This document shows, piece by piece, positions 1-64,000 of a stretch of DNA of 64,000 bases. Location of the stretch: the NCBI GenBank assembly GCA_022497155.1, contig MU385735.1:62001-126000 (forward strand), written 5' to 3'. This DNA comes from Whalleya microplaca (lineage: Eukaryota; Ascomycota; Sordariomycetes; Xylariales; Xylariaceae). Positions within the stretch are counted from its first letter, which is position 1. Each line of letters opens with the position of its first letter. The notes below the pieces were generated by a model. That model made no database searches, was not told the origin of the DNA, and worked only from the letters and a program-made list of their open reading frames with translations. The translations under genes were made by a program, and so were the position numbers.

Positions 1-37
1 CGGCACCTCCTTTACCCCGATACCTTGTCTCAAGACA
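1..37 (+). repeat. 3' end of a B-family LTR, cut by the window edge
   Basis: The first bases match the 3' ends of the two B1 LTRs (about 6240-6272 and 7546-7578): a TTTACCCCGA block followed by a stretch ending in AAGACA. It is followed by AT-rich G0 sequence. This is most simply the right end of another B element or solo LTR inserted in G0. The rest lies outside the window. Confidence 0.6.
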
Positions 38-1319
38 ATATTAAGGTGCGAAATAGGTATAATTAGGTTAAATAATTGTTTAAATCCTTCTTTTTAATTA
101 TTTCGGGTAGATTATAATATTTTGTCGTAAATTTTATTTTCTCGACTATTTTAAATAAGTAATTATTCGAATTAATAGGCCCGTTTTTAAAAATATCGGG
201 CAGTTTTATATAAAATATTTATATTATAAAGTGATATTTTTATAGCTTTTAGTAATAAATTTACTTATTTATTATACGTTATTATTATAATATTGCGTAT
301 TTTAAATTTATTAAATAATACGACCGGGGATTTTAAGAATGTTTTAAAAAAGCTATTATAATTAACCGTATTTTTATAGTTAAGCTAAGCTATAATGCTT
401 TTAATATTTAATAGCTAAAATAAAAAAGTAGGTTTAGCTAGTTATTTATTATATTTAGTTATAATTGCCTTTATTTGCTTTTATAAGTTAGTATTTTAAG
501 CTTCCGGATGAATACTTATAATTAATTAGGTTATTTTAAATATAAAAATTTTAAAGAGTTTTTATATATCGGTTATTGTTATATTATTATTATTATTATT
601 ATTTTATATAATTATAATATTTTAATTAAGGTAAGAAAAGATTTAAAATATTCGATATATTAATATAAATTAGCGCGTTAATTTAATAAAATTTGCCTAT
701 CGATTAGTATTAGGGAAGTTGCCTTTTATATTACCTTCTTCGAATTAGATTTACTTATATATATTTTAAATAGCTTTATCGACTTAAGCGGCGCGTACGG
801 CAGTTACGGTTACAGGTATTAGGTTTAATTTAAATTATTGCCCCGGCGTAACTGCCGTAAACTCGGGTTATTTAGGGTATAATATAGTGGGGACTTTTTT
901 ATCGCTAATGTCGTTTAAGTTTAGATTTAAGTTATTAAGGCTATAGAACGATTTAAAATTAGCCTTAAAAATAAGGTTAAACTAAGGATTATATATAAAT
1001 ATATAAGGAATAAAATAACTAATTAATTAAGATATTTTAAAAGCTTTTTTAAGCTATAATAAGTAATTTTAATATTGTATTACATATTATAAAGGTTAAG
1101 GTGACTTAGCGACTTAATTCTTATATATTTTATATAATACTAAAATGGAGGAAAAAAGAAAGAATTTAAGCTAAAAGGTCGGCTAAGAAATTTACTATAT
1201 ATATTAGGTGTAAAGCTTAAGCTATAATTACGTAATGCGCACGGACCACATCTTAATCCTGTATTTAACCTATGCTATAATACCGGCTATTTTTAAAATT
1301 ATATTTATTAAGCCTTTTA
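38..1319 (+). pseudogene. G0 retrotransposon, degraded upstream part of pol
   Basis: This AT-rich, stop-filled stretch leads directly into the recognisable reverse transcriptase of G0 at about 1320. By position it should hold the protease and the N-terminal half of the reverse transcriptase, but I could not read a convincing domain in it. It contains a 13-base inverted repeat (796-808 with 847-859, TACGGCAGTTACG) and a small CpG-rich, little-mutated patch near 1235-1256. Assignment to G0 is inferred from continuity with the next feature, not from motifs. Confidence 0.4.
796..859. repeat. 13-base inverted repeat, 38-base spacer
   Basis: The arms 796-808 and 847-859 are perfect reverse complements (TACGGCAGTTACG and CGTAACTGCCGTA). 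The patch is richer in GC than its surroundings. It could be a tiny foldback element or the ends of a small solo repeat; no target duplication was identified. Confidence 0.5.
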
Positions 1320-2190
1320 TAAACTCTTAAATATATTTTATATAATTTATTTTAACGATATTTTTATTTTCTCCTTTATTAAAAAAGCCTATAAATACTA
1401 TTTCCGAAAAGTTATTAAATAATTCCGAAATATAAAGTTTTTTATTAAGTTATCGAAATATACGTTTTATTAATTTTTATGAAAGTTTTTAAAATATATT
1501 ATATCTAATATAAATATATTTATAAATTAAAGCTATATAAATATTATAGCTAATTAATTTAAGCTATAATTTATTTATTAAATTTAATAGTTTATTGAAT
1601 TTTATAACTTTTACTGCCGTTTTATCGTTAAATTCTCCTAAATTCTAGCTTTATTAATATAATGATTAAAAAAACGTATTAAAGTAAAAATTAAAACGAA
1701 GTTTTTTGAATAAGCTAGTTAAAAAAACTTTTAAAAAGTTAATGGCTATATTTTAAATCGCCTTTTTTATATATATTTCGATTTAAAAAAATATAAAAAT
1801 AAAAACTAACGCTTTAAAAAATGCTATATTTAAAATTTTATTATAATAAAATAATAAAAGGCGTTAGTATTTAATAGCTTTTCGGTCGTGGAAATTTACC
1901 GGATTAAAACTAAATTATAAAACTCTCGATTAAAAAGTATTAATTATTATTAATATATTTAAGTATTAGTAATATTACTTTTTAAAAAAACAAATTTCCT
2001 ATAAAAATTTATATAAATTACGCTAATTTAATTGGCTTTATAACTAACTTAAAACTTAATATAAAATAAGTTAAATAATATATATTATTAGCTTTATTTA
2101 ATTTTATTATTAAATATTAGCCGGGAAAATAAAACCCTACCGATTTTATATTAAAATGTCCCGACTATATAATAAAATAATTTAATAATT
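1320..2190 (+). pseudogene. G0 Gypsy-type reverse transcriptase (C-terminal half) and RNase H, RIP-inactivated
   Basis: Read through stops, the plus strand gives the end of a Ty3/Gypsy reverse transcriptase. The catalytic box reads YFND at 1348-1359, where the family has YxDD; the first aspartate codon is now AAC. A box resembling F-NFYRRFI follows at about 1590-1640 (read as FYNFYCRFIVKFS). The RNase H segment follows, ending in a PGK-NP-D...PDY stretch at about 2118-2170 that matches the RPGK/ALSR end of fungal Gypsy RNase H. Most in-frame stops are TAA or TAG where Gln or Trp is expected, as RIP produces. The gene continues into an integrase and is split downstream by A1 and B1. The protein is dead. 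The domain call is firm; subfamily assignment is not possible by eye. Confidence 0.8.
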
Positions 2191-3492
2191 TAATATTATT
2201 ATTTATTTTAAAGCAGAAAATAGTAATAAATTAAAACATTATAATTAATAACGAAATTTAAAAAACACTTATTTTTATAATATATATTTATATTTTAATA
2301 AATATCTAAGAAATATTAATATAAATTATAACCCGATATAAAGTTTATTATATAGTTAAAAATAAAACTTATTATTAAAATAATATTTTTTAAACCTAAT
2401 TACTTTTATTTAAAATATACATTAAAAACCCTAAATATCGAATAATTTAATCCTATATTATTACTAATTTAACTTATAATACCTAATAAAACTTAAGGCT
2501 TTATAACTTTATTTTTTTAATTAATAAATTTATATACTTTAATAAAAATCTCTTTAATTATAACCAATTAAATGATATTATAATAATAAAGTAGCTAGCT
2601 ATTTCGGATAAAAATAAACTTATTAGCTACTAACTTAAAAACTTTATTAAAAATTTATAATAAAACGTTTAAAATTATATATAATATTATAAAATTTATT
2701 TCGGATTTAAAATAAAATATTGCTGTCTTTATAATAAATTAAATGTTTTACTTATTTTAAAACGTTTTATATAAAAACTATTTATAAATTTTATTATTAA
2801 TTTTTTTATAAAAAATAAAAATAAATGTTACTTTAATAATTATAAACCGTTTTATAAAAATAACTTTTTTATTTATAATATTTACTTATTTAAACGCCGG
2901 TTAATTAGCTTAATTATTTTATAAATAAATCGAGTGTTAATTCAACGCCTTTATAAATATTATATTAAATAAAAAGGACTTATTTTTATAAACAAATTTA
3001 AATTTAAATTTTATTACTATAATAAAATAAAATTTTAACTTTTAATAACATTTTACGCTTACATTAATAAATAAATTAAACGTTAAAAACGTATTTACGA
3101 AATTTTATTAAAACTTAATAAATAATGTAATTAAAAGTATTACCTTATATTATAGTTACTATAAATTTTATTATTAATTAAATAATTAAAAAAGCGTTTT
3201 TTAAAGTTTTATATAAATATCTTCTCGAATTTTATATTTTTATGCTAAACTTTTTATTATAAAAAAAGTTCCCGGGACATATACCCGATTAAAACGTTTG
3301 AAATAATTTTAAAAAAACTTAAAAAACTCTTAAAAAACGTTAATAAATTATATACGAAATATTATAATAATAAATATATTTTTTAACCTTATACGTGAGC
3401 TAAATAATCGGGCTTTTAATTAAAAACTTATAACTAAAATATCTTAAATTTGCTTTAAAATTTATCAGACCTTTTAAAATTATCGGGAAAAT
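2191..3492 (+). pseudogene. G0 Gypsy-type integrase, RIP-inactivated and split by A1
   Basis: This continues the G0 polyprotein after RNase H. The core is heavily eroded and its catalytic triad could not be placed. The C-terminal domain is clear: at about 3467-3492 it reads RPFKIIGKI, the GPFKI box of chromovirus integrases. The same box resumes on the far side of A1 at 5729 with GF-AYRL. The break therefore lies inside one codon series, and A1 inserted into an existing G0 copy. The integrase would have joined element DNA to the chromosome; it is now full of stops. Confidence 0.7.
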
Positions 3493-3735
3493 TGTGACGG
3501 CTTAAGGAAGGAGGCGGCGCGTGCTACGTAATAAGTGTATATTACTGAAAATTATAAGGTAAGGAGTAAAAGGTCAGCTAATTATTATATAATAGCCTGA
3601 CTTAAAAAAACCTCCTTATTTAATTACTTAAGCTATCTAATTAAATATATGGTTTAATAGGTCACGTATACGGGGCTTAGGGTATGCTATAACTTATAAG
3701 GCTTTATAACACCCTATAAGGCTTATATTATAATA
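3493..3735 (-). repeat. A1 LTR, left copy (3' LTR in the sense direction)
   Basis: It is 243 bp, the same length as its partner at 5481-5723, and begins TGTGACGGCTTAAGG. Its inner end is followed by TTACCCCCC, the complement of a polypurine tract, which makes it the 3' LTR of a minus-sense element. Confidence 0.9.
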
Positions 3736-5480
3736 TTACCCCCCTAAATTCACTATATATAATAGTTAATAATAGCTAATTTATAGCGTATTTAATATAC
3801 ATAAAAATTAATTTAATTACTACTGCCCCTAAAAAGTGATTTTTTGACTTTATTTAACCCTTATATTTTAATTTATATAAATTATATAAAATCTAACATT
3901 AGTATTAAATAAACTTATTAAAATTTTAAAAATCAAGTCTTTTAAAAAATCTTATTAATTTATTATATTTCTTTATAACCACTTAATATTAACTATTATA
4001 AAGCTATATACTTACTATTATATAACTATTATAACTTATTTTATAACTTTATTATCGGCGAGTAACTTATAAAAGTTCGATTTATATAATAATAACGGGC
4101 ATTTCGTAATATCGTAAGTTATATTGCTATAACGCTAGCATTGTTAAAAACGCTTTTTAGCACGGCGTTTTTATAAGTATTAGATATAGCTATTAAGCTA
4201 TCGGGAGTTTATAATAACGTAATTTTAAGTAGTTAAGCACCGCCTTCGGAGGTATTTTCGGATGCGGCTTTAGCTTTAGCACTGTATACGTAAATAGTGC
4301 TAACAAAAACATCCATAGCACTGGAATTACGGGAAGCCGAAATATAAAAGCCTAACTGCCGGTAAAGCTATAAAACAAATTCGTTATAAATATTCGGTAT
4401 TAAATCTCTTTTAAAAAACTTCCGCTTTAGTTTATTATTTACGGCGTAACATAAACAATTAATCCGGTACTTTTTAAAAAAATCCATTTTATTAACTTTT
4501 TAAATTTATCGGTATTACTATGCTAAAAAGGTATAAATAAACTCGTTAAAACCTTATGTGATAAATCGAAGCTTAGCCGCCGCTCGCGTAGCCTTATTCG
4601 GATCGGCGTAAATTAACTTTAAGATATTTAAAATAATCTAGTAATTTTAAACGCCGCTCTTTTATGCGTGGGCTATAATAGGGAGGACTAATCGAGGGCG
4701 TGGCTACTTAAATAATAGGGCACCGTAAGTAGTTTTTATAATGCCGAGCTTAAATTCGATAAAAGTCTTATCGGCTTAAAGCCACTAAACGTAGCTTTTA
4801 TAATCAGCCTTTAACGCGCCGACATAAGTGTTGAATTTAAAGGTAAGTTTAGCACGCAGGGCTTAAAGAGCGGCGTTAAGCTTATTATTATTAATAAAGG
4901 CTATTGCTGCTATAAAAAAGGAAAAGAGACGAAATTTTCGGCCTTACGTTCGCACGGACTAGGTCGAAAAATCGAATAAAAAAAAGGTATCCGACATATA
5001 ACACAAACCGGATTAAATTAAACACTAATTATAACGGGATTAATTAAAGTCTTAAGCGTGGCTTGTTATAAAAAAGCTAGCGTACTAAATATATAAAAAT
5101 AACGGCGTAAAAATAAAAGGTATTCGATAAAAAATTGCTTTAATTACGTTAATAAAAGTAACTAACGGGAAACTGCGCTAATTACGTTAAAGTCGCTAAC
5201 TTAACTAGCTGCTAATAAACTTAACTAACGATTTTTAAAGTAAAGCTACTAGTTATCGGTACGTTTCGCTAGCTATTTAAAGAAATAAAAAAAACCTCGC
5301 TATTATATAAAAAAGTATAACTAGCTAAAATAAAGGTATTATAACACCTAATAAAAGAAAGGCTAAGCTAGCGATTAAAAAAAGAAAAATTAACGGGTAA
5401 TTAATTAATCACGCTAAAAAAGCGCTAAATAAATACGATAGCGGAATTAGTTAAATTTAGCGCTAAAAACCTTATAATTA

Positions 5481-5723
5481 TATAATAGCTTAAGGAAAAA
5501 AGCGGCGCGTGTTATATAATAAATATATATTACTAAAAATTATAAAGTAAGGAGTAAAAAGTCAGCTAATTCTTATATAATAACCTGACTTAAAAAAACC
5601 TCCTCACTTAATTACTTAAGTTATTTAATTAAACATATAGTTTAACAAGTCACGTATATAAGGCTTAAAGTATATTATAGCTTATAAGGCTTTATAGCAC
5701 CCCATAAAGCTTATGCCGTGACA
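5481..5723 (-). repeat. A1 LTR, right copy (5' LTR in the sense direction)
   Basis: It is 243 bp and ends TGCCGTGACA. Its start is RIPped (TATAATAGC where the family has TGTGACGGC). The inner neighbour (TTATAAGGTTTTTAGCGC on the minus strand) is conserved in all A copies next to this LTR and is where the primer-binding site should lie; no tRNA match was recognised. Confidence 0.88.
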
Positions 5724-5949
5724 AAAATCGGGTTTTAAGCTTACCGGCTTATTTTACTTATAAAATATAATCGAATTTGTAATATACTTTTTATATAATT
5801 TTTAAAACTATAAAAAGCTAAATTATTTAACCCTTTATTTATGCTTAATTTAAAAAATAACGAAAAATAAATAATCGAAAATATAATTAAGTATTAGGTA
5901 TATTAAAAAATATTATAAAATAAAATAAAATAAATAGCCCGTTAAATAT
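5724..5949 (+). pseudogene. G0 integrase C-terminus and start of chromodomain
   Basis: This is the continuation of G0 pol after A1. Reading through stops gives GF-AYRL followed by stretches matching the integrase C-terminal box before a chromodomain, including an acidic stretch and IIKY-VYKK...IK-NK-PVKYN. The last part resembles the VKWKGWP...YNEW core of a retrotransposon chromodomain, with Trp codons lost as stops. Chromodomains of this type steer integration to heterochromatin. B1 interrupts it at 5949 and the frame resumes at 7579. Confidence 0.65.
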
Positions 5950-6272
5950 TATAATGGGGCAAAAGGATTACGGGTATTAATAGCAGCTTAAGAGCCACTA
6001 AAAGCCCCTTAAAGCCACGTTATAAGGTATTTATAAAGCACTTCACAAGGTATTTATAAGGCATTTCATAAAGTATTTATAAGACATTTTATAAGACATT
6101 TTACAGTAAATTACATATCTATATATAGCTGACCTTTTCTCTTACATTTACTTTACTTTTTTACTAAAGAAATCATTAAATAGTTATATAAATAGCTTTA
6201 ATAGCTATATATACTCATTTTTAACTTGATATATTTTACTTTCGCTTTACCCCGACACCCTGTCTTAAAACA
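5950..6272 (+). repeat. B1 5' LTR
   Basis: It shares with 7246-7578 the start TATAATGGGGC/TATAATAAAGC, a run of short repeats around GGCATTTCATAAAGTATTTATAA, and the end CCCCGACACCCTGTCTTA. The 10-bp length difference from its partner lies in that short-repeat run. Confidence 0.82.
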
Positions 6273-6810
6273 TTTAGCTCCCCCGGATAGGCCTCGACTT
6301 CCTTGCCTTTTAATTAATCGAGCAAAACAGTCCTTTTAATGTATCACACGTTATAAAGGCATAGAATTTACTAGCAATAGCCACTTGAAATATATCTACT
6401 GTTAAACTTACTTTCGCATATAAACCATTTTATTTTATTTAATAGCCACTTGTCTCCTATATAAATCGAACTAAGCCATATACTCGATTAATAGCCAGCT
6501 AGCTGCTTTATTTATATATTATATTCACGTCACTTATTACTTACGATTTATAAATTTTCTTTTTATATAATAAAATACTAGAAATATAAAGCGCGATAAT
6601 ACTAAAAACACTAGGTTATATATTTTTACATATAAACCTGTCTATTTTTACATAAATAACGGTAATAAGTTAATTATACTTTTAATATATAGCTAAATAT
6701 AGCTAGCTATTAACACGTATATAATTTATATAAACGACAATATCAGATAACACCTTTTTACACACCTTAATACACTTTATCACTTAAATGCTACCTTTAG
6801 TAGCAAGGAA

Positions 6811-7120
6811 GGCTGTTAGCTATTGCTGTTACTACTGCTAATAACTGTGGCTATTTAACCTGTTAAAAGCTGTGGCTAGCTATGGCTAGCTAACCTGCTA
6901 TCACCTGCTATCAGCTGCTAGGGAGGCTATTAGCTGCTGTTATTGCTACTAATAGCTGTGGCTATTTAACCTGTTAAAAGCCGTGGCTAGCTATGGCTAG
7001 CTGACCTGCTATCACCTGTTATTAGCTATTAGAGAGGCTTATAAAAAGGTCACTTAACCTGACTTGCTGCTGCTATTACTACAGCTGTTGCTATTAATAG
7101 CTGTGGCTATTTAACCTATT
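6811..7120. repeat. Tandem repeats of 111-114 bp in the B1 interior
   Basis: Units start with GGCTGTTAGC (6811), GGCTATTAGC (6925) and GGCTTATAAA (7036, partial). Each holds GTGGCTATTTAACCTGTTA and GGCTAGCTATGGCTAGCT. The repeats keep many CA and TG dinucleotides, so they have largely escaped RIP although they sit within mutated flanks. I see no reading frame common to the units. Confidence 0.85.
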
Positions 7121-7201
7121 ACCTTAAGGTCCCTAGGGTGAAATTTTTTTTTTAGATCTAAAGGTTAGGCATTTAAGTGTGGGGCGTGTTTTTTTTTTTC
7201 A

Positions 7202-7236
7202 GATTTTTTAGCTGCGTGAACGCTAGCTAAAAAATC
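7202..7236. repeat. Perfect 12-base hairpin before the B1 polypurine tract
   Basis: The arms GATTTTTTAGCT (7202-7213) and AGCTAAAAAATC (7225-7236) are perfect reverse complements with an 11-base loop, directly upstream of the purine tract 7237-7245. The stem is intact despite RIP in the area. Confidence 0.7.
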
Positions 7237-7245
7237 AGGGAGGGA
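7237..7245 (+). promoter_or_regulatory. Polypurine tract of B1
   Basis: AGGGAGGGA lies immediately upstream of the right LTR (starts 7246). This is where LTR retrotransposons prime plus-strand synthesis, and it sets the sense of B1 as plus. Confidence 0.65.
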
Positions 7246-7578
7246 TATAATAAAGCAAGGGGATTACGGATATTAACAGCAGTTTAGGAGCTATTAAAAG
7301 CCCCCTAAAGCCACGTTATAAAATATCTATAAGACATTTTATAAAGTATTTATAAAGCATTTCATAAAGTATTTATAAGGCATTTTATAAGGCATTTTAT
7401 AAGGCATTTTATAATAAATTATATACTTATATATAGCTAACCTTTTTTTTTATTTACTTTATTTTTTTGCCAAAAGAATTACTAAATAGTTATATAAATA
7501 GCTTTAATAGCTATATACACTTATTTTTAACTTAATATATTTCACTTTCGTTTTACCCCGACACTTTATCCTAAGACA
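7246..7578 (+). repeat. B1 3' LTR
   Basis: It is 333 bp and parallel to 5950-6272. It is slightly more mutated at its start (AAAGC for GGGGC) and ends ATCCTAAGACA. Confidence 0.82.
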
Positions 7579-8050
7579 ATATAATTAATGAATATTAGCT
7601 AAAAATATAGCTAAGGCTTAAAATAACATCATAAAATACAAGCGAAAATAAAAAAAAAGTAAAAAAAAAAGCGAAAAACTTAATAATAACGTAATAAACT
7701 ATAAAATAGCTAGCGGCTAACATTAAATATTATAATTTTTAAATGTTAAAATAAAATAACTATAAAAAAGTACCGAAAAATAAAAAAAAAGAAACCGAAT
7801 ATTTTTTTTAAATAATTAAATAAACTATTAATAAATAAAATAAAACTATATATTAATATAAAAAAACAAAAAGTAGCTATTATATATAGCATTTTAAAAT
7901 TCGAATTTAAAAATATATAGGCTATATAACTTAAAATAATAAGGGCCCGAAAAACCGATAAATAAAAATAAAAACCGAAAAACGATAAAAAAACGGCCGT
8001 TATATATAGCACTTTAAAAATCGAACCTAAAAGTAAACAAACCGAATAAT
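7579..8050 (+). pseudogene. G0 chromodomain end and basic C-terminal tail
   Basis: The frame interrupted at 5949 resumes here with a stretch fitting the end of a chromodomain (YN-W position followed by ILAKNIAKA), then a lysine/arginine-rich tail (YKRK-KKSKKKSEK at about 7640-7680). Basic tails after chromodomain integrases are common in fungal Gypsy elements. The end of the G0 protein and its 3' LTR could not be found. An open frame on the opposite strand (7746-8012) is only the complement of the tail's AT-rich codons. Confidence 0.55.
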
Positions 8051-9296
8051 TATTAATAATATTATATAAAAAATAATAGTCTTATTAATACTATTAAAAT
8101 TCGAACTTAAATCTTTAAAATTAATTATTTTATATTTTACTAATTAAGCTATAATAGAATATCTTTAAAAACCCCTAAAACTTAGCCGATAACTTAATTA
8201 AAAACTAAAAGTTCTCTCTTTAATTTATTTAAAAATATAACTTAAAAGCGGTTAAAATATGCCGCTATAAAAGCTAAACGTACGTTTTTTATAAACGCTT
8301 AAATAATAATAATTTATATAGCGAAACTATAGTTCTTTATATTAAAACGAAACTTGTTTATACCGGCGTAAGTTTAATACTAATTAAAAAACTAAAAAAC
8401 TATTAAAAATAGCTATAAAAAAGTAATTAAATAAATAGAAAACTTATAACCCCGTATTTAAAAAAAAACAGCCGCATAAATAACAGTTTTATATTTAAAA
8501 ATAAATAATTAATATTAACGGCGGGAATTTTATAAACCGTTGTTAATAATACTACTTAAAAAATTAAAAAAATTATTTAAAACCAATCTTTTTATTTTTA
8601 TTATAACTAATTAAGTTACATTCGGTATAATAGGTTTAAAATAAAACGTTTTATAATTAAAGAAATTAAAATTAAGCCGAAATTAAGTCGATATATTAGT
8701 TTTTTCTTATAATATATATAATAAAGTTATATTTTTAACGGTATTATTATTTCTGTTTATTTAATATTTTTAAACTAAAATAAACCAGATAATAAAATTG
8801 TTAAAACGTTTTTAATTAAATATTATTAGTTTAAAACCTTAATTAATTAATTTAGCTATAAAATAATATAAATAAAAAATAAATATATTAATAAACTTAT
8901 ATATATCGTAATTCTTAAAATATAACGTATAAATAAAAAACGTTAGGTTAAAAAATTTATATTTAATTTTTAAAGGCTCGCTATTTTACGGCTAAAAAAA
9001 TGCTAGGCCTTATTATGATAAAGCCGATATAAAAGGTTTAAAGTAGTGTAATAACGTATTATATAATAGCTAAAAGTATAGTTATAAGCTCGGCAGGTTT
9101 AATAACGCCGGCGATGCCTTTTAAATTAGGGAATACCCTGGGCTACCTGCGAAATAACGGCGTTACTATAATATTAAATGGGTATAATAAGTAGCTTTTT
9201 AAAGAAACTAACTCGGCCGGTACTAGCTTAGCTAACTTAATTAACTTAGCTGCCTTAACGCTTATTAATACTGTTATTATCACTTACGTTAGACAT
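8051..9296 (-). pseudogene. Possible gag remnant on the minus strand
   Basis: Reading the minus strand from an ATG at 9296 gives MSNVSDNNSINKR followed by a series in which every early stop sits at a likely Gln codon (GS-VN-VS-AST), then a long eroded stretch ending near 8100. The few stops in the first 50 codons, all explainable by RIP, suggest a true reading frame, probably the gag of a minus-sense LTR element. I cannot see a zinc knuckle or capsid motif, and its LTRs are not identified. It could equally be a different repeat. Confidence 0.35.
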
Positions 9297-11165
9297 TTTA
9301 GCAAACGAGAAAATAAAAACAAAACTAACGAAATAATTTAATAAACTTAATATAAAAAAACGCAAAAAAAAAACAAAAAGCGCAAAAAATAGTTTAATAA
9401 AATATTAAATAGTTTTTTTAAAAAATAATTAATTAACTAATAGTTTTCAATAAATAAACTATAGCAGTAAAATAAAAACCGGAGCAATAATAAATTAGTT
9501 ATAAACTAAAAGGGATAGTTTATATAAATATAGCTTAATTATTATTGCCGTAAAATATTAATTTAGCAAATTACTAATAGCCGGAACAGCTATATAAAAA
9601 AGGGAAAATAATTATTAAATATAAGGCTTATATTATAAACCTTATTAATTTATTAACTCTATTAAAAAGGTATTGGGGGAGAACCGGAAGTTTTTTTTTA
9701 TTTTTTATTTATATAAAGGAGGCTTTGCCTCCTTTATATATAAAGGGGTTAAGAATTAGTATATTTATATTTATATTTTATAAATTAATATATTACTTAT
9801 GCTTAACTATTACTATCTTTTATAATTACAGTTTAATAACGTTATTAAGGAATAAATATTAGAATAATAACTTAATATTTTATAAAAAAATGAATATCTT
9901 AATTATACCTTTAAAATAATATCGGTTATAATATATATCGGCTATTTTAATTTTATTAACTATTATATCTTTTATGTCCTTTTTTTATTTAAAAGCCCGG
10001 TATAATAAATATTAAAAGATATATTTGCTATTTTATATTTTTAAATGTTTTATTATATAAAAGCTTTTTTTATAAAGTGTATTATTTTAATTTTATTAAT
10101 ATTGATTAAAATTCCTTTATAAATATAATAAAATTTATATTAGCTTTAAGTTATATAATAAATATTTATTTTATAAACCTAATTAAGTTTTTTATTTTAT
10201 TTAATTAAGAAAATAAAGTCTTTTTTTAAATAACCTTAGGCTATTTTAAGCTTACCGAACGTTAGCGATAAACCGAATTATTTTTATATTGTCGATTAAG
10301 CGAAACCTGTCGGATATTATAACTATTATAATTTATTAAACCGATTATAATATGTGCTTATATATATATAGCGTTCTAGGCTTTTTTATATTTTAATTTA
10401 AAAAGCTTATTATATAATTTCGAATAAAATTATATAATTTACTTAATAACTTTTTAATTAATTTTTTGCTATAAACTATTAATAAAAATAATATTTTATT
10501 GCTTAACTTTCCTTTATTTTCGGATATTTCTTACCCGATTTAAATAATTTAAAATATAATAATAGATTTTTATAAATCCGAATAACCTGTTACCTTTTTA
10601 AGTTTTTTAATTGTTTTATAGGGGTTTTTATTTATTTTAAGTTATTAATTTTAAGATATCGCTTTAAAACTGCCTTTACTTTTTTTTAAATAATAATATT
10701 TTTTAATAAAGTTTTAATTTGTCGCTTATTTATTTAGTCATTTATTTAATACGGCATTTCTTTAATTTTAATATTATTTGCTAAGCCGTATTCACTAAAT
10801 TTATATATTATATTTTCGATTTACTTTATAATATTACTTTTATTAAATAAAAGCTATAAATAGTTTCGAGAGTTTAATAATGCAGTTATTATTATAAACT
10901 TAATTCCTCCGGTTATAATAATTCGCTTTTAATCGGAAGCTATATTTTAATCCGTAAGCCTTTTATTAAATTATATATTTTTAATTATATTAAGAGATAA
11001 AGCCTTTTAGCTAGTTATTTTTAATTAAATATTTTAATTATATAATATTAAGTCTTTTTTATTTTAATAATATTTTTAATTAAAAATAAGGTTATTAATA
11101 ATTTTTTAATTATCGGTTAGTCGGAAGGATTTTTTTAGGTATATTTAATATAATTTAAGATATCT
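9297..11165. other. RIPped sequence of unknown origin
   Basis: This AT-rich stretch has no family I recognise. If 8051-9296 is a minus-sense gag, an LTR should lie near 9650-9750; a hairpin with an embedded TATATAAAGG is found there (9710-9740), as in LTR promoters. The remaining 1.4 kb to the G1 LTR has stops in all frames and no clear polymerase, integrase or transposase motif. Confidence 0.5.
9710..9740. repeat. Perfect 14-base hairpin containing TATATAAAGG
   Basis: The arms TATATAAAGGAGGC (9710-9723) and GCCTCCTTTATATA (9727-9740) are perfect complements around a TTT loop. The arm holds a TATA-like box in both directions. The preservation of 28 paired bases inside RIPped DNA is unusual. 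Possible roles are an LTR promoter or terminator or a small foldback; none is proven. Confidence 0.6.
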
Positions 11166-11388
11166 TATTATAAATTAACCTGATTTTATGCCCTAATTAG
11201 CCTGGGGTAATTTAGTAATAAGGCTAAAATCAGTAATGTACGGGCCTCGTAGCTAATTAAATAAAGTAAGGTAGCCATTATATTAAAATACCCGCGTATT
11301 TTTTGTAGTTTTAAATCTCTAGCTTTATTATATTATATTAATAAAATAAAAGGTATAACTATTATTACTACAGCTAGTTTTTATAATA
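11166..11388 (+). repeat. G1 LTR 1 (5' LTR of the first G1 element)
   Basis: This is a 223-bp copy of the repeat at 30194-30416 (223 bp) and 50226-50463 (238 bp). The start is TATTATAAATTAACC where the others have TGTTA, and it ends TTTTTATAATA. It is followed, as in the second G1 copy, by TAATAATAAAGCTTA and then gag. The left flank is TATCT. Confidence 0.88.
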
Positions 11389-12181
11389 TAATAATAAAGC
11401 TTATTTTATTAATTATTAATTATTAATTATTATCGAGAATAATTATAAACTTTTATTTTATATATAACCGATATTGAAATTATCGCATTTGCGAACCCGC
11501 AAAAAGACTTTAAAACCCGAAAGTACCGGATTAGTATATTTTATACCGAAACGATATATTATATTAGTAATAGCGCGTATATTTAAAAAACGTATAGCTA
11601 ATAAAAAGCGCGCCCGGAAAAAAGTACGCTTTTTTTTTACCCGATTTAAAACGGAACCTGCCGTAACTTAATTATATATATGATTCCGATTTAAAAAGTC
11701 GCTTTTATTTAAATAATACTTATAGTTTTAAAACGCCTACTATATCGGCAATTTTAAATAACGAAAAAAAACGGAAATAAAAAAATTTAAGAGGTTCGGA
11801 AAACCCTCGTTAAATTCCGAAAAAGTTTTAATAAAAAAGCTATAAAAAATTAATTTACGAAAAAACTTTAATAAAGCTAAATAAGTCTTACTAATAAACT
11901 TTAAATAATATAACCGAATTATATATTAATATAAAAAATAGCCTTTTTATACTTTCTTTATTATTAATATAGCTAGGTTATAAAAAATAGTTTAAAATAA
12001 AAGGCGCTATAAATGCTACTTAATTTAAAAATATATACGCTTACTTGGAAGCTTTATTTCAGGAATTTAAATAGCGAGCCTTTATATTAATAGCGTATTA
12101 ATATTAAATAACGTAAGTATATTATTTAATATATAAATAAAGTAACGCTATTAAAATATTACGCCATTAAAGATTTAATTT
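11389..12181 (+). pseudogene. G1 gag, first part (first G1 element)
   Basis: This stretch is collinear with 30417-31170 of the second G1 element, differing mainly at RIP-type sites. An open frame at 11474-11671 encodes a 65-residue basic peptide with IANKKRARKKVR; the same peptide series (PKKRVANKKRARKKVG) is present in the second copy near 30560. The frame is therefore probably real gag leader coding rather than chance, though it is broken on either side. At 12181 the sequence is cut by the G3 3' LTR after the target AATTT. The continuation lies at 20522 running backwards, because of the inversion described in the findings. Confidence 0.7.
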
Positions 12182-12372
12182 TATAAAAGGCCGTTACGTT
12201 AAGATGTAATTTTATAGTGCTAAATAAGTGTTTATTTTTTAACTAAAGAAAAAAAGAAAATTAAAAAGGTATATCGGTATAGCTTGAGAGTATTTATATT
12301 AAATTTCGAGAGCTGTGTTGTTATATTAGTTTATGATCGCCGATATTTCTTATTACGGTATAGCTTATTATA
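12182..12372 (-). repeat. G3 3' LTR, 191 bp
   Basis: It is the reverse complement of the repeats at 20523-20713 and 54684-54874, all exactly 191 bp. The left flank is AATTT (12177-12181). On the minus strand a polypurine tract adjoins its start, marking it as the 3' LTR of a minus-sense element. Its 5' partner now lies in the opposite orientation at 20523, explained by the inversion. Confidence 0.88.
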
Positions 12373-12387
12373 TTACCCCCCTTTTTA
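12373..12387 (-). promoter_or_regulatory. Polypurine tract of G3
   Basis: The minus strand reads TAAAAAGGGGGGTAA directly before the 191-bp LTR. This is the expected priming site for plus-strand DNA and fixes the sense of this piece of G3 as minus. Confidence 0.75.
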
Positions 12388-12826
12388 TTTTTGTGCGATT
12401 ATATCGCGTCCTTTATACCCGAGCGTAAAGTATATTTAGCTTCCCGTTAATTATTAGCGTTTTTAATTATTAATTATTTATTTTATTATTAATTAAAGCC
12501 GGTTCGGGAAATAATATAAAAATGTTTTTATAAAAAAAAATCTTTTGTTATAAAGGTTTTTAATTTTACGCTATTATTAATTAATCGAGTATAAAATAAA
12601 CGCGTGTAAAATTAAAGCTTAATTTCCGTTTTTAATTAGTTTTTTATTCGGTAATTAAACTTATTTTTAAATTAATAAGTCGATTCCCGCTTCTAATTAG
12701 TTTATGCGCGTAATTAACGTAATATATAATTAGCTTTTATAATTAGCCGCGTGATTAATTTTTTTTTTAAAATTGCTTAAATATTCCGGGCTTTTTCCGA
12801 AATTTTTTTTCTTTTTTTAGGCTATT
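12388..12826 (-). other. G3 3' non-coding end
   Basis: This lies between the G3 polypurine tract and A2 and has no coding motif that I can see. By the inversion model it joins the sequence ending at 27281, which is the lysine-rich 3' end of G3. The flank CTATT at 12822-12826 is the left target duplication of the A insertion. Confidence 0.6.
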
Positions 12827-13081
12827 TGTCACGGCACAGGGCCTGTGGGGTGCTGTAAGGCCCTGTAAGCTGTGCAGCTACAGGGCACCCCACTAGGCCC
12901 CTTATACGTGACCTATTAAACCACAGGCTTAGTTAGCTAGATTAAATAAGTAGGTGAGGAGGTTTTTTTAAATTAGGCTGTCATATAGTAATTAGCTGAC
13001 TTTTTATTTCTTACCTTATTATTTTATAGTAATATATATTTATTACTTAATACGCGCTGCCTTTTTTCTTAAGCCGTTATA
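12827..13081 (+). repeat. A2 5' LTR, 255 bp
   Basis: It begins TGTCACGGCACAGGGCC and ends AAGCCGTTATA. It contains a strong hairpin (12846-12892). The interior starts TAATAATAAGGTCC, conserved among A copies. Confidence 0.9.
12846..12892 (+). repeat. Conserved hairpin in the A-family LTR
   Basis: The outer arms TGGGGTGC (12846-12853) and GCACCCCA (12885-12892) and the inner arms CCCTGTA (12861-12867) and TACAGGG (12879-12885) fold around the near-palindrome AGCTGTGCAGCT. The same layout is visible in all eight A LTRs, more or less damaged by RIP. Being in the LTR it may lie in the transcript's terminal repeat; that role is inference. Confidence 0.6.
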
Positions 13082-14769
13082 TAATAATAAGGTCCTTTGG
13101 CGCTAAATTTAGCTGATTCCGCTATTATATTTATTTAGCGCTCTTTTTAATTAGCGTGGTTAATTAGTTACCTGTTGATTTTTTTTTTCGATCGGTATAG
13201 TCGATTAGTTACTTATTAATAACCTGTAATATAGTCGATTAGTTACTTATTAATAACCTTTTATACCGGTATAGTCGATTAGTTATTTATTAGTTACTTT
13301 TTTCTTTTATTAGTACCTTATCCGAACGTATTATACGTATTAATAGCTTAGTTTTAAAGAGTATATAGTTCGTTAAAAAGCTTTATATTAAAAGATAGTA
13401 TCGGCGTAATTAATTAGTTACCCGCTATATCTTATCGGATCTCGTTATATTAAATACGTATAGTAATATTTAACTATTTAGCGCTAAATTATGTCTGTTA
13501 TTTTTGCCGACCTTATTTTTTAAATACTTTTCTCGGTCCGAAATTATATTTAGGTACGGCGGATCCGATTTTTTTTACCCGTTATTTAGCGATTAGTTAC
13601 GGCAGCATAGCTATTTTTTTACTTATTTCTAGTAATTAGTTACGGCGAGTTATTTTTTTTTTACTTTTTTATATATTAATTTTGGCGATTAGTTACGGCA
13701 GTATATATGTTATTTTTATTACGCTAATATAGCGATTAGTTGCGGTAGCGTAATTTCTATTAGTTAACGGTGGATTTTATATAGAGTTACTACTAATATT
13801 TAACGTTAAAGCTGTTTTTTTTTTAGCGCCGAGGCTTTATATAAAACCGATAGCTACTTTCGCGTAATAGTAATTCCTTATTATTTATATATAAATTTTA
13901 TTTTAAAAACGTTTGATTTAGTTATTTTTTAAAGCGAGTAAACGTTTGTTATTATTTAAGTATTTATAGTAATCTAGCCGGCTTAATATAATCCGTTAGA
14001 TTTTTTTACAAATTATATATATTTTATACTTTAACTTTTATTAGTAGTTTCGAAATTACGTATTTAAAGTGCCGACCGATTATTATTAAGCTTTTTTTTT
14101 AATAGCTCGATTCGATAACTTTTTTTAATATGCTAATACTATATTTTACGGCTTTATTAATTGATAATTACGGATGCTGGTCCGGCGATAGCGCTATCCG
14201 AGCTTATTTAGTTCGATAGATCGTTAGTTTAGTATATTTTATAGCGAAATTTAATATGCTGGGATATTTTTGACGCGATTCCCGATATGTTTAAGCATAT
14301 TTAACCTCCAAGCGTATTTAATATTTTTGTTACAGCCTAATACCTGCTATTATATAGCTATTATATAAAATACTATAAGATTATACCGGTTCCGATATTA
14401 TATAATATTTTAAGGCTTATAGCAGCAGAAGGTAGGGATTTAAGGGGGTAAATAAGTTACAATAGTTGTTATATAGTAGTAGTAATAGCTAATTTAGCAG
14501 TTAATTATAGTGGTCGATATTAAGTGGTTATGGAAGAATATAGTGGATTAACTAAATTTTATAAAAGATTTAATTTTTAAAATTTTGACAAATTTATTTA
14601 ATGCTAATGTTAAGGTATATATAAATTTGGTGTGCTATAATATAAGGGTAAATAAGGTCGAAAAATCACCTTTTTAGGGCAGTGGTAATTAGGTTAATCT
14701 CTATATATACTAGGTGCGCTATAAGCTAGCTATTATTAGCTGTTATATATAGTGGATTTAGGGGGGTAA

Positions 14770-15024
14770 TATTACGGCATAAGGCCTGTGGGGTGCTATA
14801 AGGCCCTATAAGCTGTGTAGCTATAGGGTACCTTATTAGGTCCCTTACATGTGACCTGTTGAACTACAGGCTTAGTTAGCTAAATTAGATAAGCAGGTAA
14901 GGAGGTTTTCTTAGGTTAGGCTGTTATATAGCAATTAGCTGACTTTTTACTCCTTACCTTATTATTTTATAGTAATATATACCTATTATTTAACACGCGC
15001 CGCCTTTTTCCTTAAGCCGTCACA
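14770..15024 (+). repeat. A2 3' LTR, 255 bp
   Basis: It begins TATTACGGCATAAGG, the RIPped form of TGTCACGGCACAGGG, directly after the tract GGGGGGTAA. It ends AAGCCGTCACA. Confidence 0.9.
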
Positions 15025-16446
15025 AGAAGTAATTTCTAATCGATATAAATAATTTTCTATTTATTTTATTTTATAGTGTTATCGAGTTATTAAGTAGCTT
15101 AATTTATTAGTTAGTCGGTTTGTTAATTATACTTTTTTAATAATATATACCTGGTTTTTTATACCGAAATCGGGTTTACATCGCTTCCGGTTAGCTTAAT
15201 TTGCCATTTATAGTTAAGCTTTTTTATCTGGCGTTATATTTATTAAAGGTAAGTTTAAATATATTTAATAAATTGTTATGTCTTTTTACGATTTAGCTAT
15301 TTTTTATAGATTTTAGGGAAAGATTTTCCGTACGTTTTTTCCAGTTAAATAATATATTTATAGTGCGCCTATAAGTTACTTTTAATAGCGTTAGTTTTTC
15401 CAGTAATTTATAAGGTAAAATAGCTTATACGGCATTTATGGCGGGAATAATTTCCAATTAATTATTTTAAAAGTAATTTATAAAAGGTCGTAAATATTAA
15501 TCGAGATATTTATTTATCATTTCGGCTTAGCTAGCGGTTTACGAGTATTTTAAAGATAATAATTTCTATTTAATCCCGAAGATTTTAAAAAGTTTACTTA
15601 TAAAGTTAAAAATAAATTAAGGGCTTTTATCCGAAACGATAAATAAAGGAATTCCGTAAACACGGAAAGGTTTATTATAATATATACGCGTAATATTTTT
15701 AGCGGTAGCGGTTTTTTTATATAAGATAGTTTATAGCTTTTTTTTTAAATAATTTATAATTACTAATATATTATTATATCTCTGTTTATTTTCGGATATA
15801 GATTTAAAATTTATAATAATATAGTCTTATATTTAATTAAGTACCGGTAGGAAATATAATAATCCCGGTATTTTATTTCTAGGTAGTTTAGATAAAAAGT
15901 AAAGGCAATTAGCTATATATATATTTATATTTCTATTTAAGCCTAGCTATTAATATTATATTTTAACTATTAGATTTATTTTATAACGTCCGGAATATAT
16001 TATTAAAATCCGGGTATATATTTTAGTTAAAAATTTAATTCGGAAATAATTTTAGCGCTAATAATTACTCGGCTTTAATATAGTATTAGTTCTTAAGTTA
16101 TTTATTAATCGGAATTATATTTAATTTCCCGAACTTTTTTGCGGTATACCTTTAAGTTTAGGTCTTTTTTATTAGCTTTTAAAATCTTATTAATAAGTAT
16201 TATACTTAATAACTTAAATATGTTTACCTCGGCGAGATTTATTATATAAATATACAGTACTTTATTTAATTTATTTAACTCGTTTATAGCTAGTACGTAT
16301 TCGGTTATAACCTCCGAATCGGGCATTTTTTAAAAAATAGTTATCGTACGGTAAATTTTTTTTTTTTTACTTTTGCGTACGCTTTATATCCTTAAACCGG
16401 GAAAAAATATCTGCCAGTCCGTTTTCCAATCCTGGTTAATACGTAA
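15025..16446 (-). pseudogene. G1 integrase (first G1 element), RIP-inactivated and inverted
   Basis: The minus strand is collinear with 34850-35228 plus 48484-49530 of the second G1 element, without the E insertion. It starts with the RNase H/integrase linker: an unbroken frame of 73 codons at 16326-16105 reads ...INELNKLNKVLYIYIINLAEVN..., the same series as 34985-35190. The core contains AEMINKYLD-YLRPFINYF at about 15480-15420 (minus), matching Ty3/Gypsy integrases (A-EIVNKYLEQRLRPFINYF type). At 15025 it stops at the A2 boundary with flank CTTCT. The last third continues at 29488 on the plus strand. Reverse transcriptase is missing from this element because of a deletion at H1. Confidence 0.8.
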
Positions 16447-17273
16447 CAGGGTTATAATTAAGTCATTAGATTTAATGACTTAAGTTAGTCAAGCTTATGA
16501 CTTAAGTCAAGCTAGTTAGTTAGCTATCTAACTAAGACTAGTGCAAGTTAGTCAGGTAATTAACTAAAACTAACTTGCTTAAGGTAGTTAGTCACTTAAA
16601 AATGACTAATAACTTATTAAGAAATTGCTTTTTTTATAAAATTTAAAAAATTAAATACCGCTTTAAATATTATATATATATTAACTTTAAATTAACTTAT
16701 AGTATTACTTTATTACTTTATAACTAATAAAGTTAAAATAGTAATTTTACTTACTAAAATGAGCTAATTAATTAGATATTAAAATAATTTAATTTAAAAT
16801 CTTCCAATTTGTCGTTAAAACACCTTTCCTGAAATTCGCTATAATAAATTAAATATCTTTTTTATTATAATACTTATTAAAGCCGTTTTTGACTTACTAT
16901 AACCATATTATATGATATAATTATTAACGGTAAAAAGGTTATAATATTATTTAAATTTGTAAAGTTATTTTTATATTGAAAACATTTAATTTAAAACTTT
17001 TTAATTTGTCGTTTAAGTATGTTTTTAAAAAATAGTTGTAATAAATTTCATATCTCCTTTATTATAATAAATATTACAACCCTTTTTAGTTTATTATTCG
17101 TATATTATATATTATAAATATTAACGCTAAAATTATATTATTATATATTAAACTAAATAGATTATAGTAATATTAAAAATATTTAATTTGAAAAATTCCA
17201 ATTTGTTATTTAAGCACGTTTATTAAAAAATCACTATAATAAATGAAATATCTTTTTAAATATAATATAAAAT

Positions 17274-17446
17274 TAATACAAATAGTATAAAGTGAAGTAG
17301 TATATTATACGAAAGATAAGGATCTAGTATTTAAGTTATAGCTCCGCTATAACTTAAATACTTAGGATCTTTTATTTTTTTATTTACTTTATTTTATTTA
17401 AGCTAAATTAGCCTTAAAGGTTAGGGGCCCGTAAGGTCCTATATTA
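17274..17446 (-). repeat. D 3' LTR, 173 bp
   Basis: It starts TAATACAAATAG and ends TATATTA, parallel to 18504-18676. It contains a palindromic block around GTTATAGCTCCGCTATAAC (about 17334-17352). Confidence 0.88.
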
Positions 17447-17559
17447 AATGCCGGGGGATAAGAAAAATTTTATTACTTTTAACAAGTCTCTTTAAAATTA
17501 CGTAAGATTTTAAGATTTACGGGGGCAACTTTTAGGTCGCTTATTAATTATAATTTTAT

Positions 17560-18480
17560 TAAAAGCTAAATTAAGGTTAGCTTAAATATTTACCTTATAT
17601 AATGCCGCTTTTTTACGCGGCCGGCCGCGGGCTTTTTTAAATATAGTTTTGTTATTTTTATTATTAATTCCCGCTTTATTTTTAGCCTGTTTTACTGTTA
17701 TACAACTTTTTTTAGCGTTTTTAGTCTTCGGTAATAAGTTCCGGTAACTTGCGTAATTATTATTCCGATTTTTAGCTATTATTATAATGTTTATATCTTT
17801 TTTATTTTATTAAATAGTTAAATTTGTTGCGTTTATAGTTTAGGGTATATTTTATAATAATTTCGGTTTTATAGCTATTTCTGTCCTTTTTATTAAAATC
17901 TTTTTATTTATTTTTAACGGGTTTAAAAAATAGCGCATATTTATAAAAAGGGTTTTCGCTATTAGGTTTAAGTAATAAATAAGTTATTAAAATGATAAAG
18001 TAAATACCGATATTTTTATTACCAAAATCGAGTTTATATATAAGACGTTTTATACGTTTTTTAACTTTTTATAATCCGTGCCTTTATTATAAGTCCTTTT
18101 TAGGAAGCTTACCGGGTAAATAGTACCCGTTATATAAATTTAAATATATATTATCCCCTTCGTTAAATTTTATAGCCTTATACTTAATATCGTATAGGCG
18201 TTTGGCTCAGGCTATAGCGAAATCTATAAATAGCTTAATATCTTTACGGAGGTGTTTTTTAAAAAATCGAATGCTCTGGTATTCCTCCGTATTTACGGCG
18301 GTTAAAGCGTCATTAGGTCTAGGTGCAGCTCGCGGGCGATCCGGCCCCGTTAGTTATTGTAATAAACCTTATAAAAAACGTATGCGACGGCGCGGTCCGG
18401 ATCAAAATGTCGGTTAGAGTATTAGCCTTATAAAGAAAAATACGCCGATCCTAAATCCGATGGTTATAATGACTGTAATA
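17560..18480 (-). pseudogene. D: integrase C-terminus, chromodomain and AT-hook remnant
   Basis: The minus strand, read through a few stops, gives a long series from about 18400 to 17560. First comes KRLYDIKYKAIKFNEGD, then IYLNLYNGYYLPGK, the C-terminal box of chromovirus integrases. Near 17835-17740 NYLIK-KRYKHYNNS-KSE follows, a chromodomain core with its Trp codons now stops. Near 17638-17603 KKARGRPRKKAA contains the RGRP core of an AT-hook. Before the integrase box an unusual RPRAAPRPNDA-type stretch suggests a fusion left by internal deletion. Frames on the plus strand here, including 18202-18417, are complements of this coding strand. Stops are fewer than in neighbouring elements, hinting at a younger insertion. 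Confidence 0.7.
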
Positions 18481-18488
18481 AAACAAAA

Positions 18489-18501
18489 GCAGGTGCTACC
18501 A
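18489..18501 (-). promoter_or_regulatory. Primer-binding site of D
   Basis: The minus strand reads TGGTAGCACCTGC two bases after the 5' LTR. The implied tRNA 3' end is GCAGGTGCTACCA, with an acceptor stem ending U72-A73-CCA; a first-pair A1:U72 is the mark of eukaryotic initiator tRNA-Met. E carries the same site in mutated form (48316-48332). Confidence 0.7.
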
Positions 18502-18503
18502 TT

Positions 18504-18676
18504 TAATACAAATAATATAGGGTAAAGTAGTATATTATATATAAGATAGAGATTTAGCATTTAGGTTATAGCGGAGCTATAACCTAAATGCTTAAAATCT
18601 TTTATTTTTTTATCTACTTTATTTTATTTAAGCTAAGCTAGCCTTAAGGGTTAAGGGCCCGTAAGGCCCCGTATTA
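18504..18676 (-). repeat. D 5' LTR, 173 bp
   Basis: It starts TAATACAAATAA and ends CGTATTA, flanked by AAAAT. It has the same length as its partner, with differences mostly of RIP type. Confidence 0.88.
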
Positions 18677-19015
18677 AAAATATTATTTTTACTTATAATT
18701 TATTAATAATACATTATATTATAATTATTAAACTTAAAATAAAAATTATACCTTTTAAATTAAATAAATTATATAAAAGTTTAAATAATTATTAAAAAAA
18801 TCACAAAAGCTTGGCTAGTCATTAGTCATTTTTAAGTCACTAATTAACTGACTTATAAATGACTTAAGTTAGTTAGTCACTTGATTAAAACTAGCTTAAT
18901 TAGTTAGCAAGTTTAACTAAAATTAGCTTAGTTAATTATAACCTTTAATTAAAACTAGCAAGTTAATTAGTGACTAAAAAATAACTAATGACTTAAGTTA
19001 TTTATCATAACCCTA

Positions 19016-20522
19016 AATATAGCTATATTAATTAGCTATATTATATTATTATTAAACCTATTAATTTGTTACGGCTTAAATCTTATATCGTAAGTAATGT
19101 TAGTAATTTTAAAAGTCGTTTTACGAAACGTATGCTTATAAATATATAATTATTTACTTCTATATTCACTAATATATTATGTATAATTAATAAAAGTTTA
19201 TTATAAGTTATTATATATAAGGCTAGTAATAAGTTTCTTTTTAAATACCGATTTAAAAAATCAAATGGAATTTTGCCGATGTCGATATTTATTACTAATA
19301 ATATATTTTTTAAGATAAAGTTTAATTGCCTTAAAGTAGTTTTTTAGCTAATTGTCTTTAGGTGTAAATAATTTTTAAGCGTTAAATTCCGGGGTGTTTA
19401 TACGGGTTATAATTACGTTAAGTCAACCTGCTTTTAATTTGGTATATTTAATTTTATAAGAGTAATTAAATATAATATGATTTTTTTAATAATAAATAAA
19501 GTATTATTTTATTTCAATAAATATAAATCGATTAGCGTTATTAGTTAGTCATTTTTAAATTTTAGTTTCCCGATTTATTAATTTTTAAAAGCGCTATATT
19601 TTAATTGTTTTATATATTTGCTATATTTTTATTATTTATAGAAATATTTTTAATAAAGGTTTTATTTATTAATTTTTTGCTTTTGTTTTTCTCCGGTTAG
19701 GTTTTTTTGCCACCTTTTTTATTTAAGTAATGCGATTGCGATAATAATTATAGTTATATTACTAAATAATTTTATAAAATACCGCAAAATCTAATACTAG
19801 ATTATAATATTTATTAATAACGAGTATATTAAAACGGTCGGGTAGTTTTCCGAATAGGTTTTTTTTGTAATGTCGCGGGAATTATAAATTAAGCTTATAA
19901 AACGAACGAACTTTAAATGAAAGGTATTAAAATAATCCGGCTTTTTTATTTCGTATTTATCATATTTAATTAGTGCCTTATTATATTTATTAGGGTTTTT
20001 ATATTTCTCATTTATATATTATAATATTTCGTCCGCTATTATTAATAAAAAAAGTTTATATTTGTTTTTTTATAAATAAATAAAGCTATTCGGTTATATT
20101 ATCATTTATATAATCTAATATATAAAAACGTTTTTCCGTTTTTAAATAAAATATATTTATTTTAGCTATTAGCTTATTTTTTATTTATATTTTTTAACAT
20201 ATATCACCGATTTTACGCTTATTATTAGTAGGTTTATTATCTGTAAATATAAATAAGTCCGGTAATTTAACGCGATATAATTTTCTTTCCGTTAATATTA
20301 TATTAGATATACTTATATATAACATACCGGGTATTTTAGTTATAAGGTAAAGTACGTTTTCGGGGGCTTTAACGTTTAAAACAACCTGTTATATTATTAA
20401 AGTAACGCGTTATTACTAAATAATAATCTTTTTTAAATTTTTTAGTTAATTTTTCTTTTTTTTAATTAAGATATTTAAAGTGTTATTTATTATACCTGTT
20501 TTTTTAATTAAATACTTAAATT
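19016..20522 (-). pseudogene. G1 gag, second part (first G1 element), inverted
   Basis: The minus strand runs collinear with about 31155-32668 of the second G1 element. At 20522 it begins exactly where 12181 leaves off: after removing the duplicated AATTT, the joined text GATTTAATTTAAGTATT aligns to GATTTAGTTTAAATATT at 31151. At 19016 it abuts H1. Gag would form the particle shell; no capsid motif is readable. The separation of the halves by 8 kb and the strand switch are explained by a G3 insertion followed by inversion. Confidence 0.75.
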
Positions 20523-20713
20523 TATAATGGGCTATGCCGTAGTAAGGAATATCGGCGATTGTAAGCCGATATAGTAGCACGGTTCTCGAGACCTAATATA
20601 AATGCTCTCGAGCTATGCCGATATACCTTTTTAAAAAAAAAAATTTCTTTAGTTAAAAAATAAACACTTATTTAGTATCATAAAATTACATTTTAGCGTA
20701 ACGGCTTTTTATA
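20523..20713 (+). repeat. G3 5' LTR, 191 bp
   Basis: It starts TATAATGGGCTATGCCG and ends CGGCTTTTTATA. The left flank AAATT is the reverse complement of the flank AATTT beside the 3' LTR at 12182, giving a perfect 5-base target duplication once the inversion is undone. A gag-like ATG follows 47 bases later. Confidence 0.88.
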
Positions 20714-20759
20714 TATTTTCTAACTTACTAACTCTTAAGCTAGATTAAAACAAATTAAA

Positions 20760-22900
20760 ATGTCAAAAGAAGTTTTAAAGCAGCCCCTTAATAATCCGGA
20801 AATACCGTTAGCGAGATACACGGAAATATTAAATACTTAGGTCCGTTAGATTTCTACCCGCCTCGAGAAATACATATATATAATATTAGAAATAATATTA
20901 AAAAATAATTCGGAGAAATAACGACTAAAACGAGTAGTTTATAAATAAAAACTAAAAAAATAATAAAACGAACTATTATAATATTAAACGGTTTTAAAAA
21001 AACGGCTATAAAAAATCTCGACCTATTAATTATATAAAACCCGAGTATAATAAAAAGTGCTCCCGCATAAAACCCTCGGGATTTTTAAAAACCCTAAAAA
21101 GAGCTAGCTTAAATAAATATAAACCTTTAGCTAAAAAACCGTTAAGTATTTTTAATACCCGCCTTAATAATTACTATAGCCCCGGTATTTAAGCGCAAAC
21201 TATTATTATAGCCCAAGAAATTTAAGGGCGAGCGTAACCGTTATTCTATATAAAAATATTAATAAAATATAAACTTTAAAAAAATACGGAATTTATAAAA
21301 GGAGATTAAAATAAATAATATAATATTTATAAGCGGCTCGAAAATAACGTATAACGCGTAATAAAATTATATTATATTATAAAAAACCTAATAAAATATA
21401 CAATTTAATTTTTTAATACTTATTAAACGTTTATAAAAACTGTAATAAAGCTATTAAAGCAGGGGGCAAATTATATAAATATCGTTAATCCGTTAATTAA
21501 ATTTTTATATTTTTTATATTAACTTTAAGCGACTATTAATAAAAATAAAAAGTAATATATAAAATAATATAGTGAAATTTATATTTATCGAAAAAATAAT
21601 TAACGACAAATTTAAAAATGCGCTAATTTTAATAGCGTTACCGAATATTTATTAAAACTAGGTTTACTAAATAATAAATATCGTAGCCCGATTTAAAAAG
21701 TCGCTATTTTATTATAATAGGAATAATTTAAAAAACGAGATTACGCTAAATAAATTACCTTTTCCGGGCCTACTACATTTTACCCTTAATTGCCTTAAAA
21801 CTAATTATAAAGGCGATATATTAATAACCGGTATAATTACGTTAATAAAAAGCTAATAAACGAAATAAGTAATAATTAAAAAACGAAACGCTCGAATAAA
21901 GCGCGGAAAATACTTATAATATAAGAAAAAAAAGCTATTTATTTAAGAAATATATTTATTATTTAATAAAACTACCTACCTATATTAAAGTTAATATAAT
22001 AATAAGCTATAAATTTAAAAAAAATAATGCCGAAAAAATATTAAAAAAGCAAAAAGATAAATAGTTTTTAAATAAAATCGGGTTTAAAAATTTAACGTAA
22101 TAAAAAAATTAATATAATTAAGTAGTTTATAAACGGGAAATTTTTTATAATCGATATATATATATAAATTAATAACTATATATAAAAACTTTTATAAATT
22201 TAAGATATAAATATTATATTTTACTATTAATAAAACTATAATAAAACGCTTACAGTTATTGCGTATATTTATCCGGGAAAAAATAATAAAAAAAACTACT
22301 CGTAAAAAAATTTAAATATCTCGGGCATAATTTATAAGATAACTTATATAAAAGCTAATTTTAATAAATATACGTTAAAAATATTTACGTATATTATATT
22401 AAGGCTAAATTACCTTATAATATTAAAGAAAACCTTAAATAAAACGTAACCGGGTAATATATATAATATATAAATATATATTATATATAAAAGTTGCCGA
22501 AAATTTAAAAGTATAAAAAAAACACTCTTTAAAAATTATAAAAGTCTGTAAAACTCGGGAGGCACTTTATATTAATACGATATATTTCGTAAAAAAAAAT
22601 GAAAAAAGCTCGGAAATAAAAAAAGCTAGAAAAATAAGTAATTATTTAATAAACGGCTATATTTATTATTATATTAGCAATTAATAAAACTTTGGCGCTT
22701 AAAAAAACAAACGTTCGAAAGAATTTTTTTAATTAAAAAGCTAAAAAAAAGCAAGAATTTTGCGCCAAATCGCTTAAAAGCCGATTATAAAATTAACTTA
22801 AACCGTAATAAAGCGGGTAAAAAATTATTTACCTTTTAAAAACGATTATATAATATATTTCGAAAGAAATTATTAGCGTTATAAAAAATATTAATTAAGC
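20760..22900 (+). pseudogene. G3 gag and gag-pol linker, RIP-inactivated
   Basis: The frame starts at ATG 20760 and reads MSKEVLKQPLNNPEIPLARY before the first stop, which sits at a likely Gln or Trp codon. The start fits: it is the first ATG after the LTR and the following 29 codons are open. Downstream the frame is eroded. The length (about 2.1 kb before reverse transcriptase motifs) suits gag plus protease, but I could not place a zinc knuckle or the protease active site. G3 is the only element here whose gag, pol and both LTRs can all be located. Confidence 0.6.
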
Positions 22901-24330
22901 TATTAAATAAAAGGTATATCCGTATAAATAACTCGCTTATAAAAGCTTTTATACTTTTTATCCGGAAACTAAATAGCGGATTTCGATTTTATTATAATTA
23001 TAAAATACTAAATAATATTATTTAGCGAAATCGGTACCCGTTTCCGCTTATATAAAAAACGCTTAAAACTTTTTTAGAAACGAAATAATTTTTAAAAATA
23101 AATATAAAGTCGGCTTTTTATAAAATTAAAATTAAAAATAAATAAATAAAAAACGGCTTTTTATATCCGCTTTAAACTATTTAAATAATTTATAACCCTG
23201 TTTAGTTTAATAAATATTTTTATAACGTTTTAATATTACGTAAATAATACGTTAAAAAATACTTGAATATTTTAAATTCAATATATATAAATAATATATT
23301 AATTTATTTTTTCGGAACAAAAAAGATTATGTCAATAAAATAAAAAAAATATTAAAATATTTAAAAATAACGGGCTTAAATTTAAATATAAATAAATATA
23401 AATAAATATAAATAAATATAAATTTATAATAACTATTATAAAATATTTAAGATTTATTATCGAAATAAAAAAAAGTTTATATAAATCCGGCTAAAATATA
23501 AGTAATTAAAAAATAAAAAGCTTTTAAAATATTTAAAAAATTTTATAATTTTTTAAAATTTATAAACTTTTACCGGGATTTTATTAAAAACTATATAAAT
23601 TTTATTACCTTTTTATTAACATTTATAAAAAAAGGGTACCGTTTCGATAAAGGCTTTCGGAAAATTTAACGTTCGAAAATTTTAAATAAACATTTTTAAA
23701 AAAATCAGGCTTAATATAATAAAACCCCGAACCGGAAATGGTAATCGAAATAAATTATTCGGGATAAACTTACAGAAAATACTTATTATAACGCAATAAA
23801 TAAGGAATTTTATTACCTATAACTTATTATTTTAAACGCTTAATCCCGGAAAAACTAATTATAAAATTTTAATAAAAAATTACTAGCAATTATAAACTAC
23901 TTATAAATCTAAACCGTAAAATTATAAAACGTAACTTTAATATTTATAATTTTATCTAACTATAAAAATCTAAAATATTTTATAATTTTTAAAAAACTTT
24001 CCGAACAATAAATATATTAGTTAAAAATTAATACGTTTTAATTTCCGATTAAAATTTCGCGCTAAACGCTTAAATATTAAACTTAACATTTTTTTACGGC
24101 ATAAATAAAACCTATTATAAAAGATATAAAATAAACAGTATAAAAAACGGAAATTCTAATTATTATAAAAAGATAATGACTTTATATATAACTTAAAAAT
24201 ATAAATAAAGAAATATTACTAAAATAAAGTATATTTAATTATATAAATAAAATATTCCGGAATATAAAAAAATTTTCGAATATAAAAATCTATAATTACT
24301 ATACATTATAAAAGTAATAAAAAACCCGAA
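22901..24330 (+). pseudogene. G3 Gypsy-type reverse transcriptase and RNase H, RIP-inactivated
   Basis: Read through stops: RYPFPLI at about 23030 (RYPLPLI box), K-NIKSAFYKIKI near 23100 (the LDI..AFHKIRI box with its Asp now Asn), then the catalytic box YINN at 23284-23295 followed by ILIY. Both aspartates of YxDD have become asparagine. KCKF-like and FLGF..FYR-like stretches follow, then RNase H with an NYKILIKNY segment resembling NYEIHDKELL. The order and spacing match Ty3/Gypsy pol. The gene is certainly non-functional. It reads plus here but would read minus before the inversion. Confidence 0.85.
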
Positions 24331-26000
24331 TTATACGCGAGTAATAAAAGCGGTAGCTTAAAAAAAACCGAGCGTTTTTTCAAAACCTAAACGTAAAAAT
24401 ATTATTATCGGAATATAATATTAATAATAAAAGTCGATTGTATTTCCGCAAATACATTTAAATCTTTAATTAAAAACCGCTTTATACCGCGCTAATATAA
24501 AATACTTATAACTTATATTTCATAAACTACCCGGAAAGGGAGAATATATTAGTAATACTTTCGAAAACGTTTTATTAACTTAAAATATCGGCGTTTATAA
24601 AACGCTTTTATAAAAATTACGATATTTATAAAAAAAATAATATAACGTAATTAAAAAAAGGGCTTTTAAAACCGTTACTTATTCCGAATCGATTTTATAA
24701 TAAACTATTCATTTATTTTATAACTAACTTATTAGCTGCTTTTAAATAAAACTTTATTTTTATAATAATAATTTTTAATAAATTAAAGAAGTAAGTTATA
24801 TTAAAGGCTATAACTTTAATAAAGACAGAAATATATACCAAACGGTTCGTAAATTATTATTAAAAATATTATAATTTTTCTTATATTATAACTAATAATA
24901 AAGAATTTAATTAAATAAAGTAATTTTAAAAATAGCTTTATTTATTAATAAAAAAAAGTAATATTTATTAATTACGTTTTACCCGGAAACCGATAAAATT
25001 ATTAAATAAGCAAACTATAAAGTATTAATATATTTTCGAGCGTTTATATTATATATTTAATTCGAATATAACTTATTATTACCGGAAGCGATATTTATTA
25101 TTAATAACCGAAATACTATAATAATAAAGCTAAATCTTTTTTTTATATTTTATAAATATTACGTAAAACTTATTTCAATAATAAAATATATTTTAAAACT
25201 TATTTCCGAATTACGCGTACGGGCGGAAGCTTTTATTTAGCGTTTAAAAAAGGCAATAAACTTCGCTTAAGCCGTAATAGTAATTATATAATAATAATAA
25301 TAATAAAATATAACTAATAAACGGCAATCTTTTATAAAGTAATTTCGAATAAGAAATAAAATATAATTAACGTTTAAAAATATTTTTATATTTTAACCTT
25401 TATAAAAACTAGCATAATTATATATTAAATATAAAATAACCTATATTATTAACCCTTAAATAGAAAAACTAAATATATTAAAAAAATATATAACCGGTTT
25501 TATATGGAGCTTATTTATTACGTAAAAAATAATCCCCTACTTTTAAAAAAAACCGAAAATATATAACCTCTCCTTATAATTAGTAAAAAAAAAAGAAAAA
25601 AAATAGTAAATAAAGGAAATTATTTAAGCAATTATTAAATAAAAAAGGCAAAAAAAACTAAATAAGTATTAATAAAATATATAAAATATATAATTTTAAT
25701 ATAAAAACTATTCGAAAACTTAAAAAATACCGAAATAGTAAATGATTTTAAAGAAAATTATAATAATATAAACATAAATAATAAGCTTAAAAAATTAATA
25801 TAAAAAGAAAAGCGAAAGTTATATTCGCGTAGCGATTATAAAATTAATAAGGTATTAGTAAAATATAAAAACGAAAAAATATAAGCGGGATAAAAAATAC
25901 TACGGGAGATTATAAATTTTTTATTATTATAAATAGCGTAAACGTTATTCCCGGGTAAGTAATAAATAATTTTTTTTATGTACGTAATTTTTTTTAATAA
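24331..26000 (+). pseudogene. G3 Gypsy-type integrase, RIP-inactivated
   Basis: At about 24520-24600 the text FINYPERENILVILSKTFY leads into the zinc-binding end, then FIYFITNLLAAFK at 24707-24745 matches the DFITDLPA block at the start of the integrase core, with both acidic positions lost. AITLIKTEIYTKRFVNYY (about 24800-24860) and a RFTRKPIKLLNKQTIKY stretch (24965-25020) match the following core blocks (TSIKTEI..RFV, YHPETDGQTE). The C-terminal domain is not clear. Family assignment is firm from block order. Confidence 0.8.
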
Positions 26001-27281
26001 ACCGATAACTAAAATTATTATAAAATCGACCGAAAAACGTAATAAACTTAACCGAGCGGCGTATTTATATTAACCGAGAATTAATAATTTAGCTCGTTAT
26101 TTTATTTTATTTTTTTGTTTACGTTTATCGCTTTTCTTTTTATTTTTATAAAAAAGAACTTACGGGAACGGCTAAAACGATAGCAAAAAATATTAACGGA
26201 AGTAAAAGAAATATACGGGCAAAAGATATATAAGTCACGCTCGAGCAAAAGGTTTATAATAATAATAAAAACGGGCGGGATAAGCCGAAAAAAAACCAGA
26301 AATAAAAATATACATACAAGTTATAAATGCGACGTTATTTATTATAAAACGCGTAATAACTATAATATCGCTAATATTATTAATAATACGCTCGAGCGGG
26401 CGAGCGATTTTTTTAAACGTAATTATAAGCTGCTTTTATATAATATATAAGCTAAAAAAATTATAAAAAAATAAAATAAAAACTTATATATTATTTCTAT
26501 TATTATTAATCCCTAGTTTAATTTAAAGCCGTAACGTTTATTTTATCACACTCGAAATAAATAACGATATTAATAACGCGTTACGTTGACATTTCGGCCG
26601 ACTTTTAAATAGTAATAAAAACCAAATAAAAAAATAAATAATAAAAATATTATAAAAAAGCGGGAGGAACTAATTTACTAAAATTTAAACTATTATAAAC
26701 TCGATGAATTTTTACTAAAATAATAATAAAAAAGCAAATTTCGGTACTTATAAGTAGTTATAAACCAGGGTTAAAACGGTATTCGAATAAAAAAAATAAG
26801 CGATAATTTATAATAAAGCAGTTATAACTTTTAATATATTTTATATATGATATATTATAAATAGCTAAATATAATTAGTATTATATTTAAAATACTTTAA
26901 TATTAAAAAAAAGAAAAAAACTTATAAATTTAATCGGAATAAAAGGCGGAAAGGTTTTTAGCTATACGGCTAACGTAAGGGTAGCACGGGATATAATACG
27001 TAAAAAAAAAAAAAACTATAAGAGTAACGCGAATAAATAGCCCATTAAAAGCGATAGAACCGGAAGGAAAACGAGACAAAAATATAATAGCGGCGGTAAT
27101 AAAAGCAAGAATAGGCGAAAATAGCGGCAAAAAAAAAGTGCGTTACGGAAACACTACGGAAAAATATATTAATAACCCAAATAATAAAAAAATTAAAAAA
27201 TTAAAAAACAAAAAAATAAAAAACAAAAAAATAAAAAAATAAAGTAAATAGTTAAAAAAATAAGTCTTTACTTATAAATAG
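26001..27281 (+). pseudogene. G3 pol C-terminal end and lysine-rich 3' part
   Basis: Beyond the integrase the strand is eroded, with a purine-rich lysine series near 27180-27250 (repeats of AAAAAATTAAAAAAC type). A minus-strand open frame at 26930-27130 is a by-product of this composition. The sequence ends at the A3 boundary with flank AATAG. By the inversion model the missing end of G3 is 12826-12373. Confidence 0.5.
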
Positions 27282-27536
27282 TGTGACGGCTTAAGGAAGG
27301 AGGCGGCGCGTGCTAAGTAATAGGTGTGTATTATTATAAAATAATAAGGTGAGGAGTAAAAGGTCAGCTAATTGCTGTGTGATAGCCTGACCTAAGAAAA
27401 CCTCCTTACCTGCTTATTTAATTTAGCTAATTAAGCCTGTGGTTTAATAAGTCACGTATAAGGGGCTTAATGGGGTGCCTTATAGCTGTATAACTTATAG
27501 GGCCTTATAATACCTTATAAGCCTTATGTTATAATA
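27282..27536 (-). repeat. A3 LTR, left copy, 255 bp
   Basis: It begins TGTGACGGCTTAAGG, little mutated. The end TTATGTTATAATA is the RIPped form of CTGTGCCGTGACA. Confidence 0.9.
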
Positions 27537-29232
27537 TTACCCCCCTGAATTTACTATATATAATAGCTAATAATAGCTAGCTTATAGCGTACCTGGTATA
27601 TATAGGGATTAACCTAATTACTACTGCCTTAAAAAGGTAATTTTTCGACCTTATTTACCCTTATATTATGGCATATTAAATTTATATATGCCTTAATATT
27701 AGTATTAAGTAAACTTGTTAAAATTTTGAAAATCGAGTTTTCCGTAAGATTTAGTTAATCTATTATATTCTTTTATAACTATTTAGTATCGACTACTATA
27801 ATTAACTGCTAAATTAGCTGCTGCTGTTATTATATAATAGCTATCGTAACTTATTTACTTTTTTAAATCCCTGCCTTTTGTTGCTATAAGCCTTAGGGTA
27901 TTATATAATATCGGAACCGGTATAATCCTATAGTATTTTATATAATGGCTATATAATAGTAGGTGTCGGGCTGTAATAAGGATATTAGATATATTCGGAA
28001 GTCGGATATATTTAGACGTATCGGGGATTGCGTTAGGAGTATTTTAGCATATTAAATTTCGCTATAAAATATACTGGACTAGTAATTTATCGGATTAAAT
28101 AAGCTCGGATAGCGTTATTGCTAAACCAGTATCTGTAATTGTTAACTAATAAAGCTATAAGATACGGTATTAGCGTATTAGGAAAGGTTATTAAATCGAG
28201 CTATTAAAAAAAAAAGCTCGATAGTAATCGGTCGGTACTTTAAGTACGTAGTTTCGAAATTATTAACGAAAGTTAAGGTATAAAATATATATAATTTATA
28301 AGGGAATCTAACAGATTATATTTAAGCCGGCTAAATTATTACGAATGTTTAAATAATGGCAAACGTTTATTCGTTTCAGAAAGTAATTAAATTAGACGTT
28401 TTTAAGGTAAGACTTATATATAAATAATAAGGGATTATTATTACGTAAGAGTAGCTGTCGGTTTTATATAAAGTTTTGGCGCTAAAGGGAAAAAAAATAG
28501 TTTTAACGTTAAATATTAGTAATAACTTTATATAAAGTTTACTATTAATTAATAAAGATTACGCTGCCGTAATTAATCGCTATATTAGCGTAATAAAAAT
28601 AATATATATATTGCCGTAACTAATTATTAGAATTAATATATAAAAAAGTAAGGAAAGGATAATTTGCCGTAACTAATTATTAGAAACGAGTAAAAAAATA
28701 GCTACGTTACCGTAACTAATTGCTAGATAACGGGTGAAAAAATCGGATCTGCCGTGCTTAAATATAATTTCGGACCGAGAAAAGTATTTAAAAAATAAGG
28801 TCGGTAAGAATAATAGGCGTGATTTAGCGCTAAATAGCTAGATGCTACTATACGTATTTAATATAATAAGGTCCGATAAGATATAGCGGGTAATTAATCG
28901 ATTATGCCGATGCCGTTTTTTAATATAAGGCTTTTTAACAAATTATATGCTTTTTAAAATTAAGCTATTAGTGCGTATAGTATATTCGGACGAGGTATTA
29001 ATAAAGAAAAAAAGTAACTAACGAGTAACTAATCGATTATACTAGCGCAAAAGGTTATTAATAAATAACTAATCGATTATATTATAGGTTATTAATAGGT
29101 GACTAATCGATTATACCGATCGAGAAAAAGGAGGATTAACGGGTGACTAATTAATTATGCTAATTAAAAAGAGCGCTAAATAAATACAATAGCGGAATTA
29201 GCTAAATTTAGCGCTAAAGGACCTTATTATTA

Positions 29233-29487
29233 TATGACGGCTTAAAGAAAAAGGCGGCGCGTATTAAATAATAGGTATATATTATTATAAAATAATAAGG
29301 TAAGGAGTAAAAGGTCAGCTAATTACTATATAATAGCCTGACTTAAAAAAACCTCCTTACCTGCTTATTTAATCTAGCTAACTAAGTCTGTGGTTTAATA
29401 GGTCACGTGTGAGGGGCCTAGTGGGGTGCCCTGTAGCTGTATAGCTTATAAGGCCTTACAGCATCCCATAGGCCCTGTGCCGTGACA
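29233..29487 (-). repeat. A3 LTR, right copy, 255 bp
   Basis: It begins TATGACGGCTTAAAG and ends GGCCCTGTGCCGTGACA. It has the same length as its partner. Confidence 0.9.
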
Positions 29488-30193
29488 CTTTTTTTTTATA
29501 AAAAGACATTAAAATATTTTATGCCCATTGCTTACGAAAATATATAAATAGTTTATTGCCCGGTTAAAACTTATTTTAACTTATAAAAGATATAGTAAAT
29601 TTTAATAAACTAAAAACAAAAGAATTTAAAGTAAACCGGATCTTAATTTCCCGATTATACTATTAAAAGCTATAATATTAAATATAATAAAAAAATAAGA
29701 TTTAAATCCGGAATAATATAATACGTCGAATTTTAAAAACGCCGCTATTAAATTAAAGAATTATTATAAGGCTTACCTAAATTACGTAAAACCACCGAAA
29801 CGCTTATAGTAATAGCTTAAAATAACGGAAAAAAACAGGTTTAAAAAGGATTATCGGGATAACGATGCCTTTATTATAGTAAATATAACTAATCGGCAAC
29901 AGATAAAGCGGAAGAAAAATTAATAATAACGAGCGCTTTTATAAACCATATAAATAAATTAATAACAATAAATTATATAACCCGGTTACGCCTTTAATTT
30001 AAAAGCCTATTAGCGTAATTAATTAAACCGAAAGCATTTTTCCACTGCTTAAGAAACATTTGTTTTAAACCATTTAGGTTTACGGCTTTATTTAAAACAA
30101 TAAATATACCTAGATTCGAAACCCTAGGTAGGCGCCGGTTTTTTAATTTTTATTCGAGTCTCGGGACAAGCCTTTATTTATAAAAGGAAATAA
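29488..30193 (+). pseudogene. G1 pol 3' end (first G1 element)
   Basis: It is collinear with 49527-50225 of the second G1 element, from a TATAAAAG stretch through the block CTTACG(A/G)AAATATATAAATA to the LTR. It would encode the integrase C-terminus or tail and the 3' untranslated end; I see no chromodomain. Its left part is 15025-16446 on the other strand. It ends directly at LTR 2, the 3' LTR of this element. Confidence 0.7.
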
Positions 30194-30416
30194 TGTTATA
30201 AATTAACTTAATCTTATGCTTTAATTAGCTTAGGGTAATTTAGTAATAAGGCTAAAATTAATAATATACGGGCCTCGCAGCTAATTAGGTAAAATAAAGT
30301 AGCCACTATATTAAAATACCCGCGTACCTCCCGTAATTTTAAATCTCCAGCTTTATTATATTATATTAATTAAACAAAAGGTATAACTATTACTATTATA
30401 GCCAGTTCTTATAATA
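30194..30416 (+). repeat. G1 LTR 2, shared by two tandem G1 elements
   Basis: It is 223 bp and begins TGTTATAAATTAACTT. On its left is a G1 3' end, on its right a G1 leader and gag, so it serves as 3' LTR of the first and 5' LTR of the second element. Confidence 0.88.
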
Positions 30417-33400
30417 TAATAATAAAACTTACTTTATTAATTAATTATCGATTACTATTAAAAACAATTATAAACTTTTAATTAATATTACATTTATTAA
30501 TATTAAGGTTCTTATATTTGCGAACCCGCGAAAATATATTATATTAATAATAACGCGTATACCTAAAAAACGTGTAGCTAATAAAAAACGCGCCCGGAAA
30601 AAAGTGGGCTTTTTTTTACCCGATTTAAAGCGGAACTTGTTATAGCTTAATCGCGTACGTAATTCCGATTTGGGAAGTCGCTTCCGATTAAATAGTACTT
30701 ATAGTTTTAAAGCGCTTATTATATTAGTAACTTTAAATAACAAAAAAAACGGAAATAAAAAAAGTTAAAAAGTTCGGGAAATTTTCGCTAAATTTCGAGA
30801 GATTTTTAACAAAAAAGCTATGAAAATTTAATTTATAAATTTTTTTTAGTAAAGTTAAGTAACTTTTTCTAATAAATATTAAATAATATAGCCGAGTTAT
30901 ACGTTAATACAAAAGATAGCTTTTTTATACCTTTCTTATTATTAATATAGCTAAGTTATAAAAAGTAGTTTAAAGCGGAAAATATTATAAATATTACTTA
31001 ATTTAAAAATATATATGCTTATTTAAAAGCTTTATTTTAGGAATTTAAATAGCGAGTTTTTATATTAATGGCGTATTAATATTAAATAATATAAATATAT
31101 TATTTAATATATTAATAAAGTAGCGCTATTAAAATATTATATAATTAAGGATTTAGTTTAAATATTTAATTAGAAAAGAAATAAATATAATAAACGGTAT
31201 TTTAAATATTTCAATTAAAAAAAGAAAATTTAATTAAAAAATTTAAAGGAGATTATTATTTAATAATAACGCGCCACCTTATAAATATAACAGGTTTTTT
31301 TTAGCGTTAAAGCTCCCGAGAATATATCCCGCTTTATTATTAAAATACCCCGTATATTATATATAGGTATATCCGGTATAATATTTATAAAAAAAAAGAT
31401 TATATTGCGTTAAATTACCGGACCTACCTATATTTACAGATAATACGTTTATTAATAGCAAGCTTAAAATCGGTTATATATATTAGAAAATATGAATAAA
31501 AAATAAGCTAGTAGCTAATGTAAATATATTTCACTTAAAAACGGAGAAACGTTTATATATATTAAATTATATAGGTAATAATATAGCCGAATAGCTTTAT
31601 TTATTCGTGAGAGATAAATATAAACCTCCCTTATTAATAATAGCGGATAAAATTTTAAAATATATAAATAAATAATATAAAAACCCTAATAAATATAATA
31701 AAATACTAGTTAAATATAATAAATACGAGATAAAAAAGCCGGATTATTTTAATATTTTCCGCTTAAAATTTGTTTATTTTATAATATTAATTTATAATTT
31801 CCGTAATATTTAAAAACGTGACTTATTTAAAAAGTTACCTAATTATTTTAATACGTTTATTATTAACGAATATTATAATTTAACCTTAGATTTTATAACG
31901 TTTTATAAAATTATTTAATAATATAATTATAATTATTACCGTAACCGTATTATTTAAGTAGAGAAAAAAGCGGTAAGAAAAGATTTTTAACTAGAAAAAA
32001 AAGTAAGGGATTTATAAATAGGACTTTTGTTAAAGATAACTTTATAAATAGTAAAGGTATTATAAACGTATAGAATAATTAAAATATAGCGCTATTAAAT
32101 ACCGATAAGTCGGGAATTAAAATCTAGAAACGACTAATTAATAATGCCGACTAATTTATACTTATTTAAATAAAATAATATTTTATTTATTACTAAAAAG
32201 GGCATACTGCCTTTAGCTATTCTTATAAAACTAAATATATTAAATTAAAAATAAGTCGACTTAATATAATTATAACTTATATAAATACTTTAAAATCTAA
32301 CGCTTAAAAATTATTTACACCTAAAAATAATCAGCTAAAAAAATAACCTTAAGGCAATTAAATTTTATCTTAAAGAATATATTATTAATAATAAATATTA
32401 ATATTAGTAAAATTTTATTTTATTTTTTAAATCGGTATTTAAAAGGAAACTTATTATTAGTTTTATATATAATAACTTATAATAAACTTTTATTAATTAT
32501 ATATAATATATTATTAGATATAAAAGTAAATAGTTATATGTTTATAAGCGTGCGTTTTATAAAGCGACTTTTAAAATTACTAAAGTTATTTATAATATAA
32601 GAATTTAAATTATAATAAATTAATAGATTTAATAAAAACGCAATATAGCTAATTAATATAGCTATATTTATATATTTATAAATATAAAACCGCACTATTT
32701 AAAATATTATATTTCTCGTTATCGATATAAAATACGATATTATTATATAATAAAAATAGTTCGATTAATATAACGTTATAATAAATATATAATATTATTA
32801 TTTTTTATTTTTGCCCGAATAAAAACCGGATTACGAAATACGTAATTTAGTTATAAACGATATAAAAAGATTATTACCCGATTAAAATAATAGCTAATAA
32901 TAGGATACTTTTATTAAAAAAACGTATAAATCTCGAGAATAAATATAAACGCGATAGCCGTAAGGGTCATAAACGTTTAGATATAAAAGTAATTATAGTA
33001 GCTATAATCGAAAAGTTATATAAAAAAAATATTATTAAGGATCATCGATCTTTTTTTAATTAAGTAGTATATTAAAAAGCTAGAAATAATAAAAAAACCC
33101 CGGTTACGGAGCAAATTATAGTTATACCTATTTAAATTACTAAATTACGATAGATTTTTAACGCTATATTTATATAATGCCAAGATTTCTATATATAACT
33201 TAAAGAGATTTAGGAAATATAACAGTAGCTAGATTAAGTAATTATAAAACTTAATAAGCCGCCCGATCCGGAAAAACCTAAAATCGAAATAAATAAAAAC
33301 AATAAAGGTATTTATATATAATGAAAGGGCTTTATAAAATAGTATAAATATTATATAAATATCGCCGTTATTAATATAATACCTTTCGATAAAGCTATAA
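30417..33400 (+). pseudogene. G1 gag and gag-pol junction (second G1 element)
   Basis: This is the uninterrupted copy of the gag split in the first element. Near 30545-30620 the basic series IPKKRVANKKRARKKVG is open. At about 32192-32230 IYY-KGHTAFSY resembles a CCHC zinc knuckle with its cysteines changed to tyrosine, a TGY to TAY change typical of RIP; the spacing is one residue short of the standard, so this is tentative. After 32650 lies the stretch deleted in the first copy. Protease probably falls between 32700 and 33400 but is not readable. Confidence 0.6.
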
Positions 33401-34930
33401 ATTACGAAAGCTAATTAGGAGTTATTAGTTTATATAAAATTAACTATTTTATAAAAAAAAGGAACGCTTAAAGTCTAAATTAAAATAACGAGAACTTATA
33501 AGAAATAGTGTGACGAGTTATGCCTAAATGCTACTATTACCGATCCTTAGTTTTTAATAAAATAAATTCCAATAAACTCCCGCTGAATCGACTTAATATC
33601 GACTATAAGATCGAGCTTAACAAAAGGTCGCGACTTAAAAGTTTAAGCTATAGTTTTTTATATAAATTATTATTGGAAAAATTAGAAATATATCGCTAAT
33701 ATATTGCTAATAATCTTTATAAGAGATTTATAAAATTAAATATAACATTATAAGCCGCTTCCGTATTATTTATGCTTAAAAAATAAAAAAATAAAAATTT
33801 ATATTAATTATCGGAAATTAAACGCTATTATTAAAAAAGATTACTATTTTTTACCGCTAATTAAAAAAACGATAGCGTAAATCTTTAAAGCTAAAATATT
33901 TATTAAAATAAATATCCGATAAGTTTTTAATTATATCCGTATATAACCCGATAACAAAAGGCTTATTATTTTTAAACCCGATATAAAATTTATAAATATA
34001 AAGTTTTATTATTTAAACTTACTAATAAACTATTTATATTTTAAAGATATATTAATAACACTTTAATAAATTATTTAAATAACTTTTATAATATTTATAT
34101 TGATAATATTTTAATTTTCTCGCGATTCGAAAAAAAGTATTAATAATATATAAATAAAATATTAGCTAGGCTATAAGTTACGGGGCTTTAGGCAGACATT
34201 AAAAGATGCAAGTTTTATATATAAAAAACCAAGTTTTTAAAGTTTATAATATTAACCGAAAGTATCGCTATTAACTTAAATAAAGTAGAAATTATCCGTA
34301 ACTAAAAGTAGCTTATTATAATATAAAAGGTATAGTCCTTTTTAAGATTTTATAACTTTTATCGCAAATTTATTAAGCGGTATACCGCTATAATTAAATT
34401 ATTATATAATTTTATTTATAAAAAGAAACTATTTAGCTGAAATTCGAAATATAAGGCAGCATTTTAAGAGTTAAAGGGACGCCTTTTAAAAGCCTTAGTA
34501 TTAATTTATTTCTTATATAATAAAAAGACGAAAATAAAAATAAACGCCTCCTAAAATATCTTTTTAAAAATATTATTATAGTTTTTAAAAAAAGACTAGG
34601 CTTAATACTTTATATCTTTTTAGTCCGAAACTTTAAACCGAATATAAAACCATTACTTTATATAAGACAAAAAACTAATAGCGGTAGTTAAGGCTTTATA
34701 ATACTAGCGAGCGGAATTAATAAGTCTATAACGCGAGAAACTATTTTACGTTATTACGGACTATAAAATATTAGAATATTTCGGTATTAAATATATATTT
34801 AACGTCCGATAAGCCAATTAAGCTAAGCTATTTATATAATATTACTTTATTATTACGTATCGCCTAAGGTCGGAAAACGGGCTGGCAAATATCTTATCTT
34901 ATTTTAAAAATATAAAGCGTATTTAAAAAA
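33401..34930 (+). pseudogene. G1 Gypsy-type reverse transcriptase and RNase H, RIP-inactivated
   Basis: Blocks in order: LIKKTIA-IFKAKIF (about 33858-33905) leading to K-NIR-VFNYIRI, the LIEETIARISKAKIFTKIDIR block of fungal Gypsy elements; then the catalytic box YIDN at 34096-34107 followed by ILIFS, the second aspartate being mutated. RNase H follows: FN-...AAF-ELKGRLLKALVL (34437-34500), KLIAVVKAL at about 34670, and VITDYKILEYF..ENGLANILS to 34910. Order and spacing are complete. The first G1 element lacks this segment. It is non-functional through the active-site change and many stops. Confidence 0.87.
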
Positions 34931-35228
34931 AAGAAATATTATATAATAACTATCTTTAAAAAAATACCCGATTCGAAAGTTATAACTAAATATGTATTAG
35001 CTATAAATAAATTAAATAAATTAAATAAAGTATTATATATTTATATTATAAATCTCGTCGAAATAAATATATTTAAGCTATTAGGTATAATATTTATTAA
35101 CGAGATTTTAAAGGCTAATAAAAAGGACTTAAACCTGGAAATATATCGTAAGAAAGCTTAAAAAGCTAAATATAATTCCGATTAATAAATAATTTAAAAA
35201 CTGGTATTATATTAAAGTCGACTAATCG
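34931..35228 (+). pseudogene. G1 RNase H-integrase linker, cut by E
   Basis: This is collinear with 16326-16050 (minus) of the first element: KLNKVLYIYIINLVEINIFKLLG (about 35010-35090) and KANKKDLNLEIYRKKA (35112-35160). The frame has only a few stops. It ends at the target AATCG (35224-35228) where E inserted, and resumes at 48484. Confidence 0.75.
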
Positions 35229-36584
35229 TGTGATGGTAAATTATAAGGTGACATTAAGATGTGTATTAATTTATGATCTTTTTAGGACTAACAGTCCTAG
35301 AGGCAGGGTTGTGATTAAGTCACTAATTAGTGACTTAAGTCATTAGATTTAGTGACTTAAGTTAGTCAAGCCTGTGACTTAAGTCAGGCTAGTTAGTCAG
35401 CTATCTGACTAAGACTAGTGCAAGTTAGTCAGGTGACTGACTAAGACTAACTTGCTTAAGTTAGTTAGTCACTTAAAAATGACTAATGACTTATTAAGAA
35501 ATTACTTTTTTTTAAAAAAAAATTAAAAAAAATTAAATACCGCTTTACATATTGCATATATTTTAACTTTAAATTAATTTATTATATTACTTTATTATAT
35601 TACTTTATTACTTTATTACTTATAAAGCTAAAATAGTAATTTTACTTATTAAAATAAGCTAATTAATTAAATATTAAAATGATTTAATTTAAAATTTTCT
35701 AATTTGTTGTTTAAACACTTTTCTTAAAACTCGCTATAATAAATTAAATATCTTTTTTATTATATTACTTATTAAAGCTATTTTTTGACTTATTATAAGC
35801 ATATTATATAATATAATTATTAATAGTAAAAGAGTTATAATATTATTTAAATTTATAAAGTTATTTTTATATTAAAAACATTTAATTTAAAACTTTTTAA
35901 TTTATTATTAAAGTACGTTTTTAAAAAATAGTTGTAATAAATTCAATATCTCCTTTATTATAATAATATTACAACCCTTTTTAGTTTATTATATGTATAT
36001 TTCATATTATAGATATTAACGCTAAAACTATATTATTACATATTAAATTAAATAAATTATAGTAATATTAAAAAGATTTAATTTGAAAATTTACAATTCG
36101 TCGTTTAAGCACGTTTATTAAAAAATCACTATAATAAATTAAATATCTTTTTAAATATAATATAAAATATTATTTTTACCTATAATATATTAATAATACA
36201 TTATATTATAATTATTAAACTTAAAATAAAAATGATACCTTTTAAATTAAATAAGTTATATAAAGGTTTAAATAATTGTTAAAAAAATTACAAAGGCTTG
36301 GCTAGTTATTAGTCATTTTTAAGTCACTAACTAACTAACTTGCAAATGACTTAAGTTAGTCAGTCACCTGACTAAGACTAGCCTAGTTAGTCAGCAGGTC
36401 TGACTAAGACTAGCTTAGTTAGTCATAACCCTTGACTAAGACTAGCAAGTTAGTTAGTGACTAAAAAATGACTAATGACTTAAGTCATTTATCACAACCC
36501 TGCCTAAAGGATAACTATTTAAAAACGGAAGATTTATTTTAACTAGACGGAAAATCTATCTTAGCTTATAAGACGTTCCTAATA
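35229..36584 (-). repeat. E 3' LTR, 149 bp split by H2
   Basis: The two pieces 35229-35303 and 36511-36584 (with CCTAGAGG/CCTAAAGG duplicated) align end to end with 48335-48483, which keeps the uninterrupted AGTCCTAAAGGATAAC. Confidence 0.9.
35304..36502. mobile_element. H2: non-autonomous hAT-type element, 1199 bp
   Basis: The terminal inverted repeats CAGGGTTGTGAT (35304) and ATCACAACCCTG (ending 36502) are perfect over 12 bases, with similar sequence further in. The target duplication is 8 bp, CCTAGAGG (35296-35303) and CCTAAAGG (36503-36510), differing by one RIP-type G to A. The other E LTR shows the empty site. TIRs starting CAGGG plus an 8-bp duplication identify the hAT superfamily. 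The outer 170 to 210 bases contain many GTTAGTC/GACTAAC and ACTTAAGT motifs, as transposase-binding arrays do. There is no transposase frame; the middle is AT-rich. H1 is a second copy. Confidence 0.9.
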
Positions 36585-36597
36585 ACTGCCCCCCTTA
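36585..36597 (-). promoter_or_regulatory. Polypurine tract of E
   Basis: The minus strand reads AAGGGGGGCAG directly before the 3' LTR start TTATTAGGAACG. It fixes the minus sense of E. Confidence 0.75.
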
Positions 36598-38900
36598 AAA
36601 AAAGCTTAGACGTTCTTGTTTAATTATTTATATGGTTTTTTATATAAAGAGCTTAGATAGCCTATTTGGCTAATAATAATATAATAAGTATATCCGATAA
36701 CTACCCTCTTTAATTATATCTAATAATAAGCTTTTATTAAAGCAGAAAAATAAAGCCACAACGCCGATTCCGACAATAGACAAAGGAAAGAAAAAAAAAG
36801 AGAAAAAAAACGAAACTATAGATCTTTATTCGGTAAGAAGTTTTTGCTTCTTTAACGGAGTTTTTAGCTACTGCTATAATTTTTTATTTAGCGTAATAAA
36901 GGGACTTTCGCTATTTTTATCTAGCTATAGTAGTAGTCCTTTGCTCGGTATTATAGCTAGAATTCTCTCGTTATTTTTGTCTAAAAAATCTCCTATTAGT
37001 ATTAGGGAAATTACTTCTGGCGCTTCTAGTATTTCTAGTACTTTTAGTGCGGTTTTAGCTGGCGTAAATAGTGCTAACTATATAAATAGTGTTAGTTAAG
37101 TAGATAGTAATAGTTACATAAATAATACTTGGGATAGTCCTAGGGGTAAAGCTAATACCGGTATTTATATTATTTTCTCTAAGTTCGTAATCCTATTTTC
37201 TAAATTATTATATTCTTATATATAATACTTTATCTCTGCTATTTGGGTATTTTTAATCTATATTATTATTTCTAGTTTTTCAATTTTTATTTTTATTTTT
37301 TAAATCTTTTAATAGTTTTATAAAAAATCGAACTTTTTTTAGCTATTATTAAGTTATATAATATTTTAAAACAATATTACTTTTATTATTAAAGCGAAAT
37401 TTTCGTTTCTTAAAAGTCTATATATTTTTAGCTTAATTTGTTTTTTTATTATATTTAATAAAAAATTTCTATTATTTTTTGCGAGAAACGTTAGTTTTTT
37501 AATGTTTTTTTTGCTATTATTATTTTATTTTTTAGATTATTTAAAATAGGCGTAATAACGGCGTATTATATTTAGGGGTTACTATTTTATAAATTAAATA
37601 GTTTTTATAATACTTTATATTTTTTAGTTTTTATTATATTTATTTTATAAATATTATTAAATATTTTTAGCAGGTTTTTATTTTTAAGGTTGATTTTATT
37701 TAAGCTTATATAAATAGTTTTTATAAGTATTTTTTTATCGGAATTAGTTTATTATTATTTTTATTACTTTTATAATATTTAGTTCTTTTTTTCTTTTCTT
37801 TTTTTTTGTTTTTTTTTCTCTTACTTTTTATTCGCTATTCTTTTTTAAGGTATTTTAAACAGACTTTTTTTAACTTAAGGTAAGGTTATATTACTAAAGC
37901 CGGAAAGTGTTTTACGGTATTATATATTATTATTATTTATAAATTATCTTTAAAAAGTAGGTATATTTTTAGTCTCTAATAATAGGATTATTTTATATAG
38001 GCCCGCTTTTTTTAATAATATCGTAATTATTTTAGGAAATGTTCCGAATTTTTTAATAGCGTTTCCGTTTATTTAAAGCGTAAAAAATTACACTTTTTTT
38101 AAGTTAGTAATTAGTTTTATAATATTTACTTATTTTATATTATATTTTTATTTTATTATTTTAAGTATTATATATTCAATTCTTATTTATAGCTTTAAGT
38201 TAAATAGCTATTTTATCGGTACTACTTTTTTTAATATTTATATTATTTTATTTAAGTCGATTTTTTAAGGTAGTAGGTAATATTTAAAAATCTTCTAATA
38301 GTAATACGTAATTATAGTAATATTTTTTATAATTTTTTTGTTATTTAATTTTAATACGTTTTTTTTAAGTGTTCTGGTTTTTGATTTTTTAGTTTCGAAT
38401 TTAGGGAGTGTCTTTTTATCGAGATCGGTAATTTTTTCTTATTTTTTCCGAATGCTTTCTTTTAGCTTCTCTTTTTTTTTATTCTTTTGCGTATAGTTCC
38501 TTATACGGGAAATCCGTATTCGAAAATCTTTTTTAAAATATGTTATCTCGGGACTTATATGGTTTATCCATAGATAAGATATTTGTTATAATAATAAAGT
38601 GATCGGATTAAACGGTATATTAAGTGTATATTTATATATAATAAATCCGTGAGGGAGGTGCTTATATTAAGATAAAGGTTCCAGAAAATTTACGAAGGTT
38701 ATAAAGGTATATAAAAACGTAGTATTAGAATAAAGCTTCCAGAAAATCTATAGGGTATTAGGATTATTTATTTAAATAAATAAAGTAGCTAATTAAGCGT
38801 TACGTAATTATTATTATAAAATATAAATCTCGATATTAATAGATAAAATAATCTATATTAATTTCTATTTATTTATTTAATTCTTAATTATATTCGGTAG
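36598..38900 (-). pseudogene. E 3' region with a C-terminal coding remnant
   Basis: Near 37180-36890 the minus strand gives a series with few stops: LLST-LTLFI-LALFTPAKT followed by EILEAPEVISLILIGDFLD. I do not recognise it; it may be the C-terminal tail of the polyprotein or a separate small frame. The rest, up to the integrase at 38900, is eroded. Two copies of TTCCAGAA lie at 38679-38686 and 38737-38744. This long 3' part is one reason E is unusually large. Confidence 0.45.
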
Positions 38901-40703
38901 ATTTTCTTATTATTTTATTAACTTATATTATAGTTTTTACAAAAATAGTTTGTTTTTTATTATAATTATTAACTAATTCGGCTGTGTTTTATATTAGGAC
39001 TTTTTAAAAATACTATTAGTTAAACTATACGGCATATTTCTTTTATTATATAAGGTATTTTAATATAAGCTTTTAGCTATATTTTATTATTCTTTTATTT
39101 AATAATTTATCGATTTTATATAATACCTATTTGTTATTATCCCTTTTTATAAAGATTTATTTTAATTATAGTTTAAATCTTCCGAATTTATCCGTTTTTT
39201 TAATGCGGGAATAAAATAAGTTATTAAAATTACCCGATAGATTTTTTAATATTTAAAAAAATTTAGCTCGTATATTAGCTCGCCGATTTTTCGGATTATA
39301 ATAAGGGGTCCTGTCCTTTATTAAGACTATTTTTTTGGTAACTTTTCCGGGAGATTATATTTTTTATATAGCTTAAGGTATATTTTTTAGCTTATATTAA
39401 ATTTTATTAGCGTGCAGGTTTTCTTATATTTAATTTTATTTTAAGCTGTTACGAAATCTATAGCTGTTTCCGCTTTTTTTAATATAATTATTATATCATT
39501 TCGAAATTTATGTCGTTTTTTAAAACTTTTAAAGCCGATAAAGCTTTTGCGGGTTTAAAACCTAAAGTTATCCTATTTAAAGATTTTTTTAATATAGATA
39601 ATTTTATATTATTAAATTAATATTATAAAAATGGGATTATATTAATTTAAGGTATATTTAAAATTTATATATAATACCTTATAGCTATTTCTATATTTGA
39701 ATTATATTTTTTATTTGCTTGTTTATTTAAAGGTATTATATTATCGAGTATTTTAAAGCCGTGTTTATTTTAGTAAATATAGTTTGCTAAAATTCGGATA
39801 TAAATTTAAAGTTTCTATCCGATATAATACTTTTTAATATTTTTTAGTTGTATAGTTATAAGGCGCGGATAAAAATTATAGCCTATTTTTTGGCTATATA
39901 TTTAAAGTTTCCTAAAAGTAGCAAGTTTTTTTTAAAAAATTTATATATTCCGGCTAATAGGGCTTTTAAAATATCGTATTTTAATGTCTTTTAGAAAATA
40001 TTTTTAGATAGGACTTTAGATATACCGATAATAAAATTTATAATTAATATATAATATAATAAAAAGGTTATAATTATAAGGTTTAAATATCCCAGAGGCT
40101 TTTTTTATAAGTTAAGTAATCCGGGCAATAATTAATATAATTTTTTAATTAGTTTATTAAATTATTAATTATTAAACTATCCAGTTTTTATACTATTTTT
40201 TAAAATCCGAAATAGTGTTTTTTGTTATAAATAATCTCAAATACTTTTTAAATATATAGCTTTAAAATAATAAATTTATATTATTTATTATTTATAATAT
40301 AATATAATAAGTTATCTTTTATTTCGAATTTATATCTTTTTAATATTAGCCGTTTTGCCAGTTTTTATAAAATCTTTCGGTATTTTTTATTGTTTTTATA
40401 TCTTTATATTAGCTTAGCTTTTAAGTTTATATCTACTTATATCTCTATTACCTAGCACGTAAAATAATCTATAAAATTATTTAACTCGCTTTTATTTATA
40501 TTAGCTTTTTTTTTGTTCTTTTCGGAATAAGCTAGGTAATTTAAATAAAGCATTAAATATTAAATTAAGCCGTTTTAATATATATTTAATATTTAATTAG
40601 AATTATTTTAAATATATTAATATTATTATTAGCTTAAGATTATTTTTAACAACGTTTATTATAATTAAGTTTTTTTAAAAGATAATTTTTTATATTAGCT
40701 TAT
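38901..40703 (-). pseudogene. E integrase, RIP-inactivated
   Basis: On the minus strand, near 39570-39540, LGFKPAKALSAL matches the G-KP..PISAL-type block that follows the integrase core in chromoviruses. KIYLKLYKKYNLPEK at about 39395-39345 matches the KVYLRLH-GY-LPGK box of the integrase C-terminal domain, also seen in D and G2. These place the integrase end near 39300. The core upstream, to 40703, is eroded and its catalytic residues are not placed. A4 separates it from reverse transcriptase. Confidence 0.7.
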
Positions 40704-40960
40704 TATCATGACATAAGCCCTATGAGGTGTTATAAGGCCCTATAAGCTGTGCAGCTATAAGGCACCCTATTAAACCCCTTACACGTGATTTATTAAATTA
40801 TATACTTAATTAAATAGCTTAAGTAATCAGGTAAGAAGGTTTTTTTAGGTTAGAACTATTATATAGCTAACTAGCTGACCTTTTACTCCTCACCTTATAA
40901 TTTTACAGTAATACATATTTATTACTTAATACACGCCGCCTCCTTCCTTAAGCCGTCACA
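40704..40960 (+). repeat. A4 5' LTR, 257 bp
   Basis: It begins TATCATGACATAAGCCC, the RIPped form of TGTCACGGCACAGGGCC, and ends AAGCCGTCACA. Confidence 0.9.
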
Positions 40961-42906
40961 TAATTATAAGGTCTTTTAGCGCTAAATTCAGCTAATTCCA
41001 TTTATTAAACCATTGTACGATATTTAATATCTCGTCGGCGCTTACCCTCTCTTTATTAAGCGTTTATAATACCCTTAATTTTGCGATAGCAAGGTCCCTC
41101 TCCTTTTAGCTACCTTAGGCAGCTAGTTACATATACTAATAATTAGTAGCGTTACCTCTAAAATCGTTAGTTACATCCATTAGTAGCTAGTCGGATCAAC
41201 TACTTTTATCGGTACGTTATTAGAATTTTCTCTCGTTACCTTCCTTTCTTTTTACTTTTTATTTCTTACGCCGTCACTTTTATACATTTAGTACGCTAGC
41301 TCTTTTATAGCCAGCCTCGTTTAAATCCTTAAATAACTCTGTTATAATAAGTACTTTATTCGGATCTATTAAATTAACCCGGCAGATAAGGTTAAATACC
41401 CTTATTTTTTTCGGCTGATTCGTTAATTATACGGTAGTTTAAATACCTTCCTTTCGACTTAATACGCTAATTATACGGCAGGTCCGAGATTTTTTCACTT
41501 TTCTTTTAGCTTTAATCCGTTAATTATACGTTAAATCTAAAATTTCTCATTAATAATAGCATTTATTAGCGGCAGTAAGATTAACGCCGCCATTTAAGTA
41601 GCTACGGCCACCTTACGTATTAAATTTACCTTTAAATTTAATGCCTATATTAAATTCTTATAAGGCAACTATAAAAGCTATATTTAATAACTCTAAATCG
41701 ATAAGTCCTTTATCGAAACTAAGCTTACCGTTATTAAAACCACCTATAATACCTTTTTAGCTAAATAATTACGCTCTCGACTTATTTTCCCAAATCCTTT
41801 TATTTTATTTGGCCTGTCAGATTTTAACGTATAAATGCTTCAGCTATTTGGCAAATTAAGCGTTAATAGCGATACTTTTAGAACGCCGGAAGTAAAATTT
41901 TATTACGTATACATTCGGCTTAAACCTAAAATATAGTATTTTATTAACCCTGTTTTTTATTAAGCATAGGAAACGGGTATTTGGGACTATTAAAAAACCT
42001 AAATACCTTAAACCGACTGTACGAAAATCTAAATAAAGCCGATCGAGCCGCTAAAAAGCTTTACGGCTTTAAGTAAGGTTAAAATAAGTCTATTTGCGCT
42101 TTTCTAGCGAACTAGGAACGTTAGATATACGAATTAGGTGCCGCTACCTTATCTAAAGCCCTTAAGATCTAAGGCTTCCGCTATAGCGTAAATAACCGAC
42201 TAAAAGATAAGCTAAATAAAATAAGTCAGCTATAGGGACTATTAAATAACTATAATAAGTTTATTTCCTTATTTTACCGATTGTTATGATATTATATTTA
42301 TAAAGCCGGTAGAAATACGTTAGTTTTTTATTACCCGAACGCTATAGATACTTCTATTAGTATTATTTACGTTACGCCATTTATAAATATCTCAAATAGT
42401 AAATAATTACTTAAAATTGCGTTATTTTAAACCTCTAAAAGTTAAATGGCGACGTTAAGCACTCACGAATAACGGCAGATACGGCAAAAAAATTAATAGT
42501 GCTAGCGTTATAAAAACGAAACTTATAAAATTTAAGATTGCCCGTTACTGCTATACGAATCGAATTTCCGCAAGCTATACGCTAACGACGATAATATATA
42601 AGTTAGGAATTAGGGGGGTAGCTATAATAACAAGTGTATAACTTACAAAAAATATTAAATAATTGTAAAGAAATATAATAAATTAATAAAATCCTTTTAA
42701 AAGGCTCGATTTTTAAAATTTTAACAAGTTTACTTAGTACTAATGTTAGGTTTTATACAATTTATATAAACTAAAATATAAGGGTTAAATAAGGTTAAAA
42801 AATCATTTTTTAAGGACAATAATAATTAGGTTAATCCTTATATATACTAGGTACGCTATAAACTAACTATTATTAGCTACTATATATAGTAGATTTAGGG
42901 GGGTAA

Positions 42907-43163
42907 TATTATAGTATAAGCCCTATAAGGTACTGTAAGGCCTTATAAGCTATGCAGCTATAAGGCACCCCACTAAACCCCTTATACGTAACCTACTAAA
43001 CTATATACTTAATTAAATAGCTTAGGTAATCAGGTGAGGAGGTTTTCTTAGGTTAAAGCTATTATATAGCTAACTAGCTAACCTTTTATTTCTCACCTTA
43101 TAATTTTACAGTAATACACACTTATTACTTAGCACGCGCCGCCTCCTTCCTTAAGCCGTCACA
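42907..43163 (+). repeat. A4 3' LTR, 257 bp
   Basis: It begins TATTATAGTATAAGCCC after a GGGGGGTAA tract and ends AAGCCGTCACA, followed by the duplicated CTTAT. Confidence 0.9.
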
Positions 43164-44300
43164 CTTATAATTTATTAATATTACTATATCGTATAAGCTA
43201 AACTATAATTACAATTTTAACTGCTTATATATCTGTATTAAGTATAATATTTTTAATTTAATGATATAATATTTTTTCCGCTATTATTAATACCTTATTT
43301 AAAAATATTATAAATTATATTTTATTTAAAGCGATATATATTTTATTTTAAGGACTGTTTAAATAAAATATTATAATTTTATATCTTTTTTTTAAATATA
43401 TCTATTTTAAGAAATGCAATTTTATATAGGCTTTAATATATTAAGTATATAGTATTAATTAGCTAGTTTTAAATTATTAAAAACGCTTTACGTTCGGTTT
43501 ATATTAGCTTAAATTTCCTTTTCGATCTTTATTTTTTTTTATTTTTTTCGGGTAGTTTTTTATTTTTCTTGCTTTTTACGAATATATTAGTTTTTTTATT
43601 TTATAATAGCTAGATCTTTTGTTAGTATTAAAAAATATATTTTTATAGCTATATTATTATCCCAATCTATATTTCTAAGTTTCCGAAACTTACCGGGAAT
43701 TTTAGTTTATATATTACTTTTATTTTATTAATAGTTATTATAATATTAAATTTATTTATAAAAAATCCTAATAGCTAAATTACGTTATATCCGATAAAAA
43801 ATTTAATTAAAAATAAAACAATTTTTATATTTTAAAAAAGCTATAATACTTTTTTATTATTTAACTAGAAATAATTATATCGTTTATATATATTTTTATA
43901 TAATTTTTATATAGTTAAAATATTTGGTTTATAAATTTTTAAACGTAAGAAAAATTATTTTTATATTTTATTAATATTATATTAAAATGTTTTAGTTTTT
44001 TTAAGATATAATTACTATTTTATTTTTATACGGACTATATATTAGAAATTAATAAAAAAAACTTTTGTTATCGATTACTATTATTTTAATTTTGCTTTTA
44101 ATATTTGCGATAATATTTTTCTAATAAAATATAAAATATATATTTAAAACCGCTAGATTATTTAAAAGTCGGAAGTCGATAATTATTCTTCCCTTTTTTA
44201 TTCCGTTTATTATATATTATATAATAAATATTAAGTAGCCGAAAAAACTAAATTCTTTTATTTAGTTTAATTTGCCTTAGTTATATATTTTATTATATAT
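43164..44300 (-). pseudogene. E reverse transcriptase, RIP-inactivated
   Basis: The minus strand reads KKGRIIIDFRLLNNLAV at about 44205-44150 (the GR.V.DiR.LN block), KNIIANIKSKIKIIVIDNKSFFY-F at about 44110-44040 (the ID..SFFYQF block), and the catalytic box YIND at 43890-43879 followed by III, with the first Asp of YxDD changed to Asn. This block set belongs to a branch of fungal Gypsy-like elements close to G2. Downstream towards 43164 the connection domain and RNase H are eroded, then cut by A4. Confidence 0.82.
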
Positions 44301-46450
44301 TTTATTTAGGAATTTTAAATCTTTTAGGCCTAATTTATATAGTTTAGTACGGAATTTCTGTTTTTATTACATATTTACCAAATCGATTTTTATTTTTTCG
44401 TTCTTTAATATTTTAATAATACAGTAGTTTTTTTAAATATTAAATCTTTCTAAGATTTTTTAATATATTTCGCGTATTTTTTATTTATATTTTAAATATA
44501 TACTCTATTTTTAAATAATATAAATAAAACGTTTTCGGGTTTTAATAATTTTTTTTCAGTCGGTTTAAAAAAGTATTTAACGTTTAGATATTTATTATCG
44601 GATTTTTTTTATTTTATATTCGGGTTTTTTTTATTTTAAATATCGAGCCTTTATCTTAATTTCTTCGGCTTATTTAGCTAAAAATACTTAAAATAAATCG
44701 TTTATTAAGTTAAACTCTTCCGATAAATAAATACCTTTCGAATTGTTATTAACTCGAAATTTCTCCGCTATATCTAAATTTATAGCGAAATATCCTTTAT
44801 TATTTACGTCTTAAATTATTTCCATTCGGAAATTTCTTCTTAGCCTTATTAGCTTATCGGATTTATTAACTACTAAAATAACCTTAGCTATTTTAATATT
44901 TATTAACGTATTTAGCGTATTAAAATATAATAATAAAAAATAATATTCCCGGCTATTGCTGTAATTATTTTTCGCAAGTAAATTTATATATCGGACCGGT
45001 ATAGTTATTTTACTTCCTAAAAGGATTATTATATTTTATATTATTACTACTTTTTTACTAATTAACTTTACGGCTTTATAAATATTAATTAAAATTTCTA
45101 TGTTTTAATATAACTCTAAATTTATTTTTTAATTAAAATAATTTATTATTACCCTATAAAAATATAGCTATTTATTTTTAAATAAAAGATTTAATTATAA
45201 ATTATTATAAACTTAAACTTCTATTAATATTAAATATTTCATTTTCTCTCTATTTAAATATACTAGGATTTTAAAATTAAAAAAGGCATACTTATTAAAA
45301 ATTATATTTCCTTTAACACCGAATACGTTATATTATTCGGAAACGATTTTATAATTTTCGGTTCCCGACATTAGTTATTTTTAATTTATTATTATTCCAG
45401 ATATTCCGGTATTTTTATATATTATATAAATCTTTAAATTCTTTTTAAACGTTACGTTAAAATATAAATATATATATTTTTTCCGTTCCGTTTTTTAACG
45501 TTTATAAAATAAAAAACGTATTTCGATTATCTTAAAAAATATAAAATTACTTATTACCCCTTCCCGGTTTTAATATAAAAATCTTTTATTTATTTAATTA
45601 TATTCTTTTTCCGGATTAAATTTAAAGAGAATATTTTAATAAAAAGCGTTCTAAATAAAAGGCTTCCCGGTAGGGGATTTTCTTACCATTTACGTTTTAA
45701 CGTAAGATATTTTTTATATCCGGTTTTTTAAAAATTTCTAAAAGTTTTAATATTTTATATATATTTTTATATATATATTTTATATATTTATTTCTTAATT
45801 TAAAAATTTATTTACATTTCCGATAAGTTTGTCGGGTTTAAATTAAAATAAAATTAAAGGCATTTTTAAAAGAACCGGCAATATAAGCGATATTAGTTTT
45901 ATTATTTATATATTACTTATCGTTTTTTTTATCGGAAAATTTCTCTAATAAAAAATAGCCTTTATTTTATAACTAGCTTTTTTTTCCTACTTTTTTTATT
46001 ATTTTTAATAATATATATTTTATTATTAAATTTTTTATTACTGGCGCAAATTTATTTATTCTATCGGCGTTAGCTATTAAAACCTCTTTTATAAAAGAAG
46101 TTTTTTTACTGTTTACAATATAATCTATAGAAACTCCGGAAAAATCTAATCTAACCGCTTTATTATAAGCGGTTTTAACCTTCTAGTCTTTCTTTATATA
46201 AATTACTTCGACCGCAACCGCGATTTTAATATCCTTAGTCTTAATATTTATTACAGTTTTAATACCTATAATTTTAATAACTATTTCGATTTTAGTAGCT
46301 ATAATTGCAGTTTTTTTAATAAAAAGCTATTTCAGTATTTTAATTTTTTATAAACTTTATTATATAATAAATAAGAACAAAAACTAAAAAAGTTTTTTAA
46401 ATAGGCGCGCAATTATTTATTTACAGTAATATAATATTACCACTAAAAAG
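44301..46450 (-). pseudogene. E polyprotein between gag and reverse transcriptase
   Basis: This part is moderately eroded. Near 45020-44930 the minus strand gives ILLGSK-TIPVRYINLLAKNNYSNSREY, which looks like the linker before reverse transcriptase in fungal Gypsy-like proteins (a P-RY..L segment in the post-protease region). Near 44860-44640 a charged series EKFRVNNNSKGIYLSEEF is nearly open. Protease probably lies upstream, at 45500-46400, but I could not identify its active-site triplet. Confidence 0.5.
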
Positions 46451-48315
46451 TCTCTCGTTAATAAAGCAGAAATAAATCTAAATATCCGGCTTTAAATTTT
46501 CCGAAATTCCTTTATATTAATAAAAAATATTCCGGTATATACTTACTTTCTTATTTAAATAGTTTAAAAAATCCTTTAATCGAAAGCCGGATATTTTATT
46601 TAGGCAAATTATTAATTATTTTAATAATAAATATAATTTATTATAAACTTTTATTATTTATTAAAAAGAAAATAACCTTTTTGCCGCTTTAATATATCGG
46701 ATAATTTTAAGAACCTAAAAACGAACCGGTTTTTCGACAAATATACATTTTTTCCTATATATATTCTCTGGTTTTTCTAAATAAATAAAAGCTTTTAATA
46801 CTGGCATTTTAAATCTAGTAATTATTTTAATTAAAACTATATTAAGGTCTGCTAATATTATTTGACGTATTTATAAAAAGTTTTTTATAGCCTATTAAGC
46901 TTAGGCAATTTTTTATAATAACTAAAAAAAGTCTCTTTTAATAATTATTTTTTTAATAAAATTTTAGGCATATTTATTAATATTATTTACAAATAAAAAT
47001 ACGTTTTTCTAATAAATATTTTAGCCGACTTAAATATAATCGTCTTTATTAAAAAATAAATTAATATATAGATTAAAAAAACCGATTTAATATAATTTTT
47101 ATTTATAAATAAAATTTGAGTAATTCTAGAAGTTTTTTTATAACTTAAACGCTAACGTTACGCTTTTTAGTAACTTTTTAAATAGGATTTTTTATAGCTA
47201 TTTTTTAAGATTATTTAAGCTTTAGCTATTAGCGTTTCTTACTTTTTATCTTAATATATTACGTTCTAAAGCGTTTTATTTGCTAGGGTTAAATTATCTA
47301 TTAGACGTACGCTAGCTATTAGTAGTTAATTATTTCTTAGAATTAGATTATGGCTTAGGACTAAATTGTTTTTTAGGACTAAATTATAGCTTAGGACTAA
47401 ATTGTCTTTTAAAATTAGATTGCCTTTTAAGACTAGGATGTTTTTCTGTGGCAGCATTAGATATAATGGACTGTTTGTCCGGTATAGGTTGTCTGTTATA
47501 GCTATTTTATTATTTAAGGGTTAGTTTTTCCAGGCTAGGCTAAGGGGTTAGCTATTTTTATCCGTTATTACCTAATTATAAGAATAAGTCTACCTTTAGT
47601 TTTTAGAATATTAAGATATTATTTAAACCGGAGATAATAAACTGGTTTATATTTTTAAAACGTTTTATTAAAAAGGATTTCTTGTTTTTTATAAATCCGA
47701 ATTTCCCTAGTTTAGGCGCTCCTAAAATTTACGGACTATCGTTTAGCTTACGCTATATTTTTCTATAAATTTCTATCCCCCGAACGACTCGGTTATATAT
47801 TCTTTAAATAAAGAGTTTTTAATTTTGTTTTTCCGGAATTTTTAATTAAAATATATATAATATCGCTTTATTAAAATTTTATTTAAAGAGCTACTAATTT
47901 AGCACCTATTATATTAGGTAAGGTTTTTGGGGTATTTATTTTAACCTTTTAGTTTTTTTTATTAATTAAGCTGGTTAAATTAGCCTGTTTTAATTCATTA
48001 TAAATTTTTATATAATTATAATAAAGATATATTCGCTAGTATTATCGACGTCGGTTTATACGGCTAGATAACTATTATTTATTTTAACTGGTCCGAGTAA
48101 TAAAATAACAGCTTTTTCCACAAACGCAAAGGACTAAACAAAGATAAAAAGGACCGGATAGGGATAAAAAACAAAATAAAAGGTAAGAAAAACAAACGCT
48201 TAATATACAATTATAGTAGCGCGTGATTTTAAATCGGAAAGGAAAAAATTATTAAGACAATTAATAATAAATAATAAGCTGTTAGGAATGGTTTTTTATA
48301 TAGTCCTTGTTTTAA
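46451..48315 (-). pseudogene. E gag region, RIP-inactivated
   Basis: This is the first coding part after the primer-binding site on the minus strand. Near 47450-47340 a run of five or so copies of the motif QFSPK (with variants KRQSNF and PKKQFSPK) forms a basic, serine-proline-rich tail, as expected at the nucleic-acid-binding end of a gag protein. No zinc knuckle was seen. The plus strand in the same place shows the repeated TTAGGACTAAATTGT. Confidence 0.5.
47340..47450 (-). repeat. Short coding tandem repeats in E gag
   Basis: Five to six imperfect units built on TTAGGACTAAATTGT (plus strand), alternately 20 to 25 bases apart, encode QFSPK-type pentads on the minus strand. Confidence 0.6.
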
Positions 48316-48332
48316 CGAAACAGGTGCTACTA
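48316..48332 (-). promoter_or_regulatory. Primer-binding site of E
   Basis: The minus strand reads TAGTAGCACCTGTTTCG two bases inside the 5' LTR. It is the D site TGGTAGCACCTGC with one G to A change at the start. The likely primer is initiator tRNA-Met. Confidence 0.65.
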
Positions 48333-48334
48333 TT

Positions 48335-48483
48335 TATAATAGTAAACCATAAGGTGATATTAAAATATGTATTAATTTATAATCTCTTTAAAACTAACAG
48401 TCCTAAAGGATAACTATTTAAGGACGGAAGATTCGTTTTAGCTGGACGGAAGATCTATCCTAGCTTATAAGGCGTTCCTAACA
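48335..48483 (-). repeat. E 5' LTR, 149 bp
   Basis: It is the uninterrupted partner of the LTR holding H2. The plus strand starts TATAATAGTAAACC and ends GGCGTTCCTAACA, followed by the duplicated AATCG. Confidence 0.9.
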
Positions 48484-50225
48484 AATCGTTAGCGCTAGAA
48501 ATAATTTTCGAACCAAGTTTTTAACCGAAATATATACCCGGATTTTAATAATATATTTCAGACGCTATAAAACAAATCTAATAATTAAGGTATAATATTA
48601 ATAGCTAGGTTTAAGCAGAAATATATATATATATATAGCTAATTATCTTTATTTCCTATCTAAGTTACTTAAAAATAAAACGCTAGAATTACTATACCTT
48701 TTATTAATACCGAATTAAATATAAGACTATATTATTATAAATTTTAAATCTATATCCGAAAATAAGTAAAAATATAATAATATATTAATTATTATAAATT
48801 ATTTAAGGAAAAAGCTATAAACTATCCTATATAAAAAAACCGCTACCGCTAAAAATATTACGTATATATATTATAAAGGCTTTTTCTACGTTTATAAAAT
48901 TCTTTTATTTATCGTTTCGGATAAAAGCCTTTAGTTTATTTCTAACTTTATAAATAAGCTTTTTAAAATTCTCGGGATTAAATAAAAATTATTATTTTTA
49001 AAATATTTATAAACCGCCGGCTAAGCCGAAATTATAAATAAATATCTCGACTAACGTTTCCGCCTTTTTATAAATTACTTTTAAAATAATTAGTCGGAAA
49101 TTATTTCTGCTATAAATACCGTATAAACTACTTTACCTTATAAATTACTAAAAAGATTAATATTATTAAAAATAACTTATAGTTATACCATAAATATACT
49201 ATTTAACTAAAAGAAATATATAAAAAACTTTTTCTCGAAGCTAGTAAAAAAGTAATTAAATCGCGAGAAAGTGTAATAGTTTATTAAACGTATTTAAATA
49301 TATATTTAATAGACGTAGCGCTACATAAAAAAAGCTTAGCTATAAATAGCGGATTAAATTAACCGCAAGCGTTATAAACCTGCTTTTAGTATAGAAAATA
49401 AAGTATATATCGTTAAGAAAATATAATTTACGGACCGACCGACTAATAAGCTAAATTACCTAATAATTCGGCAACATTATAAAATAAAAAAATTAAAAAG
49501 TTATTTATATCGACTAAAAATTACCTTTTCCTTATAAAAGGGTATTAAATATTTTATATTAATCGCTTACGGAAATATATAAATAATTTATTACCCGGTT
49601 AAAACTTATTCCGACTTACGGAAAATATAGTAAATCCCGATAAACTAAAAACGGAAAAGTTTAAAGTAAACCGAATTTTAATTTCCCGACTATATTATCG
49701 GAAATTATAATATTAAATATAATAAAAAAAATAAAATCTAAACCCCGAATAATATAATATATCGGATTTGAAAAATGCTATTATTAAATTAAAAAATTAT
49801 TACAAGACTTATTTAAATTACGTAAAACCCCCGAAACGCTTATAATAATAGCTTAAAGTAATAAAAAAATAAGTTTAAAAAAATTATCGGGATAACGATA
49901 TTTTTATTATAATAAATATAACTAATCGGTAATAAATAAAACAGCGGAAAAATTAATAGTAATAAACGCTTATATAAATTATATAAATAAATTAATAATA
50001 ACGAATTATATAACCTAGCTACGTTTTTAGTTTAAGGGCTTATTAACGTAATTAGTTAAGCCGAGGGTATTTTTTTATTGCTTAAAAAACATTCGTTTTA
50101 AACTACTTAAGTTTATAGCTTTATTTAAGATAATAAATATACCTAGGTTTAAAGCCTTAGGTAAGCGCCCGTTTTTTAATTTTATTCGAGTTTCGGGGCG
50201 AGCCTTTATTTGTGAGGGGGAATAA
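48484..50225 (+). pseudogene. G1 Gypsy-type integrase (second G1 element), RIP-inactivated
   Basis: G1 pol resumes at the duplicated AATCG. LGIK-KLLFLKY--TAG-AEIINKYLD at about 48970-49045 and FRLFINYF-NN-SEIISAINTV (49060-49130) match the Gypsy integrase core (HPQT.GQ.EI.NKYL, RPFINYFQ..W), with Gln and Trp positions as stops. LPYKLLKRL...TYSYTI (49135-49200) is the next block. The part from about 49530 equals 29488-30193. Together with 33401-35228 this gives one collinear G1 pol, which serves here as the intact reference for the rearranged first copy. Confidence 0.85.
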
Positions 50226-50463
50226 TGTTATCAATTTACCTAATCTTATAACCTAATTAGCCTGGCCTAATTTTAGCTTAAAGTAATTTAGTAATAAAGC
50301 GTATTTAATAATATACGGATTTTGTAACTAATTAGGTAAGGTGGGGTGGCTATTATATTAAATACTTACGCACCTTTTATAATTTTAAATCTCCAGCTTT
50401 ATTACATTATATTAATTAAGCAAAAGGTGTAACCTATTACCCCTATAGCTAGTTCTCGTAATA
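50226..50463 (+). repeat. G1 LTR 3 (3' LTR of the second G1 element)
   Basis: It is 238 bp and begins TGTTATCAATTTACC and ends AGTTCTCGTAATA. It carries a small insertion (TTTTAGCTTAAAG) relative to the other two. The right flank AGAAG does not match the flank left of LTR 1 (TATCT). Confidence 0.87.
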
Positions 50464-52227
50464 AGAAGTATTAAAATTATAATACCTTTTATATATAATA
50501 AGTTAGCTAAGCGAACTTTAGCCGATATTACTAATTTTTCGGAAAATTAATAACCGCCGATATTAAAGGTTAGATTAATAGTAAATAAAAGCTTTAAAAT
50601 ATTACGGTAATAGTAATTTTAGCGAAATTTAAAAATATAATTTAAAATAACTTAAGTTTAAGATAAATTAATAAATAAATAAAAATTATTATTAATAAAA
50701 TATTATAAGACGGCAATTAAATATAAGTCTTGCTATTTAATAATTATTTATTAAGCTTATTATGGGAAATTATTAAAAAAAGATTTAAATAAACAATGCG
50801 GTATATAATATTATATCGTGAAAAAGTGTTATAAAAAACGAGATTAAGTTATATATAATATATAAATTAAAGGCGCGAAAAGTTTATTTAGTCGATAATA
50901 TTAAATTAAATAATATAGTTTTTTAAAGTTAATTAATTAAAAATAAACGATATTATAAAATATAAAGTTAAATTTCGAACTCTTAAATATATTTAAAATA
51001 GACAAAAAAATATAAGCGTATTATTTCGCGTTTCGCTTTTATGTCGTAAAGTATTAAATTAACGAAAGAACGTTTAAATATTATTAAAATAAAACTATTA
51101 AATATAAAACTTACGGATTAAAAAATAATATTAATTGAGATTTTTTATTAACGAAAAATAATACTGGTTTAAAATTTTATAAAAATTAGCCGAATTAGAA
51201 AAAAAGTATGTTTTTATATAAAATTAAAATAATATTATATAATATATAGTAAGTTAAATTAATTTTTATTTTAGCGTTATTAAAAATATAAGTTTTAAAT
51301 GTTTTATAAAGTCGGCTTAAAAATAAAATATTAAAAAGTTTTTATATTTTATATTATAACGTTTAGTTTATAGTTAAAAAAAGAATGAAAGCTTTCGGTT
51401 AATTAATTTAGTAATAAAATTAAATATTATATAAATATAAGACGCTTTTTTTCCGAGTAATTATAATAAATTTACGGAAAAATTTATTATGTAAGTAATA
51501 ATTTTTATAATAGATTTTTTAAAAAAATATAATTAAGTATTATTATTTATATTTAGCAAAAATTATATTATATTTTTAACGTTAATTAGGTTTTTCCGGA
51601 TAACAATTTTATTATAAAGAGGGACTAATTCGGTAGTATAATTTTTATATATTATTACCCGGATTTTATTTAACTTTATATTTAATAAATGTGAGTTATT
51701 TTTTAATAATATTAGTATTAAAAGGCTAAAAACGAAATATAATAATTAAAAAGTTATATTAAAAATAAAATAATTTGCTTATAAGTATTTAAAAAATATT
51801 TATAATATTTTATTTAATTTTAAACTAGCGGAAGTTATAGCTAATATAAAAAAAAGCGATTGGTATAAAAACGTTACTATTATTATCAGCTACTTATATA
51901 ATATTAATAGTTATTTTTTTAATTAAATTAAGGTTATTAAAATTACGGAATAAATAGTTTATAATAATGTTTTTAAAATGCGGGCATTTTTAAAAGTTAT
52001 AATTTATTAATATATATAGATTATATATTACGCGTTAATTATTTTATTATTAATAATTTTTTTCCGGAAAAACGTAAATTAGGAGTGGGAAGTAAAATAA
52101 TAATAAACTATAAATAAATTTAAAATGATATTAATTAATATATCTTATTTAATTATATTTAATTATATAAATAAATATATTATTTAGCTTAAAATTAATG
52201 CGTTAAGTATTAAATAAAGGTATATAT
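50464..52227. other. RIPped sequence, family not recognised
   Basis: This is AT-rich and stop-filled in all frames. The composition suggests former coding repeats on the plus strand, but no polymerase, integrase or transposase motif could be read. It ends at the target TATAT (52223-52227) of the solo LTR. Confidence 0.5.
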
Positions 52228-52463
52228 TGTTACGGGGTATACGCTTTGCGAAAGACAGGGCTTAAGATCTGGCTATATTACTAGTAAAATTATCAACATA
52301 AGAAGGAAAAGGAAAGAAAGAAGCAAGCCTGACAAGGCCTGCTAGAAATCACTATATACGCAAGGTGGGGTAGCTTAGTCATTTAGGTAATTGCAGCGTT
52401 TACGTACCTCACCTGATCCTGATCTTAATCCTAGTCCTAACTAGTCTCGATTCGGCCGTAACA
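52228..52463. repeat. Unmutated solo LTR, 236 bp, with TATAT target duplication
   Basis: The ends are TGTTACGG and CCGTAACA. The duplication TATAT is perfect (52223-52227 and 52464-52468). The sequence is balanced in composition, with normal CA and TG frequency, in sharp contrast to both flanks. The near-mirror ends resemble those of the A family (TGTGACGGC/GCCGTGACA), although the body is different. A single short LTR gives RIP too little duplicated length to act on. Confidence 0.85.
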
Positions 52464-54683
52464 TATATTAAAATAAGAAATTAATAAATATATTTAATTT
52501 GCGAGATTTAAATCTAGTATATAAAAAGGGCTAAAATTTAATTATAATATTACGAAACGAAAATATCTCGGGGTAATTAAGTCTTTTCGATAATTGCGAA
52601 ATTATTTTTATAGTACGAAATTTATTTTTAAAACTAATACTAAAGTTTTAATCGCTTAATTAAATAATAGATTTTTTAGTTTATTTAATATAGCATTAAC
52701 CCGGTAAATAGTTTTTATTAAAATATTTAATTTCGAAATAAAATATTTTTTAAGAAATAAATATTAAATAGCGGATAATTTATTATATAAATTATTAAAG
52801 CTGTCTGATAAATTAGATAATTAATAAGAAAAAAAAGTCGACAATTTTATTAATATTTAATTTAACGTTTTTATGGTAAAAATATTTCGATTAAATAAAC
52901 TAATATAAGAAGTACCGGAATTTTTATTATTATTTGTTATTTTATATTTGTTAGAAAATTAGTTTAAAGTTTCTTAAGAAATTATAATATATTTTAGTAT
53001 TTTAAAGCTATTTAATTAATTATAAAGTCCTAATATAACGAGATAATATTATATAAAAATAAGTTTCCGGAATAAAGCTGTTAAATATATAATTTAAAAA
53101 GGAATTTTATAATAAAGACTTTATAAAAAATATAGCTAACGGTATATTATTAATAATATTAATTAATAAAAGCGTATTATTAGAAATTATTACTTAAAAG
53201 TTAGAATATACTAAAAATAAAAATTAATTTAAAATAAAATAGTTAAGTTTTATTATTTAAAAGGGATATATTAAGAGATCGATATTATTATTAAGTATTA
53301 TTTAAAATTTTAGCTTTTTGCGAATAAATAATTTAAAAATCGAGGACTTTTTTTAACGCTAAAGTGGCTACTAATTATTTAGATGATTAATATTTAGTTT
53401 TTGCTAAATAATAATAAATATTCGGCTATTATTAAAATAAAAAATAAGCTATTAAGGTAGCTTAAAATTAAGGCATTAAGAAATATTATAATAGCTAAAG
53501 TATAAAAGTTTTTTAAAACTATATTTATATTAACTATAGTATTTTTATAATGATTAAATATAATAAAGGCTTAGAAATAAAATAAAAGTAGCTAAAAATG
53601 TTATATAGCTAGGTATTAAAGTATAAATCGGATTTATATATTATTTTTAAACGTAAAAATAAGTAGAAATAAGCTATCGATTAATTATAAGATTTTTTAT
53701 ATATATAACGGGAGGAACTAGTAAATTATAAGTTAAAATTTAAAGTTATATTTTAAATTAATTAAATATTTATATAAAAATATAGGTTTATATTATATAA
53801 ATTAGTTTATAGTAAAAGATTTGTTATACTGATCGAAATAGTTTTATTATTTTAGCGGGTTTTTAATTAGTTATATATTTATAGTAGGGAAGATTTTATT
53901 ACTAAAAAGGTAAAAATGTTTAAATAATAAGATAAAAATGTCGCGAAAGTGGTATAAATTTTAATAAAGAAACGAAAAAAAGCGGCGGAACGAAATAATC
54001 GATAATATTTTTTTTTAAAAAACGGTTAGAATTATTGAAATAAAATAGTTTAGTTTTATTTTATAATATAATATAAGATATTGATATATTTAAAAATAAA
54101 AAGCTAAAATATAAATAAACTAGGTTATATTAAATTGCGAAAAAATAAAAATAAAAATAGGTTTTTTTAAAGAATTAGACGGGGTAATATTATAAGGAGT
54201 ATTTTTTTAATCGACTAAAAGGATTTATTTAAGATATAAGAAAGTATTAGAAATTTAATAAACCTTATAATAACTATTACTTAGGTAGCTATAATAAAGT
54301 AAGAGATGATTATAAAAATTTTAAACTAATAAACGATAATATAATATATTAAAATAAGAATATATAAAATTGGCTGGTAATTTATAGTTAAATTAAAAAA
54401 ATCAAGCTTAATAAAAATTAAAGGATTATAAAAAATAAAATACCCGAAAGAATAGTTAAAGTTAAATTATTTAAAATATTATTAATAAAGCGAGAAATTT
54501 ATAATCGAGTGTTAAAAAAATAATATTAATAAATTCGCTTATTTTTTTACGTTTTATATAAATTAATATTTTATAAAAATGAAGTTTTATAAAGTTATAG
54601 TAAATATAAAAAATAATAATAAAAGCTAAAATTAAAAAATATAACTATAGATTTTAATATATAGCTAATTAATTAAACGAAAT
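52464..54683. other. RIPped sequence, possible retroelement pol
   Basis: Only one hint of identity was found: near 53485-53590 the plus strand reads ALRNIIIAKV-KFFKTIFILTIVF, which could be the start of a Gypsy RNase H (block before the first acidic residue). This single weak match is not enough for a call. The segment ends at GAAAT, the target of the next solo LTR. Confidence 0.4.
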
Positions 54684-54874
54684 TGTAATAGGCTGTGCCG
54701 TAGTGGGGAATATCGGCGATTATAAGCCGATATAGCAACATAGCTCTCGAGAGCTAGTATAAATGCTCTCGAGCTATGCTAATATACCTTTTTGATTTTC
54801 TTTTCTTCTTTAGTTAGAAAATAAACACTCATTTGGCATTATAAAATTACATTTTAACGTGACGGCCTTTTATA
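54684..54874 (+). repeat. Solo G3 LTR, 191 bp
   Basis: It has the same length as the two G3 LTRs and starts TGTAATAGGCTGTGCCG and ends GGCCTTTTATA. The flanks are GAAAT and AAAAT, a 5-base duplication with one RIP-type change. It is less mutated than the LTRs of the G3 element and includes the paired CTCGAGAG/GCTCTCGAGC motifs. It formed by recombination between the two LTRs of a former G3 insertion. Confidence 0.87.
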
Positions 54875-56740
54875 AAAATAAATTATTATAAGCTATAAAA
54901 AAAGCCGCTTATATTTTTAGTAAAAAAATACTGATTTTTTAAGTAATTTAGTTTAAATATATATTATTTTTAAAACAACTTATTAAATTAAAAATATTAT
55001 AAAAATATTTTTAATAAAAAGAAATCTTTTAATTAATAAGTTTATAAATATATATATTTTTTATTCCGGAATAAATATTTATTTACTTAAATACCGATTA
55101 TATAATTTTTATATAAGCTTTTAAATTAACCTTTTATTAATTAATATTTATAAAATAGCTATATTTTATTATAGCGCTTATTTTTAAAACTAACGAACCG
55201 ATTTTTATAAAGCCGGTAAAAACTTTTATCATAAATATTATATTTTTAAATAAAAACTTTAAATTATATATAGCGATTTTTAATTAAGCGAAATATAAAG
55301 TTATTAATAAAGTTAGTTTCGCGGATTTCGATAAAGAAAAAATATTATTAATTAAAAGGGTTTTTTATTATTTTAAAATATTAAATATATTTTAAAGCAG
55401 GCTTTTATATTTAATTTTTACGATAAAGTTTCGAGGCCGTAAATTTTTAAATATAATACCGACTTTTTTTAAAGCTATTAAAGAGTTTAATATTTATTAG
55501 TTTAATTATTTTATATTAATTAATAAAAATTATATATATTAAATAAGGAAAAGATTTATCCGGATAAACTTATTTATTATATTAGCTTTTAAAAAATAGC
55601 GGCTTATATTATTTTTTAAAATTAAAGTAGCTTATTTTTATTAGTTTTTAAATTAAGGCGACTAGGTTTAATATTAATATAAAAATTAAAAATATAATTG
55701 ATGTTTTTTATTATCGAATTAAAAGTTTTCGATCGTTGGGAAACAGTAGATTTAAGACATAAAAGAAATTTAACGCTAAGGTATAAATCGATAAAAGAAA
55801 AGAAATAACGGAAGTTTTTAGCTATTTATATAGCCAATTTATTTATTTTAAAAAAGAAGCGATAATAAAATAAAGCGGGATAAAAAAGTCGAAAAAAAGA
55901 TTACAAAAATTAGGGTTATTTAAAGAAAATTTTATTTAATTAAATAGCGGGGGTTTAATATTTGCTTTACGAATTTTAAGAGAAATATTACTAATACGGG
56001 TTTTATTTTAAATATTTATTAGATTTTAATAAACTAATATAACGCGATAAAAGCGTTTAAAATTGTTTAGTTTTCGATTAACGTTATTATAATAAGAAAT
56101 TTAACTTTTAAATATAAGATTTTTTATAAAAAAGAAAAAAATAAACGATTTACGCGAAAGCTTTATAAAAGGAGTTTTCTTTTTTGCCTTTTATATAATA
56201 ATAAGTCTTGCGATATAATTGCGAATAATTAATTAAGTAAATATTATAAAGTAAAGACAAAAAATAAATGATTAAATTAATAGTTATTAAAAGGAAAAAA
56301 GGGTATAAACTATAAAAACAAAATAAATAAAGGGTATAATAAATAGCTTAGAAAATATATTAAAGCTAAATTAAGTAAGCTAATTTTTAAAAATAGTAAT
56401 AACGACTTAAATGTTTTATTATATTTAATATTTAGTTTATTATAAGTTTAAACGATTAATTAAAAATAAAAAGGATTTTTTAATTTATTTTTATTTATTA
56501 TAAATTAAAATTTAACGTAAAAAAGTTTTTTATATTAATTTATTAATAACTTTTATTTAATTATTTGCTAATTTTTTACTTTTATTTATTATTATTTTTA
56601 ATTAATTAGTTAAGTTATTTTATAGCTTTATATAAGCTTATTATAATATTATTATATTTTGAATTTTATTTTTTATATATTAAAATATTATTATAACTAT
56701 TATAATTTAAAAGATTATTTAAAAAAGAAAAAATAAATAT
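54875..56740. other. RIPped sequence, family not recognised
   Basis: This is AT-rich with stops in all frames. No motif could be read on either strand. It ends at AATAT, the left target duplication of the next solo LTR. Confidence 0.5.
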
Positions 56741-57007
56741 TGTGACGGCGTGGCTGGTGTGGCTAGGGTGGCTCGTGCTGTGGCTCGTGCTATGGCTCGT
56801 GCTGTGGCTTGTGCACGCGGTACGTACTGTTGAGATTGGGTTGCTGTGGGACGAAAGGCCCGTGCACCTTGGGTGGGATACCCTAGTTATTTCTACCTAT
56901 AGCTGGTGGAGGAAAATCCCTTCCTTCCTTTCCTCACCTTTAATATTTTTCATAAATGATTAAGTAATAAGCAGCCTTGCCTCTTCCATTCCTTTCAGGC
57001 CGTGACA
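56741..57007 (+). repeat. Unmutated solo LTR related to the A family, 267 bp
   Basis: The ends TGTGACGGC and GCCGTGACA equal those of the A LTR. The 3' part (CCTCACCTTTAATATTTT, GATTAAGTAATAAGCAGCC, TTCC...GGCCGTGACA) parallels the 3' part of the A LTR read in the A2 direction. The flanks AATAT and GATAT form a duplication with one G/A change. The first third is a run of GTGGCTCGTGCT-type 12-mers. It is GC-rich and shows essentially no RIP. The frame 56742-56963 is open only because of this composition and is not a gene. Confidence 0.8.
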
Positions 57008-57568
57008 GATATAAAAATTAAAATAAGTATAAAAATGTTAATTAAGCGGCTTATAAAAATATTAAGTTTATTTCGAAAGCTAATATTAAGTTTAAGGCTA
57101 TATTTAAAAACGAGGCTAAAATTAAGTTTATAGCTAATTCCGATTTTAAATATAAAACTGAAATAATTTTATTTATTAATTCGTTTTTATAAAAGTAGTT
57201 TTTTAAAAAAAATTAATATATTTATTATAATAACTAATATTAATTTTTATATTATTAATTAGTTTTACGGCTTTTTTATTAAAATATACGGATTTAAATT
57301 TTAGGCTAAAAATAGGTTATAATAATTAAGGTAAGAAATTAAGTAAATTATCGATTTTTTAAAAATAGATTTTTTATTAATCGGAAGCGATAAAATATTT
57401 AAAGTTATTTTTAATTAAAACGCTTTTTTTAGTTATAATAAAAATAATATAAGCAATATACGGGTGTATTAATTTAATTTATATTAGGAAAAAAAAAAGG
57501 AATTTTTCCTAACTAGTTATTACTGTGTTATATATAGCTAATTTAATTTAATTTATTTTATTTTATTT
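57008..57568. other. RIPped sequence without recognisable content
   Basis: This is an AT-rich stretch between the solo LTR and the G2 LTR. It ends in a low-complexity run of ATTTA/TTTTA units (57541-57570). A short inverted repeat AGGAAAAA/TTTTTCCT lies at about 57487-57511. No coding motif was seen. Confidence 0.5.
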
Positions 57569-57824
57569 TACATGGTCCGTGCGTATGTCCCCCGGGGCAA
57601 CACGCATTACCCTGCCTTTATATAAACGTTTTAATCGCAAAAACGCGTAAATAATAACTTAAACCTTAAAAAGCTATTTAAATTTAATACGAGAAATTAT
57701 AACTCGATTATAAGCTCGTATAAAACCTGTGTATGTAATGAAGCTTGATTTATTGATTAATAATAAGTCCTTAAAGGACTTATATATGTAGCTATAGCTA
57801 AGGCTAAGGCTTAAGGCTTAATAA
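57569..57824 (-). repeat. LTR at the 3' end of the minus-sense G2 element
   Basis: On the minus strand it starts TTATTAAGCCTTAAGCC after a polypurine tract (57825-57836, GTGAGGGGGCAG) and runs to about 57569. It contains a TATA-like box TATATAAAGG (57615-57624) followed by a little-mutated GC-rich block (CCCCGGGGGACATACGCACG), as expected of promoter and transcript start. Only the start is certain; the other end is set by the drop back to low-complexity AT. Confidence 0.6.
57615..57624 (-). promoter_or_regulatory. TATA-like box in the G2 LTR
   Basis: TATATAAAGG on the minus strand, about 200 bases inside the LTR and directly before the unmutated GC-rich block. Confidence 0.5.
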
Positions 57825-58160
57825 CTGCCCCCTCACGAAATGATCGACGACCTGTCGATCTCTCTCTCTCTCTCTCACTCTTAGTATAATAAAGGAAAAC
57901 TCTCCTTGATTTTGATTTTTGAAGCTATAGCTATTAATTGTGAGACCTATATATATAATAAAGCTTGATTTATTAATTGATAACGAGTTCCGAAGGGACT
58001 TATATATATAGTTATAGCTAAAGCTAAGGCTTAAGGCCTAATAACTGCCCCCTCACGAAATGATCGATAACCTGTCGATTTCTCTCTCTCTCTCTCACTC
58101 CTAATATAATAAAGGAAAACTCTCCTTGATTTTAATTTTTAAAGCTATAGCTAAGGCTAA
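57741..58160 (-). repeat. 220-bp tandem duplication of LTR start, polypurine tract and adjacent 3' sequence
   Basis: The block starting AAGCTTGATT at 57741 recurs at 57961, exactly 220 bases on, and the homology runs through GCCCCCTCACGAAATGATCG, a CT run (57859-57879 and 58079-58099) and AAAGGAAAACTCTCCTTG. Each unit has its own polypurine tract (57825-57836 and 58045-58056). Thus two LTR starts lie in tandem. Many CA/TG steps survive. Confidence 0.85.
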
Positions 58161-58289
58161 CTTTTCGCCTTGATTTTTATTTTCTTACTTTTTTTTTTAA
58201 CGTAATAAAGGAAATTAATAAAGGAAAAAGTTAATGGCCTTTTAGTTAATATTAATGCTATATATTGTCGAGGTAAAGGAAGCGGTAAT

Positions 58290-58480
58290 GTATTATAAGG
58301 ATATTATATATATCGATACTGGTTATTATATTAAAAAATAATATATATATTAATTAATGTTAGAGATAATTATAAGGATAGTATATATATCGATATTAAT
58401 TATTATATTAAAAAATAGTATATATATTAATCGATATTTAAAGACGGTTATAAAAATAATATATATATTAATGCCGTAAA
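58290..58480. repeat. AT-rich minisatellite, 77-bp period
   Basis: AAGGATATTATATATATCG (58297) recurs as AAGGATAGTATATATATCG (58374), and a third partial unit follows (about 58450). The units are mostly TA runs separated by TTATTATATTAAAAAATA. Confidence 0.7.
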
Positions 58481-58679
58481 AATAATATAATAAGTAAGAA
58501 ATAATTATACGTAAGGTAGTATATATGTTAGTGTTATATTAAGAGATTATTTTTTAATAAAAGGCAGTATATATGCCAATTAATAAGCGAGGGTAGTTAA
58601 TAATATAAGAAATAATTACGTTAGAAATTAATATTAGTTAAACGAAAAAAGCTTAACGTTTTTTTGCTGGAGTTATAGG

Positions 58680-60700
58680 GGCGCTAAAGGACTTTTTCTT
58701 ACGTTTTTATAGTTATAATTTATATAAAAAAGGTGCCGTATTATCGTTATTATTGTTATTATTATCGTTATTATTAATATATTAAGGCTTTATTAAGACT
58801 TTAATAATAAGCGGTTTTTGTTTGATTAATTTTAGCAGCTTTTGCTTAATTAGTTTCGGTTTTTTGGCGTGTTTTTTAGAGGGCTTGCTTAGTTTCGGAG
58901 GCTTAGGTATTATTGATGCTTTCGGTAGTATTAACGGCTCGGGTGTAGGTAGCTTTAGTAATTTTATCGTTAATATGGTTGTTACTACTAACGCCGTTAT
59001 CGATAGTTTAGGCTTTTATATTATAGGTGTCGGTTTTTTTAGCTTGATTAGCTAAAGTGGCTTGATTAGCTGGAGTAGTTTAATTAGCTGGAGTGGCTTT
59101 TTGGCTGGCGTAATTATTGTTATCGATATCGGCGATAGTTGTGGTATAAGGCTTAGTGCCGGTTTCGATTTTAAGGACTGTATCGTTAATTGATTAATTT
59201 AACGGCTTAAGTTTTTAGTGCTTTTTTTAACTTGCTTTTTAATATATCGCTTTAGATATTTAAAATCGATAATCGTTATTATATAGTTTGCTATTTGGGA
59301 TTACGGTATATAGTATTATAATACGCTCGCTATTTTTTTATCGATATTATTATTAATAGTTCCGAGGCTCTTTTTAATTATTTCGAATTTTTAATCGATA
59401 TTTTTATTAATTGTATAAATTTTTTTATTAATATTAAAGTTAATATAGTATAAGGTTTCGGTAATATAACGTTATATTTTATTTTTATTTATAATATCTA
59501 TTTTAAACTTATTAATTATTTATAATATATTAATTCGTGCTTTATTAATTACGTTATTAAGTTTTATTTTATCGATATAGTTATATTATTATATATTTTA
59601 AATTATTTTTTTAATCTCTGCAATTTTAATAGTAAAATTATTCTCCGATTTAAAAAATCTTAACGTTATTTCTTTTGTGTTATCGGTAACGGGTTTAATT
59701 AAAATTAAGTTTTATAATAGTATTTTATTATCGTTATTGTTATTGTTTTTTAAGTCGCTATTATTATTATTTCTTTCGTTATTATTATATTTTTTATTAT
59801 TATTATTTTATTTATTATTATTTTCGTTATTATCGACAAATAAATTTAGCGCCGATAGATCTAACGTTAATAATTAAGCGGGTTCTGGTTTTAATTATAT
59901 TAAATCCGGGGTTGTCGCTCTTTAAAATAATAATATAATTTAAGCGCTCTTTAGTTATAATAGCTAAATTAATCTATACTAATAAAATAAAGTATTAATA
60001 ATACTAGGTATTACTTCTATTTCTTACGAAACATCGCTATATATTCTAATAGCTTCGAGCTTTTCGGTAATTAAGAGCTTTTAATTTTAATAGATTTGCT
60101 AGTTTAATAACAATTTCCTTTACTTAATTAATTCCAATTTTTATTTAATATTTTAATAAGGCTTAATAACGTTTAGCTATATATAAAAAAGTATTTAAAA
60201 TAATACTTTTATAATACCGTTATTGTTAACGTATTCTCTTAATAAGTAATATTTTATTATATTTTTTTAGTATTTTTTAAGGTTATTAGCAGATATAATT
60301 AAGGCTGTGTTATTAATTTTATAGTTACTTTTATTAATGTATAAACGGCGTTATTTGTTTGCGAAATTATTAACTTTTATTACTAATTTAATTTTATTAA
60401 TTATCGCGTTAATATTTTCCTTCTCTTTATAGAGACGGCGTTATTCCGAAAGTTTTAAGTTAACCCCCTTTTCTCCCTAATTAATTATATCGAAATAATT
60501 AGCTATATTACTAATTATCGGTTATTGGATATTATTAATGCGTTTTTGCGGTATATCGTTAGGCGTAAGAAATGTCGATATTATATTAATAATCGAAATT
60601 ATCGTAATTATAATTATTATAAGAATTAAAGCAGTTATAAAAAGTAGAAGCGGTTAAATTAAAGGGAAAGTATTTATAAAAAAAATGTATATAAAAAAAA
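58680..60700 (-). pseudogene. Gln/Asn/Thr-rich reading frame downstream of G2 pol
   Basis: The minus strand from about 60650 to 58790 gives a long series whose stops are nearly all TAA at likely Gln codons. Parts: a charged helical N-terminal stretch (RRLYKEKENINAIINKIK near 60440-60390), an Asn-rich run (NNNNKKYNNNERNNNNSD, about 59830-59770), a coiled-coil-like middle (59560-59250), and a tail with repeats of the form ATPANQ/ATLANQ (about 59110-59040) ending KAAKINQTKTA. It looks like a gag-type protein yet lies 3' of the integrase on the same strand. It may be an extra frame of G2 or the gag of another element. Plus-strand frames at 58822-59055 and 59677-59877 are its complements. Confidence 0.45.
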
Positions 60701-60949
60701 GTATATATAAAGTATATATAATTAAAATATATATAAGTCGGTTATAAAATAATAATAAGGTTATAGTAAATTATTATTGTTATAAAGTAGTAGTAAAAAT
60801 ATAATAAGTTATTATTATTATAAGAAAAGTACCGGTAATAATATTTAATTATTATATCGAGTTAATTATAACGTTATTAATTAATATAATCTATTAATAA
60901 AGTATATTAATTATTATTTTATATTATGATTATTATATACCGTACTATC

Positions 60950-62900
60950 GTTAATTTTATTTATTAATAACGTATGTTAATTTAATAATTTTTATTAAGG
61001 TATTGGTATTTCTATATTTATTTTTAATATAATATCGACTGGTTTTTAATCGTTTATTATTTTTAGTACTTTTATTTATACTAATTTATTATTTATTCCT
61101 TTATATTTTAGTTTTTCTAAAGTTAGCTTATATTTAATATCGAATTTTATTATTAGTTTTGCCGCGTTTTATATAAATAGTTCTTTCGGGTACTATTAAT
61201 TATCGATTATTATATAACTTTTTTATTTAACGAGATATTTTAAAATTAGCCTTCCTTTGGTACGGTTAATCTGTCGTTTTAATAATTATTTTATTTTATA
61301 CGATTTAAATTTGTTGTCGTTTCTTTCGATAATAACTTATTTAAATACTAATTACTTTCGATTATAAAGGTTTAATCCTTTTAAAGTTAGGAATAAATAT
61401 ACGACTAAAATTATTCGGTATATTTATTAATGTTATAAGAAATTAAGTTTATACGCTAAATCGCCGATTTATTTAATAACTATTAATAGGCTTATTTGTT
61501 ATTTCGACTATTTTTATAATAGTTTACCGGATAAGGTATAACCTTTATATAGTTATAGATATATCTTATCGCCGACGTCGAAAACGATAAGGTTATATTT
61601 GCTATCGTATTTAATTTTTAAGTTTATAGCCGCGAAATCGATAGCTACTTTCGCCTTTTTTTAATAAAGTTATTTTATTATATCGAAATCGATATTATTA
61701 TATAGTATTTCTAGCGTTAATATAATTGATTTAAATTTAAAGCCGTAAATTATTTCGTTAGGCGATTTATTTAATACCGATAACTTGAAATTATTAAAGT
61801 TATATTATAATATTAGTATAATATCCGGCTATAATATATCCGCTATATTATAGTAATATTGTATAACTATTTCGATATCTTAATTCCGTTGTTCGGATTA
61901 TTTGTTAATTTAAAAATAATAATTTATCGATATTACTAATTTAGTACTAAATCTAGCGAATATTATTTACTATATATTAGATATAAATTTCGGGTTTTTA
62001 TTTAATATAGCCTTAAATAAAATTCCCTAATTATATAATAAAAACGCGCGTAATATTAATATCGCTTAATCTTTAGCTTTATATATAATATATTTTAGTG
62101 TTAATATATCTTTCTTACTAAATTTATATATTATAATTATTAATATATCGAAATTATTATATCTATTAATATATTAGAAATAGCTTTTCGATAAAACTAT
62201 CGGTAATTTTATAATAAAATCCTATATTACGGTATAAAAAAATATAATAAGGTTATTAATAAATAATAGTTCCTTTATTAGCTTATTTTTATTTTACTTA
62301 AGTTTTAAATATTATAGGTAATAATTAACGTAAGTTTTTATTTTCTTTATTAGATTTTAGATTATAATTTTGTCGAGGTTTTATATTATTTGCTTAAGGC
62401 TAAAATAGTATTTATTATTATATATTAGTTCGAAAATATTGTTTACGTATATTAATAAAATATATAGTTTTTTTTTATCTATAGGGGTAATATAATATAG
62501 TAATCTGTCGATTAATATATATCGATATTACTGTTTCGGATTTTTATATTTACTTTTTTCGTTAACTTTATTAATTTCGTTTTATAATTTAATTAATTTT
62601 TTATTCTATATAGTTTGGTTTTTAACTAACTATTTTATTAATTTATTAAGTCGTTTATCGGTTTTATATTTATCGATAATTTTTAACTTAAAGTTATTGT
62701 AAATTACTATTTCGAAAATTAAATATCCGAAATTATTTATTATATTGTCTAATTCCGATTTAATTATATATTCTTTTTTTATAATGTCTTTAGGTATATT
62801 AATTATCGGGAATCGAGATAGTACATTTAATACGAGATTTATTTTATCTAATATATATTAAATATCAAAACGAAATATAAATAAATATATCGATATTATT
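60950..62900 (-). pseudogene. G2 Gypsy-type integrase, RIP-inactivated
   Basis: The minus strand reads YDSKYNLIVFDVGDKIYL-LYKGYTLSGK at about 61610-61530, the C-terminal box of chromovirus integrases (YD-KH.P..F..GDKVYL.LH.GY.LPGK), well preserved. The core lies at higher coordinates, eroded, and its catalytic residues are not placed. A possible chromodomain should follow towards 61000 but was not readable. Confidence 0.75.
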
Positions 62901-64000
62901 ATTAATCGGCTATTTATTTTAATTATATTTATTATTTTTAGGTTTATTTAATTAACGATTTCTTTCGTTATTTTATAATTTGTTAATATAACGACTAGAT
63001 ATACGTAAAATTATAGTTATATTTATAAGTTTCGGCATATTTATACCAAATAAAATATCTCGAGTTTTATCGATCCGTAATTTCTTTTTGTTTTAATTAG
63101 TACTTTCGATAAAAATATAATAAGTTATATCGTATCGATATAAACTATCTGTCTATTTTATAATACGTTAAAATAAAATATTATAATTTCGTATTTTCGC
63201 TTTTTTAATATATTTATTTTTATAAAAGTCAGTTTATTATAATCCTAATAAATTAAATAGGCTTTTTTAGTTAATTATTTTTATAGGATTTTAAATAATA
63301 GTTATTTTATTACTATAGGTATAAATTGTTGTTTCGATATTTATTGTTTTTTTACGGTTATTGTTATAGGTATTATTTTCGATTTTCGGCTTTCCGCTAA
63401 TATATCTATTTTTTTTATTATAACGGATTAACTTTTTATTAGTATTAAGGGATATATTTACGTAAGAATACCGTTATGCCGATATATTTCTCGATATCGG
63501 CTAAGGTTTCCGGCATTTTTAGCTTTTTAATTACTTTAATTCGGTTTTTAGTTATCGCAATATTATATTTATTAACGATAAAACTAAATAGTCGAATTAA
63601 TAAGTAGCTAAAAAAAGACTTTTTAGATAATAGTGCGAGCTTAATTTTATAATACGTATTAAATATGTTATCGAGGTTTTTAATATATTTATTTTTAGTA
63701 TTATTATATATAATAATATTATTAATATAAATTTTTATATAGTCGTTATATAGCTTTAGTTATTAGTTTATAAATTTTTATATATATATTAATAAGTTAT
63801 AAAAACTTATTAATATTATATATAAAATTTTTAGTTTTTTTAGCGATATAACTATTATACGGTATTTATGTTTTTCCGCTACCGGCAATTGGTAAAAAAA
63901 TGTTAATATGTTTATAACTAATATATATTTCTTACTTTTAAGTTTACGGATAATATTATTTTAATACGGTAATAAATAAATATTTAATATTATTACTTTA
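62901..64000 (-). pseudogene. G2 reverse transcriptase and RNase H, RIP-inactivated, cut by the window edge
   Basis: On the minus strand the catalytic box is YINN at 63729-63718 followed by III, both Asp of YxDD being Asn. Then come LDNIFNTYYKIKLALLSKKSFF (about 63680-63610), and KLKMPETLADIEKYIGITEFLRKYIP (63525-63440), the last nearly free of stops and typical of the Gypsy-like branch that also includes E. RNase H follows to about 62900. The N-terminal half and gag lie beyond 64000. Confidence 0.83.

Follow-up and report, generated by a model that had tools for sequence, protein, structure and literature searches.

The analyzed window, a stretch of 64,000 nucleotides from contig MU385735.1 of Whalleya microplaca, contains an inverted segment of 12,257 bp that was very probably produced in one event by ectopic recombination between two copies of a 2.2-kb LTR element, A2 and A3. 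This single inversion, as the original prediction had read it, is supported by the inverted orientation of the two copies, the exchange of their target duplications, empty sites in paralogous transposon copies, and the restored continuity of two host elements, G1 and G3, once the segment is flipped. The crossover taken together with its timing relative to RIP is a slightly bolder claim that we regard as probable. The features involved are as follows.

11166..12181, + strand: G1 copy 1, 5' LTR and first interior part, outside the inversion (matches 30196-31159)
12182..12372, + strand: G3 LTR outside the inversion, with AATTT just before it (12177-12181)
12373..12826, + strand: internal part of G3 outside the inversion
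12822..12826, + strand: CTATT, flanking A2 on the left and forming half of the duplicated target of an A copy inserted in G3
12827..15024, + strand: A2 LTR element, with 255-bp LTRs at 12827-13081 and 14770-15024
15025..15029, + strand: AGAAG, flanking A2 on the right and paired, as G1 target site, with the sequence to the right of A3
15025..27281, no strand: inverted segment between A2 and A3, from flanks, empty sites and collinearity
15029..16446, - strand: G1 copy 1 interior, within the inversion (matches 34853-35226 and 48489-49524)
16458..19014, + strand: independent dispersed repeat of ~1.2 kb, split by a ~1.4-kb insertion, with no bearing on the inversion
19014..20520, - strand: G1 copy 1 interior, within the inversion (matches 31157-32670)
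20523..20713, - strand: second G3 LTR, within the inversion; AATTT (20518-20522) comes next on the - strand
20714..27281, - strand: remaining G3 interior, within the inversion
27277..27281, + strand: AATAG, flanking A3 on the left, reverse complement of the CTATT to the left of A2
27282..29487, - strand: A3 LTR element, in the orientation opposite to that of A2, with LTRs at 29233-29487 and 27282-27536
29488..29492, + strand: CTTTT, flanking A3 on the right, a copy of the target site in G1
29488..30431, + strand: the 3' part of G1 copy 1 together with its 3' LTR, beyond the inversion (matches 49524-50479)

A2 and A3 were found at the predicted coordinates, inverted relative to each other and each with flanks that do not match. 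Read in element orientation, A2 carries CTATT on its left and AGAAG on its right, while A3 carries AAAAG on its left and CTATT on its right; the 5-bp target duplications are swapped, one pair being exact and the other off by a single transition, a combination with a chance of 9e-5 when 5-mers are sampled from the local sequence. It had been claimed that flipping the segment restores both duplications, and this is exact for CTATT. The second is restored except for one T-to-C change on the A2 side, an imperfection that counts against the proposed inversion.

Sibling copies of the host elements preserve both sites in the empty state. The two halves of the G1 site, at 29488 and at 15025 read in reverse, adjoin with an exact 5-bp overlap in all 11 aligned empty copies (copy 2 of the window and 10 fetched loci), which bears out the predicted continuity of the inverted G1 part with the 3' end at 29488, and those of the G3 site, at 12826 and at 27281 read in reverse, adjoin with an exact 5-bp overlap in 13 of 13 aligned copies (12 fetched loci). 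The G3 site reads CTATT or CTATC in all 13, in agreement with the pairing of CTATT and its exact reverse complement AATAG. At the G1 site, CTTTT was found in eight copies, TTTTT in two and CCTTT in one, and the A2 side reads CTTCT; judged against these spellings, it is the A2 side that has changed, from T to C, which is not the direction of RIP. For both insertions the target is present as a single copy in the uninterrupted sites, which are paralogous transposon copies and not the orthologous locus. We would regard these empty sites as stronger evidence than the flank match itself.

The flip likewise mends G1 around its G3 insertion, as had been predicted. The G1 halves at 12181 and 20522 map to 31155-31159 with a 5-bp overlap, the two 191-bp LTRs of G3 come to lie in one orientation, and the AATTT duplication closes on G1. 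Among the matches listed, at least 22 further G1 matches of more than 400 bases continue through the G3 insertion point. The four joints had been presented as independent; they all follow from a single inversion and were each checked on their own. After reversal, 15025-27281 is collinear with the reference G1 copy (copy 2, itself broken by insertions and sharing one LTR with copy 1), as anticipated, except at 16458-19014. A local second inversion of that interval, which reads + against - in the comparison with the reference copy, was considered and rejected, since the interval belongs to a separate dispersed repeat that has ends of its own and 23 other near-complete matches. The labels "gag" and "integrase" attached to G1 were not confirmed: seven sense-strand pieces gave no Pfam match over the cut-off, two sub-threshold matches, to the SPT16 model (E 0.06) and the TRP model (E 0.04), were dismissed as chance, and a search for the integrase zinc-finger family listed 31 places in the genome and none within the window. 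In the sibling G3 copy L028, one piece matches reverse transcriptase.

The A copies have direct LTRs, TG..CA ends (some mutated to TA) and 5-bp target duplications, and the letters TAAT and GGTAA recur at their junctions. Considering its size and the lack of a Pfam match for five pieces from three heavily mutated copies, A is likely a non-autonomous LTR element. It resembles TRIM-like and LARD-like elements in being short, in its LTRs, TG..CA ends and 5-bp duplications, and in having pieces without a recognized protein; typical TRIMs are smaller than A, with its 2.2 kb and 255-bp LTRs. Among 21 complete copies, assembled from their LTRs by eye and counted apart from the partial copies in the fetched loci, 18 keep their own target duplication (14 exactly, 4 exactly but for transitions), and A2 and A3 form the only crosswise pair with disagreeing flanks of their own. 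One further copy with disagreeing flanks (L003e2, ACTAG/TTAAA) was examined as part of a second exchanged pair and rejected, having no partner among the 21.

The alignment of A2 with A3 comprises 1,865 identical positions, 332 transitions, no transversions and 10 gap columns, a divergence of 15%, and the four LTRs also differ from one another by transitions only, alignment edges aside. For comparison, 15 of the 19 other A copies sit 21 to 56 transversions from A2 in their alignable parts; the split L006/L007 copy, L014 +, L016 and the outer L019 copy were omitted from this and from the polarity-switch comparison below. With no transversions between A2 and A3, there are no older substitution markers that could show them to be chimeric, the third classic sign of such an exchange. 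The 332 transitions are strand-biased and of RIP type: in element orientation, C>T and G>A changes number 136:30 in A2 and 34:132 in A3, uniformly along each. For the C>T changes of A2, CpA was mutated most often relative to what remains, and CpT, CpC and CpG were also hit. Five PF00145 matches over the cut-off occur at four places in the genome, at the level of a family that covers RID and other methylases. The longest identical run, 46 bp near alignment position 683 inside the element, was considered as a gene-conversion tract at the crossover and rejected, being equaled in 265 of 2,000 shuffles.

In the host elements, the polarity of G1 flips at the inversion joints. Measured against copy 2 only and with LTRs excluded, the interior of G1 copy 1 shows 34:66 outside the inversion and 124:94 inside, a difference with p 0.00017 as the sequence lies and 0.14 after reversal of the inside part. 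With LTRs included, the flip weakens to p 0.008 (0.0007 with LTR 3 as the reference), and the 5' LTR (11168-11403) opposes the other outside sequence, with 13 C>T and 2 G>A changes when compared with the other copy-1 LTR. The corresponding G3 counts are 22:15 outside and 200:296 inside (p 0.025 in the present arrangement, 1.0 with the inside reversed), a weak test with only 645 bp outside in all and a neutral outside interior (12:13).

These observations suggest a history in which an A element would have inserted into a G3 already nested in G1, duplicating CTATT, and a near-identical A would have inserted farther along the same G1 in the opposite orientation, duplicating a CTTTT-like target. 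A crossover between the inverted copies would then have flipped 12.3 kb and left each A with one flank from each insertion site. From the mutation polarity, we infer that this homologous crossover took place once RIP had altered much of G1, perhaps also G3, and before the bulk of the mutation of A2 and A3. The earlier description of an event within RIPped DNA would apply to the host G1 and perhaps G3; the A copies themselves would have been near-identical and mostly unmutated at that time.

The flank pattern would be identical if the assembly had swapped paths through the two inverted 2.2-kb repeats, the true chromosome being un-inverted, and the case rests on assembled sequence. We consider such an artifact very unlikely, as A2 and A3, at 15% difference, are distinguishable enough, and a swap predicts a midway polarity switch in both true elements, a pattern for which none of 17 A copies tested showed a significant half-to-half change (lowest p, 0.15). 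Under the polarity model, crossover after mutation at element positions 46 to 2153 is penalized by more than 3 log units, and the model of uniform polarity is better by up to 67; for that interval, this rejects both a later crossover and a swap by the assembler. A crossover after RIP confined to the terminal ~45 bp of A2 and A3, which would agree with the polarity data and is a variant overlapping the preferred explanation, has a small probability in our judgment. That stretch is very little sequence for recombination between copies of 85% identity, and the longest identical run lies internally rather than at the ends. Inversions by end joining or replication template switching are known, and the A copies might have been merely nearby; such an origin is very improbable, given that each breakpoint lies inside an A copy or at its edge with no base lost, that the four flanks sit at element ends, and that neither 5-bp duplication is missing.

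Recombination between near-identical A2 and A3 thus remains the preferred explanation, and the inversion is unusually clear in that the repeat-mutating defense of the fungus shows whether most mutations preceded or followed the event. Mutation polarity here provides both a relative date and an argument against assembly error, and the approach could be extended to other RIP-bearing genomes. A broader and doubtful reading, to which we give a low probability, is that RIP strand polarity serves as a built-in phase marker and clock, that ectopic crossover took advantage of the brief time separating transposition from RIP, perhaps within the very premeiotic nuclei where RIP pairs repeats, and that RIP then fixed the inversion by driving the copies too far apart for a reverse exchange. 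By title, we found no published dating of rearrangements by RIP polarity, which is not proof of absence, and nothing on the transposons of Whalleya microplaca.

Inversions with exchanged duplications are an already known type, to which Whalleya microplaca adds an instance; new here are the transition-only divergence of A2 and A3, their uniform polarity, the flip of G1 polarity at the joints and the probable relative timing of the crossover. According to the excerpted account of inversion 2z3 of Drosophila buzzatii, generated by Galileo, target duplications were exchanged between copies in opposite orientation, and the target is single in un-inverted sequence, as in the present case (PMC2775673). 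Galileo is a DNA transposon with visibly chimeric copies, and 2z3 was compared directly with non-inverted chromosomes (PMC2775673), whereas A2 and A3 are LTR elements in a mutated fungal repeat nest, with an inversion of 12 kb and paralogous empty sites. Among fungi, the crapaud elements of Podospora anserina have disparate ends in 7 of 150 full copies, and gene conversion or ectopic recombination was likewise inferred there between LTR elements in a RIP-active fungus; in the text excerpted, detection was by LTR sequence groups and not by target duplications and an inversion (PMC10787394). In Mycosphaerella fijiensis, 125 of 640 complete LTR elements have different insertion sequences at their two ends (PMC3562529), and LTR elements with mismatched flanks also occur in Sclerotinia sclerotiorum (PMC5004834), the differing ends being interpreted in both species as ectopic recombination. 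As excerpted, these two accounts describe neither a reciprocal partner nor a resulting rearrangement (PMC3562529, PMC5004834), whereas in Whalleya microplaca the partner copy and the rearrangement are both resolved within one genome and without a second strain, sibling copies serving as the empty sites.

The inverted order is framed by two members of A, a short LTR element family, which lie in opposite orientation at the ends of a 12,257-bp segment (15025-27281):

12827-15024, + strand, A2, full-length LTR element with 255-bp LTRs
27282-29487, - strand, A3, full-length LTR element with 255-bp LTRs

Read in element orientation, A2 is bounded by CTATT on the left and AGAAG on the right, and A3 by AAAAG on the left and CTATT on the right. 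As the original prediction held, the two flanks of each copy differ, while crosswise they agree, exactly on one side and with one transition on the other (chance of two such matches, drawn from local sequence, 9e-5). Among 21 complete A copies (the window and 20 other loci; partial copies excluded, LTRs paired by eye), target duplications were identical in 14 and agreed but for transitions in 4; flanks disagreed only in A2, A3, and one copy on contig C8. Four further pairs matched crosswise, with both members of each having their own duplication, leaving A2 and A3 as the sole pair requiring a flank exchange. The remaining discordant copy (L003:4788-7000, flanks ACTAG/TTAAA) is a possible second recombinant, for which no exchange partner was found among the 21.

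Since sibling copies of the host elements are uninterrupted at the A sites, they provide the pre-insertion state. In G1, the host element of the nest, the A2-side and A3-side halves adjoin with a 5-bp overlap in all 11 aligned copies (window copy 2 and 10 other loci, from at least 22 other site-spanning matches of >500 bases), the empty site reading CTTTT in eight, TTTTT in two, and CCTTT in one; CTTTT is retained at A3, with CTTCT at the A2 side. The halves of G3, the LTR element inserted in G1 copy 1, likewise adjoin with a 5-bp overlap in 13 of 13 aligned copies (12 loci). The predicted G3 duplication, AATTT, was present on both sides (12177-12181, and 20518-20522 on the - strand) and corresponds to AGTTT at 31155-31159 in G1 copy 2, so that the G1 halves join at 12181/20522 with a 5-bp overlap; this point is uninterrupted in at least 22 other G1 matches of >400 bases. 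The reading of G3 as a probable LTR retrotransposon is backed by similarity to reverse transcriptase in one of its siblings; the scanned sense-strand G1 pieces yielded no identification of coding content. In the G3 LTR inside the inverted segment, nine consecutive transversions (20635-20643) turn an A-rich run into a T run relative to six other aligned G3 LTRs, which looks like a tiny inversion of that run.

Once flipped, the segment is collinear with G1 copy 2, except that the match of 16458-19014 to 35335-36501 runs counter to the remainder of the alignment; G1 copy 1 also has no counterpart of 32671-34852. The former stretch does not contradict the inversion, being a copy of a dispersed ~1.2-kb repeat which, because 23 other near-complete matches have the same ends, we take to have entered each of these G1 copies by a separate insertion. 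The copy at 35304-36501 contains internal repeats and is 82-95% identical to those matches, whose divergence is mostly below that of the LTR elements. Within the other copy, a 176-bp direct repeat (17273-17448 and 18503-18678) flanks a ~1.4-kb insertion that looks like a small LTR element. G1 copy 2 carries an insertion of ~12 kb with an 80-bp direct repeat (36503-36582 and 48402-48481, 89% identical) at its two ends. The two G1 copies form an LTR-interior-LTR-interior-LTR array (11166-50479) sharing the middle LTR at 30194; its outer flanks, read by eye, do not match (TATCT and AGAAG), the state expected if two separate insertions had recombined through their LTRs.

The differences between A2 and A3 consist of 332 transitions and 10 gap columns, with no transversion, whereas across the aligning parts between 21 and 56 transversions separate A2 from each of the 15 elements compared with it (of 19 other complete ones); the two were thus nearly identical before mutation, with no compared copy as close to either as they were to each other. 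The mutations are RIP-like (repeat-induced point mutation), being strand-biased and, between A2 and A3, transitions only; CpA was affected most, with further contexts also affected; DNA methylase genes are present in the genome, RID not being told apart among them. Scoring the T or A copy as mutated at each C/T or G/A difference gave, in element orientation, C>T and G>A counts of 136 and 30 for A2 and of 34 and 132 for A3, evenly along both; on the present + strand, private mutations are mostly C>T in each (136/166 and 132/166). Had the exchange followed mutation, polarity should switch at the crossover in each copy; relative to a model with no switch, placing one anywhere in element positions 46-2153 lowered the fit by over 3 log units (up to 67). 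With other copies as reference, where biases are weaker (A2 79:31, A3 34:73), none of 17 A copies tested had a significant half-to-half switch. An assembly error could also produce an inverted order, and it is unlikely given the divergence of A2 from A3 and the uniform polarity along both.

G1 had the opposite pattern. Relative to copy 2 and in window orientation, C>T:G>A in the copy 1 interior was 34:66 outside the inverted segment and 124:94 inside (P = 0.00017), a difference that was lost with the inside reversed (P = 0.14). The 5' LTR ran contrary to the rest of the outside (13:2 against the other copy-1 LTR), and with LTRs included P was 0.008 with one LTR as reference and 0.0007 with another. 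Agreement from G3 was weak, at 22:15 on the outside and 200:296 within the segment (P = 0.025; 1.0 after reversal), its outside interior alone giving 12:13. Because polarity flips at the joints in G1, and weakly so in G3, and is uniform in A2 and A3, G1, and perhaps G3, appear to have been largely mutated before the inversion and A2 and A3 mostly after it. The predicted setting of already RIPped DNA therefore seems to hold for G1 and perhaps G3, but for the most part not for the A copies.

The nested structure, exchanged duplications, empty sites, and collinearity bear out an inversion by recombination between A2 and A3. We infer a homologous crossover, in which two near-identical inverted A elements would have recombined while surrounded by nested elements that were older and already mutated, and the order of events given here. 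Any connection of the crossover to RIP pairing would be speculative, since RIP recognition in Neurospora is described as recombination independent (PMC4858203). Rearrangements of this kind are already known, and what is added here is a resolved case and its dating by mutation polarity. Among fungi, disagreeing flanks are reported as a sign of ectopic recombination in M. fijiensis, for 125 among 640 complete LTR elements (PMC3562529), and for six elements in S. sclerotiorum (PMC5004834); recombination programs were used for analysis in C. heterostrophus (PMC4112212), and nonallelic recombination at Styx copies was proposed in a fungal wheat pathogen (PMC10853768). The opposite orientation and exchanged duplications of A2 and A3 match the pattern shown for Galileo in Drosophila (PMC2775673).
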